From the NCBI GenBank assembly GCA_002355455.1, contig AP017375.1, positions 3,100,001 through 3,164,000 on the forward strand: a DNA stretch of 64,000 nucleotides, given 5' to 3'. Positions 1-64,000 of the stretch are shown piece by piece. Each line of letters starts with the position of its first letter. Position 1 is the stretch's first letter. The position numbers and the translations under genes were made by a program. Origin of the DNA: Stanieria sp. NIES-3757 (lineage in GTDB: Bacteria > Cyanobacteriota > Cyanobacteriia > Cyanobacteriales > Xenococcaceae). Below the pieces are notes generated by a model. The model did not search any database. It saw only the letters and a list, made by a program, of their open reading frames with translations, and was not told where the DNA came from.

Positions 1-2
1 TA

Positions 3-584
3 TTTGATTCTAAATTCGATTTTGAGCCAGAGCATCAATTAGTTCAAACAGATTCAAGTCAAACTATTCTTTCTCAGCAACAACTAGAACAAGCAATTAT
101 AACTATTATTCAACAGTATCAAAGTTTGACTCCCGCACAAGAAGTTAGTATTGCTACGGTTAGTAACGAATTGAAAAAAAAATATGGAGAAAGTGGCAGC
201 CAAATTGTAAAACGATTAAAATTAAAACCAAGTTTTACGAAATTCATTCAGTCTTCTCAGTTATTTGCTACACAAACAATGGGGAAAACTTACAAAATTA
301 TTTTACAAAATCAAGAAAAACCAGAATTTCATAATCCTCAATGGTTAGAAAGAGCTTTACTAAAGATTTTGCAAGAATTACTTCAAAAATCTCAATCAAG
401 CCGTATTCATATTTCACGATTGAGTGACGAATTTAAAAAACAATATGGGCTACCGACTTCAACAATTTTAAAACAACTAAAACTGAAGAACTCTTTTCTG
501 GCTTTTCTTCAGTCTTGTTCAGTATTTAAAATAGAAGAAATTGACAAAGTTTATCACGTTGCGATCGCTTCAATAGGCAAATAA
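3..584 (+). CDS. OST-HTH/LOTUS-like two-repeat protein, 5' end outside window
   Basis: The reading frame is open from the window edge, so the true start lies outside; the internal TTG at 126 is unlikely to be the start because the upstream codons read as a plausible helical segment. Two similar blocks of about 60 residues are visible, one around VSNELKKKYGESGSQIVKRL and one around LSDEFKKQYGLPTSTILKQL, each followed by a short strand-like segment. This repeat looks like the winged-helix OST-HTH/LOTUS fold, which in bacteria is often attached to NYN ribonuclease domains and is thought to bind RNA. That assignment is by pattern only. If right, the missing N-terminus could hold a NYN nuclease. 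The gene ends in an AT-rich spacer of 327 bp before the next gene. Confidence 0.45.
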   Translation, partial: FDSKFDFEPEHQLVQTDSSQTILSQQQLEQAIITIIQQYQSLTPAQEVSIATVSNELKKKYGESGSQIVKRLKLKPSFTKFIQSSQLFATQTMGKTYKIILQNQEKPEFHNPQWLERALLKILQELLQKSQSSRIHISRLSDEFKKQYGLPTSTILKQLKLKNSFLAFLQSCSVFKIEEIDKVYHVAIASIGK

Positions 585-911
585 AGAGAAATTATCCAAA
601 TAATCTTAATTTTTAAAGTTAAAACTAAGGTTTCTATTTTTTTAATAGCAAAAGCTTTGTTTCAGCAAGATGTTTTAGATTGTTTTTGCTCTTTTTACTG
701 CTAGCCTCATTTGCAGTATTTTTTCATCTCTAGTTTTATGTAATTAACAAATTTTCCGTACAATTGTTGGGTTAAGTCCATATCATTGGTTGTTTTTCCG
801 CAAAAATACGCAGGAATAAAAGCTTATTTTCAGTGTATTCTCTGAAGTATCGAAGCAATTCTTGAAAAATTTTGAACCCAAATATAAGATTAACGTTTTT
901 AATACTTGCTT
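585..911. other. AT-rich intergenic stretch
   Basis: No open frame, tRNA or strong hairpin is seen in these 327 bases. They probably hold the 3' end of the upstream message and the promoter of the response regulator that follows, but no clear -35/-10 pair stands out. Confidence 0.5.
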
Positions 912-1769
912 ATGATTCGTATTTTAATAGTAGACGATCAAAAATTCTCTAGAGAAACAGTACGGAATATTTTGGACGCTGAATCTGACTTTGAAGTAAT
1001 TGGTGAAGCTGATAATGGATTTAAAGGAATTGAATCTGTAGAAATGCTCAAACCAGATCTGGCTTTGGTTGATTTAGAAATGCCTGAAATGGATGGATTT
1101 ACCCTGACACGGCTGATTCGTCAGCGTTTTCCAGCAACCAAAGTTTTGATCTTAAGTAGTAAGGATGATGAAAACAGCATTAATCGTGCAGTACAAACAG
1201 GAGCAAGTGGATATTTATTAAAGAGTAATTCTTGGGAAGAAATAGTCGAAGCCGTACGATATGTTCAAAGAGGTTATTTTCAACTTAGTCCTGGTTTATT
1301 TGAAAAACTAATTTTTTATTTGATCAATAATAAAGAAAGTACTTCAAATCAACTCATAGATTTAGAAGAAAAGTTTAATAGCCATTTTAATAGTTTAGAG
1401 CAAGAAATTATTTGTAAAAATGAACTTAATCGTAATCAACTTTTAGAGGAAATTGAAGTACAGATCAACCAAATAAAAACTGAGTTTGAAGTAGGACTAA
1501 AAACGTTCCAAAGAAAAGTAACTCAGCAGGTACAGATGGGCTTAGATGTTTTTATTCAGCAATATCAACCTAGTCAGTCAGATAGAAAAATTTTTGAAAA
1601 TGAAATTCAGCAATATAGTAAACAACAGGTATTAATTAATCATCAATTGCTGAGTACAAAACAATCCGTAACCAAAATAGAACAGCAAATAAAATTAATA
1701 ATTTACGGTTTAATTTTCTTATTTATAAATTTTATTACTTTGGCAATTTTTAGCAATTTAAACAATTAA
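912..1769 (+). CDS. Response regulator: receiver domain, coiled coil, C-terminal membrane anchor
   Basis: From the ATG at 912 (preferred over the TTG at 906 because the receiver fold starts with MIRILIVDD), residues 1-120 form a CheY-like receiver. The acidic pair D8/D9, phosphoacceptor D54, S82 and K104 are all in place, so it should accept phosphate from a histidine kinase. There is no DNA-binding domain. Residues 135-255 are rich in charged and Gln residues in a coiled-coil pattern, and the last 25 residues are a single hydrophobic helix (LIIYGLIFLFINFITLAIF). The architecture suggests a phosphorylation-controlled scaffold or switch tethered to the membrane. No kinase is adjacent. Confidence 0.8.
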   Translation: MIRILIVDDQKFSRETVRNILDAESDFEVIGEADNGFKGIESVEMLKPDLALVDLEMPEMDGFTLTRLIRQRFPATKVLILSSKDDENSINRAVQTGASGYLLKSNSWEEIVEAVRYVQRGYFQLSPGLFEKLIFYLINNKESTSNQLIDLEEKFNSHFNSLEQEIICKNELNRNQLLEEIEVQINQIKTEFEVGLKTFQRKVTQQVQMGLDVFIQQYQPSQSDRKIFENEIQQYSKQQVLINHQLLSTKQSVTKIEQQIKLIIYGLIFLFINFITLAIFSNLNN

Positions 1770-2009
1770 ATACTTTTTTTTGTAGAGTTAAATGTTTTAA
1801 TTAAGTATTCCAACTTCAATTTATATCTTTATAAGATAAAAAATAAATATATAATAGCTTAAGTTTAGCTTGCTAAAAATCTTACCAATAGTAAAATTTA
1901 TTAGATTAAAAATTACACGGATTTCAATCAATAAAAATCGAAATTGAGTGCAACTTGGTGTTATTTTGATACAATAAGCTTACTTTCTGGGAAACTCGCT
2001 TAAGTATCA

Positions 2010-2927
2010 ATGACAGAAAAAATAATTAGCTCATCAGAACAACTGCTATTAGAACCAGGAACTTTATGGACTAAAATAGTTCAACAGACTGACTATGCGC
2101 GTAACTGTGGTGCTTTGCAGTCGATTGAAACCCATTATCAATTTATTCAACAACATGGGATTGATTTTTTAGTTCGTACTTTAGCGAATTTAACCAGAAA
2201 AGAACAAGCTAAACAAAAACAAAAAACAGACAAAAGTTTTAATCCCTTTCTTCCCTATGAACAAGATTTATTTGTCTGCAATCTTTCTCCTACTCATCTT
2301 TGTTTATTAAATAAATTTAATGTTGTTGCTCATCATTTATTAATTGTTACTCGTATCTTTGAAGCCCAAGAAAATTTACTTAATTTACAAGATTTTTTAG
2401 CCTTATGGACTTGTTTAACAGAAATTAATGGTTTAGCTTTTTATAATGGCGGTCAAGTGGCGGGAGCTTCTCAACCACATAAACATTTACAACTCGTACC
2501 TTTACCCTTTATTCCCCATCACTCTCATTTACCGATAGAACCTGCCTTAACTCAAGTTGTCTTTGATGGTAGTGTAGGAAAAATTCCTCATTTTCCTTTT
2601 CATCATGCGATCGCTGCCTTAGAAATTGCTCCCAGTTGTTCTGTTACAGAAGCAGCCGAAATCTTATTAGACTCCTACTACACCTTGCTTAAGGCTGTGG
2701 GTTTAACTGTAGCACCTGAACAGATCCTTCAACCATCTGCTTATAATTTACTCGCAACTCGTCAATGGATGTTGCTCATTCCGCGATCGCAAGAAGCTTT
2801 TCAATCAATTGCCGTTAATTCCCTAGGTTTTGCTGGCTCTTTATTTGTCCGAGACTACCAACAAATGCAACTTCTCAAAGAATTAACTCCGCTTACAGTC
2901 TTGACAAAAGTTGCCTATCCTTTATAA
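2010..2927 (+). CDS. Ap4A phosphorylase (ATP adenylyltransferase, HIT-like superfamily)
   Basis: The protein (305 aa) contains the HIT-like catalytic motif HKHLQ at residues 157-161 preceded by GGQVAGASQP, the signature of Apa1/Apa2-type Ap4A phosphorylases and ATP adenylyltransferases. These cleave diadenosine tetraphosphate with phosphate to ATP and ADP, in the cytosol, and remove a stress-linked dinucleotide. The first His of the motif forms the covalent nucleotidyl intermediate. Length and the substrate loop with PHHSHLPIEP fit the family. The gene is convergent with mgtE, their 3' ends overlapping by six bases. Function is assigned with good confidence; whether it also acts on other dinucleotides cannot be read from sequence. 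Confidence 0.85.
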   Translation: MTEKIISSSEQLLLEPGTLWTKIVQQTDYARNCGALQSIETHYQFIQQHGIDFLVRTLANLTRKEQAKQKQKTDKSFNPFLPYEQDLFVCNLSPTHLCLLNKFNVVAHHLLIVTRIFEAQENLLNLQDFLALWTCLTEINGLAFYNGGQVAGASQPHKHLQLVPLPFIPHHSHLPIEPALTQVVFDGSVGKIPHFPFHHAIAALEIAPSCSVTEAAEILLDSYYTLLKAVGLTVAPEQILQPSAYNLLATRQWMLLIPRSQEAFQSIAVNSLGFAGSLFVRDYQQMQLLKELTPLTVLTKVAYPL

Positions 2928-4295
2928 GCCTAAAATTACTCTAGCGATATTAAAATAAATTAGCACGCCCAACACATCTACTGCCGTAGTAATAAAAGGT
3001 GCAGACATCAAAGCAGGATCTAGCTTGAGAGAACGAAACAAAAAAGGCAAAGCCGAACCAGCAACTGAAGCGAGAAGTGCGATCGCAACTAAACTAATTC
3101 CCACCGCTAGAGAAACAAAGAAATTTCCTTGTAACCAATAAGCCCAAACTGTAGCTACAACTCCCAGAATTCCTCCGAGTAAAATACCTGCTAAAGCTTC
3201 TCGAAAGATCACTTTTCCCGGCCCTAAATCCGTAATTTCTTCGGTATTCAAACCCCGAATCACTACCGTAGAAGATTGCGCCCCTACATTACCACCCGTA
3301 CCAGTCAATAAAGGAATAAAAGCTGCTAGAGTGACAACCTGTTGAAGCAGTTCTTCTTGAGAACGAATAATCGTACCTGTAACTGTATTAGTAATTAATA
3401 AAACAAATAACCAAACTACTCTGCGACGAGCAACCGTAATTAAATTAGTCTGAAAGTAATTATCTCGGTCTGATTGAACGCCACCCAAAGCATAAATATC
3501 TTCGGTCGCTTCCTGTTCCAAAATATCAATCACATCATCAACTGTTACCACTCCAACCAAACGATCTTCTCGATCTACTACAGGCACAGCCAAAAGGTCG
3601 TATCTTTGAATTGTTCGGGCTACTTCTTCTTGGTCTGTATCAGTATGAACCGAAACAACATCGCGAGTCATAATTTCGCCTAGAGTTTTTTCGGTTGAAG
3701 AAACTACTAAGTCTCGCAGAGAAACTATTCCTGTTAAATGACGAGAAGCATCTGTTACATAAAGATAATAAATAACTTCCGAAGCATTAGCTAACGAACG
3801 AATTCTGGTTAAAGTTTCGCTAACGGTTAAACTCTCCTTTAAAGAAATATACTCAGGGGTCATAATTCGCCCTGCGGTATCTTCTTCATAACCAAGTAAC
3901 AAAGCTGTTGCTTGACGTTCACCAGGACTTAATTGGGCAACTAGACGACGAACTACTTTAGCTGGAAGTTCATCAAATAATCTCGCACGGTCATCAGGAG
4001 ACATTTTATCAACAATATCTAAGACTTCCTGACGTTTGAATTCTTGAATTAAAGCTTGTTGTACAGCAGAATCTAAATATTCATAAACTTCAATCGCTTC
4101 AGCTTTGGATAATAACCGAAAAGCAATTACTTGTATCGACTCAGGTAAACCTTCAATTGCTTCAGCAATATCTACAGGTTTGACCGGAACTAATAAAGCT
4201 TTTGCGCCTTCTAAATTACCTTGATTTAATAATAATTCTAATTGGCTGCGAACAAGCTGTCGTAACTCGTTGTGTTTGGTTCCATTTGCTGTCAT
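2922..4295 (-). CDS. mgtE: Magnesium transporter MgtE
   Basis: The 457-aa protein has the full MgtE order: an N-terminal helical superhelix domain (about residues 1-130), two CBS domains (about 135-260) and a C-terminal membrane domain with about five helices (from about 285). The pore-lining signature region with GTGGNVGAQSSTVVIRGL is intact. MgtE is a Mg2+-gated Mg2+ channel of the inner membrane; its cytosolic domains close the pore when internal Mg2+ is high. It is a single gene, convergent with the Ap4A phosphorylase gene. Nothing in its upstream 278 bases forms a recognisable M-box riboswitch by eye. Confidence 0.92.
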   Translation of the reverse strand: MTANGTKHNELRQLVRSQLELLLNQGNLEGAKALLVPVKPVDIAEAIEGLPESIQVIAFRLLSKAEAIEVYEYLDSAVQQALIQEFKRQEVLDIVDKMSPDDRARLFDELPAKVVRRLVAQLSPGERQATALLLGYEEDTAGRIMTPEYISLKESLTVSETLTRIRSLANASEVIYYLYVTDASRHLTGIVSLRDLVVSSTEKTLGEIMTRDVVSVHTDTDQEEVARTIQRYDLLAVPVVDREDRLVGVVTVDDVIDILEQEATEDIYALGGVQSDRDNYFQTNLITVARRRVVWLFVLLITNTVTGTIIRSQEELLQQVVTLAAFIPLLTGTGGNVGAQSSTVVIRGLNTEEITDLGPGKVIFREALAGILLGGILGVVATVWAYWLQGNFFVSLAVGISLVAIALLASVAGSALPFLFRSLKLDPALMSAPFITTAVDVLGVLIYFNIARVILGL

Positions 4296-4573
4296 AGACC
4301 TCCCCTTGATCTAATTAAATATTTTTTAAAATAGGGTTTTTATCCTCATCTCTAGTTTTTAATTTCAACAAGTTATTAATTTGCATTTTTTAACATTGTC
4401 CTCTATCTTTGCATTCTTTAGTAAGCTCAAGCTATGTTAACCTACTAGAAAAAGAGTTTTTATTCGGTACAGCGTTTGTTTCAATTGGTTATGAGCTTTC
4501 TGCTATGGGTATTGGCAAGGTTGTTTCCGAACTCTATTAATCTGATAACTACTTCTGATTGAGGAGACAATCT

Positions 4574-4882
4574 ATGTCTATTTATGTTGGTAATATTCCT
4601 TATGAGGTTACTCAAGAAGACCTCTCTAGTATTTTTGCTGAATATGGGACTGTGACAAGAGTTTATTTACCAGTAGATCGTGAAACTGGTCGGATGCGGG
4701 GTTTTGGCTTTGTCGAAATGTCAAATGAAGCAGAAGAAGACCAGGCGATTGACACTTTGGATGGTGCAGAGTGGATGGGCAGAGAACTACGAGTTAATAA
4801 AGCTCGCCCTAAAGAAAACAACAACAATCGCAATTATTCTGATGGTAATCGTCGTAGTAATAATTTAGCACGAAATTACTAA
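4574..4882 (+). CDS. Cyanobacterial RRM RNA-binding protein (Rbp type)
   Basis: Translation from the ATG at 4574 gives 102 aa; the GAGGAGA at 4561-4567 is a good ribosome-binding site and decides this start over the upstream in-frame codon. A single RRM fills residues 1-80, with RNP2 (IYVGNI, 3-8) and RNP1 (RGFGFVEM, 42-49) intact. The tail is Asn/Arg rich (NNNNRNYSDGNRRSNN) rather than Gly rich. Such small Rbp proteins in cyanobacteria bind RNA and are commonly cold induced or involved in mRNA localisation. The promoter-to-start distance appears long and AT rich, as in cold-regulated rbp genes. A strong terminator follows. Confidence 0.9.
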   Translation: MSIYVGNIPYEVTQEDLSSIFAEYGTVTRVYLPVDRETGRMRGFGFVEMSNEAEEDQAIDTLDGAEWMGRELRVNKARPKENNNNRNYSDGNRRSNNLARNY

Positions 4883-4914
4883 AACAAAATTAAAGATTAT
4901 TTGAAATTTAGTTA

Positions 4915-4947
4915 AATAAGACTCAGGGATGGTGCTTGAGTCTTATT
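4915..4947 (+). terminator. Rho-independent terminator after the RRM gene
   Basis: An 11-bp perfect stem, AATAAGACTCA pairing with TGAGTCTTATT, has an 11-base loop and is followed by a T-containing stretch. It lies 32 bases after the stop codon. Confidence 0.8.
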
Positions 4948-5356
4948 TCGTTTCTTAGCTAAATTTACGGAAAACTTTACAAGATTTTTATAGACGATCT
5001 CAATCATTTTAGTTATTTTACTTAAAAAACAGTATTTATAGGGACAATTTTGGGCAAATAAATTTAGTTTAAATAGCATAAATAAGGGAATTTTCGGTTT
5101 GTATTAACTGGCAAAATTATTAAATTTGTAAAGGAAGAAAGCTTAAGAAAAACTTAAAAAACCTCAATCAAAACAAAAATTAATAGTCAAATTATTAAGC
5201 TGTGACCTATTTAAACCAAATCAAGATTGACTAAATTGACGAGATGCAAATGCTGAACAATTCTTGACTCAGCAAAAAAAATTAGACCATTAGGATATTG
5301 CTTTTTTGTGTTTGAGATAATTAGCTTCCGTAATAAAAACAATAAGGTTAAGCTCA
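4948..5356. other. AT-rich intergenic stretch before the GGDEF-EAL gene
   Basis: Apart from the terminator at its left edge, no gene, repeat or clear promoter is seen. It presumably carries the promoter of the downstream signalling gene. Confidence 0.5.
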
Positions 5357-7411
5357 ATGATGAAAACGAATGAGATTAATAATTGGTTGCAGTCAGGGTT
5401 GTCTCAACAGTTAACTACCATAAAATTGTTTCAGCTATTGCTTGAATATTCACCCCTTGCGATCGCAATACTCGACCGTCAAATGTGTTATCTAGCAGCT
5501 ACGGAAAAATGGTTGAAAGATTATCAACTCGAACAGCAAGATTTGATTGGTCGTTCTCATTATGAAATTTTTCCTGAAATTTCTGAGTATTGGCAACAAA
5601 TCTATCAACGTTGTTTAGCTGGTGCAACAGAACAAAGAAATGAAGATTTAATCGAACATAGTGATGGCAGAATTGATTGGTTGAAGTGGGAAATTTCTCC
5701 TTGGTATGAGAATTCTGGAGAAGTGGGTGGGATTATTATTGTTACAGAATTAATTACTCAAGTTAGACAACTAGAAACTTTTTTTAATCTCGCTTCAGAT
5801 TTATTGTGCATTATTGGGATGGATGGCAACTTTAAGCAAATCAATCCTGCCATGACCAAAATTCTTGGTTATAGTCAAACTGAACTAATCGGACAATCCT
5901 TTCTTAATTTAGTCCATCCTCAAGACCAAATTCAAACTCTTGAAGAATTAGCCAAATTAGTTACAGGTAAAGCCATTACGCGCTGGAAAAATCGCTGTCT
6001 TTGTCAGGATGGTTATTATAAATATCTAGAGTGGCAAATTGCATCAACTAATCAACTAGGATTAATTTATGCGATCGCTCGTGATGACTCTCAATCTCAG
6101 CAATTAAGCGAACAACTTGCTTGGCAGACTACCCATGACTTACTAACAGGATTATACAATCGTCAGGGATTAGAACAACAAGTGAATGAAGCTATTTCTC
6201 TTTGTCAGACTAGTTCAAACCCAGCAGTTTTTTGTTATCTAGATCTAGACCGATTTCGCTTGATTAACGATCTGTGCGGTTATGTGATGGGAGATCGAAT
6301 TTTATGTCAGATCGCTAATATTTTAAAACAACAAATTAATCCTCAAGATATTTTAGCTCGCATTGGAGGAGATGAGTTTGGCATTTTATTTGCTAACTCT
6401 TCCTTAGAACAAGCAGAAGTTATTGCCAATACTATTAGACAACTAATTCAAGAATTTCGTTTTCAATGGCAAAATAAGACTTTTACAATTGGAGCTAGTA
6501 TTGGCATAGTTGCAATAGATAAAAATAGTCGTGATTTTAGTAATCTTCTGTCTCTAGCAGATATAGCTTGTCATGCAGCTAAACAAAAAGGGCGTAATTG
6601 TATCAGGGTTTATCGTCCTGATGACGAAGAATTAAATCGACAAAGAGGCGAAAGACAATGGATTTCTCATCTTATTACTGCATTAGAAGAAGACCGTTTT
6701 GTTTTATACAGTCAGAAAATTGTTTCTTTAAAAGAAAAGAACCTCAACCATTACGAAATCTTATTACGTCTGTTAGATGAAAAAGGTAATTTAATTTCTC
6801 CAATGGTATTTATGCCCGCAGCTGAAAATTATGACTTGATGCCAGCAATTGATCGCTGGGTAATTAAAAACTTTTTTTTCAATTATTCCGATCATTGTCA
6901 AAGGCAAGCTGCTGAAGAAATTTCTCCAACTATGTATACAATCAATTTATCAGGAGCAAGTTTAAATAGCGATCGCTTTTTTGAATTTTTAAAAGAACAG
7001 TTAGCAACCTATCCCATTGCTCCTCAAAATATTTGCTTTGAAATTACTGAAACTGTAGCTATTTCTAATCTTTCTATCGTTGCTCAATTTATCCGCGAGT
7101 TAAAAGAATTAGGTTGTCTATTTGCTTTGGATGATTTTGGTAGTGGCATGAGTTCCTTAGCCTATCTCAAAACTTTACCAGTAGATTATTTAAAAATAGA
7201 CGGTAGTTTTGTTAGAAATATTGTCAACGATCCCATCGATTGTGCCACAGTAGAATGCTTCAGCAAAATTAGTAATGTTATGAATATTAAAACAATTGCT
7301 GAATTCGTTGAAAATCAACAGATATTTACCAAATTACAAGAATTAGGCATTGACTACGCTCAAGGTTACGGTGTTGGTAAACCGTTACCTCTTTGTTTTG
7401 AAGATAATTAG
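5357..7411 (+). CDS. PAS-PAS-GGDEF-EAL cyclic-di-GMP signalling protein
   Basis: The 684-aa cytosolic protein has two PAS domains (about 25-135 and 140-250), a GGDEF domain (about 255-425) and an EAL domain (about 435-680). The GGDEF motif is intact (ARIGGDEFGILF). In the EAL domain the signature reads E-I-L (YEILLRL), but the catalytic set is visible: Asn in INLSGASLN, Glu in FEITET, the Asp pair in FALDDFGSG, Lys in YLKIDGSF, and the later Glu and Gln in AEFVEN and AQGYG. Both synthesis and breakdown of c-di-GMP are therefore possible. No transmembrane segment or sensor cofactor is obvious. The gene stands alone. ATG codons at 5357 and 5360 are equivalent. Confidence 0.88.
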   Translation: MMKTNEINNWLQSGLSQQLTTIKLFQLLLEYSPLAIAILDRQMCYLAATEKWLKDYQLEQQDLIGRSHYEIFPEISEYWQQIYQRCLAGATEQRNEDLIEHSDGRIDWLKWEISPWYENSGEVGGIIIVTELITQVRQLETFFNLASDLLCIIGMDGNFKQINPAMTKILGYSQTELIGQSFLNLVHPQDQIQTLEELAKLVTGKAITRWKNRCLCQDGYYKYLEWQIASTNQLGLIYAIARDDSQSQQLSEQLAWQTTHDLLTGLYNRQGLEQQVNEAISLCQTSSNPAVFCYLDLDRFRLINDLCGYVMGDRILCQIANILKQQINPQDILARIGGDEFGILFANSSLEQAEVIANTIRQLIQEFRFQWQNKTFTIGASIGIVAIDKNSRDFSNLLSLADIACHAAKQKGRNCIRVYRPDDEELNRQRGERQWISHLITALEEDRFVLYSQKIVSLKEKNLNHYEILLRLLDEKGNLISPMVFMPAAENYDLMPAIDRWVIKNFFFNYSDHCQRQAAEEISPTMYTINLSGASLNSDRFFEFLKEQLATYPIAPQNICFEITETVAISNLSIVAQFIRELKELGCLFALDDFGSGMSSLAYLKTLPVDYLKIDGSFVRNIVNDPIDCATVECFSKISNVMNIKTIAEFVENQQIFTKLQELGIDYAQGYGVGKPLPLCFEDN

Positions 7412-7527
7412 TAGCTTGTTATGATTAAACGTGTAATTATGTCATAGCTAATGCTGTCTGTAGATTTATTGATAAAATCTGAGGCAAGTTGCCAACCTCA
7501 AAACCTCATCATATAAGTATAAATAAA

Positions 7528-7555
7528 GGACTAAATATAAAAAATACCTTAGTCC
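7528..7555. terminator. Stem-loop between convergent genes
   Basis: GGACTAA at 7528-7534 pairs with TTAGTCC at 7549-7555. Flanking A and T runs are modest, so this may be a weak bidirectional terminator for the two converging genes. Confidence 0.4.
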
Positions 7556-7597
7556 CAATTTCAATGATTGATTAAATTATCTTGTCAAAAAATAACA

Positions 7598-7933
7598 TTA
7601 AGCGTTAGGTACAGTTTGTACTGCCGTTGCTCCTTCAACACGATTCGCCACTTGTTTTGCTTGATTTAAAACATTTTTGGCATCTTCATTATATTTTAAA
7701 ATTACTGTACTTCCTTGTTGTGCAACCCACAAACCTACATTATCTGAAATACCAGCATCATCTAATGCTTTAGCTACACGTTTTGCTAAACCACTCTCGT
7801 CAAAGCTGCCATCAAGTCCAACTTTTTCTGGTGGAATAGAATTTTCTTTAGCTTTGGTTGCTACAGAGAGATTTGGTGTTGCTGCTGCTTTTTCTTCTTC
7901 TTTTTTGCCAAAAAGCTTACTTAGAAATCCCAT
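7598..7933 (-). CDS. Small BON-like domain protein, function unknown
   Basis: The 111-aa protein starts with a basic, amphipathic stretch (MGFLSKLFGKKEEEK) and an Ala-rich linker. Residues 45-111 follow the alpha-beta pattern of a BON domain: a helix (GLAKRVAKALDDAG), strands around VGLWVAQQGSTVILKY, a helix (AKNVLNQAKQVANRV), then a final strand ending in TAVQTV. BON domains bind phospholipid or partner proteins. It lacks a signal peptide, unlike secreted BON proteins. No partner gene is adjacent. The fold call is a pattern match only. Confidence 0.5.
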   Translation of the reverse strand: MGFLSKLFGKKEEEKAAATPNLSVATKAKENSIPPEKVGLDGSFDESGLAKRVAKALDDAGISDNVGLWVAQQGSTVILKYNEDAKNVLNQAKQVANRVEGATAVQTVPNA

Positions 7934-8100
7934 TGTTTTTTCTTTAGAAATTTAGGTTAGGAGACAATTAAAATTAAACTTCAAACAATCAAAGCTCAAC
8001 ATCTGCTATTAGTCTGATTAAATTAAATCGCTCAATTTATAAGGCTTTTGGGTTTTTCCTGATGATTCAACTATCTTTACGCTCGTTGTTTTTATAACTG

Positions 8101-8769
8101 TTAAGAGCAATTAGATAGCTCTGAGCATAAAATCCGAACCCGTTGAGTAATCTCTTGCCAATTTCTTGCTACTAATAAAGATTTGGGAAATAAACTACTA
8201 GAAAGACCAACCGCTAAAGCACCAGCAGTTAGCATTTCTTTAGCATTGTCCATTCTAACTCCACCCGTGGGAATTAAAGGAATATGACCTAGGGGTGCTT
8301 GTAAACACTTAATATAGTTTACTCCTCCCACAGTTTCGATCGGAAAAACTTTAACTGCACTAGCACCACCTTGCCAAGCATTAATAATTTCTGTAGGAGA
8401 CAAAGCTCCAGGTACAATAGGAAGGTGATAATGTTCTACTGCTGTTGCCACAATCGAAGGATTGTAGTGAGGACAAAAAACAAATTGCGCTCCAGATGCG
8501 ATCGCATCTGCTAGTTGTTCTAGGTTTAAAATTGTCCCGACACCGATGTAACAATGGGGTAATCGCACTCTTAGTTCGGCAATCAATTTTTCAGGTTGAT
8601 CGCTATTCCAAGTAATTTCAATGAGGCGAATGCCACCATTAGCTACCGCCTGCGCCATCGCTAATCCAATTTCTTGATTAGGAGAACGAATTACTGCGAT
8701 CGCTTTATGTAACGATAATACTTCTCGCCAAGAGTTAATTAGATTAAGCGATGTATCCAACCTAGACAA
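8101..8769 (-). CDS. eda: KDPG/KHG-type aldolase
   Basis: The 222-aa protein has the class I aldolase barrel of the 2-keto-3-deoxy-6-phosphogluconate aldolase family. The Schiff-base lysine is K140 in SAVKVFP, the catalytic glutamate E51 is in LIEITW, and the phosphate-binding end reads IPTGGV. In cyanobacteria this enzyme cleaves KDPG to pyruvate and glyceraldehyde-3-phosphate in the Entner-Doudoroff route, and homologues may act on 4-hydroxy-2-oxoglutarate. No edd-like gene is next to it. It lies 18 bp downstream of the M48 protease gene on the same strand, so the two may share a transcript. Confidence 0.85.
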   Translation of the reverse strand: MSRLDTSLNLINSWREVLSLHKAIAVIRSPNQEIGLAMAQAVANGGIRLIEITWNSDQPEKLIAELRVRLPHCYIGVGTILNLEQLADAIASGAQFVFCPHYNPSIVATAVEHYHLPIVPGALSPTEIINAWQGGASAVKVFPIETVGGVNYIKCLQAPLGHIPLIPTGGVRMDNAKEMLTAGALAVGLSSSLFPKSLLVARNWQEITQRVRILCSELSNCS

Positions 8770-8787
8770 AGTAGTTTTACCTCATCA

Positions 8788-9642
8788 CTACAAGATAGAG
8801 CTAATTCTATTTTTATATGCTTGAGAATCTAAACCCATCCCAACGTTAGCAGTTTGAGGATCTACTTTGGCGTTTAAGGCTTTGATTCGCTCAGAAGTAG
8901 CAGGGTGAGTGCTTAAAATATTGGGAACCGAACCACCTTGTTTGAGTAATTTTCCCATAAAGCTGATCATTCCCGAGGGTGCATAACCAGCTTTTTTGAG
9001 ATTAGCTAGTCCAAGTTGATCTGCTTCTAATTCATCTTCGCGACTGTTGGGACGAGATAGTGCTAAATCAACTCCAATTTGGACGGCTGCGCTGCGATTT
9101 AATCCTGCTGCGGTTAATACGCCTTGAGAAATTGCTTGTTGACGCATTTGTTGAATAGCATGACGACCAACAATATGACCAATTTCATGTCCAATTACAC
9201 TAGCTAATTCTGCTTCATTGTCGGCTTTTTTAATTAAACCAAGATTAACGTAAACATAGCCACCCATAGTGGCAAAGGCATTAATGCTATTATCGTTCAC
9301 TACTTGAAATGTATATTTAAGATTTGGACGTTCACTAGTTTTGGCTAAGCGTTGTCCAATTTCATTTATATAATTGTTGATGGTTTGATTGCGAGAGATA
9401 GGTGCTTTTCCCGAACTAATTAATTCCTGATTAATTTCTTGACCTAATTGAGACTCTTGACTATCAGAAATATTTGATAATTGAAAGATTTGCGCTCCCC
9501 TCATTAATAATTCTATCCACGGAACACCATAGCTAGGCAGAGGTTGAGCGATCGCTATACTTAGACAACAGACTAACGAAACTAACCCATACAACCAACG
9601 TCTGTGAGAATACCAAAGAAATTTAGAAAAATGCTTCAACAT
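8788..9642 (-). CDS. M48-family metalloprotease, exported
   Basis: The 284-aa protein opens with a signal or anchor segment (about residues 15-35, LYGLVSLVCCLSIAIAQPLP). The zinc motif HEIGH is at 152-156 and the downstream ExEAD motif is at 204-208, so the metal site of M48 peptidases (BepA/Oma1/HtpX-like) is complete. It has no tetratricopeptide tail, so it resembles the short LoiP/YggG-like forms. It would act in the periplasm on misfolded envelope proteins. The aldolase gene follows by 18 bp. Confidence 0.87.
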   Translation of the reverse strand: MLKHFSKFLWYSHRRWLYGLVSLVCCLSIAIAQPLPSYGVPWIELLMRGAQIFQLSNISDSQESQLGQEINQELISSGKAPISRNQTINNYINEIGQRLAKTSERPNLKYTFQVVNDNSINAFATMGGYVYVNLGLIKKADNEAELASVIGHEIGHIVGRHAIQQMRQQAISQGVLTAAGLNRSAAVQIGVDLALSRPNSREDELEADQLGLANLKKAGYAPSGMISFMGKLLKQGGSVPNILSTHPATSERIKALNAKVDPQTANVGMGLDSQAYKNRISSIL

Positions 9643-9754
9643 GATCGAGACAATACTAAAAAGGAGACGATTACTACTTGTAGTAGACGATAGTTTTTTC
9701 TGCCAAGTTGCCGTCTCTACCCCGATCCTAATCTAATTTTGTGATAAAAATTAC

Positions 9755-10060
9755 TTAACTGCGCAAACTTTGATATCGATAGAAGTTAAACATATCGAAT
9801 AATCCGCCCACTACACTGCCAACGATACCTAGAATAATTACACCAATTAGTGGTTGTCCGTTACCAAAAACAGCTAAAAAATTTAAAATTCCAATTGCGC
9901 CAGTTTGCCCTAATACTCCAACACCAGGTATATGACTAACAATTAATAAAATTCCTAACATAACTCCGAAAAAAATTATGGGAGTACTAAAACTCATTAG
10001 TGCGGTTACTAGAAGAGAAATTAGGAAATTATTTAAAATTCTCGTATTGTAACTTGTCAT
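9755..10060 (-). CDS. Small membrane protein of unknown function
   Basis: The 101-aa protein has three hydrophobic stretches: about residues 10-45, 50-66 and 70-90. The loop holds a Gly-rich HIPGVGVLGQTGAIG. I do not recognise the family. It is transcribed toward the M48 gene 112 bp away, and its own upstream is about 370 bp without a gene. Confidence 0.6.
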   Translation of the reverse strand: MTSYNTRILNNFLISLLVTALMSFSTPIIFFGVMLGILLIVSHIPGVGVLGQTGAIGILNFLAVFGNGQPLIGVIILGIVGSVVGGLFDMFNFYRYQSLRS

Positions 10061-10430
10061 GTTTTTATCGCCTAGGTTAGCTTTTTGTGCCTATTTACTA
10101 CAATAGGCGTAAAGTCTACATCGGGATGGAAATTTCAAGAATCTTAAATTTTTCTTAAAAAAAATCTAAGACTTTAGTTACTTATTTGATACATTTAGAT
10201 CGATTTGCAAAAAAGTATCTTAAATTACATATAACCTAAAAAATTGTACTAGACAGTATTGCTGGTCACAACTCAAACAAGATCGCAGTCTGGCTTTAAA
10301 GTAGATTAAATAACAATTTCAAGCAATAAATCAGTGCTGCAAAGAGTTTTACAAGCTCAAAAATTAAGCATAATTATCTACAAAGTCTGACAATTTACAA
10401 TCTTACATTGAATGATTTACATTTAATTAA
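10061..10430. other. Intergenic stretch without recognised features
   Basis: Between a small membrane protein gene and a decayed dehydrogenase lies AT-rich sequence with no open frame or hairpin that I can support. Confidence 0.5.
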
Positions 10431-11091
10431 ATGAATCGCTCTGTTTTTATTGCTTTACTTTGGGGTTTAATTTTAATTACTTTATTTATATTTAGATTTA
10501 ATTTTGTATCAATTGCAACCTTGTTTTTGTCGGGATATTCAAGGCGATCGCAAAATGTTAATTATTAATATTGGTCAGGCTTTTATTGAAGAAATTAACT
10601 TAGAAATTAAAGGAGCTAATTATGGTTGAGGAGAAAGAGAAGGTACATGGTTAATCACAGAAGAAAACGAAAACGTTTTATATCCTTTACCAGAAAATGA
10701 TCGCCAGTTTAACTATATTTATCCCGTAGCTCAATAGGACCATGATCGACCAGCCAATATTCAAAGTAAATACCTAGTCGCGATCGCAGGAGGATATGTT
10801 TATCGTGGAAAAGCTATTCCTGAATTATTTGATCAGTATATTTTTGCTGATTTTGGTAGAGATGCCCGCTTTTTTCTCGTTCCTGTTGATGAATTAATCT
10901 TAGGTAAACAAGCAACTATTAAACAATTAAGAATTATTCAAAATAATCAAGAAATTTCTTAGTTAGATTGAGTCAATCAACAACGTTCTGATGTTAGTTT
11001 GGAAGTTGATGAAACAGGAAAGATTTATATTACGTCTAAAAGTGATGGCAAAATCAGAAAAATTATTGCCAAAGAATCTTCAACTTATTAA
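10431..11091 (+). pseudogene. Decayed PQQ-dependent glucose/sorbosone dehydrogenase
   Basis: One frame from about 10510 to 11091 reads as the C-terminal third of a glucose/sorbosone dehydrogenase. It has INIGQAFIEEIN, then GANYG with a TGA stop where Trp is expected before GEREGTW, then YPVAQ with a TAG before DHDRP, then AGGYVYRGKAIPELFDQYIF and a last part broken by TAG and TGA. There are at least four in-frame stops and no frameshift in this part. A separate 46-codon frame from the ATG at 10431 gives a hydrophobic, signal-like start that may be the original N-terminus, joined after a large internal deletion. The ancestral protein was an exported, PQQ-binding beta-propeller sugar oxidase. 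It is now non-functional. Confidence 0.82.
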
Positions 11092-11099
11092 GAAAAACT

Positions 11100-11825
11100 A
11101 TGCGGTTCAATTATCTGCTGTCCAAATTTCGTTACGTGATTGTGATGGGAATAGTTATGATTGGTTTGGCTTTACCCTTTAAAGCAAGTGCTGCCGAACA
11201 AGTAGTTTCTACCTTAACTGTCACGGGACAAGGAACTGAAAAAATAGCTACTACTCTCACCAATATTCAATTAGGAGTAGAAATTCAAGGTAAAACTGCT
11301 ACCGAAGTCCAACAACAAATTGCCGAACAAACTGATAGTTTAGTTAAATTTTTGCGATCGCGTCAGGTTGAACAGCTACAAACTACAGGTATTCAACTAC
11401 AGCCTAATTATGACTATGGTAATGAACAAAGAAAACTAATTGGTTATGTGGGCATTAATACCCTTAGTTTTCGTCTCAGCACGGAAAAATTAGGTGATTT
11501 AATCGACCAAGCTGTTCAAGCAGGTGCAACCAGAATTGATAGTATTAGTTTTAGTGCTAGTGACGAAGCTGTCGCTAATGCCCAAAAACAAGCCTTAACC
11601 AAAGCAGTTCAAGATGCTCAAGCTCAGGCTGATGCTGTGTTACAAGCCTTAAATTTAACTGCTAAATCCATTGTAACTATTCAAATTAATGGAGCTAATC
11701 CTCCTCAACCTCTAATTGTTCAAAATGCAGCCTTTAGCGATCGCGCTCAAGCTAAAGTTAGCACTCCTATTATTGGTGGAGAGCAAGCAGTAGAAGCGTC
11801 AGTAACTCTCCAAATTGGTTACTAA
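11100..11825 (+). CDS. Exported SIMPL-domain (DUF541) protein
   Basis: The 241-aa protein has an N-terminal signal peptide (about 1-31, cleavage near ASAAEQ) and then one SIMPL/DUF541 domain over the rest. Typical blocks are visible: LTVTGQGTEKIATTLTNIQLGVE, the Gln/Asn-rich YDYGNEQRKLIGYVGINTLSF, and the ASDEAVANAQKQALTKAVQDA helix. SIMPL proteins are periplasmic or outer-membrane associated and of poorly known role; one family member, BP26, forms channel-like oligomers. The start lies 8 bp after the dehydrogenase remnant, and the gene may use a promoter inside it. Confidence 0.85.
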   Translation: MRFNYLLSKFRYVIVMGIVMIGLALPFKASAAEQVVSTLTVTGQGTEKIATTLTNIQLGVEIQGKTATEVQQQIAEQTDSLVKFLRSRQVEQLQTTGIQLQPNYDYGNEQRKLIGYVGINTLSFRLSTEKLGDLIDQAVQAGATRIDSISFSASDEAVANAQKQALTKAVQDAQAQADAVLQALNLTAKSIVTIQINGANPPQPLIVQNAAFSDRAQAKVSTPIIGGEQAVEASVTLQIGY

Positions 11826-11942
11826 TTGGGATTTAACCATGATTGATTTAATTAGAAAATAATTTTTTCTGAGGGGTCTAGATTCAAGGGTGTATTTGCT
11901 AATAATTTATAATTTTTTTAACAACCACCTCAATAAAAAATC

Positions 11943-12650
11943 ATGGTTCCCTTAAAGGATGAAAATCCAGTTAAAATTACGCCTTACCTCACCTATACTC
12001 TAATTGCGATTAATATCATTGTTTTCTTCTATGAAATCAGCTTAAATCCCAGACAATTAGAAATCTTTTTTCATTTATTTGCCGTTGTTCCCAAAGAATT
12101 AACCGCGAGTTTTAGTGGAGTTACATTAGCTCAACCCGTACCAGAAAGCTTGACTCTAGTTACCTCCCAGTTTCTTCATGCTAGTATTGCCCATCTGGGT
12201 TTTAATATGTTGTTTCTGTGGATTTTTGGCAACAACATCGAAGAAGAACTAGGCAGGGTCAAATATTTGATCTTTTATTTAAGTTGTGGCGTTTTAGCTG
12301 CCTTAACTCAATGGTACTTCTCTGCAATGTCTAATGTTCCATCTTTGGGTGCTTCAGGTGCGATCGCAGGGGTAATGGGAGCCTATATACTTAAATTTCC
12401 TTCCGCCAAAATTATCACCGTCATCCCCTTGGGTTTCTTTTTTCCTACTTTTCGAGTCTCCGCAATTTATTTCTTAGGTTTTTGGTTCCTCGAACAAGCT
12501 TTCAATGGTATAGCTTCTTTAGAAGTTAATACTAGCGTTGGCATGGAAAACGGTGGCGTAGCTTATTGGGCGCACGCAGGCGGTTTTATTTTTGGTGCAG
12601 TCTTAGGTCCTCTTTTAGGATTGTTTTATGAGCGTTCAGAGCAATATTAA
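11943..12650 (+). CDS. Rhomboid intramembrane serine protease
   Basis: The 235-aa protein has six or seven membrane helices. The rhomboid active site is complete: nucleophile S138 in GASGAIAG, general base H211 in AHAGGFIFG, and the oxyanion-side HLGFN motif with N88. It cleaves membrane proteins within the bilayer; substrates in cyanobacteria are unknown. It sits 66 bp upstream of hisF on the same strand, but with a recognisable gap, so co-transcription is possible rather than shown. Confidence 0.92.
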   Translation: MVPLKDENPVKITPYLTYTLIAINIIVFFYEISLNPRQLEIFFHLFAVVPKELTASFSGVTLAQPVPESLTLVTSQFLHASIAHLGFNMLFLWIFGNNIEEELGRVKYLIFYLSCGVLAALTQWYFSAMSNVPSLGASGAIAGVMGAYILKFPSAKIITVIPLGFFFPTFRVSAIYFLGFWFLEQAFNGIASLEVNTSVGMENGGVAYWAHAGGFIFGAVLGPLLGLFYERSEQY

Positions 12651-12715
12651 AAAATGTATTGACAATTAACAAATAATAAGAAATACTGAGCCGATCAGAA
12701 AACTTTATTTAACCC

Positions 12716-13486
12716 ATGCTTGCTAAACGAATTTTACCTTGTCTAGATGTTAATGCCGGACGAGTAGTTAAAGGTGTTAACTTTGTCGATCTTAAAGATG
12801 CTGGTGACCCTGTTGAGTTAGCCAAAATTTATAATGATGCAGGAGCAGACGAATTAGTTTTCCTAGATATTACTGCAACTCATGAAGACCGCGACACAAT
12901 TGTTGATGTAGTTTATCGTACAGCCGAACAAGTATTTATTCCTCTAACTGTCGGTGGTGGAATTCAATCCTTAGAAAATATTAAAAAATTGTTAAGAGCA
13001 GGGGCAGATAAAGTAAGCATCAATTCGGCTGCGGTTAAAAATCCCAACTTTATTAATCAGGCAAGCGATCGCTTTGGGAAACAATGTATCGTCGTCGCAA
13101 TCGATGCTAGAAGGCGCAAAGACTCTAACAATCCAGGTTGGGATGTCTATGTTAGAGGTGGAAGAGAAAATACAGGAATAGATGCGATCAAATGGGCAAA
13201 AGAATTAGAACAGCGAGGTGCAGGAGAACTCTTAGTTACCAGCATGGATGGCGATGGAACTCAAGCTGGATATGATTTAGAACTCACTCGTACCATTGCC
13301 GAACAAGTAGAAATTCCTGTAATTGCTTCTGGTGGTGCAGGAAATTGTCAGCATATTTATGAAGCTCTTACTGAAGGTAAAGCAGAAGCTGCTCTATTGG
13401 CTTCCCTATTACATTATGGGCAATTAACTATTGCTGATGTCAAAGCTTATCTACAGCAACATCAGGTTTCAGTTAGAGAAGTTTAA
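12716..13486 (+). CDS. hisF: Imidazole glycerol phosphate synthase subunit HisF
   Basis: The 256-aa TIM barrel has the HisF hallmarks: [20 protein letters not shown] with catalytic D11, VGGGI phosphate loop, and D130 in VVAIDARR. HisF receives ammonia from HisH and converts PRFAR to imidazole-glycerol phosphate and AICAR in histidine synthesis. The C-terminal phosphate loop IASGGAG is intact. It is a housekeeping gene and marks the left flank as core chromosome. Confidence 0.97.
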
Positions 13487-13583
13487 CACCCTTGGTTTTT
13501 ACAAAAGTTAAAAACTTAGAAAATATAACCCCTTTGCTAAAAATTGTGTATTAAAATAGACTAAAGTTTACATTTTGTAAAAA

Positions 13584-13766
13584 ATGCTGATCCCTATTCT
13601 CATATTTGATGTTGCTTTGGTTGCCTGGTCACTGCATTTGATGCAAGAAGCCCTAGCGCAACAAGAATTCTCACTAATGTTAGCAGGTATGCTGGTTGCT
13701 GCTTCTGCTGCTGCGATGATGGTTGTTTATTTTCTCATGGGCAATTGTTTAAGCCATTTAATTTAA
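13584..13766 (+). CDS. Two-helix small membrane protein, unknown
   Basis: A 60-aa frame encodes two hydrophobic helices (residues 1-20 and 30-53) joined by a short polar turn (MQEALAQQEF). It lies between hisF and the tRNA-Ala gene, on the same strand as both. I do not recognise a family; its hydrophobic pattern and clean ATG suggest a real gene. Confidence 0.5.
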   Translation: MLIPILIFDVALVAWSLHLMQEALAQQEFSLMLAGMLVAASAAAMMVVYFLMGNCLSHLI

Positions 13767-13823
13767 CTTTCTTACTCTTGACTAAAGTCGTCTTTTTAAG
13801 GCATGATAATATACGCTACTCAA

Positions 13824-13896
13824 GGGGCTATAACTCAGTTGGTAGAGTGTCACAATGGCATTGTGAAAGTCACCGGTTCGAGTCCGGTTAGCTCCA
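13824..13896 (+). tRNA. tRNA-Ala (anticodon GGC)
   Basis: A full 73-nt cloverleaf folds: acceptor GGGGCTA/TAGCTCC with the G3-U70 wobble pair that identifies alanine tRNAs, D-arm ACTC/GAGT, anticodon stem TCACA/TGTGA with loop ATGGCAT (anticodon GGC), T-arm ACCGG/CCGGT with TTCGAGT, and discriminator A. CCA is not encoded. The transposon begins 32 bp downstream, so this gene is the probable TnsD attachment site. Confidence 0.96.
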
Positions 13897-13928
13897 TCTG
13901 TTGTAAATTCAATTATTAAATGTTGTGT

Positions 13929-14001
13929 TGTCACTGGAAGCATAACTTTTCCGCCACGGAAAGCTTATACTTCTAATGCACTGCGGAAATCTTATACTTC
14001 C
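13929..14001. repeat. Transposon left end with three TnsB-type sites
   Basis: The terminal site (13936-13953, minus orientation) is part of the inverted repeat. Two more copies of the motif CGGAAA-N2-TTAT-N-CTTC lie at 13957-13974 and 13984-14001 but point the other way. The motif is partly palindromic (CGGAA...TTCCG in the third copy). Confidence 0.8.
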
Positions 14002-14063
14002 GATGCACGATAATCAATACTTAGATAGAAATATTATAGTTAATAACTAAAAAGGTTTCTGGT

Positions 14064-14104
14064 ATCGTGCGTTGACGCAGTGGCTCGCTTTGCGAGATCG
14101 CAAC
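14064..14104. repeat. Small palindromic repeat inside left end
   Basis: CTCGC-ttt-GCGAG (14084-14096) lies in a GC-rich patch ending in a GATCGC motif, unlike the AT-rich surroundings. It resembles the other small palindromes described in this element and is probably a dispersed cyanobacterial palindrome. Confidence 0.5.
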
Positions 14105-14135
14105 AAAAGGCAAACTAAAATGATAACTGAAGCAA

Positions 14136-15503
14136 TTATTTAAAATTTAATTCTTGTTTTGCTTTGGTAAAGGCTTTTTTCACTTCCTCATATCTCAATA
14201 GTCCAGGTCGAGAAATTAGCTTTTCTACTTTATTGTGACTGGGATATTTCCCTTCACTATGCAGTTGTTTGACAGCTTCTCGTACTTCCTGACAAGAACT
14301 CTCGATCGCTTGTCGATGTGTGGCTTTTCTGTGTTTGGTGTAGTTGGCTGAGATTACTCGACATAGTTCAGGAAAATGCCTGGATATAGTCCGTCGCTGA
14401 AATTGTAAATCTCTTGCTACTTGTTCCATAGAAGGAGGAGGTATAGTTTCTTTTTTTATGACTTGCTCTAAATATTCTTTTATTTTATCGAGTTCTAGAA
14501 CTTTACTCTTAGCTTTTGATTTTAACTCAGGTGGAGAAGCGATTAAATGTACTTTTTCTGATTCTATTAAATTTTCTTGAGTCAAAAAATTCCAAACTGA
14601 TACTTTTAAACCATAACAAATACGTAATAACATTTCTAAAGTAGGCTGATTTTTTCCTTTACACCATAACCAAACAGTATTTTTTGGCATTTCTAACTGA
14701 CGGGCTAAAGCTGCAATATTTCCCTCAGCGTTTTGTTGAGCGTATCTCATCAAAGATTGACTAATAGTATTTTTAGACCAGGTAACATCACGAGATGAGT
14801 TTTTTATCAGTAACTCTTCAAGATTTTTACTAACCCAAAGATGCCAATTTAGTGTTTCATCTTTTTCCTTAGCCAGTAAACTTTGATCGTATGCTTTCAA
14901 TTCTCCTAGCCACTGTCCACACTGAGAACAGTAACCAGGACGAGTTTTCCAAGCAAGATGATAATTTTTTTTTAAACAGTAAGGACAGAATTCTTGAAGA
15001 GGCAAATTGTGAATAGAACATACGGCTACAGTTTTTAATTTCCAAATCAAAGGTTCGTATATTTCTTCGCTGCGTGTGTGACAATTTCTATAGCATTGAG
15101 GACACCACAATTTATAATCATGAAGTAATTTTCGTGAAGGAATTAATTCTGATAGATTTGTCAAAGTTAGTAACGAAAGCCGATTTTGAAAAGTAAGCTT
15201 TTCTAAAGCATTAACAATATCTAATCCCATTACACCAGTGCCATTAATAGCATCAGTAAAACTATATAGCTTATGTATATCAGCACTACTATATTTTTTA
15301 TCAATAACCGAGCTTACAACCCTTTCCATTAAAATTCCAGGATAAACACAATGAGCTAATGCAAGTCGAGAAATGTAACTGGTAAGACTTTCAATTAAGG
15401 AATTGCCTATCCCTATAGGAGTAATAGAATACAACTTGCTAGACCTTTCAGGTGTACATTGTAATTTTAGGGAGCGATATTTTTTGAAGATTTTATCCTG
15501 CAT
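14136..15503 (-). CDS. tnsD: TnsD: site-selecting TniQ-family protein
   Basis: The 455-aa protein begins with a TniQ domain (ESLTSYISRLA around residue 40) and two zinc-binding clusters (CPQC, CSIHNLPLQEFCPYC, CSQCGQWLG, about 135-205). It continues with a helix-turn-helix (IAALARQLEMPKNTVWLW, about 265-285) and a long C-terminal region with more helical DNA-binding-like segments. The extra C-terminal 115 or so residues distinguish it from the 340-aa TniQ at the other end. TnsD proteins bind a fixed chromosomal att site and recruit TnsC; the tRNA-Ala gene beside the element is the likely site. Its start overlaps the tnsC 3' end by 11 bp, so the two are translationally coupled. Confidence 0.9.
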   Translation of the reverse strand: MQDKIFKKYRSLKLQCTPERSSKLYSITPIGIGNSLIESLTSYISRLALAHCVYPGILMERVVSSVIDKKYSSADIHKLYSFTDAINGTGVMGLDIVNALEKLTFQNRLSLLTLTNLSELIPSRKLLHDYKLWCPQCYRNCHTRSEEIYEPLIWKLKTVAVCSIHNLPLQEFCPYCLKKNYHLAWKTRPGYCSQCGQWLGELKAYDQSLLAKEKDETLNWHLWVSKNLEELLIKNSSRDVTWSKNTISQSLMRYAQQNAEGNIAALARQLEMPKNTVWLWCKGKNQPTLEMLLRICYGLKVSVWNFLTQENLIESEKVHLIASPPELKSKAKSKVLELDKIKEYLEQVIKKETIPPPSMEQVARDLQFQRRTISRHFPELCRVISANYTKHRKATHRQAIESSCQEVREAVKQLHSEGKYPSHNKVEKLISRPGLLRYEEVKKAFTKAKQELNFK

Positions 15504-16683
15504 CTTTATCTATTCCTACTCGATCGCGTTTAGCTCTACGTTGACCGACAGCTTGTTTAGATTTTGGTTTTTGACTAGCTGTTTGATTTGCTCCTGAATA
15601 AGATTGAGATATTGGTTGTGTCCTAGAAATAGGCTCAATACCTAATTCAAGCTCTGTACGAAGTTTTTCAACTTCTCCTTCGATCGCAGCGTAGTTGTTT
15701 TCACCCTCTTTGATTTTTTTGAGGATATTGCGACACTGACCGATAGACAAAGCTCGTCGTTCTAAATGCTTAAGAGTAACTGTTTTTGCTTCGTCCTCCA
15801 TCGCATCGGCAAAAGCATTTCTTGTCCAATTTTTAAGTATTCCTACACAACCCAAACTTCGCTCATAAAGATATTCCCAATCAGATACAAAATCTGGCTC
15901 TTCTTCAATGGGAATCTGAGTCTGAAAATTCCAGACAATACTTTGCCAATCTTCTCTATCTTCAATAAATTTGGCATCATAGCGAGGTAAGTGAATGTAA
16001 AGACTTCTTCTGCTCAATTGATCGCCAATATCATGAAGAGTCAACAGATCGTATGTACCGATCAATCCATGTAAAACTTCTGTTCGGTTAGCCAAAGACT
16101 TGATCGCTTCTGGTACTTCTGTCAGTTTACGTCCACTGGCAACCGCCAGCATATGATGAGCCTCGTCTATAAAAAAAATCTGTGGATGGCGGTGTTTTAA
16201 AGCTTGCTCTAATGCCCAACCTAAATCGGTTTCTAAGATTCTCGATTTAATTGCCAATTTTCCTTCATCAGTCCGATAAATACCATCGACCCCATAATTA
16301 ATTTTGTTTTTGATAAATTCTTCTGGTTCGTGAAGAGCATACAAACAGCGTTTGAGGTGGTCTTTGGCATTAAATAAACCCGATTTTTGCAATACAGCTT
16401 CCACACTGGCTACTGCTAAGTGACCCATATTACTTCTAATTGATTCCCATAGTTTCTCTAAAATCCATTTTTCAGTTAGCTGTCTCAATTTAGTCTTGCC
16501 GACTCCTGTTGGACCGACAATGAAAATTAGCCTTGTTTCTCCACAATGCCGAACTAGAGGCTTGAGGTCTTCAAAAGCTCGATCTAAGAAAGGATGAGCC
16601 ATTGTATATTCATCGTAGTAATTAAGACGATGCTCTTTATTGGCTTTTAATAGCTCTAAAGGAAATTCTCTTTCTGAAGACAT
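15493..16683 (-). CDS. tnsC: TnsC: AAA+ transposition regulator
   Basis: The 396-aa protein has a Walker A motif GPTGVGKT (57-64) and Walker B FFIDEAHH (D173/E174), followed by a sensor-like segment (LHGLIGTYDLL). This is the TnsC/TniB AAA+ ATPase, which forms oligomers on DNA, connects the target selector (TnsD or TniQ-Cascade) to TnsAB, and gives target immunity. The C-terminal 60 residues are basic and Ser/Gln rich. It lies between tnsAB (2-bp gap) and tnsD (11-bp overlap), one operon on the minus strand. Confidence 0.92.
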   Translation of the reverse strand: MSSEREFPLELLKANKEHRLNYYDEYTMAHPFLDRAFEDLKPLVRHCGETRLIFIVGPTGVGKTKLRQLTEKWILEKLWESIRSNMGHLAVASVEAVLQKSGLFNAKDHLKRCLYALHEPEEFIKNKINYGVDGIYRTDEGKLAIKSRILETDLGWALEQALKHRHPQIFFIDEAHHMLAVASGRKLTEVPEAIKSLANRTEVLHGLIGTYDLLTLHDIGDQLSRRSLYIHLPRYDAKFIEDREDWQSIVWNFQTQIPIEEEPDFVSDWEYLYERSLGCVGILKNWTRNAFADAMEDEAKTVTLKHLERRALSIGQCRNILKKIKEGENNYAAIEGEVEKLRTELELGIEPISRTQPISQSYSGANQTASQKPKSKQAVGQRRAKRDRVGIDKDAG

Positions 16684-16685
16684 GA

Positions 16686-19421
16686 TTAATATTTTTTAAA
16701 TCTTTTAAATTTGGGAGGCTCGATCGCATCAGATGAAGACTTCTCTTCTACTGGCATATTTGGTTTCGAGCGAGTGTTAACAGTTTCCTCGACGGTTATC
16801 GTCGGAGAAGTAAAAGGTAGAACATTGGGCGTGCCTCCCTCAATAACTCGAAAAACTTCATGAGTCTGTTCATCGCGTAAACGCTGTTCTAGCAGTATTT
16901 CTTCTGTTTCTGTTTTGGCTAAAAAATTTCCTAATTGCTTGGCTCTAATTTTGTAATTGCCGTGGTGATTTTGATGGCGTTTTTTCAATTCAGCAGTAGC
17001 CAAGCGAATCTCTTTTTCGGAACGTCCTCGAAATAAAGGATAATATTCACTAATACATTCAACCCACTGACCTCGAACATAAACGTAAGCGATTCCCGCA
17101 TTAAAAGGGTCGTATCTAACATCGACCCAATTGTTTTCTATTTCGGGATCGCGCAAAGCATTGTGCCAGTAATCTTTGTACTCTATCTTTACGCCTTTTC
17201 CTGGTCTAACTTTGGCTTTTCCTTGGGATGTGGTGGGTAGAGTTAAAATTTTAAAATTGTTGTCGTAAGCAATTCGCCGAAGATCGCGATTACCAAACTG
17301 TTTGACCCCATTAATAAATGCTTCTCTCGGGCTATAACCATCTAGGGCAGGATGTTCTGTTGTCTCGTAAACTTCGTATGCCCACTCACAAAGATAAAGA
17401 TATAAAAGACCAATATTCCAAAGAGATAGGTTTTTGGGATTAACCGATTTAGTGGCAAGTCTGACTTTTTTGGTAATTTGAGTATTTCCTGCTAAATTGT
17501 AGAGCAACTGTTGATTAGTAGTTCCAAATAATCTTTCGCAAACCCCACTGAATCTGGATTTTGCAGCAGGACGATGCTTAAGAGTACATTCAAACATAGC
17601 TAAAAGAGTCTCAAAATAAGTGCTATGAAACTCTTTACCGTTATCTGTAATGATTGTTTGAGGCAATCGCCCATGACGTTGTACGCAGATTCTTAAAACC
17701 ATCATGCAAGAACGGTATGATGGCGGGTCGTAAGTAATATAAACAGCTAAAATGCTACGAGAAAAGGCATCTACAAGAAAAGTAATCCAAGGTCTTCCCA
17801 AACTTTTTCCTGTTTTAGAACATCTCAGTTCAATATCCGATTGTGTGTGATCTATGTGACAGATATGAAAAGGGAAATCACCATGACGAGGGGTAGTTAG
17901 ATTTAATTCCCAGTAAAATTGCTCTAATTCATAAGCAGCCCGAGAACCTGCTCTTTTGAGAGTTTGTTCGTATCCAGAGTGTTTTTTTATTTCTTTGATA
18001 AAAGTTTTATAGGTGGGTATTTGGCAATCGGGAATTCCAGCTTGAGCGCAAAAATTAGCAAAAGCTGCATAGGTCGATTGTTTTGTTGGTTGTTTTTTTG
18101 TTTCGTAGTGATTTTCAATAAAATCGTCGATTTTATCTAAAATATTTTGAGGCAACCTTCTGTTACGGTTTCCTTTTTGGTGTTCAAAACTAAGTAATCC
18201 AAGATAACCATAACCATACTGATGTCGAGCTTTGTTATATGCTGACAACCAGTTTCTCAAAGACCTTTCTTGAGGAGTATCTCTTCTAATAGGCTCACCA
18301 TTTAAATATGGCTGAATTGAATGATAACGATAATTGGCATCTTTTAAGTCTTTTTCGCTAGCTTGTTGTAATAACTCTAAAGCTTGAGGATCGATTTCAT
18401 TAGTTTTAGTCTTTTGGAAGCTAGTAATTTTTCCTTGGCGAATTAAATTTTCAAAAGTATCTTGAGGAAACTCAATAGACTGATTTTCTGCTGTTTGCAA
18501 AAGTATATTATCTTCGCCAATTAAAGCAATAGTTAGAGCTTTACCATTGTAAATAACAATATTTCCCACATTAAGGTCAATTATTGGAGAAATAACTGTA
18601 TTATTTGTGGCTTGAGAAGCAGTAATAGCACTATAAGATAAAGCCGTAACGCGATCGCAAAATAGTAAACATTTTTCAGGTTCTACTAGAGGGGCAACAC
18701 TTAAATCGAGGTAAATTGTTTCTTGGGCGATCAAATGGTAAATGTCATCAGCCTCGATATTTTCAGAGACATGAAATAATTCTAATAAAGTAATTCCTGG
18801 TTTAGCTTTAATAATTGAAATAATTGCAATAAAACTAGATTCATTAAGTTTTTTTCTGCCTCTTAGTCGATAGTAATCCTCTAAAAATTCTAAGTTTCGC
18901 TGCATTGTCCAATTTACGCTAGCACTCGACCAAATAGAAAAGTCCCACCCAAACCGATTGGCATAATCTTCGGCAGAAGGACAACGCCAATGATTATCAT
19001 CATCTAAAAAATAACGATTGGGATTTTTTTGGGCTAATTTCTGGAGGTTTTCTTCGGTTTTACATTCCCACCAACCTGCACTATCTGTGCGGATTACAAA
19101 AAAATCTGGAGTATAAAAAAATCCAATGTTTTTTCCAGACTCAGATTGATAGCTCAGTTTAAAAGGTGGCGGTTGATCGTAGTATTCCAGAACATCTTCA
19201 TCGTGTTCTAGCTGATAAATGAAGGGCAATTCTACTTTATGCGATTCAAACTGAATCGTAACGCCCATTTTTTGGCTTGAATACCTTCCAGAAACACTTC
19301 GCTTTCCTCCTCCAACTTTACGAGAGGGTTCAGATGAGCGAATAATTTGTATCTCTTGCTTTGCTTCCTCTGATATTTTGTTGCGATCGCACCAATGCTG
19401 AAAATCGTTTTCGGACAACAT
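16686..19421 (-). CDS. tnsAB: TnsAB: TnsA endonuclease fused to TnsB DDE transposase
   Basis: The 911-aa protein joins both cutting activities. The TnsA part (about 1-200) has a restriction-enzyme-like site: E64, D106 in YTPDFFV, and E119-C-K121. The TnsB part shows a DDE triad at D524 (HIDHTQ), D593 (ITDNGKEF) and E629 (GVCERLFG), spaced 69 and 36, followed by a Mu-type C-terminal domain and a Lys/Arg-rich tail. TnsA cuts the 5' strands and TnsB the 3' strands, giving cut-and-paste movement. A TnsA-TnsB fusion is known from type I-B CASTs. It is the first gene of the tnsAB-tnsC-tnsD operon, divergent from the RHH-type gene at 19670. Confidence 0.94.
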   Translation of the reverse strand: MLSENDFQHWCDRNKISEEAKQEIQIIRSSEPSRKVGGGKRSVSGRYSSQKMGVTIQFESHKVELPFIYQLEHDEDVLEYYDQPPPFKLSYQSESGKNIGFFYTPDFFVIRTDSAGWWECKTEENLQKLAQKNPNRYFLDDDNHWRCPSAEDYANRFGWDFSIWSSASVNWTMQRNLEFLEDYYRLRGRKKLNESSFIAIISIIKAKPGITLLELFHVSENIEADDIYHLIAQETIYLDLSVAPLVEPEKCLLFCDRVTALSYSAITASQATNNTVISPIIDLNVGNIVIYNGKALTIALIGEDNILLQTAENQSIEFPQDTFENLIRQGKITSFQKTKTNEIDPQALELLQQASEKDLKDANYRYHSIQPYLNGEPIRRDTPQERSLRNWLSAYNKARHQYGYGYLGLLSFEHQKGNRNRRLPQNILDKIDDFIENHYETKKQPTKQSTYAAFANFCAQAGIPDCQIPTYKTFIKEIKKHSGYEQTLKRAGSRAAYELEQFYWELNLTTPRHGDFPFHICHIDHTQSDIELRCSKTGKSLGRPWITFLVDAFSRSILAVYITYDPPSYRSCMMVLRICVQRHGRLPQTIITDNGKEFHSTYFETLLAMFECTLKHRPAAKSRFSGVCERLFGTTNQQLLYNLAGNTQITKKVRLATKSVNPKNLSLWNIGLLYLYLCEWAYEVYETTEHPALDGYSPREAFINGVKQFGNRDLRRIAYDNNFKILTLPTTSQGKAKVRPGKGVKIEYKDYWHNALRDPEIENNWVDVRYDPFNAGIAYVYVRGQWVECISEYYPLFRGRSEKEIRLATAELKKRHQNHHGNYKIRAKQLGNFLAKTETEEILLEQRLRDEQTHEVFRVIEGGTPNVLPFTSPTITVEETVNTRSKPNMPVEEKSSSDAIEPPKFKRFKKY

Positions 19422-19583
19422 CGAACTATGTCCTTGTAATTCTGCTATTTAGATCATACACAATTTTAATACGTATAATCTAAAAGATTTGTAAACATTA
19501 CTTTACTGATGAAAACGGTTCGTCAAACTCAAATAATCCAGCCCCAACAATTGCAAAAAAACCAATGTAATAAAATATTGAGA

Positions 19584-19597
19584 GACTCAATTGAGTC
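19584..19597. promoter_or_regulatory. Perfect 14-bp palindrome in divergent promoter region
   Basis: GACTCAATTGAGTC is a perfect dyad between the start of tnsAB (19421) and the RHH protein start (19670). It has the size of a ribbon-helix-helix operator. That the neighbouring RHH protein binds it is inference. Confidence 0.55.
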
Positions 19598-19669
19598 ACA
19601 ATTAAATTAAAAATCGAGACTAAACTAAAGAAGTTTTCACCAATTTTTTTGATTAAAAAACTTGTCATA

Positions 19670-20203
19670 ATGCCTAAAGGACAAAAGAAATCGAAAGGAG
19701 TCCCAGAACTTCATGATGAAGTCAAAAAGAGAGTAAATTTGTCCTTAACGCCAACTGCGATCGCGGGGTTAGATCGACTTTCTCAGGAACTCAATTTGTC
19801 GCGCTCGGAATTAGTCGAACAAGTAGGAAGAGGTTCGCTTCCATTAGCCGAGCAAAGTAGCTTATCTGAAGAGTTTGTAATTTCCCTAACACATTCGTTA
19901 TCTTTAACAGAACGCGATCGCTTACCAGAAAAAATGGGTGCATTTTTGGCAACAGATTTTGCTCAGTTTGCCTACTTGGGTTCTAGTTCTAATTTAAAAA
20001 AAAGATTTGCCGAGCAGACTTTTATCGAAAAACTAGAAAAAATTAAAGCTAGTAAAACTCCAAAAAGCTCCGATATTCAAGTCATTTGGATCGAATGCAA
20101 CAACTACAAAGTATTAACTAGAATCGAACAAGAATTATTAGCTCAGTTTCGTCATCTTGTTTTTGTTCAGAATCAATCGTCTAGTCAGGGCAAATTTCTT
20201 TAA
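19670..20203 (+). CDS. RHH-domain protein with GIY-YIG-like C-terminus; candidate transposition regulator
   Basis: The ATG at 19670 (MPKGQKKSKG) is preferred to the TTG at 19649; it gives 177 aa. Residues 18-55 (VKKRVNLSLTPTAIAGLDRL, then LNLSRSELVEQ) match a CopG/Arc ribbon-helix-helix. Residues 100-177 carry YLGSSSNLKKRF, then IQVIWIECNNYKVLTRIEQE, like the GIY-YIG segment of cyanobacterial GIY-YIG proteins, with Tyr, Arg and the late Glu present but the first GIY strand unclear. It diverges from tnsAB across a perfect palindrome. Type V-K CASTs have small DNA-binding repressors next to their transposase genes; a similar role is proposed here. Confidence 0.6.
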   Translation: MPKGQKKSKGVPELHDEVKKRVNLSLTPTAIAGLDRLSQELNLSRSELVEQVGRGSLPLAEQSSLSEEFVISLTHSLSLTERDRLPEKMGAFLATDFAQFAYLGSSSNLKKRFAEQTFIEKLEKIKASKTPKSSDIQVIWIECNNYKVLTRIEQELLAQFRHLVFVQNQSSSQGKFL

Positions 20204-20524
20204 GACCGCAATCTGTCAACTTAACTATTTGTTAAAAAAATAATTGAAAAAGCTCTATTGTTTATTTGTAATAACCAAACTCAATTGTTACCGAATTAAT
20301 TTCTGAGGAACGACAAAGCTAATCGAACTTCTCTCAAATTCAAAATTTTGATTAAATAGGATTTATCAGTAATTGAGGGTAAAAACAGGCAAATAAGAGC
20401 AACCTTGCTTTGAATCTCCTTAATATTTCCGCAATTACCCGAATTTACGTTTCTGGGAATGAATAGTTATATTCGGGAAAAATACGGCTGTTACAAAAGA
20501 GCGATCGCTCTGGAGGAGTAAAGT
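20204..20524. other. Intergenic stretch in cargo
   Basis: These 321 bases contain no gene. The last 15 include TGGAGGAG, a strong ribosome-binding site for the AAA-ATPase remnant. No repeat or hairpin is clear. Confidence 0.5.
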
Positions 20525-21064
20525 ATGGCGTTTGAGCAGGAACTGGACATTTACTTAAGATCGCGCTTTACTCTAATGATCTTGGTAACGCCAGAGGAAG
20601 AGAGGGCATTACAGAGCGTCAAGCAGGTATGCGAGGGGTTCGCTCTTCGCGAGCGCACTCAGCGTTCCTGTCTCAGTTGGGATGTCGCTGATGGGTTTAG
20701 TGCGGTAACTAATTGGCGGGGTTCGATTCCTTCAGCTAAAGACCCCCTTTCGGCATTGGAACAGGTGGATAAAGCTGAAGGAGATAGTTTATTTGTACTT
20801 AAAGATTTTCACGACTGTTGGACTAATCCCCAAATTAAACGTAAACTTCGCAGCGTCGCCCAACGGCTTAAGTTTAGTAAGAAGTCAATTTTGATTACTG
20901 CCCCTTCAGGGAAGATTCCCGTGGAATTGAAAGATGAAGCGGTTATTTTAGAATATCCCTTACCCCAAAATGAGGAACTAGAAACCGTATTGCAAAGATT
21001 GACTCAAACCCTATCATGCAGCCAAAGCCAAATTAGAAGAACAGGGATTTTCTCTCATCAATGA
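20525..21064 (+). pseudogene. Ycf46-like AAA ATPase, N-terminal remnant
   Basis: The first about 160 residues (LDIYLRSRFTLMILVTPEEE, later SIPSAKDPLSALEQV and GDSLFVLKDFHDCW) match the N-terminal, pre-ATPase domain of the Ycf46-like AAA proteins of cyanobacteria and plastids. The frame then runs into DNA coding for a DUF1257 tail in another frame and stops. Walker motifs are all missing, so this is a deletion remnant with an intact start and ribosome-binding site. A small GC-rich palindrome (about 20630-20657) lies within it and seems to add the residues EGFALRER in frame. Confidence 0.7.
20630..20657. repeat. Small palindromic repeat inserted in frame
   Basis: CGCTC at 20641-20645 pairs with GAGCG at 20651-20655, within outer TGCG/CGCA. 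It interrupts the AAA-ATPase remnant without shifting its frame. Confidence 0.5.
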
Positions 21065-21116
21065 AGAAACTCAAGAAGGCGATCGCATTCATCTAGTGTT
21101 ACGACGTGTAGTATAG
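21012..21116 (+). pseudogene. DUF1257 (Ycf35-like) C-terminal remnant
   Basis: In the frame of 21012, the sequence reads YHAAKAKLEEQGFSLINEET and ends ...IHLVLRRVV before TAG at 21114. This is the usual tail of DUF1257 proteins, which sit next to Ycf46-like ATPases in cyanobacteria. The rest of the gene is gone; a deletion has joined it to the ATPase remnant. The following DUF2997 gene is 13 bp away. Confidence 0.65.
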
Positions 21117-21129
21117 GAGCTAATTAACA

Positions 21130-21333
21130 ATGGAACTTCAGGAAATTGATGTCTTTATCGAAAAAGACGGACAGGTAAAGATTGAGATACGGGGAGTTAA
21201 AGGAATGTCCTGTCTGGATTTAACTAAAGATTTAGAAGCGGTTTTGGGTAATCAAATTGCAGCACGAGAAATGACATCCGAATCTCAGGAGGTAGAACAA
21301 GAGCTTCAACAACAGCAATGGCAGTGGGGATAA
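21130..21333 (+). CDS. DUF2997 protein
   Basis: The 67-aa frame is a complete DUF2997 protein: two strands (IDVFIEKDGQVKIEIRGVKG), then SCLDLTKDLEAVLG and a Gln-rich tail. DUF2997 genes are part of the cyanobacterial cluster AAA ATPase (Ycf46)-DUF1257 (Ycf35)-DUF2997, of unknown function. Its two partners here are remnants, so this gene may be a stranded survivor. The conserved Cys of the CLDLT segment is present. Confidence 0.75.
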   Translation: MELQEIDVFIEKDGQVKIEIRGVKGMSCLDLTKDLEAVLGNQIAAREMTSESQEVEQELQQQQWQWG

Positions 21334-21400
21334 ATGAGAAATTATTTTTTATTTTGCGATCGCCTATCTAGAACAATTTAGATATTATGCGATCGCGAAT

Positions 21401-23521
21401 CTAACAACCTAATAACTCGCTTGGTTGACCGTGATAAGTAACCAAAACTTCTTTCTTAGCGCGAGTAGCAGCGACGTGAAGCAAACAGCGATCGCTTTCT
21501 ATCAAAGACAAACGCGCTCTATTATCTGACAAGCGATCAAGTATTCTTTTTGGTGGAAGTTCGTCTTTAGTCAAACCTGCTAAAAGCACGTATTCAAACT
21601 GTAATCCCTTAACTCGGTGCATTGTGGCTACTCTTAATCCTGGAGTTGTCAGATCGTCCGCTTGGCTTCTATGGATTTGGCAAGTTGTGACACCAAGAGT
21701 ATTTAAAGCTTTGGAATAAGAGTCAATTAAAGATTTGGTTCGTAGAATTAAACAACTACTGGATAAAGTATCTTCTTCTCGTTCGATACGTTGAAGTTGC
21801 TCGGTAATATATTTAATTTCATCGTTAAAGGTTGTAAATCCCTTAATTGACGGTTCTTTGCCATGAAGTAAAGAACGATAGTCATTCAAGTCGTTTTGTC
21901 CGCCGTCTAAATCGTCAAAGATAGAACCAATTAAAACTTGAGATGCCCATTTACGAATTTCATCGGTCGTTCGGTAATTTAATCTCAATCTGCGAGAACG
22001 TCCCCGTATTTCAATACCAGAATGACTTAAAACAACTTTATGTTGATAAATGCGTTGGTGAGGATCGCCAACTATAAATAGGTCATTTGGTCCTACTGGA
22101 ATCATCGCTCGTAGTAAGGAAAAAGCTTCTGTACCCATATCCTGGGCTTCATCGACAATTACTGCTTTAAAAGGTAAAGTTTCTCCCTGCTTATTTTTCA
22201 GTAAGCTACAAGCATCTCTCAAAGCAGTTTGTCGATCTTTCCAGCCTTTTTCTTGAAGGAGAGAGTTAAATTCCGCAAATACACCCCAGATTTCGGCTTT
22301 CTTGGCTCGATTGAGTCTAGTACCCCTACCTACTCTTGGTGCTTTTAAATATTCTTTAAGTGTTTTAACTTGGTAGGGTTGAATTACTTCACGCCATTCA
22401 TCTTGATAGAAAGCTAGGGAAAATTCTGGCGCAAGAGTATAAGCTTGTTCCCACAATTGCTCTAAATCGTTTTCGTAAACAATTCGGGCTTTAATTCCTT
22501 CTTGTTTGAGAAAATTCACTACCCAACTATCGATATTTTCTACATGAATCCGACGCATTATCTCTGGAGAACAGATTTTGCGTAAGTTATTTTCAATATC
22601 GATCGCTAAATTGCGAGTATAAGTAGTAAAGAAAATACGATCTGTAGATAAGGTAAAACGATGTTCTGCTAGCCATTTAGCTCGGTGCATGGCTACTACA
22701 GTTTTTCCCGTACCCGCGCCCCCTAATACTCTTACTGCCCCATTCCACTCTTTTTCTACCAAACGACGCTGAGTTGGATGGAGAAAGACGCGCCATTTTT
22801 CTAAAGGTGCAGCCAGCATTTCTTCTAATTCGGCATCATCTTCGACGATATAAAATCTACGCTTACTATCATTTGTTTCCAAAGCTGCATCGAAGTCTTC
22901 TGTATTAATTTGGCGATCGCTTTTTTTGTCCTGTAGATTTAGCACATCATCTAGGGAGTAACCAGCAGCGAGTAATAAAATAGCGTCGGCAGCTTCTTCT
23001 GGTAATTTGGAAATTAATTTATCTACATCATCATCGGTAATAACAGACCGAACTGCTGCTAATAATTCTTCGGGTACTCCCAAGCGTAATAAATGGCGAT
23101 CGTGAATATCTGCAAATCTTTTTTTGGCGGATGTTTTAGCCTTTGCTTCTATTTCTCTTTCAATCGCTGCTACTTCTTCGACATCAATAATTTGTAATGC
23201 ACCAGATTCGGGATTAATTTTACAAACTCTTCTTTGCGCCCATTGATAAGCTCGATCGTGATTATCTACCCATAATAGTAGATAAGTATTACCAGTTTCG
23301 GGTTTGAGAACGATCGCTCGATAGCTAACGTCGATTCTGACGGATTTGAGATTTTTATCGGCAGCATTTTGGATTGATTCGTAGTTAATGCCCGAACTAG
23401 TAGGATTTTGTTTAAATTTACTAATAAAAGCATTGGTTTTAGCTTGAGTCTGTTTGGTTAGCTTACTAAAAGCATCTAAAAAGTCAGTAGCGATCGCCAT
23501 TCGGATATTGTGGTTTAGCAT
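21401..23521 (-). CDS. UvrD/Rep-like helicase with RelE-like N-terminus
   Basis: The 706-aa protein begins with a RelE/ParE-type toxin-like fold (about 1-115: ATDFLDAFSKLTKQTQAK, NLKSVRIDVSYRAIV). Residues 250-700 are an SF1 helicase: Walker A GGAGTGKTVVAMHRAK, Walker B VIVDEAQDMG, motif III GDPHQRIYQ, motif IV LRLNYRTTDEIR, and the C-terminal HRVKGLQFEYV and VAATRAKKEVLV motifs. It would unwind DNA with 3'-5' polarity. It is last in the cargo operon, preceded by an AGTAATA repeat. The RelE-like domain keeps the KSVRIDVSYR segment but the toxin catalytic residues cannot be judged by eye. It may act as an RNA/protein recognition part. Confidence 0.8.
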   Translation of the reverse strand: MLNHNIRMAIATDFLDAFSKLTKQTQAKTNAFISKFKQNPTSSGINYESIQNAADKNLKSVRIDVSYRAIVLKPETGNTYLLLWVDNHDRAYQWAQRRVCKINPESGALQIIDVEEVAAIEREIEAKAKTSAKKRFADIHDRHLLRLGVPEELLAAVRSVITDDDVDKLISKLPEEAADAILLLAAGYSLDDVLNLQDKKSDRQINTEDFDAALETNDSKRRFYIVEDDAELEEMLAAPLEKWRVFLHPTQRRLVEKEWNGAVRVLGGAGTGKTVVAMHRAKWLAEHRFTLSTDRIFFTTYTRNLAIDIENNLRKICSPEIMRRIHVENIDSWVVNFLKQEGIKARIVYENDLEQLWEQAYTLAPEFSLAFYQDEWREVIQPYQVKTLKEYLKAPRVGRGTRLNRAKKAEIWGVFAEFNSLLQEKGWKDRQTALRDACSLLKNKQGETLPFKAVIVDEAQDMGTEAFSLLRAMIPVGPNDLFIVGDPHQRIYQHKVVLSHSGIEIRGRSRRLRLNYRTTDEIRKWASQVLIGSIFDDLDGGQNDLNDYRSLLHGKEPSIKGFTTFNDEIKYITEQLQRIEREEDTLSSSCLILRTKSLIDSYSKALNTLGVTTCQIHRSQADDLTTPGLRVATMHRVKGLQFEYVLLAGLTKDELPPKRILDRLSDNRARLSLIESDRCLLHVAATRAKKEVLVTYHGQPSELLGC

Positions 23522-23529
23522 CTTCTTTT

Positions 23530-23565
23530 AAGTAATAAGTAATAGGTAATAAGTAATAAGTTTTA
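23530..23565. repeat. AGTAATA-type intergenic repeat, copy 1
   Basis: AGTAATA units (AGTAATAAGTAATAGGTAAT and following) fill the junction between the UvrD-like gene and the DUF1998 helicase. The same unit recurs at 29909-29941 and 35095-35117, always directly before a large cargo gene start. Confidence 0.75.
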
Positions 23566-26500
23566 ATTGGCTAGATGTTGATGATAAAAGGCTTCTGGGT
23601 TATTTAAGACTTCGGCTATAGTTAGTGTTGTCCAGTTGTTTTGGGTAAAGATTTCAGTTTCGCTTGAATCTATTACTAAAGCTAAGTAGCGATCGCTCCA
23701 GGCTAATTCTGCTTCGGCAATAACTGTATCGGTATCATCGGTAAGTTCATATCCTACTTCGGGTACTTGCCAGTTATGGATTGCCATATAATCAATTAAA
23801 GCGATCGCATCTGGCTCGAAGACAAGGGTTTTAATCTGTTCCCAAATCGGATCGCTATTATTTGAAGGTTTTTCCCTATCTGTAGGAGGCGGAAGCCAGA
23901 ATTGTCCCAGTTCTGTTTCGTCTTCAAAACCACTGGAGGTAACTATATAGCTGTAATCGAGGAACTGGAAGAGGTTGTATTGCCGTAAAACTCCAGTCCA
24001 AGCTTTGACTATCTCATCATCGATTTCGCGAAAGCGATCGCTAAGAGATATCACCATTAAAGAACTCTTACCGTCTTTAGAATTAAACTTCTTCGGATTA
24101 ATCGCTATATAAGATTTAATCAAAGTATTAGATTGTGCTGAATTCCAACTCAAATTAGCTAAATAATCAGAAAGATCGAGACCGAAGCTATTAATTATTT
24201 TTGAGTCTATTAAGTTAATTACTTCTTGTTCCCAGAGATGGCGATCGCTAAGATTTTGATATTGCTCTTGTTGAATATAAGCAAAACTTCTTAATAAAGC
24301 CCATCGCTGCCATAATTGACGCTCGGGATTGCTCAGATAATGGATCAGCCAAATAAAGCTATCTTTGTCTTTTAAATGCCGTAACTGTTCGCAGTTGGAT
24401 TGTTGATAAAGTTTATTTTGATTACTGCGAAATTTTTCACTAAGCTCTTGGGTTAAAAGATTGACATAAGCCCCTGCTTGGGAATTGAACTGAGACTCGA
24501 CATCAGACCAAGTGAGTGACCAAACGTGAAAATTACTACTTTTAGCGATCGCCATTCTTTGTTGAAAATCTTGTGATAAGCGATCGCTGTGGTATTCCCA
24601 ACCATCGGTAAAGATGGCGATGGGTTTGATGTTGGGCGATTCTTTAACAGGATAAAAAACAAAATCGGCGCGACTGGGAATAGCTACTCCATGATTCTGG
24701 TCTAGTTCTACTTGAGGTTCGATCTGCCAGTTTTGTTCGCCAATAGAAAGTAAATAACCAGGTTTACCATTAATTACTTCTTTACGGAGAATAGTAGGTC
24801 GGTCTTGATAGCGATAACGGCTTAAAGCATCGATAAAACGCTGTTCGAGAACGCTATCGAATAGGGCATTTAATTTAACAGTAGATAATCCCGACTCTAA
24901 AGTAGTAATTTTGTTTTTACGGGTAACAATGGCATTGAGAATTGCGATCGCACTACGACGGCTGGTTTTATCTTGTTCAAAGTTATTGCGATAGGCAAAT
25001 ACGCAGTCATAACAGCCATCTTCACAACTACAACTGCGAAGAACGGTAAGAGCTTCTTCAAATACAGAAATCAATTCATCCCGATTGCGGAGTAGTTGTT
25101 TGAGATAACCAGTACCTCCTGGTACGGTGTCGTAAAGGAACAGAAAAGGTCTGCGTAGGGAACTGTTGGGAGAAGGTTCTTCACTAATAAGAGTCCGCAG
25201 GTGATCTACTCCTCCTTGAAAGTGAAGTTTTAAACCCAACTGTAAAGCAGCAATAAATGAATGCAGTTGTATGGGAGAGTTCAACGTATCGACTGGTAAC
25301 AACATCCGAATTGCTTCTGATTCAAATTGCCGAAATAGATAGAGAACATCCATAAAATGGCGCGGATCGTCGCTATTTTTATGAATACAAGCAAGAGTAT
25401 GATTTGGGCGTCCCGCGAAGCGGATCTCTTCGAGATCGCCTCCATTTTGGACTTTGCCACAACTGCGACAGACACTAAAACCAGACCTGGCACGGGCTAC
25501 GCCAGCAATTTCTACGGTTTCTGCCTGGCTGGTAATTTGACCGAAGTTGATTTCGCGGAAGGTAACTCGCGAGAGAAATTCAAAGCCAAAGGGAAATTCT
25601 TCTTCGTCTATCAAATAAGACTGTTCCCTAACGATGGGGTCGAAATCTGCTAGTAATTGTCTGGTAAAAAAAGCTGGAGTTCGTTCGTCTCTGTCGTCAC
25701 CAATACGACTATCGCGATCTTTAGTAGTTGCCATTACTTGACGCAGCCGTACCATTTTACGTTTGCGCCCTTCATCCGACCACATTACATCACCACAACG
25801 GGGACAGGTTCGCTGTTTGGCTTCTTGGTAAATATTGGGAACGGCGTAACTACAGTTACGACAAAATCGCCATTCTTCTATTTCCGAAAGATTGAGATCG
25901 ATTTGATCTACGTTGACGCGACGACCTTCGGCGTAAAATTTTCCAGAAGGAACGAGTTCCCCAATTGCTAATGCGGATGGACGTTCGTATTCAAAGGTAA
26001 AGGTTTCATATTTACCCGTAGAACTATTTCCACTAGTATTTCTGCGTCGCCAGATAATTGATTTGAGAGTTACCCCAGCTTCAGGAAAAGCATAGTTAGG
26101 AAGTAACCCTTCGTCGGTGAAAAAATTGAGGGTATTTTTGTTGTTGATTCGCTTCACCAAATCCATGAAGCCCTTTCGTTCTCGTTTTAACTCTTCCAGT
26201 TCTTCTTCGTGGTTTTGGGATTTAGCACCATTTTCTTTCTCTTTTATGCGACGAGCGAGCGTTCTAATTTGATTTTGCAGTCTTTTTCTTTCTTCTACTA
26301 CTTCTTGAAGTCGGTTGAGAATGCGCCAGCGTAACCCCCCTTCATCTCGTTCTCCTTGGGAGATAAACATTTCTAATTGCTGTTGAGTGCGATCGCCAAT
26401 TTCTTGGGCAAATAGTCGAACAAAACCATTTAATAGTTGTTCTCTTTCGCGATCGATAAAACTCAACCAAGTGTAGGGAAATCGATTGAGGTCGCCCTGT

Positions 26501-29500
26501 TGTACTGATGCTAAAACCCGATTGAAAATTTCTGGTAAGTCTAAAGTATTTCCTTCCCGTGCAATCCAACAATCCAAACAATAAGCAGTTAATTGACGCT
26601 GGAGAATTGCCGAAGCATCTAAATAACAACCTGGGGTTTCTACTCCTCCCGCAATCATTTTGAGGGGGTCAGACCAAAAGTAGAGGTCGTGATTGGTACC
26701 GTTGGCAATAGTAGTAACAAAGGCATTGCCATCTCGTCTTCCCGCCCGTCCGATTCTCTGTTGGTAGTTAGCTTGTTGGGGAGGAACAGAACAGAGTAAG
26801 ACAGAAGATAAATCCCCAATATCAATCCCCATTTCTAGGGTAGAGGTGGCAGAGAGTAAATTGGGGTCGGAACGATTTTGACTGTTAATAAAGCGACGTT
26901 CTAGTTCTTCTCTTACTTCTCTTTCTAAAAGTCCCGTATGTTCTTGAGCGAAGATATGCCAGACATTGCCTTTGGAGTAGAGATTTTTATAGAAATTTAG
27001 TTGTCGATTATTGTCTATTTGATACCGTCCCTGACATTGGGATTGCAGACAGGACATTTCTTGCCAGTAAGCTAATTCTGTAGGCGAACTGACGATACTA
27101 TGACGGCAATGAGAACAAGAGAGATGAATCGTTTGGGTATCCAGTTGCAAGGCTGCTAAATTAATTCCCCAAACTTTGGCGTTTTTATTAGTATAGCGAT
27201 CGCCTAAAATTCCCAATTCAACTAGAGTATTAAAAGTATGTTGATAGATTACTGGTATTTGTTCGCCAATTAAAGTAGCTTCTTGAGGATCGAAGAAGTT
27301 TTTAAATGCCCAATTTTCCCACCAAGGAGTAATTTTTTGTATAACTGGTTCAAACTGTTCATGGCTTCTCGCTTCTATGGGATAAACAGGTTTTATCGAA
27401 GCTGGTCCTATACCAGGCATGAAAATCTGATTTTGCAGAAGGTAAAATTTTCCATCTTGCTGAATTGAGATATCTAAGAGGCGATGTAAGATTCCGCCTT
27501 TTTGCCTGATGTGATAAATGATGCCTAAGATAAATTGTTTTATCTTTTCATTTCCAAGATGATGCAGTCCTAGTTCATTTTTGAGTTTAATTAATACTTC
27601 TGCTGTAGCTCGATCTAATTGTTCGAGATTAATTCCTATTGCACAAGTACCCGTTTTTTCTAAAGAACCGCCAAAGGAAGTTTTGAGACTTAATTCGGAA
27701 ATAATTTCCCAATCCAAACGGCGATCGCATAATTCTTTGAGATTGGCAGAACAAGTTCCTTTTTGTTTTAGTTCTTCCCATTCCCCCAACCACTCTAAAT
27801 CCGAGGGAATAAAGGTAGCGACATAATCGGTATCCGAACCTAATTCTTGTCGCCAATAAGTTTTAAAATCGGGAATAATTTGCTCTAAATTCTTGCCGTT
27901 ACCCTGACGGTCTAAATACTGTTTCAGGGCAGTACGTAAAGTAGTACGGAAGGTACGGGCAGTAAAAAAGCCAGCACGATGGGCTGCATCTTGTACCGAA
28001 TCGGAAAAGGTAATTAATTTGCGATCGTCGTTGTAGCTAGAAGCAAACAGTGTGCCAATGGCAGCACTAGCTAAACTAGCAGCGCGAGAACCCAAGATGG
28101 CTAAATTGTTTTTTGCGCCACAAATAGGACAATCATGACTGGATTCGCGCCATCTCGAACCGTTACGGTTAACTTCTCGAATGAGGTTGGGTTCGGTTAC
28201 GGATAATAACTGCTGGCTACCACAGGTATGACAGTAGGTGGCACTAGAAATATTTAAACTGAGGCAATTAGAACATAATTTCTTTCTTTCTCCTTGTTCC
28301 TGTCGCCGTCTTTCCATATCTTCTTTAGCAGGAAAAATAAAAGAAATCAGAGGACTTTTACTAAAAAAAGCCTGGTAAAAATCTTTTAAGTTACAGCCAA
28401 TTTGGCGATCGCTTTGTTTGCGACGCAATCCACCCCAACCAGTAGCACCGCATTCGCGACAGTGGACTAAAGGTAAATTGCGCCCTTGTTCCTCATTGGT
28501 TAGATCGTCAGCAAAAGTTAGTTCGGGGCGATCGCTGATATTAGCTACCATACGCCGTAATTCCCTCAGCCAGAGTTGAATGCGGATATTCGCCCAAGGA
28601 CGGTTATTAATATTTCGTGCCAGGGAAAATAAAGCTGCCAAACTCGTAAGTAAAGCGGTTTGATATATTGTAGGGGCGATTGGCGAATCGCCCTTACTCT
28701 CAGGAAGACGCATTTTGCGACTCAACTGCGCCCAAAGAGAAGGTAAAGAAGTAGGTTCGCCTGAAAGGATTTTTAGTAGGTTATTAACTATGGGTAGAGA
28801 TTTTAAGCGATCGCCTAATTCAATACGCCACTCCATTTCTTGCCAATCATCGGTAAGTTCGCGATCGAACCATAACTGATATTGAGCGCGGATGTATTTT
28901 TCTACACTGTCATAGTTTTGGGGTAGTAAAGAGTCTAGTAACTCTGGACTGGGGACTGGTTGCGGATCGATAAAGGCATCGGCTAAAAATTCGGCTGCAC
29001 TCAACCTATCTTCGGTAACGATAGCGTTATTATTGAATGTCTCATTAAATATCTTTCCTGCATAGCTTATTAATTCATTCCCCGTGTCTTTATTTCCGCC
29101 TAAAGTTGCCGAAGTTCCCACACAAGCCAAATGATTCGCGGGTGTTTGCAAACGAGCCTTGAGACGACGAATCAAACAGGCTAAATCTGTTCCCTGTGCG
29201 CCATCAAAAGTATGAATTTCATCTACAACTAAATAGCGTAGAGTTTCGGGACTATTACCAACCCATAACCCTTGGTCTTTAGGACGAATCAGCAGATAGT
29301 CCAACATTTTGTAGTTGGTTAACAAAATATCTGGGGGACTTTGGCGCAGAATATCTTTACTGGTAATTACTCCCGTTTCTGTCATTACCGAAGTGGGTTC
29401 GCGATCGCTTTCCCCCACAAATAAACCAGCCGTAATATAACCTTTGAGGTTGGAATTGTGCCAAATTAACTGTGCTAACCTTTTAGCTTGGTCGGTAGCC

Positions 29501-29904
29501 AAGGCATTCATGGGATAAATTAAGATTGCCTTGATACCTGGTTCGCCCCGATATTTAAAACAGTGGTCAAGGATCGGCATCATAAAACATTCAGTTTTAC
29601 CCGAACCCGTACCAGTAGCGACGATAGTTGACTGATAATCAGGGTGTTGCAGTCGCCCGAATGCTTGTTCTTGATGGCGATGGGGAGGAAAAGCCATCGG
29701 TACGTCGGGAAAATAATCGATTCCCGAAGTTCCCGATCTAAAAGGCAGACTGGCAGATAAATATGGTCCTTTAAAAATTGCTTCTGGATTATCTAAAAAG
29801 CGATCGATTAAATCTTCAAAACCAGGAGAAGACGAGCGAAATTCGGTCTTTAAAAAATCTGTAATGCTGGCTTGGATTTCTGTTGCTAATACTGAAGGAA
29901 TCAT
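23563..29904 (-). CDS. Giant DEAD/DEAH helicase with DUF1998 and nuclease-like domain (DrmA/DrmB-like)
   Basis: The 2113-aa protein opens with an SF2 helicase: Q-like region, Walker A ATGTGSGKTECFMMP (about residue 95), VVDEIHTFDG, and motif III GTSATLG. The second RecA fold near 1040-1110 has SATSTLEMGIDIGD and QQRIGRAGRRDG. Several Cys pairs suggest zinc ribbons (CRECG, CSNCL, CRNCSY, CPRCG). A DUF1998 block near 1560-1700 contains FLYDTVPGGTGYLKQL and CSCEDGCYDCVFAYRN. After it, about 1770-1850, RADFVFYP, IFTDGWEYH and VWSLTWSDVE look like a PD-(D/E)XK/Vsr-type nuclease. It could act like DrmA and DrmB of DISARM combined in one chain. Two small palindromes are in frame inside it (25406-25440 and 28674-28693). 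Confidence 0.75.
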   Translation of the reverse strand: MIPSVLATEIQASITDFLKTEFRSSSPGFEDLIDRFLDNPEAIFKGPYLSASLPFRSGTSGIDYFPDVPMAFPPHRHQEQAFGRLQHPDYQSTIVATGTGSGKTECFMMPILDHCFKYRGEPGIKAILIYPMNALATDQAKRLAQLIWHNSNLKGYITAGLFVGESDREPTSVMTETGVITSKDILRQSPPDILLTNYKMLDYLLIRPKDQGLWVGNSPETLRYLVVDEIHTFDGAQGTDLACLIRRLKARLQTPANHLACVGTSATLGGNKDTGNELISYAGKIFNETFNNNAIVTEDRLSAAEFLADAFIDPQPVPSPELLDSLLPQNYDSVEKYIRAQYQLWFDRELTDDWQEMEWRIELGDRLKSLPIVNNLLKILSGEPTSLPSLWAQLSRKMRLPESKGDSPIAPTIYQTALLTSLAALFSLARNINNRPWANIRIQLWLRELRRMVANISDRPELTFADDLTNEEQGRNLPLVHCRECGATGWGGLRRKQSDRQIGCNLKDFYQAFFSKSPLISFIFPAKEDMERRRQEQGERKKLCSNCLSLNISSATYCHTCGSQQLLSVTEPNLIREVNRNGSRWRESSHDCPICGAKNNLAILGSRAASLASAAIGTLFASSYNDDRKLITFSDSVQDAAHRAGFFTARTFRTTLRTALKQYLDRQGNGKNLEQIIPDFKTYWRQELGSDTDYVATFIPSDLEWLGEWEELKQKGTCSANLKELCDRRLDWEIISELSLKTSFGGSLEKTGTCAIGINLEQLDRATAEVLIKLKNELGLHHLGNEKIKQFILGIIYHIRQKGGILHRLLDISIQQDGKFYLLQNQIFMPGIGPASIKPVYPIEARSHEQFEPVIQKITPWWENWAFKNFFDPQEATLIGEQIPVIYQHTFNTLVELGILGDRYTNKNAKVWGINLAALQLDTQTIHLSCSHCRHSIVSSPTELAYWQEMSCLQSQCQGRYQIDNNRQLNFYKNLYSKGNVWHIFAQEHTGLLEREVREELERRFINSQNRSDPNLLSATSTLEMGIDIGDLSSVLLCSVPPQQANYQQRIGRAGRRDGNAFVTTIANGTNHDLYFWSDPLKMIAGGVETPGCYLDASAILQRQLTAYCLDCWIAREGNTLDLPEIFNRVLASVQQGDLNRFPYTWLSFIDREREQLLNGFVRLFAQEIGDRTQQQLEMFISQGERDEGGLRWRILNRLQEVVEERKRLQNQIRTLARRIKEKENGAKSQNHEEELEELKRERKGFMDLVKRINNKNTLNFFTDEGLLPNYAFPEAGVTLKSIIWRRRNTSGNSSTGKYETFTFEYERPSALAIGELVPSGKFYAEGRRVNVDQIDLNLSEIEEWRFCRNCSYAVPNIYQEAKQRTCPRCGDVMWSDEGRKRKMVRLRQVMATTKDRDSRIGDDRDERTPAFFTRQLLADFDPIVREQSYLIDEEEFPFGFEFLSRVTFREINFGQITSQAETVEIAGVARARSGFSVCRSCGKVQNGGDLEEIRFAGRPNHTLACIHKNSDDPRHFMDVLYLFRQFESEAIRMLLPVDTLNSPIQLHSFIAALQLGLKLHFQGGVDHLRTLISEEPSPNSSLRRPFLFLYDTVPGGTGYLKQLLRNRDELISVFEEALTVLRSCSCEDGCYDCVFAYRNNFEQDKTSRRSAIAILNAIVTRKNKITTLESGLSTVKLNALFDSVLEQRFIDALSRYRYQDRPTILRKEVINGKPGYLLSIGEQNWQIEPQVELDQNHGVAIPSRADFVFYPVKESPNIKPIAIFTDGWEYHSDRLSQDFQQRMAIAKSSNFHVWSLTWSDVESQFNSQAGAYVNLLTQELSEKFRSNQNKLYQQSNCEQLRHLKDKDSFIWLIHYLSNPERQLWQRWALLRSFAYIQQEQYQNLSDRHLWEQEVINLIDSKIINSFGLDLSDYLANLSWNSAQSNTLIKSYIAINPKKFNSKDGKSSLMVISLSDRFREIDDEIVKAWTGVLRQYNLFQFLDYSYIVTSSGFEDETELGQFWLPPPTDREKPSNNSDPIWEQIKTLVFEPDAIALIDYMAIHNWQVPEVGYELTDDTDTVIAEAELAWSDRYLALVIDSSETEIFTQNNWTTLTIAEVLNNPEAFYHQHLAN
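25406..25440. repeat. Small palindromic repeat inserted in frame in the giant helicase
   Basis: GATCTC-ttc-GAGATC (25423-25437) in a GC-rich patch. On the gene strand it adds residues like DLEEIRFAGRP between a zinc-ribbon CGKVQNGG and PNHTLAC, a site where neighbours would normally run on. Confidence 0.55.
28674..28693. repeat. Cyanobacterial GGGCGATT palindrome inside the giant helicase
   Basis: GGGCGATT pairs with AATCGCCC across a 4-base loop. On the gene strand it encodes GDSPIAPT-like residues, a known signature of short repeats in cyanobacterial coding regions. The frame is kept. Confidence 0.6.
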
Positions 29905-29908
29905 TTAA

Positions 29909-29941
29909 TAAAGTAATAAGTAATAGGTAATAAGTAATAAG
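29909..29941. repeat. AGTAATA-type intergenic repeat, copy 2
   Basis: Identical in layout to copies 1 and 3; precedes the giant helicase start on the minus strand. Confidence 0.75.
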
Positions 29942-29949
29942 TTTTTAAT

Positions 29950-30315
29950 TTAGTTTTCTTTTAGTTTTTTAATTGATGCGGTCAATATTTTGATTATTTC
30001 TTCTAGTTCTTGAAGCATGGGAGTAAATTTGGATTCAGTCACGATTTGCGATTTAATCATTAGATTTATCCAGTACCTAGTTTCATTTGCTTCTTTGAGA
30101 GATATTGAATATTTGTGAATAAAATCATTTCTTGATTGGGCATAAACAGCTTCAGAACAATTTGCTCCAATAGAAGTGCCAGAGTGTAAAAACTGTTTTG
30201 ATAGAACTTTTCCCGCATCATCGTATTTTCTTTTATTGAGTTCCACATAAGCTTTAATAACTCTGATTGCAAAATTTTCTGCTCTTTCTTGTATTGATAA
30301 ATTTGAATCACTCAC
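29950..30315 (-). CDS. Four-helix-bundle protein (S23/IVS-like)
   Basis: The 121-aa protein is all helical and matches the 23S-rRNA-intervening-sequence/Avd-like four-helix-bundle family: NFAIRVIKAYVELN, LSKQFLHSGTSIGANCSEA, QSRNDFIHKYSISLKEANET, RYWINLMIKSQI. Proteins of this kind occur in intervening sequences and as Avd partners in retroelements, and also in defence islands where they are of unknown role. It is embedded between the methyltransferase and the giant helicase with short gaps, so it is part of the operon. A stray AGTAATA repeat follows it. Confidence 0.75.
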   Translation of the reverse strand: MSDSNLSIQERAENFAIRVIKAYVELNKRKYDDAGKVLSKQFLHSGTSIGANCSEAVYAQSRNDFIHKYSISLKEANETRYWINLMIKSQIVTESKFTPMLQELEEIIKILTASIKKLKEN

Positions 30316-30329
30316 AACAAATTTACTTA

Positions 30330-33300
30330 TTACTTCAAACCCCTTTGTTCAAAAGCTGCCCAGGCAATACGATAATCCTCTTCGCGATCGCAAAGATCGA
30401 ATGGGGCTTCATACACAATTGTTCTGGTAACAGCACCTCCTGGTAGAGTGTTATCTTCGATAGTGCGTTCTACTGTTCCCGATGACCTATCTTTGATATC
30501 TTCCCAACCCGTTTCTCCTCTGGGTGCAGTACGAGGGAAACCTACCCCTGGAAGTCCTTTACTGGAAGTGAAGACAATGCGCCCGTTTTGGTCGTACCAA
30601 GTATCTTTTTCGTATTGGCGCATCACGGGGAATTGCACTCGGTAGATGGTGATCAGTTCGTCTAGGGTCAAACCCAGTGCCATTGCTGCGAGTACGTCTA
30701 TTTCTACTAATGCCTGTCGGCGATCGTAGTCGGTGCGGAGGGCGACGTTTCTTTGCCAGTTTGGGGTTAAGTTTTGGAAGAATTGGTTATTTAATCTGGG
30801 GTCTTGTTTTGTCCAGGTGTCTCGATTGAATTCTTGGGTATAGATTGATTCCCAAAGTTCGGCGTAGTAGCTTGTTAAGCAAGTTAAAGATAATGCTCTT
30901 AAATGTAAGCTGTATTTGTATTTAGAGTCAGAAGATAAAACAGGTAATTGTTCTATCAATGATATATTTGCATGACCCATTCCTGTAGTTTTAACTCTAA
31001 AATCGAGAGGAACAGATAATGCCAAACTATAAAAACTAAGTAAAATTTTATTTGATTTAAAAGCTGTTCCTAAACAAGTATGAATATAGGTATTATCTTT
31101 AGTTAGAATAGTTGAAATCAAGGTTCTTTCTCCCGATTGAGAAAGCATTTCTCTATTTAAGAAACGATAATACTCAGTTACTTTTTTTGGTTCGCTTTCT
31201 TCTTCTTCAATCCAATTAACTCGTGGTATTCGATTTTGATACTCATTAACATTACAAGCAGGAACATAATTAGTACGAGGTAGATAGTCATCGGGAATGG
31301 TATTTAAATCTAAAACATCATAGTGTCCTTTTTCTGCACAAATTTCTCTTGGTGTTTTACTTAATGGATTTCCTATATGAAAATGAGGACCCGAAAGAAT
31401 TAATTGATCTGTCGATTCAGGAAAACAAGTATTTCGCTTAGTTGTTCCGTCGTTTTGAGCATTAGTTTCATTCCAGCACTGTGTAGTAAAATATTTTTTT
31501 TGAAAATCACTTAGATAAAGAGATTGTCTGGCAAATTTTTCTAATACTTTAATCAACTGTTGAGAATGAATTGCTGGAAGACGAGCTTGCAAAGCAGGTG
31601 TATTTTCTTTGTCATAAAGCTTTGCAAAAAAAGCTAGTTGATCTTCATTAACCCTGATAATTCTTTTTTGATGACCTTCTAGATTCCACTCATTGTCATC
31701 ATTTTTAATTCCACCAACTTTTCCTGTTCCATTATGTTCGTAACAAGCATCAATTGTTTTTGCAGCAAAAAGATTAGAAATATTTATAAAATCAGCTTGT
31801 TCTTGTCGTCGCCCAAAAATATTAATACTGTATTTATTTCTATCCCCTATGGGAAAAAGTATAAATTGATTCTGAAACTGAAAATGATTTCTCAATCTTT
31901 GATAAATATGGCTTCTTAAAATTCCTCCTTTTGGATCGTCGTAAACTCCTTCGGGATGCAAAAAACTTTGAACGGCATTTTCGTTACTATTAGACCAACC
32001 TTGAGGAAGAAAACACTTGAATAAGTTAGTTTGTGTTCCTTTTAATAAGGGATAATTTTGATAAGCATTTAGAAAATTTTGCGTTCCTTCACAACCTTCA
32101 TAAACATTAAAATAATCAGCTTGTAACTGAAAATATTTAGTTAAAGTCTCTTCTCTTAATTTTCCTAACTTACTCGCAGAAAATTTACGCAGTATAAATA
32201 AAGGTTCGGCATCGCCTAATACATCACCTTCTTGCCACTCCACTTTGATCCAAGGTGGATTTCCTAAGATAAAATCAAAGCCATTATTATCCGCAAAAAT
32301 ATCGGCAAATTCTAATTCCCAGTGGAAGAATCTTTTTTCTTTGGCTATTTCTTCTACTAACTGCAATCTCTCATAACGGCTACAGAGTGTTTTTAAGTCA
32401 ACCGAACCATATTGATCGATAAATTCTTTTGCTTCTGCTTCTGGTAAAGTTTCAGGAAATAAAGGAATATCTAACTGTTTTTCTGGGACGATGGGTCTTT
32501 CGCCTAAAATGACGAAAAGCTCCATTAAATACTCACTACGAGTAGGTAATAAATCCGCTTTTTCGACGCGCCAAAACCATAAAGCACACCAATAATCCAT
32601 TACCAGTTTTAATCGCCGATAAGCACTGGAATTACCCACACCTTCGGACATTCTTTCTTGAGCCACGATTTTGTCTTTCATGGTCAAGGTGCTGCGCTGT
32701 AACTTATCCTCTTCTTGTCCAAAAACAGCCAAAGGATCGGTGGTGCGATTTCGCATATTACGCTGTTCTTTGACATGACGTTGCCAAAGTTCGTCAATTT
32801 TTTTGCTTAAGCTAACTAACTGTTCGATTTCAAATCCTTCGTAAGCTTCTTTACACAATTCTTTCTGCCAATCTTTAATTTTTTTGATGTTTTCTGGTGC
32901 TAATTGTTTAATTACCTTGTCGGTATAGTTAGCCATCCCAGGATCGGGTAATAGGAAATGAAAGATAGATTTTGCTGGAAGTTCTTCTGTTAATAAAACT
33001 CGCTGTGGCTCGTTGTCATACCAATAGTTTTTGTGCCTGTTACTTTGAGGAATTAAACTGGTATCGTAAACTTGACGACGCGCCCCAATTAAAGAATTCC
33101 CGCAGTGTAATTGCATTCCAAACCAAGGTACGTGCGCTCCTTGATAAATGGAATTAAGCCATAAGGATACTTCGGCTAACTCAACTGCTACGGGATTTAA
33201 GTCAATCCCAAATACATTGCGATCTGCCAGCAACATTTTGACTTTCTGTTTTTCTTGCAGATAATCTTCTTGTTTAATGCGCCGATCTAATTCTTTTTGT

Positions 33301-35078
33301 TTGAGTTCTAAATAAGCCTCGGCTAATTGATTAATCGCCTCATTCAAAAACGCTGCGCTTCCCATAGCTGGTTCGCAGATACGTAGCTTGAGAATATCCT
33401 CAGCAGTTTTATCTTTGAGTAACTCTTTGAGGGAATATTTGACCAAACAACGAGTTAGAGATTCGGGAGTATAGTAAGAAGCGGAATTTTGTCTATCTCT
33501 TCCTGCTAAACGATAGATAAAAGTACCTTTGGGGTAGCATTTAGGCGTACCATCATCATTGAAAACTCGTTCTTTATCGGTATAGTTTTCTAAATCTGGT
33601 AACTTAACAAAATAAGCTACCTTTAGTTCATCAGTGTTTTTATCATCGGCTTTCTTGACTTCATATAAATCTTCTTCGGCAAAAAAGCCCCGAAAACACA
33701 GTAAAGCTTCGTAAACCGCGCCTAATTGGTTAATACCTAATTGAGCATAGGAAATACGTCCTCTTCTCTTACCGCTACTCGCCCTCGAAAGAGACATTAA
33801 TTCAATTACCCGACGCAAAACTACATTACGAAACTTGACTTTATTGAGTAAAGATAAACGCGCAGGATCGAAGAGATGACTTTTTAGGGGCTTTAGTTCA
33901 AACGTATCGTGGGTAATTTCTTGTTGTTTTAAATCGAAACTCAATTGTTCATAATCCTGTTCGGGATACCCTTCCCAAACCAACTTAAACAGCTTTTTAA
34001 TCGAAGCATCGATAAAATAACCTTCTGTATCTTCAGTAGTGCGTAGATCGACATTCTCTAAATTCCGCAAAAAGTCCAAACTGTACCCTTGGCGGTAAAT
34101 ATCCGAATTCATCGGCGCATAACCCAATTCCTGTCGCGCCTCAATATAAAACAAAAACAATAAGCGATACATATACCGCAAGCATTCTAGGGTTAACTGT
34201 CCTTCATCCAGTTTTCCTCTATATACCCCTTCGTGAAGCTTGTTTTGCTTGTACCAAACCGCTTCGTTCCCTAATAACTCGATAGACTCCCGCAAAGCAT
34301 ATTTGAGATCGTCGGAGACAGAAAAAGCGTGTTTGTGAGAATTTTCATCTAACTCATCGAGTAAAGCCGTTCCCTCATTAGGACAGGTATGTTCGCGATG
34401 GAGTAAAATCGCCTTAGCTTGCAGAGCATCATTATCCAGACGAGAGAGAATTTCTCCTAAGTCAAAACGCAATAACCGCGAAGCATTCCACTTAAAGCGG
34501 TCTAACAAAACTATCTGATGAATACCAGCCAAAATAACCCAACGAGGAGGATCGTTTTGAGCAAAGATATAGTCAGAGATTAAGTCTTCAAAGTCGATGT
34601 TGAGTAGTTCTGGATTCGGCTGAGGCGATCGCTCATCATTACCAAATTGAACCTGATTCAAGCTTAGAGAAAGAACATCAACTGCTTCTTCTGTATCGGA
34701 AACAGCTTCAATAATCCACAGTAAAGGCTGTCCGTTATTCTTATTAACTTCGGCAACTATCGGAATTATTTCGTCATCATCCAAAATTTTCTCAGTCGGT
34801 TTAAACTCATAACCCAATACTGAGAAAAATCTACTAAACCATTCCCTTTGAAGCAATAATCGCTCTTGAATGTCTTTTTCTTGACCGATCTGACTGCAAG
34901 TTTTAAAGTAATCAGTCTTCAAAGATGCGATCGCTTTTGGTGGAGATTTATCTCCCGTTTCTTCTTCTCGTTCCTTCCAGCGTTTGACAACATCTTTGAT
35001 ATCTTGCTGCAAAATAGCATCTAAATAGTGATGCGAATAAAATTCGTTTTCGTTGTTTATTCCAGTTAAAATAGCCAT
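30330..35078 (-). CDS. Eco57I/PglX-like N6-adenine methyltransferase (DrmMI-like)
   Basis: The 1582-aa protein has an N-terminal region with a nuclease-like look (about 1-230), a helical middle, and a methyltransferase core. YYTPESLTR (about 535) precedes motif I EPAMGSAAF (569-577), then GIDLNPVAVELAEVSL and motif IV NPPWIKVEW (about 960), which define an N6-adenine methylase. A long C-terminal target-recognition region follows. This is the layout of bacterial Eco57I-type and DrmMI/PglX proteins of phage defence systems that mark host DNA. It is the second gene of the operon after the SNF2 helicase; 58 bp and an AGTAATA repeat lie between its start and the native SNF2 stop. Confidence 0.85.
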   Translation of the reverse strand: MAILTGINNENEFYSHHYLDAILQQDIKDVVKRWKEREEETGDKSPPKAIASLKTDYFKTCSQIGQEKDIQERLLLQREWFSRFFSVLGYEFKPTEKILDDDEIIPIVAEVNKNNGQPLLWIIEAVSDTEEAVDVLSLSLNQVQFGNDERSPQPNPELLNIDFEDLISDYIFAQNDPPRWVILAGIHQIVLLDRFKWNASRLLRFDLGEILSRLDNDALQAKAILLHREHTCPNEGTALLDELDENSHKHAFSVSDDLKYALRESIELLGNEAVWYKQNKLHEGVYRGKLDEGQLTLECLRYMYRLLFLFYIEARQELGYAPMNSDIYRQGYSLDFLRNLENVDLRTTEDTEGYFIDASIKKLFKLVWEGYPEQDYEQLSFDLKQQEITHDTFELKPLKSHLFDPARLSLLNKVKFRNVVLRRVIELMSLSRASSGKRRGRISYAQLGINQLGAVYEALLCFRGFFAEEDLYEVKKADDKNTDELKVAYFVKLPDLENYTDKERVFNDDGTPKCYPKGTFIYRLAGRDRQNSASYYTPESLTRCLVKYSLKELLKDKTAEDILKLRICEPAMGSAAFLNEAINQLAEAYLELKQKELDRRIKQEDYLQEKQKVKMLLADRNVFGIDLNPVAVELAEVSLWLNSIYQGAHVPWFGMQLHCGNSLIGARRQVYDTSLIPQSNRHKNYWYDNEPQRVLLTEELPAKSIFHFLLPDPGMANYTDKVIKQLAPENIKKIKDWQKELCKEAYEGFEIEQLVSLSKKIDELWQRHVKEQRNMRNRTTDPLAVFGQEEDKLQRSTLTMKDKIVAQERMSEGVGNSSAYRRLKLVMDYWCALWFWRVEKADLLPTRSEYLMELFVILGERPIVPEKQLDIPLFPETLPEAEAKEFIDQYGSVDLKTLCSRYERLQLVEEIAKEKRFFHWELEFADIFADNNGFDFILGNPPWIKVEWQEGDVLGDAEPLFILRKFSASKLGKLREETLTKYFQLQADYFNVYEGCEGTQNFLNAYQNYPLLKGTQTNLFKCFLPQGWSNSNENAVQSFLHPEGVYDDPKGGILRSHIYQRLRNHFQFQNQFILFPIGDRNKYSINIFGRRQEQADFINISNLFAAKTIDACYEHNGTGKVGGIKNDDNEWNLEGHQKRIIRVNEDQLAFFAKLYDKENTPALQARLPAIHSQQLIKVLEKFARQSLYLSDFQKKYFTTQCWNETNAQNDGTTKRNTCFPESTDQLILSGPHFHIGNPLSKTPREICAEKGHYDVLDLNTIPDDYLPRTNYVPACNVNEYQNRIPRVNWIEEEESEPKKVTEYYRFLNREMLSQSGERTLISTILTKDNTYIHTCLGTAFKSNKILLSFYSLALSVPLDFRVKTTGMGHANISLIEQLPVLSSDSKYKYSLHLRALSLTCLTSYYAELWESIYTQEFNRDTWTKQDPRLNNQFFQNLTPNWQRNVALRTDYDRRQALVEIDVLAAMALGLTLDELITIYRVQFPVMRQYEKDTWYDQNGRIVFTSSKGLPGVGFPRTAPRGETGWEDIKDRSSGTVERTIEDNTLPGGAVTRTIVYEAPFDLCDREEDYRIAWAAFEQRGLK

Positions 35079-35094
35079 CTTTTTTAAGTAATAA

Positions 35095-35117
35095 GTAATA
35101 GTTAATAAGTAATAAGT
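35095..35117. repeat. AGTAATA-type intergenic repeat, copy 3
   Basis: AGTAATAAGTAATAGTTAAT with a following AGTAATAAG, directly before the methyltransferase start. One base differs from the other copies. Confidence 0.75.
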
Positions 35118-35232
35118 TGGAGTTATTAATCATCCACTACTGCTTAAAACTGCGACTATTTTGATATAGAACCCATTTGACATCTTCCAAGTATGGACTT
35201 AAAGTTCTCGAAAGTATCAAAATTCATTGACC

Positions 35233-36134
35233 ATGAAGTATTCCAGTAGCCTTAGCGATGAAGAATGGGAAATTCTAGAACCCCTGTTAGTTAAGATATT
35301 GCCGACTAAGAAGCAAACCCGACCTGCCAATTGGACAAGGCGAGAAATCCTTGACGGAATACTCTATCAACTCAAAAATGGTTGTAATTGGGCAGACTTG
35401 CCCAAAGATTTACCTCCCTACTCAACTGTCTATTGGCACTACAAGCAGTGGCGAAAGGTAGGGGTGTTTGAAAAGCTCATGAATGCCTTACATGAACAAG
35501 TACGTCAGCAGGTTAAAAAAAACCTAAGTGGACAACATTAATAATCATTGACTCTCAAGCCGTGAAAAATACCTGTAATGCCAGTGTCGCTTCCAAAGGC
35601 TTTTGTTTTTACAAAGCCACGAATGGGATTAAAAGACATCTGGCAATTGATACACTGGGATTTCCTTTCTTTACCCACTGCACACCAGCAAATGTCTCGG
35701 ATGATGCAGGATTGATTGAGATGCTGACGCTAAATATTGACTATTTCCAGTCAAAACCCGTTAACCTTCCGAAGCTCACTATTTTGCTAGACCACGGATA
35801 TCATCCCGAACATTTGACTGAGCAATTGGAGCAAGTTTATCCCGAGATCATGACGAAAATCAAGTTTGAACTGTCCACCAAACCCTCGAAACAAGAGAAG
35901 GCAGCGCAAGGGAAATCTGGATTTGTTCCTGCTGTTGCTCGCTGGGTGATTGAACGCTCAAACGCTTGGATGGAGCGTTGTAAAAGTTTGGTTAAAAACT
36001 TTGAGCGCGAGATACGCGGAGGTTTCCTCCGCTTGTAGAATCGCGCTGTTGAGCGAACTTTATCTCATGCGACTGCCAAGATCGATCTCTGCTTCGTCAG
36101 ATTAATGCTTAAGCGGCTTTCAGTCTCTTCGTGA
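35233..36134 (+). pseudogene. IS5-family DDE transposase, frameshifted and interrupted
   Basis: The first frame from the ATG at 35233 gives an N-terminal DUF4096-type DNA-binding domain (SDEEWEILEPLL, CNWADLPKDLPPYSTVYWHY) to a stop at 35541. A run of eight A at 35515-35522 can allow a -1 shift into the second frame, which reads LIIIDSQAVKNT (first D), ILLDHGYHPEH (second D) and RWVIERSNAWMERCK (E). Programmed -1 frameshifting at such A-runs is known in the IS427 group. A 48-bp palindromic insertion (36007-36054) adds an in-frame TAG at 36036-36038; the original end at 36132-36134 (KRLSVSS) is still visible. The element is probably inactive. Confidence 0.8.
36007..36054. repeat. 42-bp palindromic element with TTGAGC duplication
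   Basis: Outer arms GCGCGA (36005) and TCGCGC (36041), inner arms GCGGAGG (36016) and CCTCCGC (36026) fold into a hairpin. TTGAGC at 36001 is repeated at 36049, as a target duplication would be. It interrupts the transposase. Confidence 0.75.
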
Positions 36135-38980
36135 GATCTCAAATGGGTTCTATAAGGAACTTCTTCTGTAATGGTGCTTTCCTGTACCCAGTTGTAATAG
36201 TCATCGAAAATGCGCTCGATACGCTGTTGGGCTTTTTCTTTTTTGCTCTTAGTTAGGCTGTTAGTATTCTCAAACTTTAGTTCGAGTTGTCGATTATGTT
36301 CCCACTTCAATTGCTCTAAACGATCTAACTGCTGCTGTAATATCGGGTCGATGCTCTGGTTATATTCTCGATTTGCTGCAAGAATTACTTTAGTCGCCTC
36401 ATCCACAGCTTGAGATCGCAATTCTAATAAAGACTCGTCTATCGGTTGATTGGTATTGGGTATGGGTTCTTTCCCTAAGTTAGTGCGATCGCGTGTAGTA
36501 GTAAATTCTTCAACTCTGACAAATTTTTTCCCTTCAAAAACTACTCCCAACCACTTATTAATCAACGGTTGTCCCCTGCGGTTGGGAATTACCCCAGAGA
36601 TGATAAAGACAACTTCTTTGGGTGCTAATTTATCCGCTAAAGTGATTACTGGAGCTTGGTGACGACCGAATAAAGTTACTCCCCTGTCATTAAGCCAAGT
36701 AACTATGGGGTGTAATTCCCAGAGATATTGCAGCGAAGACCAACTATCTTCAGCACGTCTAGCTTCATCTAAAGCACGAGCGATCGCTATTTTATCCGCC
36801 GATAACCTCAATGGTTCGTTCTTGTCAGGTAAAATCTCTTTCGGGAAGCGATCGTAGCGTTGCCGTAACTCTTGAGGCATGGTTAACTCGATCGACAGTT
36901 CCTCTTCAATAATATTTAGCTGTAAATTTTGCTCTTGTCTTAGTTGCTCTAGTGCAGACTTTACATAGCTAAAATCATCCTCAAATAAGCTCGGCATTTC
37001 GGCGAGATTATTTTCAATATTTACTGCTTGGCTTATTTCTGGCTCATCGAATAAAGCAAAGAAGTCAAACTCGTCATCTTCAGGTTGTTTTGGTTCGAGG
37101 GAACTAGCAAAATCTTCTGCCGATCTTCCCGACTCAATAGCTTCCGAAGTAATTTTTATTTCCTCATCAACATCGAACACACCCATAAATACAGAAGGAT
37201 CGCCGATATTTTTAACTGCTTGTTCATCCTTATCCAATAAAACCCGAATAATTCTCTCTACCTCATCCATACGAGAATTATTAGAACGAGTTAGCAAATA
37301 ACGAATTTGTGGTTGTTCTTCTTGTCCGTAGCGATCGATCCTGCCATTGCGCTGCTGTAAAGCCATTAACGACCAGGGAATGTCGAAATGAATAAGACGA
37401 TGAGATAAATAATGGAGGTTAATCCCTTCCGAAGCTACATCCGTAGCAATTAATAACCTAAGAGGAGACTGTTCATTACCAAACTCTTCAATAATCTCCA
37501 TCAGATCGACATCGGACATACTTCCATCTAATGTGGCGATCGCATTTTCTTTTAGTGATAAATCCTTACTTAAATTCTCTTTGAGAAAGCGCATTGTTTC
37601 CAAACGCTCGGTAAAGATTACAATACGGTCTTTAGAATTCGTCCCTTTCCACCCAAACCCGTTGTTATCTTTTTCCCCAATTACAGACAGCAGTTGTCGA
37701 TATTTAGAAAATTTAGAAGCGGTAATTTTCTCTAATACCTCCTGCAAACACTTCAATTCTTCAATATCTATTTCGTTCCCCCGTCTTTCCTCTTTTTCTA
37801 GTTTTCTAATGCGTTTAACTACAGTCTCCAGACAAGCCATCGGACTAGATAACATCGCTTTAAGCAAAGTTGTCTTAAACAACATTCCAGCTTTAGCTTT
37901 GGTATCGATAGAAGAAAGTTTTAAACCATCGAGTATCTCAAAAGCTGATTCTTCCAAACTAGAGGCATTACTTTCAATTGCGATCGCGTTTCGTTCGGGA
38001 AAGTTCTTGGCTAATTGGTCTTTGACATCCTTTTTGAAACGACGGACGTAGAGATCGCGAATTTCGTCTTTGCTGTAGTCTGACTCAGATGCGATCGCTG
38101 TCGGATCGAGCATATTCATCAAAGAAGCAAAACTCTCTGCTCGTCCATCATGAGGCGTAGCCGACAGCATGATTAAACTATCAGAACGAGTAGCCAATCT
38201 TTGCGCTAATTTTGCTCTTAAAGAGGTACTTTGTCCCCTTCCCCGACGTGCTACATTATGAGCTTCATCAATGACAATGATGTCCCAGTAAGCATTTTCA
38301 ATGTAGGTACGATACGAGCGATCTTGCTTGAGAGTATCTACAGAAACAATCGCTCTATCGTAATAGTGAAAGGGATTATGATTAGTCGGAATACGCGATC
38401 TAATCCTTTGAATTCCTACTGAATCCAAACGTACTAACGGAATAGTAAAACGCGACCAAAATTCCTTCTGAAACTGGGTTAACATACTTTTAGTCGTCAC
38501 GACTAAAATACGTCTGCCTTTACCCCGTCGAATCATTTCCGATACTAAAATTCCCGCTTCCAGAGTTTTTCCCAAACCTACCGCATCGGCAATTAATAAT
38601 CTTTGACGAGACATTTCTAAAGCTTTCAAGCTTGGGTCTAATTGAAAAGGTAAAACATCCATCGCTGCCTTATGCCCAATGTAGAGATTTGAGTCAGTAG
38701 GCGCAGTTTGTTTTAGATTAGCTTCGATAAATAATAAAGACTTTAAATAACCAGAAGAATCATCTACGGTTAATTTAGTTTCCTTTGGGTCTAAAACAAC
38801 TAAATCTTCTTCTAATTCGGCAATAAATTGTGCCGTTTCATGTTTAATAAAATCACTAACACCAACAAGTTCTATTACTACTCTACTTCCCGCCGAAGCT
38901 TTGAGAGTTTTACGAACTAGCCATTCCGCATCTCGAACAACAACTCTTGCCCCTGGCGCAAGTACAGTGGAGTTAACCAT
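36065..38980 (-). CDS. SNF2-family helicase (DrmD-like), C-terminus replaced by IS
   Basis: The 971-aa protein has a first RecA fold with Walker A ADAVGLGKTLEAG (132-139), DEAH motif VIDEAHNVARRG and SATPHDGR, then a second with RIVIFTERLETMRFL, TDVASEGINLHYL and QQRNGRIDRYGQ. This is an SNF2/HepA-type ATPase of about 970 aa, the size and layout of DrmD in class 1 DISARM. It heads the operon. The last 28 residues (RTHLRSHEET...) are encoded by the IS5 right end. Without the IS, the frame would end after VPYQNSRSFKQ, with a stop at 35137. The change affects only the extreme C-terminus, so activity may survive. Confidence 0.85.
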   Translation of the reverse strand: MVNSTVLAPGARVVVRDAEWLVRKTLKASAGSRVVIELVGVSDFIKHETAQFIAELEEDLVVLDPKETKLTVDDSSGYLKSLLFIEANLKQTAPTDSNLYIGHKAAMDVLPFQLDPSLKALEMSRQRLLIADAVGLGKTLEAGILVSEMIRRGKGRRILVVTTKSMLTQFQKEFWSRFTIPLVRLDSVGIQRIRSRIPTNHNPFHYYDRAIVSVDTLKQDRSYRTYIENAYWDIIVIDEAHNVARRGRGQSTSLRAKLAQRLATRSDSLIMLSATPHDGRAESFASLMNMLDPTAIASESDYSKDEIRDLYVRRFKKDVKDQLAKNFPERNAIAIESNASSLEESAFEILDGLKLSSIDTKAKAGMLFKTTLLKAMLSSPMACLETVVKRIRKLEKEERRGNEIDIEELKCLQEVLEKITASKFSKYRQLLSVIGEKDNNGFGWKGTNSKDRIVIFTERLETMRFLKENLSKDLSLKENAIATLDGSMSDVDLMEIIEEFGNEQSPLRLLIATDVASEGINLHYLSHRLIHFDIPWSLMALQQRNGRIDRYGQEEQPQIRYLLTRSNNSRMDEVERIIRVLLDKDEQAVKNIGDPSVFMGVFDVDEEIKITSEAIESGRSAEDFASSLEPKQPEDDEFDFFALFDEPEISQAVNIENNLAEMPSLFEDDFSYVKSALEQLRQEQNLQLNIIEEELSIELTMPQELRQRYDRFPKEILPDKNEPLRLSADKIAIARALDEARRAEDSWSSLQYLWELHPIVTWLNDRGVTLFGRHQAPVITLADKLAPKEVVFIISGVIPNRRGQPLINKWLGVVFEGKKFVRVEEFTTTRDRTNLGKEPIPNTNQPIDESLLELRSQAVDEATKVILAANREYNQSIDPILQQQLDRLEQLKWEHNRQLELKFENTNSLTKSKKEKAQQRIERIFDDYYNWVQESTITEEVPYRTHLRSHEETESRLSINLTKQRSILAVA

Positions 38981-39030
38981 AAAGGCAAATCTAAATTAAT
39001 GATTAATTCCGACTTTAACTACTAATAGAT

Positions 39031-39055
39031 AAGTAACGTAACGTTAGTATTACTT
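39031..39055. promoter_or_regulatory. Nested palindrome upstream of the defence operon
   Basis: AAGTAA (39031) and TTACTT (39050) flank the palindrome TAACGTTA (39039-39046). It lies 51 bp upstream of the SNF2 helicase start. It may be an operator; the binding protein is unknown. Confidence 0.45.
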
Positions 39056-39253
39056 AACTTGATAAAACCGCATCAAACTAATTTGAGAACACTTTATTTG
39101 TTTAAGAGAATTTTACAAAAAATTGCCAAAAAAAAGTTGTTTAAATTACATATTAGGTTAAATTACTTAAGTATAATTCGCCTTACAGGGAATCAATTTT
39201 TAATATTTATTGTGTAAACAATTAATAAGATAAAAACAATTTAGTTAGATTAG

Positions 39254-39506
39254 TTTCACAATGCCTGACGACATCTAATCTGGTTACAGCAAACTTGGGA
39301 TAAGCCACCCCTGGGGCAATTTCCGTTCACAACGCCTGACGACATCTAATCTTGTTGCCCTTGCGGATACAATAACTGCGGATAATCTCGTTGATGTTCA
39401 CAACGCCTGACGACATCTAATCTGGTTGCCCGTCGAGTCCTGTCACTTTCAATTCATACTTAAAACTCTTGTTCACAACGCCTGACGACATCTAATCTGG
39501 TTGCCC
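39254..39506 (-). CRISPR. Mini CRISPR array, four repeats and three spacers
   Basis: Repeat unit of 36 bp, on the plus strand starting GTTCACAACGCCTGACGAC and ending GGTTGCCC, at 39254-39289, 39325-39360, 39396-39431 and 39471-39506. The first, distal copy is degenerate at both ends, so the leader is probably at the high-coordinate side (39507-39768) and the array is transcribed on the minus strand like the cas genes. Spacers are 35, 35 and 39 bp. No adaptation genes are nearby. Confidence 0.93.
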
Positions 39507-39768
39507 TGCAACCTCTAAATTGTTGACTGTGAAATAACTCTGAAGTAAAAAATCATGAATTGTACTTGTAATCAAAATAATACAAAACAATCTTTTTAAA
39601 ATTAGTCAACAGTACACTGCACGACTCAATCATCTCAGAGGTCGCAGCATTTTTCAAGCATCTCAATCGCTCTAAAAAAAACTTAACTGCATAAATACCA
39701 AGGCTTTAAGCCAATGTGACTCCCCAATATAAATTAACAATTGTATATCCTTGCAAAAATTATTTGAT

Positions 39769-40398
39769 TTACGGAGCTTGAATCTTTGTCCATGCAGAAT
39801 GAGGAGGTTGCTGAACTTCTAAAGCTTCAAGGGAGTAGTTTAACCAACGAGTCTTGCTCGAACCGACACGATCGACCCAATAAGGTAGAGATAAATAACC
39901 GTAATCATCTTGAATCAAATATTGTAGAGGTTGCTCGAAATCTGTTGTAGCTAATAAATCGATGGAATTAACTAAATCTCTACTTTCTCCCAAACATAAC
40001 AAACCAAATCGTTGAACCGATCCTGGATTGGCAAATGCTCCCGTTATGCGATCGCACAAATCAGGTTGAGCTAGATCGTCTCCAGTATCAATCCAAACAA
40101 TAAATTCGATTCCTGTAAGTATTTCTTGGAAATCGGGTCTAGTATTTTCTTTGTGGTCAATTTTTTGAGATTTAAATCTTCGAGTTTTTCTTAAAGTTAT
40201 TGATTTAGCAGGTTCGGATAAAAGAGCGAGCGCAATTTTGACTCCACAGTGTTTGTATCGATCTGTTTCCCCTACTAAAGACAAGAGCATTCCATAAACA
40301 GTTGAAGGAGGAGGAACGGGATAAGTTTCGCGGTATTCTCGACTGCGGGAAGTAGGAAACGAAGCGATGGGAACATCAACTCGAAGGGCGATCATCAT
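39769..40398 (-). CDS. cas5: Cas5 (type I-B, MYXAN/Cmx5-like)
   Basis: The 209-aa protein starts with the Cas5 signature of a strand and a basic loop (ALRVDVPIASFPTSRSREYRETYPVPPPSTVYGMLLSLVGE). Cas5 caps the 5' handle of the crRNA in Cascade. The stop codon of cas7 is directly followed by its ATG, so it is translationally coupled. It lies between the CRISPR array and cas7. The MYXAN subtype is inferred from the set cas5-cas7-cas8-cas6 and sequence style; a database search would settle it. Full length, no odd features. Confidence 0.88.
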   Translation of the reverse strand: MMIALRVDVPIASFPTSRSREYRETYPVPPPSTVYGMLLSLVGETDRYKHCGVKIALALLSEPAKSITLRKTRRFKSQKIDHKENTRPDFQEILTGIEFIVWIDTGDDLAQPDLCDRITGAFANPGSVQRFGLLCLGESRDLVNSIDLLATTDFEQPLQYLIQDDYGYLSLPYWVDRVGSSKTRWLNYSLEALEVQQPPHSAWTKIQAP

Positions 40399-41409
40399 CT
40401 AATTTTCTCCTCTATTGGTTTGATCGAGAAGACAAAATTGCAGATCGCAAGCAATTTTCTGTTTCAACGCATCTACCATAGCTTTAATTCCTGAAAATTG
40501 ATTAACTTTTGAATATTCAGAACCCTGTAAATTTTCGGCTATTTTACCTGAGATCCAAAATTCTGTAGGCTCGAGATCGCCACTTCTTATTTGCCTTAAT
40601 AATTCAGGAGTGCAAATATTATCCATTTCGTCTTCTTCAAAGCAATAAAGAAAGCGAGGGGTAAAATCAGATGTCCAACGCAAAACAATACTTTCTGGGG
40701 CAAAATCAAAAAGAAACCTACCATGATTACCACCTACCCGACAAATAGAAACTAGCGCATCTAATAAAGCCAAAACTCTAGATTTATCCTGACAAGACTC
40801 TGGAGTAATACCTAAACCAAATTGATAGCGGGTTGCGTGAAATTCTGTTCCATAGATTGATGTTCGAGTTTTTGTCCCACTTTTAGCATTAAAGGTCACG
40901 TTACCGTCATAGGGTAGAAGCGAGATAGCACGAGTTACATCTAATCTGCCTTTTCTATGGGTTACTGAGCCTTTTGGTTTGAGTTTTTTCGGTAGTTTCT
41001 TCTTGGATTTTGACTGATTGGTGTTCTCTAGCTTGGCATTCTCTGGCTGTGGTTCGTTATTAACGTTTTCTGACTGTGATTTATTAGGAGCATTCTCTGG
41101 CTCTTTTTTGGCACTTTCAGCTTCAAAAAACCCTAACAAATCGTCATCGATAAAATCTAAGGGATTGAATTTAGGGTCTTGCCAAGTATAGTCGTTAACT
41201 TCGTCATCCCAAACTCGATTGACCTGATAACCTGCTTTTTGCCAGTAATATCTAATTGCCCAACGTATTGCTTCTGCTGAGATTTTGGTATGTGTTTCTC
41301 CTTTCCAAAGTAATTTTTGTAGAGTACTTATATTGCCTTGATTTTCACCACGATTATTGGCTGCTACTCCATAGAAAGTAAGGATATTTCCATACAAATA
41401 GAAGGTCAT
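40399..41409 (-). CDS. cas7: Cas7 (DevR/Cst2 family)
   Basis: The 336-aa protein opens with YLYGNILTFYGVAANNRGE and holds the DevR/Cst2-type blocks RGRLDVTRAISLLPYDG-like RLDVTRAISLLPYDGNVTF and GTEFHATRYQFGLGI, typical of Cas7 backbone subunits that coat the spacer part of the crRNA. A low-complexity Asn/Glu/Ser/Lys-rich insert (about 105-145) is unusual and may be a flexible loop. It is preceded by cas8 (3-bp gap) and followed by cas5. Confidence 0.9.
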   Translation of the reverse strand: MTFYLYGNILTFYGVAANNRGENQGNISTLQKLLWKGETHTKISAEAIRWAIRYYWQKAGYQVNRVWDDEVNDYTWQDPKFNPLDFIDDDLLGFFEAESAKKEPENAPNKSQSENVNNEPQPENAKLENTNQSKSKKKLPKKLKPKGSVTHRKGRLDVTRAISLLPYDGNVTFNAKSGTKTRTSIYGTEFHATRYQFGLGITPESCQDKSRVLALLDALVSICRVGGNHGRFLFDFAPESIVLRWTSDFTPRFLYCFEEDEMDNICTPELLRQIRSGDLEPTEFWISGKIAENLQGSEYSKVNQFSGIKAMVDALKQKIACDLQFCLLDQTNRGEN

Positions 41410-41412
41410 GTT

Positions 41413-43110
41413 TTACTCCTCCTCAGATAATTCTTGGGTTTTTACAGTAGAAGAGGATGTTTCCTCTTGATCTGGTTTTCTATCTTCTACGTCTTTTGGT
41501 TTCTCTTCTTGAGATGTTTGTTTGTATCCCTCTGGTGTTGTGTAGCTAGCTAAAGCCAATAATGCTAAATCCCTGGCAAGTTTCCAGTTGCTTGGTTTAG
41601 TAGTTAAAGGCATCAATTGTTGCCAATGTTGTGAAAGGAGGGAAATTATTCCTGCTTTGCTCCAGAATGTAGCCAGAAAATGACGTAAATCTTCTGAATT
41701 TTGACAACGGATCAAACTAGAACGGATGCGCTCGTTTTCTCGCTCAAATTGAACATACTCGTCTTCTTTAGCTTTACTAGCAAGTTTGCCACGTATTTGA
41801 TGAAGTGCTTTATGACAGGCTTGAACGAATAGTTTTTGAGCCTCTTCATCCCAATCGGTATTTTTGACCATTTGTTGTAATCCTTTCTTTTCGTAGCTAA
41901 TTAATCTAAATAGCTTGTTACTTCTGACAGTATGAGTAAAGTTATGCCACCAAGAAAATCCTCTGGCTAAGTTTTCGGCGATCAGTTCTCGGACAATGCT
42001 TGCAGCGATGAAGTTACCGTCTTCCCATTCGACTACTCGGTTCTTAAAATAGCGATCGCATAATCGATAGTTTTTGATTATCTTGTCGGTTAGTTCGATT
42101 ACTTCAACGTTTTTACGAATTTTCTGAAATCTCGTCCATTGAGTTTGACCAAAGGTAATTATTTGGCAGCGTTTCAGGTTGTTTTGTTGAAGAATGCGTA
42201 GAGTAGCTTGTTGGGTAAGGAGGCGAAAACCAGCATCACTGTATCCAGAGGCTAGAAATTGTTGATAATTCCAATTATTCAGCTTTTGTCGTTGTCGTGG
42301 GTAGGATTTTAAATCAGTTATTTCGGGAATAACTAGGCAATATTGAGTTTTGGTGTCGTAAAGATAAGATTTAGGCGCAATGAAGTAGAGACAAGCAACA
42401 GGAGCGTATAGTAGAGCGATCGCTCTTTCTAGAGTTTCGGTGAATTGGGTTTCTTTTTGGTAGGCATAGTGCTTGACTGTTGCACCGGGATACAGCCAAC
42501 CCGTTATTCCTACTACATTTTGCTCTAAATTACCTCCTTGTCTAATTTCATACAGAAATAAAAATCCAATTAGAGTGTAATGAATAAAAATAAAAAGTCT
42601 TAATTTAGTAAAGATACGTTTGAAATTAAGTCGTTCTATCGGACATAGTTGTTCGGCATAGTATTGATGTGCGTAAGACTTAACTTTTTTGTACTCAATC
42701 TGAACTTCCAGATTATCGATGGTTAAAGATTCAATAGCATCTTCTGCCGATCTAAAGAATTGATTGTGTTGCAAAAAAGTATTTTTAATCCCAACATGAA
42801 TAGCTAATTGAGTTTCCCAATTGGGAGATTGTAAGCCTGTCAGAGAAATTAAACCATCGCTACTAATTTGAAATGATTCACTAAATAGCCAGTCTAATGC
42901 TTCGTAATCGTTTCCCTTCCAGTTGAGGCTAATGCTATTTTTCGTTAAAGTCCATTGGAAATTACCTTGCCGAGACTTCAGGGTAGGATAACGTTTGGCT
43001 AAAGCTTTTAAACTCATGTAAAGTCCTGCAACTCCAGCACGATGTAGCATGGTCATACCAGGATCGCTTAAACTTATCTCTATTTTCGGTTCATCTGCTT
43101 TAACAATCAT
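41413..43110 (-). CDS. cas8: Cas8 (type I-B MYXAN Cmx8-like)
   Basis: The 565-aa protein begins with PGMTMLHRAGVAGLYMSLKAL, like Cmx8 proteins, and is mostly alpha-helical. Cas8 is the large subunit that recognises the PAM and opens the target. The sequence includes a long basic middle (about 270-340) and an acidic C-terminal tail with EEEKPKDVEDRKPDQEETSS. It starts 11 bp after cas6. It has no Cas3 partner in the window, which fits a transposition-only Cascade. Confidence 0.82.
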   Translation of the reverse strand: MIVKADEPKIEISLSDPGMTMLHRAGVAGLYMSLKALAKRYPTLKSRQGNFQWTLTKNSISLNWKGNDYEALDWLFSESFQISSDGLISLTGLQSPNWETQLAIHVGIKNTFLQHNQFFRSAEDAIESLTIDNLEVQIEYKKVKSYAHQYYAEQLCPIERLNFKRIFTKLRLFIFIHYTLIGFLFLYEIRQGGNLEQNVVGITGWLYPGATVKHYAYQKETQFTETLERAIALLYAPVACLYFIAPKSYLYDTKTQYCLVIPEITDLKSYPRQRQKLNNWNYQQFLASGYSDAGFRLLTQQATLRILQQNNLKRCQIITFGQTQWTRFQKIRKNVEVIELTDKIIKNYRLCDRYFKNRVVEWEDGNFIAASIVRELIAENLARGFSWWHNFTHTVRSNKLFRLISYEKKGLQQMVKNTDWDEEAQKLFVQACHKALHQIRGKLASKAKEDEYVQFERENERIRSSLIRCQNSEDLRHFLATFWSKAGIISLLSQHWQQLMPLTTKPSNWKLARDLALLALASYTTPEGYKQTSQEEKPKDVEDRKPDQEETSSSTVKTQELSEEE

Positions 43111-43121
43111 GTCCCAATAAT

Positions 43122-43772
43122 TTAAACAAACACGCCACAGCCCATTTTGTGTTTTCCTCCCAATCCTTTTTCTTGAAGGGTTATAGAATCTGCTTCGCTT
43201 AAATGATTTGCTTCAATCCCAAAACCGACTAAAGTTTGTTTGACTGCGATGGTTTTGCGCTTGGGAGTGCCATCTTGGTTGGAGATTAGTTTAATGTCTG
43301 CCTGAATATTTAGTGCATCTAATTGTCTTTTGGCTGCTTCTAAAAATGTCTTCGGTTCTTCATATCCTCTGATAACAACAATATGCGATCGCATTTTCGA
43401 CTTTGGTTGCAGAAAATTCATGTTTGGAATTCCCAACCTAATTTTGTGGTTGCCGATAGTTAAAGATTTACCACTAAAGGAATAGACAAAAGGTACTTTT
43501 TCCGAGGGAAGACGAACTAGTAGTTTTGAACGGTTAGTTAAGTTTATTTCGTTTCTTTTGTGGCGATCGCATTTTCCTGAAATTGTTTTTATGCTGATGT
43601 CATCCCAATCTTTAAGTTGCATCAATCGGTATTTCAATGCCGAGTATAGCTGATAGCCGTGATCGATGGGCAAGCTTGTTCCCATTACAGGAAAAGCTAA
43701 TTCTATGTAGGGATTTTGGATGAGTTCGATTTCTTCATGCTGTTCTTCTCTACCTACTTGAGCGATCGCCAT
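43122..43772 (-). CDS. cas6: Cas6 (Cmx6-like crRNA endonuclease)
   Basis: The 216-aa protein starts PYIELAFPVMGTSLPIDHGYQL, the usual opening of Cmx6, and ends with a Gly-rich loop GGKHKMGCGVFV that binds the RNA hairpin in Cas6 proteins. Possible catalytic His residues lie in the N-terminal DHGY segment and KH of the loop. It cuts precursor crRNA within repeats. It is the first gene of the Cascade operon, 165 bp downstream of tniQ, and its promoter is likely in that gap. Confidence 0.88.
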   Translation of the reverse strand: MAIAQVGREEQHEEIELIQNPYIELAFPVMGTSLPIDHGYQLYSALKYRLMQLKDWDDISIKTISGKCDRHKRNEINLTNRSKLLVRLPSEKVPFVYSFSGKSLTIGNHKIRLGIPNMNFLQPKSKMRSHIVVIRGYEEPKTFLEAAKRQLDALNIQADIKLISNQDGTPKRKTIAVKQTLVGFGIEANHLSEADSITLQEKGLGGKHKMGCGVFV

Positions 43773-43937
43773 TTTTCCAACTTGATAGCAATCACCTTAT
43801 TTTATGATGTCTCGGTCAATACAAATTTATTAGTTAACAGAATCAACAACTCGCAGACAAATGAATTAAAACTTAGTACTTTTTAACTATCTATCCTAAA
43901 AATTTGTGTAGTGAATTTATAATTTAGACAATCTAGC

Positions 43938-44960
43938 CTATAAAATTTTATAATCAGTTTCAATATTTTGGGCTAATATCTGAGCCAAATTCTCATAATT
44001 ATTTTCAAACAGTTGCGATACTGATATTTTGGCTTGTTGACAGACGGGAATGATTATTTCGGTTAAATTTATTGGTTTAAAGTAATTTTGCTTTAAATCT
44101 ATTTTCAGCTTTTCAATTAGTTTAATTAATACAACATATTGACCTAAATCGTGATGAATAGCTCGCTCAAAACAAAATAAGATTAGCTTAAACTTATGCT
44201 TTAAACTCTTGAGATTAGGTTGATGCTTTAATTGAGGGGTCAAGGCAATCAAATCTCCAATACCTTGAAGTATAAAATGGTTTTGTTTAAAATCTTCCTG
44301 TAATGATGATTTAGTATTATCACTTTTTCCTAGCCAGTGTCTGCATCTACTGCAATATCCAGGTACGGAGAAGTCAGAGATCGCTTTTTGGAAAGAATCA
44401 CAGTGAGGGCAGCGATCGCATAATTCACATTGATGTTCGGGACAAAAATCAACCTCCCGAAATGACCAGAGTAAAGGCTCATAGATTAACTTTCTTGCTT
44501 GTCGCCAAGTTTCAAAACAGAGAGGACACCAAGCTTTATACTGACGAAACAAACCGCGATCGCTAATTATCCCTTTCCAAGTTACACAAGATAAAAACCG
44601 CAAATCCTGACGTAGAGTTAGCTTTTCTAAGGCATCAACGAGCGATCGTGTCATCTCTCTCATCCCATTGATAGCTGGTTTGGCATCACTGTTGCCAAAA
44701 AGAGAACTGACATTTTTGGAGAATATTTCTGGAGCGTATTTATCACCTAAGATCGTAGGCGCAATTTCTCCCATGATTAGCTTTTGAGGAGTAACACAAT
44801 GCTCTTGAGCTAATCTATTTAAATAACTGCTGAGACTTTCGGTATAAGGCGTTCCAACTGCAATTGATTCGAGTGAGTATAAACAACTTGTCTCGGGAAA
44901 ATCAATGGGATTAGAAAATATAAGGTGTTTGTATCGATTTAATTTTCCTTCTTCAGCCAT
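43938..44960 (-). CDS. tniQ: TniQ, Cascade-linked target selector
   Basis: The 340-aa protein has a TniQ domain (TPYTESLSSYLNRLAQEH) and zinc clusters (CPLC, FCPEHQCELCDRCPHC, YCSRCRHWLGKSD) at about 140-210. It lacks the long C-terminal DNA-binding part of TnsD at the other end, in line with TniQ forms that act with Cascade. It would bridge Cascade and TnsC for RNA-guided insertion. Sequence similarity to TnsD of this element is clear in the N-terminal half, so the two are paralogues. It lies upstream of cas6 on the same strand. Confidence 0.9.
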   Translation of the reverse strand: MAEEGKLNRYKHLIFSNPIDFPETSCLYSLESIAVGTPYTESLSSYLNRLAQEHCVTPQKLIMGEIAPTILGDKYAPEIFSKNVSSLFGNSDAKPAINGMREMTRSLVDALEKLTLRQDLRFLSCVTWKGIISDRGLFRQYKAWCPLCFETWRQARKLIYEPLLWSFREVDFCPEHQCELCDRCPHCDSFQKAISDFSVPGYCSRCRHWLGKSDNTKSSLQEDFKQNHFILQGIGDLIALTPQLKHQPNLKSLKHKFKLILFCFERAIHHDLGQYVVLIKLIEKLKIDLKQNYFKPINLTEIIIPVCQQAKISVSQLFENNYENLAQILAQNIETDYKIL

Positions 44961-45096
44961 TATTGGTCGGTTATATTTATATTTCTCTTGAGATGATTCT
45001 ACGTTTATGAATTGATGAGATGAAAAAAGTTACTGCAAAAATATATTATCCTAAAACAAAAACCAATTTAGAAGCTCGATCTTGAGAGATAGACCT

Positions 45097-45251
45097 GCGG
45101 AAAGCTTATGTTTCTATTTTTGACTTGCAGAAATGTTATGCTTCTACAAGGTCAAAATTTTACAAAATAATTAACGTCAAAATAGCAATATTTGATTGGA
45201 TGGCGGAAATATTATGGTTATAATTGCCGAAAAGTTATGCTTCCAGTGACA
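45097..45251. repeat. Transposon right end with four TnsB-type sites
   Basis: Sites matching CGGAAA-N2-TTAT-N-CTTCT lie at 45097-45114, 45127-45144, 45204-45221 and the terminal 45227-45244, all in the same orientation. The terminal copy leads into CAGTGACA at 45245-45251. The inverted repeat with the left end is essentially perfect over 23 bases. Confidence 0.88.
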
Positions 45252-45873
45252 ATCAAGCTTGCGAGTAAATAAGAAAAAGAATGTCCGTCCGCCCAACAAA
45301 ATTGCCGACCACGAACGCTTGAGCCACGACCTCAAAGCAGGAATGACAATAAATCTATTCATTTAATAGCAAAATTTATTTAGAGTCGGTCGTTATTTTT
45401 TTTCCTGTTGTTATTTTAGGATAAAATTAAATGAACAGTATGTATAAAAAATTAATGATCGCGCTTTTGTTTGGGTAGTTATAGCAGTTCTCATACTGGT
45501 GAGGTACAAAGTATTTGGATTTAAGGCAAGAGGCAGAGGGCAGGAGGCAGGTGGTTAAGTGTACCTCGTGGATTCGAGAAACGCTATATCATCTTTTTAG
45601 CAGCGATCGGTTTTAGAGCTGATTTGTAAAGTAAATCTTAAGAAGTCTGAAATTTATGACCTAATTATCTTACAGCCACTAAGTAGTTCAAGCGTTATAT
45701 TTTGCTGGAGCCTTATCTTACAAGAATTACAGCTAGTTAATAAATCAGCTCTTAGAGCTATAGAGTTTCAGTCATTGATTGTCAGTGATTTTATAAATAG
45801 ATTAGTATAAAACACAGCAGACAATCGAAGACTGGAAGATATCATTAATGATTTCTGACCAATTCAGATTCTA
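45252..45873. other. Intergenic right flank of the CAST
   Basis: About 620 bases without a gene. They hold a short run of imperfect GAGGCAG units (about 45520-45553), a common cyanobacterial repeat type, and an 11-bp inverted repeat AGAGCTGATTT (45615-45625) with AAATCAGCTCT (45742-45752), 116 bp apart, which could be a small non-coding element. No target duplication of the left flank is seen. Confidence 0.5.
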
Positions 45874-46647
45874 ATGATTGAGCCAATAGTTGAACTTAAA
45901 GGTATTAGTAAGTCTTTTGGTAAAAAAATCATTTTTAATAATCTAGACTTAAAAATTTATCCAGGAGACGCTTTAGGGGTAATTGGTCCTTCCGGTACCG
46001 GCAAATCAACAATTTTGCGCCTTATTGCTGGCTTGATGAGTCCCGATGCCGGAGAAGTTTACATCCAAGGACAAAAACGGCAATGGACAGTCGAAGAAGG
46101 TGGCGAATCGATGGATGTCGGTATGGTATTTCAGCAATCGGCTTTGTTTGACTCGTTAACCGTCAATGAAAATGTTGGCTTTGCCCTGTATCGTTACTCT
46201 AAGCTCCCACCACCACAAATTAGGGAACAAGTAGATCTAACATTAGAAATAGTTGGTCTTCCAGGAATTGGCGATCTTTATCCAGCCGAGCTATCGGGGG
46301 GAATGCGCAAGCGGGTGAGTTTAGCTCGTTCGATTATCACCGATCCTCAAAATACTAGCGAAGCTCCTCATATTATCCTTTACGATGAACCAACCGCAGG
46401 TCTAGACCCTGTTGCCTCAACAAAGATTGAAAATCTTATCTGCGATCTACTTAACCAGCACAATATCTATAGTACCTACACCATAGTGACCCACCAAGAT
46501 AGTACGATTCGCCGTACTACTAAGCGGATCGTGTTTCTGTATCGGGGTAAAATACAATGGGATGGTTCTACAAGCGAGGCTTATACTTCCGATCATCCTC
46601 TGTTGAAACAATTTTTCAGCGGTAGTGTCGAGGGGTCTATTCAATAA
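45874..46647 (+). CDS. MlaF-like ABC ATPase
   Basis: The 257-aa ATPase has Walker A GPSGTGKST (about 40), Q-loop, LSGGMRKRV signature, Walker B IILYDEPTAGLDP and H-loop VTHQDS. It matches the Mla/MCE transporter ATPases that drive lipid transport across the envelope in cyanobacteria and chloroplasts (TGD3/MlaF). A clear sigma70-type start is not obvious. It is followed by an MCE protein 55 bp away. The permease (MlaE-like) is not in the window. Confidence 0.85.
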   Translation: MIEPIVELKGISKSFGKKIIFNNLDLKIYPGDALGVIGPSGTGKSTILRLIAGLMSPDAGEVYIQGQKRQWTVEEGGESMDVGMVFQQSALFDSLTVNENVGFALYRYSKLPPPQIREQVDLTLEIVGLPGIGDLYPAELSGGMRKRVSLARSIITDPQNTSEAPHIILYDEPTAGLDPVASTKIENLICDLLNQHNIYSTYTIVTHQDSTIRRTTKRIVFLYRGKIQWDGSTSEAYTSDHPLLKQFFSGSVEGSIQ

Positions 46648-46702
46648 ACTTGCTCTTTTTTCAGACTATATTTCTCTTACCGCCATTGAGAAGAAGTAAA
46701 TT

Positions 46703-48007
46703 ATGCAGAATCTTCGAGAAGGTAGAAGAATATCTCCATCCAGACAACAAAGTACAATTGGTCTAATGCTCCTCTTGGCTTTAGGCTTTTTAGGTTTTTT
46801 TATACTTTGGGTGCAAAATTTTAGTTGGCGGGGTCGCAGTTTTCAAGCTACTATTCTGTTTCCCAATGCTGGCGGGATGACTCCAGGGACAAATGTATCT
46901 TACCGTGGAGTCAATGTTGGCAGAGTGCAGAGTGTCGTACCAGAACCAGAAGGAGTAGTGGTCGAGATCGAAATTTCGCCAGGAGACCGTCTAATTCCAG
47001 CAAATTCTCAGATTGAAGTAGTTCAAGCTGGTTTGGTCGGTGAATCATCGATTGATATCACTCCTCTTCAATCTCTTCCGGCGGAAGAAGTTAAGGCTAA
47101 ACCTTTAGACCCAGATTGCGATCCGACAATTATTATCTGTCAGGGTTCGCGCCTAGTAGGTGAAGGAGCACTGGATGTAAACTCACTAATTCGTTCTCTG
47201 TTAAAGATTTCTAATCTGATTAGCTCTCCTCAAGTGACAACTGCCATCAGTTCGGTCGCCCAAAAAGCTGACAGTAGTTTGGGGGAACTATATCTTTTAC
47301 TCAAGGACGTAAGACAAACTGACACTCTCCAAGATTTGGATACGACTTTGAAATCGTTAAATCTAGCTTCAGCTGAAGTTTCTAGTTTACTGGCACAGCT
47401 CAGGCAAAGCGGCACCGTTAATAGTTTAAACTCCACTTTAACTTCCTTAGATGATGTAGCAAAGGAAGTTAAAGTTTTTATGGCAGCTAACCAAAATAAA
47501 TTAGCTGTTACTCTCGAAACAATTACCCAAACTAGCGAGCAACTTCAGGTAACTGCTAAAAACCTCGACCCGATTCTCAGAGAGGTTGAGGGAGGACAAT
47601 TAATCAATAATTTGGAAACCACGTTTGCCAATACGGCTGAGTTAACAGCTAATTTGCGCGATTTCTCCAAAGATCTTAATGAACCGACAAATAATCTGTT
47701 ATTGGAACAACTCCTCAATTCTGCTCGTTCTTCTTTTCAAAATCTTGAAAAAATTACTTCGGATGTGGATCAAGTGACGGGTAATCCCGAATTACGCGAA
47801 GCTATAGAGAAATTAATCAAAGGTTTGAGCAATTTAATCTCTTCCACCGAACAACTTCAGCAACAAGTTGAGTACGATCGCGCGCTGAATCGTCTTAGTT
47901 TAGAAATGAGCGAACTCAACTCTCAAGGGAATCTTTCTGCCGATCCTGCCAAACAATCTGTTCCTACTCAACCAGAAAACCAAAAGCCATCAAAACTTCA
48001 CCCATGA
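46703..48007 (+). CDS. MlaD/MCE-domain protein
   Basis: The 434-aa protein has one N-terminal transmembrane helix (about 20-40: TIGLMLLLALGFLGFFILW) and an MCE domain (about 45-125: ATILFPNAGGMTPGTNVSYRGVNVG, then IPANSQIEVVQAGLVGESSID). The remaining 280 residues are helical and Leu/Ser/Thr rich, as in the TGD2-like MCE proteins. It likely binds phospholipid or glycolipid and forms a hexamer in the periplasm. Its stop overlaps the next gene's start by four bases (ATGA). Confidence 0.87.
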   Translation: MQNLREGRRISPSRQQSTIGLMLLLALGFLGFFILWVQNFSWRGRSFQATILFPNAGGMTPGTNVSYRGVNVGRVQSVVPEPEGVVVEIEISPGDRLIPANSQIEVVQAGLVGESSIDITPLQSLPAEEVKAKPLDPDCDPTIIICQGSRLVGEGALDVNSLIRSLLKISNLISSPQVTTAISSVAQKADSSLGELYLLLKDVRQTDTLQDLDTTLKSLNLASAEVSSLLAQLRQSGTVNSLNSTLTSLDDVAKEVKVFMAANQNKLAVTLETITQTSEQLQVTAKNLDPILREVEGGQLINNLETTFANTAELTANLRDFSKDLNEPTNNLLLEQLLNSARSSFQNLEKITSDVDQVTGNPELREAIEKLIKGLSNLISSTEQLQQQVEYDRALNRLSLEMSELNSQGNLSADPAKQSVPTQPENQKPSKLHP

Positions 48008-49044
48008 ATCTCGAACAATTTTCCCGCGCAGTTTTGGCTATGATGGCGATCGCATTAGCTCTCTCCATAGGGGGGTGTAATAATTCTCAACCAACTTCAG
48101 ATGTTTCCAATTCAGAAACTTTAACTCCTCAAACCCCGACTACTCCTACTACTCCTAGTCCCTGGCAAAAAATCCAACTTTACCGCACCATAGAAGCTCA
48201 TACAACTCCGATTAGATGTATTGCTATTAGTCCCGATCGCTCGACCCTAGCTAGTGGTAGTTTTGGTGGCGAGGTAAAGTTATGGAAGTTCCCAACTGGC
48301 GAACTACTTCATTCTATAGAAATGAATACGACGGTAACTTCGATTAACTTTAACCCTGACGGTCAAATTTTTGCCACGGGAGATACTGAAGGCGATGTCA
48401 AATTATGGCAACTCAGTACTGGTAAATTAGTTGGTAACTTCCAGGGACATTCCTTTACCGTACAATCTGTAGCCTTCAGCCCCGATGGACAAACTCTTGC
48501 CAGTGGTAGCTGGGACAAAACCATCAAACTCTGGGAGACAAGGACGGGAAAACTACTTTACACCTTAGAAGGTCATAAAGACATAGTTACATCTGTAACC
48601 TTTAGCCCAGATGGAAAAATGCTCGCCAGTAGCGATTTTGAAGGCACGATCGAGCTGTGGCAAATAGACCAAATAAAATCCTCGCGTCTTTTTGTTCGTC
48701 TCCTTGACTCAGTTGAAACTATTAGGTTCAGTCCAGATGGGCAGAGGCTTGCTAGTGCAAGTTCTGACAACTCTGCCAAACTGTGGGATGTGTCCAGTGG
48801 GAGAATAATTCACGCTTTTAGTCATTCAGACGTAGTAACGGATCTTGCTTTTAGTGCCGACGGACAAGTCCTCGCCAGCACGAGTCGCGATCGCACTGTC
48901 AAGCTATGGGATGTGTCTAGTGGCAAAGCTATCGATACTCTTGAAGGTAATTTTCGGACGGTTATTAATATTAGCTCAGACAATCAGTTCCTCGTTACTG
49001 GAGATGAAAATGGTCAAATTCAGATTTGGCAAATTGTTGAGTAA
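48004..49044 (+). CDS. WD40-repeat lipoprotein
   Basis: A 346-aa exported protein. The lipobox LSIGGC near residue 24 is preceded by a hydrophobic stretch, so it is probably lipid-anchored. A Thr/Pro-rich linker (about 30-55) follows, then seven WD40 repeats (for example SPDRSTLASGSFGGEVKLW and SPDGQTLASGSWDKTIKLW), forming one beta-propeller. It overlaps the MCE gene by ATGA, which suggests coupling; it may be an accessory part of this lipid transporter. WD40 domains usually serve as protein scaffolds. Confidence 0.85.
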   Translation: MNLEQFSRAVLAMMAIALALSIGGCNNSQPTSDVSNSETLTPQTPTTPTTPSPWQKIQLYRTIEAHTTPIRCIAISPDRSTLASGSFGGEVKLWKFPTGELLHSIEMNTTVTSINFNPDGQIFATGDTEGDVKLWQLSTGKLVGNFQGHSFTVQSVAFSPDGQTLASGSWDKTIKLWETRTGKLLYTLEGHKDIVTSVTFSPDGKMLASSDFEGTIELWQIDQIKSSRLFVRLLDSVETIRFSPDGQRLASASSDNSAKLWDVSSGRIIHAFSHSDVVTDLAFSADGQVLASTSRDRTVKLWDVSSGKAIDTLEGNFRTVINISSDNQFLVTGDENGQIQIWQIVE

Positions 49045-49052
49045 GAATTAAG

Positions 49053-49733
49053 TCACCAACTGTCATCCTTATCACTCCTAGCTAATTTGACAATACCTGT
49101 GAATACATCCGACAGCTCAGGTAATTCTGCACTGGCAATTCCCAAAACTTTCGTGACACCGGGGTCCATTAAATGCACATAAACAGCTGCCATCTGTTCG
49201 GCGGAGTAAGGTTTATTGTTGTTTAGCCACCAAACAACCGAGCCAAGAAATGCTCCTGCTACATAATGTCCTACAAGATTGGTCGAAATAAGAGTTTGAG
49301 GCTGCTCAACTGACTTTGAAATCACATCTTGCCCAGCAATTTGTTCAGCAATCTCGCTAACAATTTCAAGGAGTCGAGGGAATACCATCGCAGCTCCCTT
49401 TTCAGTTAGAAGAACTCGATACAATCGGTGATGATCGCCAAAATGCTGGAATAGCAGGCGTGTTGCAGTGCTATAGTGTTCCTCTCCCAGTGTCTCAGAG
49501 AGCGGAGCGATCAAATCTTCCAGTTGAGAAAACATTTCCTCCAGACTTTCAACTAATAATTGCTCCTTGTCCTGGTAGTGCAGATAAAACGTAGCCCGCC
49601 CTACATTTGCTTGTTCAGTAATGTCATTCACGGTCAGCGAGTCATAGCCACGCTCCTCAATCAACTTGAGTAGAGCAGTACTAAGCAACTGGCGTGTCCG
49701 CTGAATCCGTCGATCTTCTTTAGGTTGAACCAT
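49053..49733 (-). CDS. TetR/AcrR-family transcriptional repressor
   Basis: The 226-aa protein has a canonical TetR N-terminal HTH: RRIQRTRQLLSTALLKLIEERGYDSLTVNDITEQANVGRATFYLHYQDKEQLL. The C-terminal domain (about 70-226) is helical and would bind a ligand. It is divergent from the RND efflux operon and sits beside two copies of TAGAC-N5-GTCTA-like operators. Such pairs are usual for efflux regulation, in which a substrate relieves repression. The ligand is unknown. Confidence 0.92.
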   Translation of the reverse strand: MVQPKEDRRIQRTRQLLSTALLKLIEERGYDSLTVNDITEQANVGRATFYLHYQDKEQLLVESLEEMFSQLEDLIAPLSETLGEEHYSTATRLLFQHFGDHHRLYRVLLTEKGAAMVFPRLLEIVSEIAEQIAGQDVISKSVEQPQTLISTNLVGHYVAGAFLGSVVWWLNNNKPYSAEQMAAVYVHLMDPGVTKVLGIASAELPELSDVFTGIVKLARSDKDDSW

Positions 49734-49758
49734 CTTAAACCTTAAACTACTATGTTTT

Positions 49759-49773
49759 TAGACATTTAGTCTA
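49759..49773. promoter_or_regulatory. TetR-type operator 1
   Basis: TAGAC-ATTTA-GTCTA is a perfect palindrome with 5-base spacer, 26 bp upstream of the tetR start. Confidence 0.7.
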
Positions 49774-49800
49774 TTACTGAATATTTTAACCATAAATAGC

Positions 49801-49829
49801 TTGACAGTCTAGTGAGCAAGTAGTATATT
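49801..49829 (+). promoter_or_regulatory. Sigma70-type promoter for the efflux operon
   Basis: TTGACA at 49801-49806 and TATATT at 49824-49829 are spaced by 17 bp. Transcription would run to the right, toward the RND genes, and start close to operator 2. The coding start is some 450 bp away, leaving a long leader. Confidence 0.65.
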
Positions 49830-49831
49830 TA

Positions 49832-49846
49832 TAGACATAGAGTCCA
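49832..49846. promoter_or_regulatory. TetR-type operator 2
   Basis: TAGAC-ATAGA-GTCCA is an imperfect copy of operator 1, directly downstream of the -10 hexamer, so a bound TetR dimer would block the promoter. Confidence 0.6.
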
Positions 49847-50277
49847 ATAAAAAAAGAACTGCTAAAACGCTGCTGGAACAAGCCCTGCGTTCAATCGAAA
49901 TACGGTCGCTAGCTGGCTTAGTTTTAGCAATAGATGATGAGGGCAAGTCTTCAAAAAACAATTCCCCGCTACTCATTTCGCGCATCAGTCTCTAATTTCT
50001 CACAAGTTCCTCAAATTGTTTTCATAACCTAGAGGCGCATAATAATATCTAATGTCATTGTCTCAATAGCTTGTGGAACCTCTGGAACGTTTACAGGTTC
50101 AGGCACCTAATACATCTTTCATGACTGACATTAAAGACTTTTTGTTTAAGCAGACTTTGAACGATCCTGTGAATTGACCCAAATAGCCTTAACGCTCAAT
50201 ATTTTTCAGTTGTGAAACCTAAGCCTAACTCACAAAATCAGAATAATTCAATTGTATCATGTTGCAGGTAATTTGCC
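49847..50277. other. Long leader of the efflux operon
   Basis: About 430 bases between the promoter/operator region and the adaptor gene. An open frame without a start (about 49848-49995, ending RISL) may be coincidental. I see no clear riboswitch or hairpin. Confidence 0.4.
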
Positions 50278-51657
50278 ATGAAAATTCCATCTATCCATAT
50301 ACCCTATCCACCACGGAAACCATTAAAACCAAAGTTGATAACCACAGGCATCATCCTCAGTATCGGCTGTGCGGGAGCAGGTTGGTGGTTTTGGCAGCAG
50401 CAGCATATTACCAAAACCGAAACTCCCTCTACTATAACACTACCGCTGACTGTGCAAACAGTGGTCGTGCATAAGCAATTAGTACCGGAAAATCGAACGC
50501 TGACTGGAACCGTGGAAGCGATCGATGCCACAACGTTGACCTCTCGCGTGACTGGACGAGTTGAACAACTCCTGGTGCAGGAAGGAACACGGGTAGAAAA
50601 ACGACAGGTCATTGCTGTCATTGATGTCTCTGATATTCGGGCACAACAACAGCAAGCAGCAGCCCAAATCATAGCAGCACGGGCAGCCGTTGCAACCGCC
50701 CAAGCCAATCGTAGCAGTGCCTTAACCCAGGTGGATACGGCACGGGGAAAACTCAGCGAGGCAGAAGCATCATTACTGGAAACCCAGGCAGAACTGGCGG
50801 ATGCTCAATTGAACCAACGACGAGCGGCTTATCTTTATCGGGAAGGAGCCGTTCCAGAATTCAACCTAGATACGGCAAATACGCGAGTTAATGTATTGCA
50901 GGCAAAGATTCGCCAGATCGAGGCGATGATCGCACAGGCATCATCATCGATTAAAAGTGCGGAAGCTGCCGTTGGAGAAGCGACTGCCAGTGTAGAACAG
51001 GCACAGGCACAAGTTTCCCAGGCAGAAGCCACGGCACAAGAGGTTGCCGCCAACTTAGACTATGGGGTTGTGCGAGCGCCGTTTGCTGGAGCGATCGTGA
51101 AAAAACAGGTGGAGATCGGTGAGATCGCAGGAGTCAGCCAACCGTTGGTGACCTTGGAAAGTAGGGATCGTCTACGGTTGAGTGTGGCAGTTCCAGAAGC
51201 ACTAATCGATCGCGTGCAGTTAGGGCAATCGGTGACGGTACACATTGATGCGTTGAATCGTGAGGTTTCTGGACAAGTCAGCCAGATTATTCCGGCTGCC
51301 GATCCCCAGGCACGCAATTTTACGGTCAAAGTTGCACTTGCGCCCACAGCCAATTTGATTTCTGGGATGTTCGGTCGGTTGCAGTTAGAAAACACCGATC
51401 GCACTGCTGTGATCATTCCCCCAAGTACGCTAGTTCAGCGTCTGGGCGTCTCTGGTGTGTTTAAGGTGGTCGATGGTAAAGCCCAGTTTCAAACTGTAAC
51501 GGTGCGTCCCATCAATGGCGATGCAGTAGAGGTGTTTGCTGGAGTGAATGAAGGCGATCGCTTGATTCTCAATCCAGCCCCAAGCTTACAAGAAAACACC
51601 AAAGTGAGTGAATCAAATTATCAGCAATATAGCCGAGGAGCGTCCCATGTCGAATGA
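50278..51657 (+). CDS. RND efflux periplasmic adaptor (HlyD/AcrA-like)
   Basis: The 459-aa protein has an N-terminal membrane segment (about 22-40: LITTGIILSIGCAGAGWWFW), a lipoyl-like half around VTGRVEQLLVQEGTRVEKRQ, a long alpha-hairpin (about 110-255, Ala/Gln rich), the second half-lipoyl VRAPFAGAIVKKQVEIGE, and a beta-barrel and membrane-proximal domain. It links the inner-membrane pump to an outer-membrane channel. Its last 11 bp overlap the pump gene. Base composition is richer in G+C than the surroundings, as in the next genes. Confidence 0.92.
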   Translation: MKIPSIHIPYPPRKPLKPKLITTGIILSIGCAGAGWWFWQQQHITKTETPSTITLPLTVQTVVVHKQLVPENRTLTGTVEAIDATTLTSRVTGRVEQLLVQEGTRVEKRQVIAVIDVSDIRAQQQQAAAQIIAARAAVATAQANRSSALTQVDTARGKLSEAEASLLETQAELADAQLNQRRAAYLYREGAVPEFNLDTANTRVNVLQAKIRQIEAMIAQASSSIKSAEAAVGEATASVEQAQAQVSQAEATAQEVAANLDYGVVRAPFAGAIVKKQVEIGEIAGVSQPLVTLESRDRLRLSVAVPEALIDRVQLGQSVTVHIDALNREVSGQVSQIIPAADPQARNFTVKVALAPTANLISGMFGRLQLENTDRTAVIIPPSTLVQRLGVSGVFKVVDGKAQFQTVTVRPINGDAVEVFAGVNEGDRLILNPAPSLQENTKVSESNYQQYSRGASHVE

Positions 51658-54600
51658 CACTGATGCTAAACCCCGTGGGCTAGTGGGTCACATCACCGCC
51701 TATTTCATCAACTCGCAACTGACAATTCTACTGGTTATCGCCCTCGCCGTGTTCAGCATTGGCACCGTCATCCTGGTGCCGAAGGAAGAGAATCCCCAGA
51801 TTAATGTGCCGGGTGCAGCAGTGACTTTCAGCTATTCGGGTGCACCTGCCGAGGTGGTGGAAAGGAGCGTCACAACCATTATGGAAGGGCGCATCCGGGA
51901 ATTGAAAGGGATTGACCATATCTATTCCACGTCGGTCAATTCAGGCAGTGAAATTGATGTGCAATTCTTAGTTGGAAGCGACTGGGAAAAATCGATCTTT
52001 AATTTGCAGAATCAAATATTTAATAGTCGAGACCTGTTACCGTCCGGTGTCACCTATGAGCTCCATTCCAGCCGCACGGATGATGTGCCAATTGTGACCC
52101 TAACATTAACGGGAAAAGACTACAGCGACAATCAACTGCATCGCGTCGGCGAACGCATCTTGGAGGAATTACGCAAAATTCCGGATACCGGAGTCCTGAC
52201 GCTTAACGGGGGTCAGCCCCGCATGATCGCAGTAGACCTAAACCCGGATAAGCTGGCAAGTTATCAGCTATCCCCCAGCACGATTGCCCAATCCCTTGAG
52301 GCTGCGAATACCGAACTGCCTGCGGGAGATGTGTCGGATGGGCAAACTCGCTTATTTATTGAAGGCGGCTCTCTCTTTCAGTCTATTGACGATATCGCTC
52401 AAATTATTGTTGGATTTAGCAGCGATCGTTCTCCCATTTACCTGCGCGATGTTGCCACCATTCGAGATGATTTTCGCGATCGCACCTCCTACTCTCGGAT
52501 TCACTTCCGCCCCGATTACGAGTTGAGTTCGCCCCATCCCCACATTAAGGACCGACCTGCTGCTGCCTTTGTCAGTCAGCCCGCCATTACCATCGGCGTC
52601 GCTAAGAAGGAAGGCACCAATGCCGTTACCGTCGCCGAGGAAGTCTTCCATCGCTTAGAAGAACTCAAACCCCAGTTGCCGGCTGGCGTGGAAATGGCAG
52701 TCACCCGCAATGACGGTTACTCGGCTGAAGCCACCGTCGAAAACCTGTTCCACGAATTAATGGTGGCGACGGTGGTGGTGGTGGTGATGATGATGATGTT
52801 TCTGGGATGGCGAGATTCTCTGATTGTTGGGGTGGTGATTCCTCTCACCTTAGGTACCACTATCGGCATTGGTTATCTGACGGGTCACACCATTAACAAA
52901 GTGGCGATGTTTGCGCTAATCATCTCGATTGGGATTCTGGTGGATGATGGGGTGGTGATCGTTGAAAATATCCATCGTCGGTTTGAACTGAAACCACACT
53001 TAACTTTTAAAGAAAAACTGGAAGAGGCAGTTGACGCGGTCAGTGAAATCGGGGCACCGACAGTTCTGGCAACCTTGACGGTGGTGTTGGCATTTTATCC
53101 CCTGCGCTACATCACCGGATTAATCGGTCCCTATCTGGCTCCCCTGTCCTTTAATGTGCCGATTGCCATGGTTTTAAGTTTTATTCTGGCAATCACGGTC
53201 ACGCCCTACATGGCAGTTCGGATGATCAAGCTGTCTCATGCGCATGAGTCACAGGATTTGCACTCCACGCGCATTTACCGCTGGTATTCTGCAATCATGC
53301 AGCCGTTAATGGACTCTCGCCGCCGCCGCCGGTTTGTCATCCTGGCTGTTTCGGGGTTACTGGCAATTACGCTGACTTTTCCATTGACCCAAGCGGTGAA
53401 AGTGCGGGTGCTGCCCAAGGGCAACGATTCTAACTTTCTGGTGCAGATTGATATGCCGTCGGGAACTGGATTGGAGAAGACGAACCAGGTGGTGCAGGAA
53501 GTTGAAGCCGTTTTGCAACAACAGCCTGAAATCATCAACTTTGAAACCTATGTCGGAACCTATGCTCCGGTGGATTTCGCTGCCATGTTCAGAGGCACGT
53601 CTAACCGAGGCGATAAACATAATGCTGAGATCCGGGTGCATATCACCGATAGCAAGGCACGAGCCATCACCACCGAAAATCTGGTGCTTCAGTTGCGTCC
53701 GCTGCTCACAGAAGTTGCCAATCGGCACCAGGCGGTGGTCAAGTTCCTGGAAAAGCCACCTGGACCTCCGCAGCGAGCGACCGTACTGGCAGAAATTTAT
53801 GGACCCGATTACACGCAGCTGCGGGAACTGTCAAAACAGATACGACAGGTCTTTAACGGTACGAAGGAAGTTGTGGATATTGACGACTCGACCCGCAACC
53901 AAATTCCACAAATGCAGTTAACGGTCGATCAGGACAAGGCAATGCGAGCCGGGATCACTCGTTCAGATGTTGCCCAAACCTTAAATGTGCTGTTGACCGG
54001 GGAGGATGTTTCGACCCTAAAAATTCCTGGTGAAATTCTTCCCGTTGGGATTCAACTGCGCTTTGCAGAACAATTTCGCCGCAATTTGAATGACCTCGAT
54101 CGAATTCAATTGCCCAATTCCACAGGGGCGCTGGTGCCGTTGACCGAGTTAATCAACCGACAATCCACGATCGTAGACCAGCCCATCTTTCATAAAGACC
54201 AGCAACCCGTGACTTATGTCACTGGAGAAATGGGAAACCGTTCCTCCATCTACGCGGTCTTCGATCAACTGTTCTACTTCCTGCGCCATCCCTTGCCCGC
54301 TGGCTACTGGATCGAGTGGGACGGGGAATGGAAAACGACTGTAGATCTATTCCGCGATATCGCTCTGGCTTTGACCGCTGCCACGGCAATGATTTACATG
54401 CTGCTGGTCGGACAATTCCGTAGCTTCAAAGTTCCTCTGATCATCCTGGGTAGTATTCCCCTGTCTCTGATTGGGATCTTAATCGCCTTTGCGCTAAATG
54501 GCGCTTACTTGAGTGCCCTGTCTCTGATTGGGGTTATTGCCCTAGCGGGTATGGTAATCCGAAATTCGATCGTCCTGCTGGAATTTATTCAGGAACGATT

Positions 54601-54898
54601 GCGGGAGGGAGCCGATTTACAACACGCCATCCTGGAAGCGGGAGCAGTCCGATTTCGTCCGATTTTGCTTACCAGTATGGCGGCAATTTTGGGTAATGCT
54701 CCGATTCTGCTCGACCCCATTTGGGCAGGTCTGGGGTGGACCATTATTACCGGGATGATGGCATCTTCAGCCCTGACGATGGTGGTGATTCCGCTGATCT
54801 ACTATGGCGATCGCCTGAAGCAGTCAAAACGTTCAAGCGTATCCGAAGACAGTGATCCCACTCAAGACACGACTGGAGGTGAAAGTTATGCATCCTAA
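51647..54898 (+). CDS. RND-family efflux pump (HAE1-like)
   Basis: From the ATG at 51647 (GAGGAG ribosome-binding site at 51636) the protein is 1083 aa, with the usual 12 helices in two halves and large periplasmic loops. The proton-relay Asp pair is in ILVDDGVVIVENI (first-half TM4). The second half has LIGVIALAGMVIRNSIVLLEFI. Porter-domain features (GSEIDVQFLVGSDWE) are present. It exports toxic compounds using the proton gradient. It starts inside the adaptor's 3' end and overlaps the pxcA-like gene by 11 bp, so these three are translationally coupled. The adaptor-pump set lacks its own outer-membrane channel gene. Confidence 0.93.
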   Translation: MSNDTDAKPRGLVGHITAYFINSQLTILLVIALAVFSIGTVILVPKEENPQINVPGAAVTFSYSGAPAEVVERSVTTIMEGRIRELKGIDHIYSTSVNSGSEIDVQFLVGSDWEKSIFNLQNQIFNSRDLLPSGVTYELHSSRTDDVPIVTLTLTGKDYSDNQLHRVGERILEELRKIPDTGVLTLNGGQPRMIAVDLNPDKLASYQLSPSTIAQSLEAANTELPAGDVSDGQTRLFIEGGSLFQSIDDIAQIIVGFSSDRSPIYLRDVATIRDDFRDRTSYSRIHFRPDYELSSPHPHIKDRPAAAFVSQPAITIGVAKKEGTNAVTVAEEVFHRLEELKPQLPAGVEMAVTRNDGYSAEATVENLFHELMVATVVVVVMMMMFLGWRDSLIVGVVIPLTLGTTIGIGYLTGHTINKVAMFALIISIGILVDDGVVIVENIHRRFELKPHLTFKEKLEEAVDAVSEIGAPTVLATLTVVLAFYPLRYITGLIGPYLAPLSFNVPIAMVLSFILAITVTPYMAVRMIKLSHAHESQDLHSTRIYRWYSAIMQPLMDSRRRRRFVILAVSGLLAITLTFPLTQAVKVRVLPKGNDSNFLVQIDMPSGTGLEKTNQVVQEVEAVLQQQPEIINFETYVGTYAPVDFAAMFRGTSNRGDKHNAEIRVHITDSKARAITTENLVLQLRPLLTEVANRHQAVVKFLEKPPGPPQRATVLAEIYGPDYTQLRELSKQIRQVFNGTKEVVDIDDSTRNQIPQMQLTVDQDKAMRAGITRSDVAQTLNVLLTGEDVSTLKIPGEILPVGIQLRFAEQFRRNLNDLDRIQLPNSTGALVPLTELINRQSTIVDQPIFHKDQQPVTYVTGEMGNRSSIYAVFDQLFYFLRHPLPAGYWIEWDGEWKTTVDLFRDIALALTAATAMIYMLLVGQFRSFKVPLIILGSIPLSLIGILIAFALNGAYLSALSLIGVIALAGMVIRNSIVLLEFIQERLREGADLQHAILEAGAVRFRPILLTSMAAILGNAPILLDPIWAGLGWTIITGMMASSALTMVVIPLIYYGDRLKQSKRSSVSEDSDPTQDTTGGESYAS

Positions 54899-56147
54899 TG
54901 TGTTTAATCATATCAACCAATGGATTGTGAAAACGCCCCTGCGATCGCTATCTGAGGCATACAATGCAGCCCTGGCAATTCAAGCGATTGAAGAAAAGCA
55001 CTTTGTCGGTCGAGCGATCGCCAAAGATTCAAATCACACCGATGCTACATTCCGTTACTTCCGGGACAAACGAGATTCCTATCTTCAAGTCATCCGAGTG
55101 CGACTGGCTGAATTTAGAAGCAGTAGCTTAATTTCAAACCTGCTTCATGCCTCACCTGACAAAAGCTTGCCTGGAGAGATGAGCCAGGACAGCGACGAGA
55201 GCACAATTCTGGAGAAATTGAACTTAATTGAATCGGTTTTGGCTAGATACGAAATTCAACGGCAATTAGAAGCAACCGTTTTTCCCCGGAAGCAAGACCA
55301 GCAAGTCAGTCAGCCCTTCCAGGAAGCCCCTTTTGACTTTGATGAAACCTTTAATCAAACAGATTCACTTCAAAGAATTCGCTCGGGTTCAGTTTTCGAT
55401 ACGGCAAATCAAATTAAGAAAGAACTGACTCCCGAATATGAACGGGAAGTTCTATACGAACTGCGTACTGCTCGTAAGCGAACCATAAGAGCAAGTCGGT
55501 TCTTGATTTTGCTCATCGTCATCCCATTGATGGTTCAGTTTGCAGGTAAATCGCTCCTGATTGAGCCATTAATCCATCAGTTCAATCATTCTCCCCAAAT
55601 CATGTTGACAGGTGAAGCTAAGCAACGGGCAGTGCACGACCTTGCCCAGTTTAAGGAAAGCCTAGAATTTGACACCTTGGCGAATGACAGCCATCAAAGC
55701 CCGAATTCAGAGCAATTGCTCAAAGCCGAAGCCCATCGTTTACAGGAGCGTTACAGCGAGGAAAGTACGGAAGGCATCAAAAATCTAATGGCAGATGGGT
55801 TAGCATTCGTGACCTTCATCGCGCTAATGTATTTCGGTCGCCAGCAAGTGGTCGTGCTTAAGTCTTTGATCGACCGAGTTTTTTTTGGATTGAACGATGC
55901 AACCAAGGTGTTTCTGATCATTCTCTTCACCGACATGTTTGTTGGTTACCATTCGTCTCATGGTTGGGAAGTTTTACTGGAAGGCATTGCAGAGCATTTT
56001 GGGTTGCCCAGCGATCGCAATGCCATCTTCCTGTTTATCGCCACAGTTCCTGTCATGTTGGATGCAACGTTCAAATACTTGATCTTCAATTATCTCACCC
56101 GGAAGTCACCTTCAGCCGTTGCTGTTTACAGAACCATGAATGAGTAA
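54888..56147 (+). CDS. pxcA: PxcA/CemA-family proton-extrusion protein
   Basis: Start at 54888 is chosen for GGAGGTGAAAG 5 to 15 bases before it; it overlaps the pump's stop. The 419-aa protein ends like PxcA/CemA: GYHSSHGWEVLLEGIAEHFGLP, FLFIATVPVMLDATFKYLIF, SPSAVAVYRTMNE, with four hydrophobic helices in the C-terminal half. The N-terminal half is helical and soluble. PxcA mediates light-dependent proton extrusion in cyanobacteria and CemA is its plastid homologue. Finding it in an operon with a proton-driven RND pump is unusual, and suggests compensation of proton influx. Likely a paralogue of the housekeeping copy. Confidence 0.88.
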   Translation: MHPNVFNHINQWIVKTPLRSLSEAYNAALAIQAIEEKHFVGRAIAKDSNHTDATFRYFRDKRDSYLQVIRVRLAEFRSSSLISNLLHASPDKSLPGEMSQDSDESTILEKLNLIESVLARYEIQRQLEATVFPRKQDQQVSQPFQEAPFDFDETFNQTDSLQRIRSGSVFDTANQIKKELTPEYEREVLYELRTARKRTIRASRFLILLIVIPLMVQFAGKSLLIEPLIHQFNHSPQIMLTGEAKQRAVHDLAQFKESLEFDTLANDSHQSPNSEQLLKAEAHRLQERYSEESTEGIKNLMADGLAFVTFIALMYFGRQQVVVLKSLIDRVFFGLNDATKVFLIILFTDMFVGYHSSHGWEVLLEGIAEHFGLPSDRNAIFLFIATVPVMLDATFKYLIFNYLTRKSPSAVAVYRTMNE

Positions 56148-56172
56148 TAAACATTTAAAGGAGGCAATTGTC

Positions 56173-56412
56173 ATGGAAGTTGAAGATTTCTCTGCTCAAG
56201 AACTTTCACCGGAAGACATCAAACAATTGGAAAAATTTAGGAGAATGATTGAAGCGTCGGTTTCAGATGGCAGGATCTCTCTCGCCGAACAGGAACGTCT
56301 CAAGAAAATCATTTTCGCAAACAAAAAGATAATCCCAGCAGCAATACACCTGTACTCGACGCTTGTACTCGACAAAATCAATCGGGGCGAGCTGGAGTAT
56401 GAGTGGGAATAA
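56173..56412 (+). CDS. Small TerB-like protein, function unknown
   Basis: The ribosome-binding site AAAGGAGG at 56157-56164 fits the ATG at 56173 better than the overlapping ATG at 56140, giving 79 aa. The helical segment RRMIEASVSDGRISLAEQERLKKII resembles one TerB-type repeat with an acidic loop (SDGRIS). The tail is Glu rich. It is coupled by position to the pxcA-like gene (25 bp after its stop). Function unknown; the TerB resemblance is weak. Confidence 0.55.
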   Translation: MEVEDFSAQELSPEDIKQLEKFRRMIEASVSDGRISLAEQERLKKIIFANKKIIPAAIHLYSTLVLDKINRGELEYEWE

Positions 56413-56509
56413 ACTCCTTTAATAGGTCGCTTTGAAAATGCTTGGGAGAAGCGAAAGTGAATTCGTAACAATACCCAAAGTTCAATATTTACTGTTCTGG
56501 GTGAAGATT

Positions 56510-58288
56510 ATGCATTGGTGTATTTCTTGCCAGAAGACCCTGAGGGGTGTGCTCGTAAATACGATCATTCTTAGTTTGTTGGCCTTTGTGTTAAGCATCG
56601 CATGGGCATCTGCTACATCTGCACAAGTACCACCTACCCTAAAGCCAACTACATTGCCTCAATTCGAGCCTAGAGGGGTTGAGCATTTAGGAAACATCGA
56701 AGTGGCTCCTATTAAACTAGATGGTCAGATCCTGTTTAAAGTAGCTTCTCCCCCAGTTTTAGACCAAGATGAGCAAGTAGATCGAATTCCGGTTGAGATA
56801 CGAGCAAATCGGATCGAGGCAAATTTAAACCGAATTATTGGTAATAACATTATCTATCTATCCCCACCTTATGGAATTGAAACAAGTACTGCTTACGATC
56901 CCAAAACTTTAAAGGTTTATGTAGCCAAGCTAAACAATACAACAACCATTTTTGCCAGAGACAATGCTCATCCCTTACCGTTTCCTTTACTAACGGTGAC
57001 GCAATCGGATGCAGAATATTGGGGGTTGCCAATCGAACAAGTGGCAGCGTTAATGCAGGATAAAGTTGAGCAGCACTTGCATCAGGCTTTAGAAGAGCGA
57101 ACAACAGCCCACCTTAGTTTGCAAGCACTGAAAGCAGTCCTGATTACTTTGGGTATGGTAACTGGAAGTTCTGTATTATGGCTATTAGGTAAACTGCTGC
57201 GTAAGAGAGATAAATTTCTAAAGGCACGACAGGCGGATGAAGCCGAACAAACTAGCCTTATTTCAAGTAAAGCACTGCATGAAAACGATCCAGCTTTGCA
57301 GCGGCTGAGCGCTTTGCAAAGACAGAAATATCAATCAGCTTTAGAAAGACGACGCAGCTTTATTTCCTTTCTAAATTGGCTTTTAGTTTGGGCGTATATT
57401 GTTCTCTCGATTGTAGGAATTCTCCTTATTTTATCGCTATTTCCCTGGACAAAACCACTTGTTTGGACAATTCTTAGCTTGCCAATCAAACTTTTGGGAA
57501 TCTGCTTTGTTGTTGGTTTAATAAACTTGCTGATTGATGCTTTATTAAATGGGCTAGAAAAGGCTTGGAATGATTACCGCATCTTTGCATCAGAAGATGA
57601 ACAGCGAAAGTCTTTAAGACTTACTACGACAATTAATGTGCTCAAAGACTCCAAGATGGTAGCCATCTATTTAATTGCCATTATTTGGGGTATTAGTGTC
57701 TTAGGTGCGCCAGTTATTTCAATCTTGGCAGCAAGTGGATTGCTCGTTGTCGCACTATCCTTTAGCTTTCAAAATCTTGTAAAAGATTTAATAACTGGTT
57801 TTCTAATTCTATGGGAGGACCAGTTTGCCATTGGTGACACAATTACCATTCAAAATACTAATGGTTATCTTGCATCTGGGTTAGTCGAAAACATGAATCT
57901 CCGAATTACTCAGCTACGTGATATAAGAGGACACTCGATCACTATCCCTAACAGCACCATTACTCAGGTACAGAACATGACCCGTAGTTGGTCACAGGTT
58001 GACTTTTCGATTGAGATTTCTCATGGAACAGATATAGATAAAGCGATCGCAGTGATTGAAAAAGCTGCTCAACTTCTGCTTGAGGAGGAGGATTGGAGAG
58101 AGTCAATTGTAACCTCTCCTCAGGTTTTGGGGATTGATTCTGTATCTTATTCTGGGTTGTTGATTCGAGTTCTGATCCGAACGAAGCCTGGACAACAATG
58201 GAGAGTGGAAAGAGAATTCCGTCGTCGAGTTCTCATCACATTAGGTGAACATAACATTCCATTGGCGAAATACTGTTTAACATCCTAA
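56510..58288 (+). CDS. MscS-family mechanosensitive channel, exported N-terminal domain
   Basis: Starting at the ATG at 56510 gives a 592-aa protein with a signal peptide (residues 16-40, cleavage near SAQV); two upstream in-frame starts would break this. An N-terminal periplasmic domain (about 40-195) precedes five helices and the MscS core. The pore helix region reads ISILAASGLLVVALSFSFQNLVKD and the beta domain includes WEDQFAIGDTITIQN, followed by the alpha/beta cage. It would release solutes on osmotic downshift. It follows the small protein by about 100 bp and may be in the same transcript. Confidence 0.87.
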   Translation: MHWCISCQKTLRGVLVNTIILSLLAFVLSIAWASATSAQVPPTLKPTTLPQFEPRGVEHLGNIEVAPIKLDGQILFKVASPPVLDQDEQVDRIPVEIRANRIEANLNRIIGNNIIYLSPPYGIETSTAYDPKTLKVYVAKLNNTTTIFARDNAHPLPFPLLTVTQSDAEYWGLPIEQVAALMQDKVEQHLHQALEERTTAHLSLQALKAVLITLGMVTGSSVLWLLGKLLRKRDKFLKARQADEAEQTSLISSKALHENDPALQRLSALQRQKYQSALERRRSFISFLNWLLVWAYIVLSIVGILLILSLFPWTKPLVWTILSLPIKLLGICFVVGLINLLIDALLNGLEKAWNDYRIFASEDEQRKSLRLTTTINVLKDSKMVAIYLIAIIWGISVLGAPVISILAASGLLVVALSFSFQNLVKDLITGFLILWEDQFAIGDTITIQNTNGYLASGLVENMNLRITQLRDIRGHSITIPNSTITQVQNMTRSWSQVDFSIEISHGTDIDKAIAVIEKAAQLLLEEEDWRESIVTSPQVLGIDSVSYSGLLIRVLIRTKPGQQWRVEREFRRRVLITLGEHNIPLAKYCLTS

Positions 58289-58461
58289 AGCCTTTGAAAT
58301 TTCGTTGTTACTGAGCAAGAAATGATTAAGTTTTGTAACTCATTCCACAGTAGGCATTTTAAACGTTAAGAAATAAATCGCTAACAGTATCAGAGAAGGT
58401 GTCACCAAGAGCCAAGTAGCTGAAAGCCTTGTTCTGAATAACTTAGGGGAGTTAAAAAGTC

Positions 58462-60213
58462 ATGAATACAAAGATTGCTGCTAATCCGCTGTTCAAAAAA
58501 AGATTTATACAGACAAGCATCTCTCAGTCAAGTAATACTTGTCTATTTACACTTAGATGGTTCTCGTCCTTCAAGCCAATACGACTCCTTACCCTGGGAA
58601 CTATTTCAGTCTTGTTATCCGCATTGCCAGGAAAAGCAGCAGAAAAGATTTATTTCAAATATGGCCCATTTATCGAATCACTAGATGTTAGTTCTCTAGA
58701 AAGTTTTGCTAAAACCGGGAAGATTAACTCGGATTTGAAATTCTACTTCACGCTCGCTAAAGCCAATGATACAACCAAGCAGAAGGTTCGAGAAATTTTG
58801 GTTCAACGTGCAAATATTAAGCCTTTCGAGGTGTCGCAGTTTTTCAACAGTGAACTAGGTTATAATATTCTGGAGCGATTTGGTCAATATATCCAAACTC
58901 CGAGTTGGTTGAATGGAAAACAATCCCTTCGGGCAGGTTTAGTGCTAGCTGCATTCGACTCGAAAGGATTAACGCTGCTCAACTTCCTGCAAAAGCTGCC
59001 AGTCGATGTTTATATTGATGTGAAAGTTGTTCTGAAAGGATTTCGATCGCTGGAACGGGTAAACAAGGCAACGAATTTTTTCATTCAGAAAATGTCATCC
59101 TTTTCCAATGTGGAGTCAGTTAGTGGAGCCACCGTAGATTTTGCGAAATTACCAGATTTACGCCAGATGGGACCTTTGGGTGTTCAGGAAAAACGCTGGG
59201 TATTAAAAGATGCCAATCATAATCGCCAATTTTATGTGTTGGTCTTTGAGCCGCAGCAGTGGCGTTTCGGAAAAACTCCCGTACTGATTTTGTCTCATGG
59301 TTTAGGCTCTAAGCCTGAAGAGTTTGCAGCACGAGCAAAGCATTTAGCCTCCTATGGCTTTTTGGTAGCATTACCGCAGCATCCCGGAAGCGATACACAG
59401 CAGGTACAAGAACTCAAGCAAGGGCTGTCGTTGGCTTACTTTTTAACCAGCGAGTTTATTGATCGACCACGCGATATTAGCTATGTGATTGATGAACTGG
59501 AACGACGGAATCATGCAGAGTTTGGTGGACGGTTAGACTTGCAATCTGTAGGAGTGGCTGGGCATTCCTTTGGTGGCTATGGAGCGTTAGCCGTTGCCGG
59601 TGCCACAATCGATTTTGAGCATCTGCAAAAAGAGTGCGATGATCGCCAGTTTGAGTATCTAAATAACTCATTAATATTACAATGCCAAGCTTTGCATCTG
59701 CCTCGGCAAGCCTATAAATTCCGAGATCCAAGAGTAAAGGCTGTTTTTGCAGCAAATCCAGTCAACTACGCAATTTTCGGTCCTAAAGGATTGGGAAAAA
59801 TTACGATTCCGGTATTTATGATTGGGGGTAGTAAAGATCCAATCACTCCGCCAATCTTTGAGCAAGCCCGGTCTTTCCCGTTGTTGAACTCCTCCGTTAA
59901 ATATCTAGCACTTGCAGAAGGGCAAGCCCATATTACTAATTTGGCGGATTTAGATATCTGGGTTACCCACGCTCTAGGTTCCATTCAAAGCTTAGGTCTG
60001 GCTAGTCCTTTTTTACTTGACAGTTATGCAGATGCTTTGCTGTTGGCATTTTTTCAGACTCATTTAGCTGGAGATTCAGCCTATCAACCGTACATGCAGT
60101 CCGCTTATGCCAAGTATCTAAGCCACAATCAGAAATTCAAACTGTTCGCGATCAGTGCAGCATCAGACAATGCTTTCAAAGCTGCGATCGCCGAATTCAG
60201 AGCGAAGCATTAA
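58462..60213 (+). CDS. DUF1400 alpha/beta hydrolase, exported
   Basis: The 583-aa protein has a signal peptide (about 25-55, RLLTLGTISVLLSALPGKAAEKI) and then a DUF1400 domain (about 60-190) seen mainly in cyanobacterial hydrolases. The alpha/beta-hydrolase fold holds the nucleophile in AGHSFGGYGAL, a later GGSKDPITPP with the acid, and EGQAHITN with the His, giving a full Ser-Asp-His triad. It is probably a periplasmic esterase or lipase; the substrate is unknown. A GTGTCAC-like spacer and 170 bp separate it from the MscS gene. Confidence 0.85.
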   Translation: MNTKIAANPLFKKRFIQTSISQSSNTCLFTLRWFSSFKPIRLLTLGTISVLLSALPGKAAEKIYFKYGPFIESLDVSSLESFAKTGKINSDLKFYFTLAKANDTTKQKVREILVQRANIKPFEVSQFFNSELGYNILERFGQYIQTPSWLNGKQSLRAGLVLAAFDSKGLTLLNFLQKLPVDVYIDVKVVLKGFRSLERVNKATNFFIQKMSSFSNVESVSGATVDFAKLPDLRQMGPLGVQEKRWVLKDANHNRQFYVLVFEPQQWRFGKTPVLILSHGLGSKPEEFAARAKHLASYGFLVALPQHPGSDTQQVQELKQGLSLAYFLTSEFIDRPRDISYVIDELERRNHAEFGGRLDLQSVGVAGHSFGGYGALAVAGATIDFEHLQKECDDRQFEYLNNSLILQCQALHLPRQAYKFRDPRVKAVFAANPVNYAIFGPKGLGKITIPVFMIGGSKDPITPPIFEQARSFPLLNSSVKYLALAEGQAHITNLADLDIWVTHALGSIQSLGLASPFLLDSYADALLLAFFQTHLAGDSAYQPYMQSAYAKYLSHNQKFKLFAISAASDNAFKAAIAEFRAKH

Positions 60214-60310
60214 GGAATTGAATAAAAGTTGTAAATCGCGGTATGGCATTTATTCTAGAGGAGGAGTTTATTATGGAGCCTGGGCAATTCACTATTATAC
60301 TCTCCATATT

Positions 60311-60823
60311 TCAGCTTTTTTGATAATGAAGCAATTCTCTTAATCTCTCTCGTACTTGCTCCATCTCTTGATAATTTTCTTGAGCAGTCATCTCTAGGTA
60401 AGCTAACTCTTCTTTCTCATAGTTAGGATATTGAACCTCTACTGCAATTCCATCTACTCTTTGACCATTTGATATTGCTGCTGTAACTACTGTTTGGTAA
60501 CAACTCCAACATCGATTTACATAGCCATAGTTTTCTTTAGCTGCGAAGATTTTTTCACTATGAGGATGATATGAGAATGTCCAATCCAACGCAATTATTT
60601 CCCTGCCTTTTCCTTGATGTATGCGAGATACCACCTTCCTCTGCTGCTGCATCAATTCCTCATACTTCCATCCTCCTTCAAATATAGACTCATGCATCGC
60701 CCGACGACTTACTTTTTCTGTCTCAATTGGCGATAATAGCAAAATAAATTTTTGTTTCATTCTGGCAATCTCACAGAGCCTTGGTTTCGATTTGTACCAA
60801 ATGAAGCGTTGCTGAAACGACAA
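60311..60823 (-). pseudogene. Truncated transposase (IS701-like)
   Basis: A 170-aa frame on the minus strand has ETEKVSRRAMHESIFEGGW, IALDWTFSYHPHSEKIFAAK with the first DDE Asp, then VNRCWSCYQTVVTAAISNGQ. These are features of a cyanobacterial IS4-superfamily/IS701-type transposase N-terminal half. The second D and E and the C-terminal half are absent, so it is a remnant. It lies within about 25 bp of a transposon-end-like repeat array (60847-61028) that is not its own by sequence type. Confidence 0.65.
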
Positions 60824-60846
60824 AAGATAAAGTGCATGAAAATAAA

Positions 60847-61028
60847 TGACACTTAATTCTTTAAATCCAAAATCTTAGAATCTGATTTTTGACAAATAAT
60901 TATTTAAATTGTTTTTAATACTCTAGAGTAAGTCAAAATGGCTTAAATGGTCGTGCAGTAAGAGTTTCAAACTATTATAATTAGTGACAATAATTCTTTA
61001 AATTGGACAAATAATTCTTTAATGTACA
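60847..61028. repeat. Orphan transposon end, type V-K CAST/Tn5053-like
   Basis: Four direct repeats of about 19 bp with the core GACA-ATAATTCTTTAA (60847, 60890, 60985, 61005) end with TGTACA at 61023-61028. Type V-K CASTs have TGTACA termini and repeated GTGACAAATTATCTGTC-like sites. The array points to an element whose body is to the left. No matching left end or cas12k is in the window. Confidence 0.55.
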
Positions 61029-61187
61029 GATATTGTAATGACTCTGGTTTAGTTGCTATTCGACACTCAATGCTTTTAACACTCATGACTTGAGCTTTTA
61101 TACTAATACAAGCTTATTAATATACTAGGCGATCGCCAAAATGAAATCAAAATTTTTTAGTCACAAAATAGGAGTAATTGATTTTGA

Positions 61188-61365
61188 TTAACAATCGGGA
61201 GATAGGACTATTTTTCTAATTTGATTTAATTGATCTGCCAAGCTCAGAGTACGTAAAACATGGTCGGGATGTTTCTCAAATTTATTGCCCCAATTATTAA
61301 TTGTTCTGGGGCTTAAACCAGTGGCTTCTGCAATTTGTAGTATTCTACTTAAAACTAAAAGCTCA
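61188..61365 (-). pseudogene. HTH protein remnant
   Basis: On the minus strand, a short frame without a clear start reads LSRILQIAEATGLSPRTINNW, then FEKHPDHVLRTLSLADQLNQ, ending at 61188. It looks like the helix-turn-helix end of a DNA-binding protein, probably a mobile-element relic. It overlaps the upstream region of the sulfatase gene. Confidence 0.45.
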
Positions 61366-61371
61366 ATAAAT

Positions 61372-63108
61372 ATGGAAAAACTATTTATTTTAAGACAATT
61401 TTTGTCTTGGGCTCTTCAAATTGTCTCAAGAACTAAAAAGCTTTGTATTGAGTTGCTCGGTGTCACCAAAATTATGGTGCTGACAGCCATCTTGATACTG
61501 TTTAACTTTCTAGGTACTTGGGGAAGTACCGTGGCTCTGGCAGCAGACTATTCTTCTAGCAATTTTAAACCCACATCGCGGGAAATTGCTCAAGTAAATA
61601 CTACTCAAAGCTCCAATAAACCCAATATCGTGATTATTTGGGGTGACGATATCGGACAAAGCGACATTAGTGCCTTTACCAAAGGTTTGATGGGCTTCCG
61701 TACTCCCAATATAGACCGCCTGGCAAAAGAAGGAATAACCTTCACCGACTACTACGGCGAGCAAAGCTGTACGGCAGGGCGAGCAGCTTTTATTACTGGA
61801 CAGAGCGTTTTCCGCACGGGTTTGAGTAAAGTAGGTCTTCCCGGTGCCGATTTGGGTCTGCGAGCGGAAGATCCCACTATTGCCGAAATGCTCAAAGCTC
61901 AGGGTTATGCTACTGCCCAATTTGGGAAAAATCATTTGGGCGACAAGGATGAATTCCTGCCTACCGCTCATGGGTTTGATGAATTTTATGGCAACCTCTA
62001 TCACCTAAACGCCGAAGAGGAGCCAGAACTGCCTGACTATCCCAAACCAGAGGATTTTCCCAACTTTAAGAAAAATTACGGTCCTCGTGGCGTACTCCAC
62101 AGTTTTGCCAAATCTGGTGGAGGACAGGAAATAGAAGATACGGGTCCTCTAACTCGCAAGCGGATGGAAACAATTGACGATGATGTTGCCAATCGCTCTG
62201 TTGAATATGTCAAGAAAAAAGCCCAGGCGGGAGAGCCGTTCTTTATGTGGACTAATTTTACCCATATGCACTTCCGCACCCATACTAAGCCCGAAAGTTT
62301 GGGTCAAGCAGGACGCTGGCAGTCCCCCTACCACGATACGATGATCGACCACGACAAAAACGTCGGTCAGATCTTAGATGCGATCGATGAGGCAGGAATT
62401 GCCGACAACACGATAGTCATGTATAGCACTGATAACGGCCCTCACATGAACTCTTGGCCCGATGCAGCAATGACTCCCTTCCGTAGTGAGAAAGATACGG
62501 GCTGGGAAGGTGCTTTCCGCGTTCCCGCTTTTGTGCGCTGGCCCGGTCATATCGAACCAGGTTCGGTATCCAACGAGATTATCTCTCACCTAGATTGGAT
62601 GCCCACTCTGTTGGCAGCAGCAGGGGAACCCGAGATTAAAGATAAACTATTAAACAATTACCGAGCAGGCAGCAAGAGATTTAAGGTACATCTTGACGGC
62701 TACAATATTTTGCCCTATCTCACGGGACAGGAAGAACATAGCCCTAGAGAGTCCGTCTTTTATTTTTCTGATGACGGCGACCTGCTAGCAATGCGCTATG
62801 ACAACTGGAAAGTACACTTCGCCCAACAGCGATCGCCTGGTACTTTAGCTCTCTGGGGCGAGCCATTCGTGGCAACCAGAATCCCCTGGCTCTACAATCT
62901 CCGCACCGACCCCTATGAGAAAGCTACTATTACTTCTAATACTTACTGGGATTGGTATCTCGACCATATTTTCTTACTGACACCTGCTCAAAAGTATGTA
63001 GGCGATTTTCTGGCAACTTTTAAAGAGTATCCTCCACGCCAGAAGGCAGCTAGCTTCACCATCGACCAGGTACTTGAGAAACTACAAAATCCCAGTGGCT
63101 ACCAGTAA
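61372..63108 (+). CDS. Exported sulfatase (formylglycine type)
   Basis: Using the ATG at 61372 the protein is 578 aa; an ATG at 61474 would give a shorter signal peptide (VLTAILILFNFLGTWGSTVALAA). Metal-binding Asp pair is in IIWGDDIGQ (92-93). The formylglycine motif is C-T-A-G-R at 133-137, with Ala in the position where Pro is most common; Cys-type maturation is expected. Other arylsulfatase landmarks include LGKNH-like FGKNHLGDKDEFLP and MYSTDNGPHMNSWPD. It acts outside the cytoplasm and may release sulfate from sulfated organics. It is followed by the gene for a likely activating enzyme. Confidence 0.88.
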   Translation: MEKLFILRQFLSWALQIVSRTKKLCIELLGVTKIMVLTAILILFNFLGTWGSTVALAADYSSSNFKPTSREIAQVNTTQSSNKPNIVIIWGDDIGQSDISAFTKGLMGFRTPNIDRLAKEGITFTDYYGEQSCTAGRAAFITGQSVFRTGLSKVGLPGADLGLRAEDPTIAEMLKAQGYATAQFGKNHLGDKDEFLPTAHGFDEFYGNLYHLNAEEEPELPDYPKPEDFPNFKKNYGPRGVLHSFAKSGGGQEIEDTGPLTRKRMETIDDDVANRSVEYVKKKAQAGEPFFMWTNFTHMHFRTHTKPESLGQAGRWQSPYHDTMIDHDKNVGQILDAIDEAGIADNTIVMYSTDNGPHMNSWPDAAMTPFRSEKDTGWEGAFRVPAFVRWPGHIEPGSVSNEIISHLDWMPTLLAAAGEPEIKDKLLNNYRAGSKRFKVHLDGYNILPYLTGQEEHSPRESVFYFSDDGDLLAMRYDNWKVHFAQQRSPGTLALWGEPFVATRIPWLYNLRTDPYEKATITSNTYWDWYLDHIFLLTPAQKYVGDFLATFKEYPPRQKAASFTIDQVLEKLQNPSGYQ

Positions 63109-63192
63109 AGATTTGGTTATTGGTTACTGGTCATTTTTCATTGGTCATGGGTTTCGTTTTTCAACAAAAAAAGCTGAGAACTAATGATTTTT

Positions 63193-63229
63193 AAGCAGGA
63201 AGATAGGAAGCCTCTTTCCTGCTTTTTTT
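63193..63229 (+). terminator. Rho-independent terminator after the sulfatase
   Basis: AAGCAGGAA pairs with TTCCTGCTT (with a bulge) and seven T follow. It would end the sulfatase transcript before the FGE gene. Confidence 0.75.
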
Positions 63230-63327
63230 ATTACTCGCGATCGTTTTATTTTTTCTTCTCAATTTTTAATCCCGTATTGAAATAAATTGGTTTTATCGAT
63301 ATTACAAGCTGAATTATAAAAAGTGAA

Positions 63328-64000
63328 ATGTTAAACAAGAACTTATTTTCAAGCCGATTAATTGGCTTCAGTATCGCTATGGCGATCGCCATAGTTGGTT
63401 TATTGAGTTTTCCTTTACCAGTTAAAGCTAGCAATGCTTCTTCTTGCCCAGACGGTATGGTATTTATCTCAGGAGGTTCTTTTACCATGGGAGAAGACAA
63501 CTCTGGGTTTGTGGAAGAACAAGCTGTTGAGGACATTTCAATAAGTCCGTTTTGCATTGACAAACACGAAGTAACCAACGCCGAGTTTGCGAAGTTTGTC
63601 GAAGAAACAGGATACGTAACCATAGCCGAACGTCCCCTATCTAAAGAACAGTTTCCCGACTTGCCTGACGAACAAAGGGCAGCGGGTTCTTTGGTCTTTC
63701 AGCCTCCTGCCGAAGATAGCAAACAAATAGCCTATCTAAGCTGGTGGCACTGGACTCCCGGAGCCAACTGGCGACATCCTTATGGCTCAGATAGCGACAT
63801 CAAAGGCCAAGAAAATCATCCCGTAGTTCACATCGCTTATGAAGATGCTTTAGCTTACGCCAATTGGGCGGGTAAAACGCTGCCTACTGAAGCCCAATGG
63901 GAATTCGCAGCGCGGGGAGGATTGCAGAATAAGAAATTTACCTGGGGGGATGAATACTCTGCCAAGAAAGCCAATACCTGGCAGGGAATCTTTCCCTTTT
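63328..64000 (+). CDS. Formylglycine-generating enzyme (SUMF1/EgtB-like), 3' end outside window
   Basis: A long frame runs from the ATG at 63328 past the window end (224 aa seen). It has a signal peptide (about residues 8-32) and a SUMF1-type sulfatase-modifying domain: GMVFISGGSFTMGEDN, FCIDKHEVTNAEFAKFV, SWWHWTPGANWRHP, HPVVHIAYEDALAYANWAGKTLPTEAQWEFAARGG. Formylglycine-generating enzymes oxidise the Cys of the C-x-P/A-x-R motif of sulfatases; the neighbouring gene carries such a motif. Its position suggests the two form a functional pair, though a terminator lies between them. Its C-terminal catalytic Cys pair lies outside the window. Confidence 0.88.
   Translation, partial: MLNKNLFSSRLIGFSIAMAIAIVGLLSFPLPVKASNASSCPDGMVFISGGSFTMGEDNSGFVEEQAVEDISISPFCIDKHEVTNAEFAKFVEETGYVTIAERPLSKEQFPDLPDEQRAAGSLVFQPPAEDSKQIAYLSWWHWTPGANWRHPYGSDSDIKGQENHPVVHIAYEDALAYANWAGKTLPTEAQWEFAARGGLQNKKFTWGDEYSAKKANTWQGIFPF

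Follow-up and report, generated by a model that had tools for sequence, protein, structure and literature searches.

An RHH protein with a decayed GIY-YIG domain is the probable autoregulator of a type I-B2-like CAST in Stanieria

Type V-K CASTs carry three kinds of regulator facing cas12k, encoded in reverse orientation to it: the RHH proteins Arc_1 and Arc_2 and the MerR protein CvkR, for which repression was shown (PMC9938897). In the literature searched, coopted CAST regulators are named for types I-F3 and V-K only (PMC11406308, PMC9938897). The anatomy of type I-B2 CASTs is described for PmcCAST/Tn7744 (PMC11406308). The 177-aa protein analysed here is encoded by a cyanobacterial element of this last kind, associates an RHH domain with a GIY-YIG-fold domain, and faces tnsAB. 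It probably acts as a switch restraining the transposase genes.

The host element occupies positions 13929-45251 of the window, the 64,000-nucleotide stretch of the Stanieria sp. NIES-3757 genome that was analysed. It is delimited by terminal inverted sequences, TGTCACTGGAAGCATAACTTTTC at 13929 and GAAAAGTTATGCTTCCAGTGACA ending at 45251, and each end bears TnsB-site-like repeats; a target-site duplication was not recognised. A tRNA-Ala gene (13824-13896) lies about 33 bp from the left end. The minus strand encodes a fused TnsA-TnsB transposase (tnsAB, 16686-19421, 911 aa, with Pfam domains Tn7_TnsA-like_N, rve and Mu-transpos_C), the AAA/TniB protein TnsC (15493-16683, Pfam) and a 455-aa TnsD/TniQ (14136-15503, TniQ and HTH in Pfam). 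The same strand carries cas6, cas8 (Csx13/MYXAN), cas7 and cas5 at 39769-43772, assigned with NCBIfam, and a second TniQ of 340 aa (43938-44960) that has tblastn similarity to TniQ/TnsD proteins. A short CRISPR array with four 37-nt repeats is found at 39253-39506, and no cas1, cas2 or cas3 is visible in the list of the element's ORFs. The element is a type I-B2-like CAST: it shares with PmcCAST/Tn7744 the fused TnsAB, TnsC, tRNA-adjacent TnsD, second TniQ and I-B cascade without visible cas1/2/3 (PMC11406308).

Positions 20525-21333, between the regulator gene and the defence cargo, hold a DUF2997 gene and a 179-aa ORF without Pfam match that resembles, by eye, the amino-terminal part of a Ycf46-type AAA protein; the pair may have been captured from a host operon. 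Defence-like genes recognised with PADLOC profiles follow at 21401-38980, coding for a UvrD-type helicase, a 2113-aa DruE-like helicase, a 1582-aa type IIG/DrmMI-like enzyme and a DrmD-like SNF2 helicase, with an IS5-like transposase (35227-36038, by eye) among them. Elsewhere in the same genome, a TnsB fragment (L177, G000:C1:385880-386311) with 48% identity to residues 660-804 of TnsAB is the trace of a second, decayed element.

The regulator gene extends from 19670 to 20203 on the plus strand and diverges from tnsAB across 248 bp, which agrees with the initial annotation of a small protein facing the transposase operon. Its start codon is the ATG at 19670 and not the TTG at 19649, as the former position is common to the aligned homologues. 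The RHH (CopG-like) DNA-binding domain proposed in the same annotation is encoded at 19721-19837 (residues about 18-56): Pfam RHH_1 matches residues 21-51 above its cutoff (24.3 bits versus 20.5, E 2.8e-5), as it does in four of the remaining seven distinct homologues. In VIA, the modelled region matches CopG (Z 3.7) and NikR (Z 3.6) over residues 10-59, about 40 residues with low pLDDT. Since the AlphaFold model has a pLDDT of only about 50-65 in this part, the RHH assignment relies mainly on sequence. The domain is under purifying selection, with dN/dS of 0.02-0.14.

Full-length homologues are present in six members of the same family, including the window and genomes G389 (MAG contig L034), G391, G392, G404 and G387, on a plasmid of Gloeothece citriformis and on two near-identical Calothrix plasmids. 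No other full-length copy was found in 386 genomes across the phylum, besides that of the window, or in 27 genomes of the family. All of these adjoin tnsA/tnsAB or CAST cascade genes, which bears out the association with tns genes considered at the outset. In the window, L034, L116, L117 and the Gloeothece plasmid, the gene faces tnsAB divergently; at the two Calothrix loci, where tnsA and tnsB are separate genes in a tnsA-tnsB-tnsC-tnsD set, it faces tnsA in the same way. In L114 it lies upstream of cas6-cas8 in the same direction, in L115 it is co-directional with cas8 and lies about 60 bp before it, and in L117 it stands between tnsAB and cas6, co-directional with the cascade genes. A decayed copy is found near a tniQ in L118. 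At L035:6001-6060 and L121:6537-6596, probably one contig, a 20-codon remnant 95% identical to the regulator amino terminus keeps part of an upstream block at a locus without tns genes; this 20-residue match was excluded from the homologue counts. A phage or virus origin of the regulator was considered and dropped, no relative being found in IMG/VR by peptide-pattern search or in the phage collection.

The position facing tnsAB is not reserved for this protein. About 20 other fused-tnsAB regions were examined, most with nothing obvious at the divergent spot. L059 and L072 have there an RHH protein of 62 or 61 aa (RHH_5 in L059), and L060 an 86-aa XRE-type protein. In the TnsAB tree, L117 groups with the XRE-bearing L060 and not with the window, while its RHH-GIY protein is 61% identical to the window regulator. 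This disagreement between regulator and TnsAB relationships suggests that the regulator was exchanged between elements, and the position seems, from these sequence comparisons, to be a regulator slot open to different occupants. The pattern is that of V-K CASTs, where varied regulators likewise occupy one spot (PMC9938897).

Linkage to both tns and cascade genes could also be expected of a transposition accessory factor, an RHH protein that would bind transposon ends or target DNA, or tether Cascade/TniQ, rather than act on transcription. A role in protein interaction would furthermore explain why a catalytically dead domain (see below) is under purifying selection. We find this reading unlikely: the divergent orientation across a promoter region and the presence, in the equivalent position of related elements, of small RHH_5 or XRE proteins fit a regulator better, and many related elements lack the protein altogether.

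The intergenic region offers several candidate operators. The 14-bp perfect palindrome GACTCAATTGAGTC, noticed in the first reading of this DNA as lying between the two genes, is present exactly at 19584-19597 and has no other exact copy in the window. Its conservation was not borne out: among the homologous loci it is perfect in the window only. In L034, the closest relative, the right half is lost (GACTCAATGAAGCG), the counterparts in L114 and L115 are GACTTAATTGAGAA and GACTCAATTAAGAA, and alignment gives nothing recognisable in L116 and L117. Palindromes of this length are expected by chance, with eight perfect 14-bp ones in the window versus 4.15 expected from a Markov model; 4% of resampled 248-bp intergenic sequences hold one, and 0.3% hold one with at least six G/C. 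The palindrome was therefore rejected as a conserved operator. Its left half-site is conserved inside a block found by alignment and search, TTGAGAGACTCAAT (19578-19591, plus strand), which matches TTGARAGACTYAAT of L034, L114 and L115, and partially L035, and is a candidate operator or promoter element of the regulator gene. A second conserved block (TTARACTARA..CTTTYRCTAAT, 19620-19644, plus strand), identified in the same way and nearer the start codon, is a possible -10/start region of this gene.

On the other side, alignment and motif comparison delineate an imperfect inverted repeat, TAGATCATA...TATAATCTA, at 19450-19482. Its core is ATACACA (TGTGTATGAT, extended -10-like on the tnsAB strand), and the repeat is a candidate alternative operator at the tnsAB promoter. 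ATACACA occurs in five of six RHH-GIY loci and in none of 19 control promoters, an enrichment that is not significant on resampling (some 7-mer equals it in 0.09 of cases, or 0.28 without L034), and the motif was retained as a candidate only. Similarity of the regulator promoter to the element's CRISPR repeat was discarded, as they share no 12-mer. The plasmid RHH-GIY genes are preceded by a single stretch that resembles the 3' end of CRISPR repeats of cyanobacteria, AGGAATTGAAAC for Gloeothece (L123:9963-9981) and AGGAATCGAAAC for Calothrix (L124:9923-9934, and the near-identical L125). It is a possible solo CRISPR repeat and may also be due to chance. The tnsA-regulator intergenic region of L124 has in addition tandem direct repeats CTATACACACTATACACACTATC at about 9865-9890. 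Repeated sites are often bound by RHH proteins.

The carboxyl-terminal half of the protein was described initially as a GIY-YIG-like part. Pfam alone gives a sub-threshold match (E 0.027, residues 100-161), and other lines of analysis bear the proposal out. Aligned with hhalign against five genuine cyanobacterial GIY-YIG proteins, the carboxyl-terminal halves of eight homologues score a probability of 98.9 (E 3.6e-17, for that single profile pair). The AlphaFold model, built from 11 sequences with two annotated plasmid rows left out, has a pLDDT of about 70-83 over residues 80-160 and the strand/helix order of GIY-YIG domains. Foldseek places the UvrC GIY-YIG domain (1ycz) first (probability 1.00, E 0.009), and VIA gives Z scores of 8.8 with a plant glutaredoxin GIY-YIG domain, 8.1 with UvrC and 6.3 with I-TevI. 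By sequence homology and predicted structure, residues about 75-165 (19892-20164, plus strand) thus have the GIY-YIG fold.

The active site is incomplete. The GIY Tyr, YIG Tyr, Arg, His pair, Glu and carboxyl-terminal Asn are invariant in canonical relatives. In the six family members the GIY Tyr is replaced by Phe (F92), and the His pair and the Asn are absent; Y102, R112 and E153 are retained. The Gloeothece and Calothrix homologues keep the GIY Tyr, have Glu in place of the Arg and lack the catalytic Glu. Neither group has the complete Tyr, Tyr, Arg, His, Glu, Asn set of an active GIY-YIG nuclease, the missing residues differ between lineages, and no catalytic combination is common to all homologues. 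The domain is nevertheless under purifying selection, with dN/dS mostly 0.17-0.37, and is most simply read as having a conserved role other than catalysis. The domain is most likely a pseudo-nuclease with a sensor or oligomerisation role, as judged from residue comparison.

An active nuclease or nickase that the RHH domain would aim at a sequence for the GIY-YIG domain to cut, aiding transposition or removing competing copies, is accordingly given little weight. The fold is there, the three residues kept in the family members may allow residual catalysis, and Tsy transposons include a GIY-YIG nuclease as an auxiliary component (PMC10293859). Against this stand the substituted GIY Tyr in the family members, the His pair and Asn missing from all homologues, and the loss of Arg and Glu instead in the plasmid proteins.

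Many cyanobacterial plasmids encode relatives with the RHH domain alone, at loci without tns genes; it is hence the fused form that is tied to transposons. These relatives could suggest cargo or an antitoxin-like orphan caught beside tnsAB, the least probable of the explanations, as every full-length copy is linked to tns or cas genes, including that of a distant Tn7-like element whose TnsA and TnsB are not fused, and Pfam detects no toxin-like partner among the neighbouring ORFs.

We privilege the hypothesis that the protein is a dedicated transcriptional autoregulator of this Tn7-like/CAST element whose pseudo-GIY-YIG domain serves oligomerisation or sensing, with a probability of roughly two in three (0.68); the operator, the repression and the role of the carboxyl terminus are inferred from the features above. 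Both domains, the decay of the active site, purifying selection, linkage to tns and cas genes, the divergent orientation and apparent exchange at a fixed position are observed. The function is most likely that of an autorepressor acting on the divergent tnsAB promoter. The RHH domain would dimerise and bind operator DNA in the 248-bp region, and the bound regulator would repress its own gene together with tnsAB-tnsC-tnsD. In relatives where the regulator gene leads into the cascade operon, the cas genes would possibly be controlled too. The carboxyl-terminal domain would derive from a GIY-YIG nuclease of cyanobacteria whose catalytic activity was lost. In NikR, an RHH domain is followed by a carboxyl-terminal sensor/tetramerisation domain, which has a nickel-binding ACT-like fold. 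The pseudo-GIY-YIG domain would, most likely, similarly provide oligomerisation and/or signal sensing, in response to DNA (an end or a structure), to the transpososome or to a small ligand. Several points weigh against this reading: the palindrome lacks conservation, and ATACACA, the strongest of the other motifs, is non-significant on resampling; many elements with fused tnsAB have no recognisable regulator at the divergent spot; the RHH part of the model has low confidence; and Y102, R112 and E153, retained in the family members, may allow some catalysis.

A narrower and more tentative version of the autoregulator hypothesis, which we hold to be rather less probable, is that the protein represents a family of nuclease-dead GIY-YIG regulators of cyanobacterial I-B2 CASTs and related Tn7-like elements that would sense the state of DNA, such as a DNA end, branched DNA or the transpososome, and then release transposase expression. 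If true, this would be the first regulator described for I-B2 CASTs, and a GIY-YIG domain would have been converted into the sensor of a transcription factor. The sources searched give no account of how I-B2 CASTs limit their own transposition, and a conserved, exchangeable regulator facing tnsAB provides a concrete handle on this self-limitation. It could be omitted or overproduced when I-B2 CASTs serve as tools. The decayed domain is in itself a nuclease fold apparently recruited to regulation.

The GIY-YIG domain of the protein resembles in fold and core sequence the nucleases of this class (UvrC amino-terminal domain, I-TevI, cyanobacterial L101 and L028), with which it has in common W140, C143 and the YIG motif; it differs from them by its incomplete catalytic set and its fusion to RHH. 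The predicted fold of its amino terminus is RHH, as in members of the NikR/CopG family (VIA); its carboxyl-terminal domain, unlike that of NikR, has a GIY-YIG fold, and its operator is only putative. Relative to type I-B2 CASTs as reviewed (PMC11406308), the element studied has the divergent RHH-GIY protein. In the literature searched, no RHH and GIY-YIG fusion was found described as a transposon regulator, and within these sources the novelty proposed initially for such a CAST regulator appears to hold. The parallel drawn at the same time with V-K repressors stands for the position and is an analogy only. Arc_1, Arc_2 and CvkR are likewise small DNA-binding proteins of cyanobacteria encoded in reverse orientation beside a core CAST gene (PMC9938897). 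The protein does not belong with them: they face cas12k whereas it faces tnsAB, in an element with fused TnsAB and a cascade of type I-B (cas5/6/7/8), and the Arc proteins have 53-72 aa and no carboxyl-terminal domain, in contrast to its 177 aa and pseudo-GIY-YIG domain.
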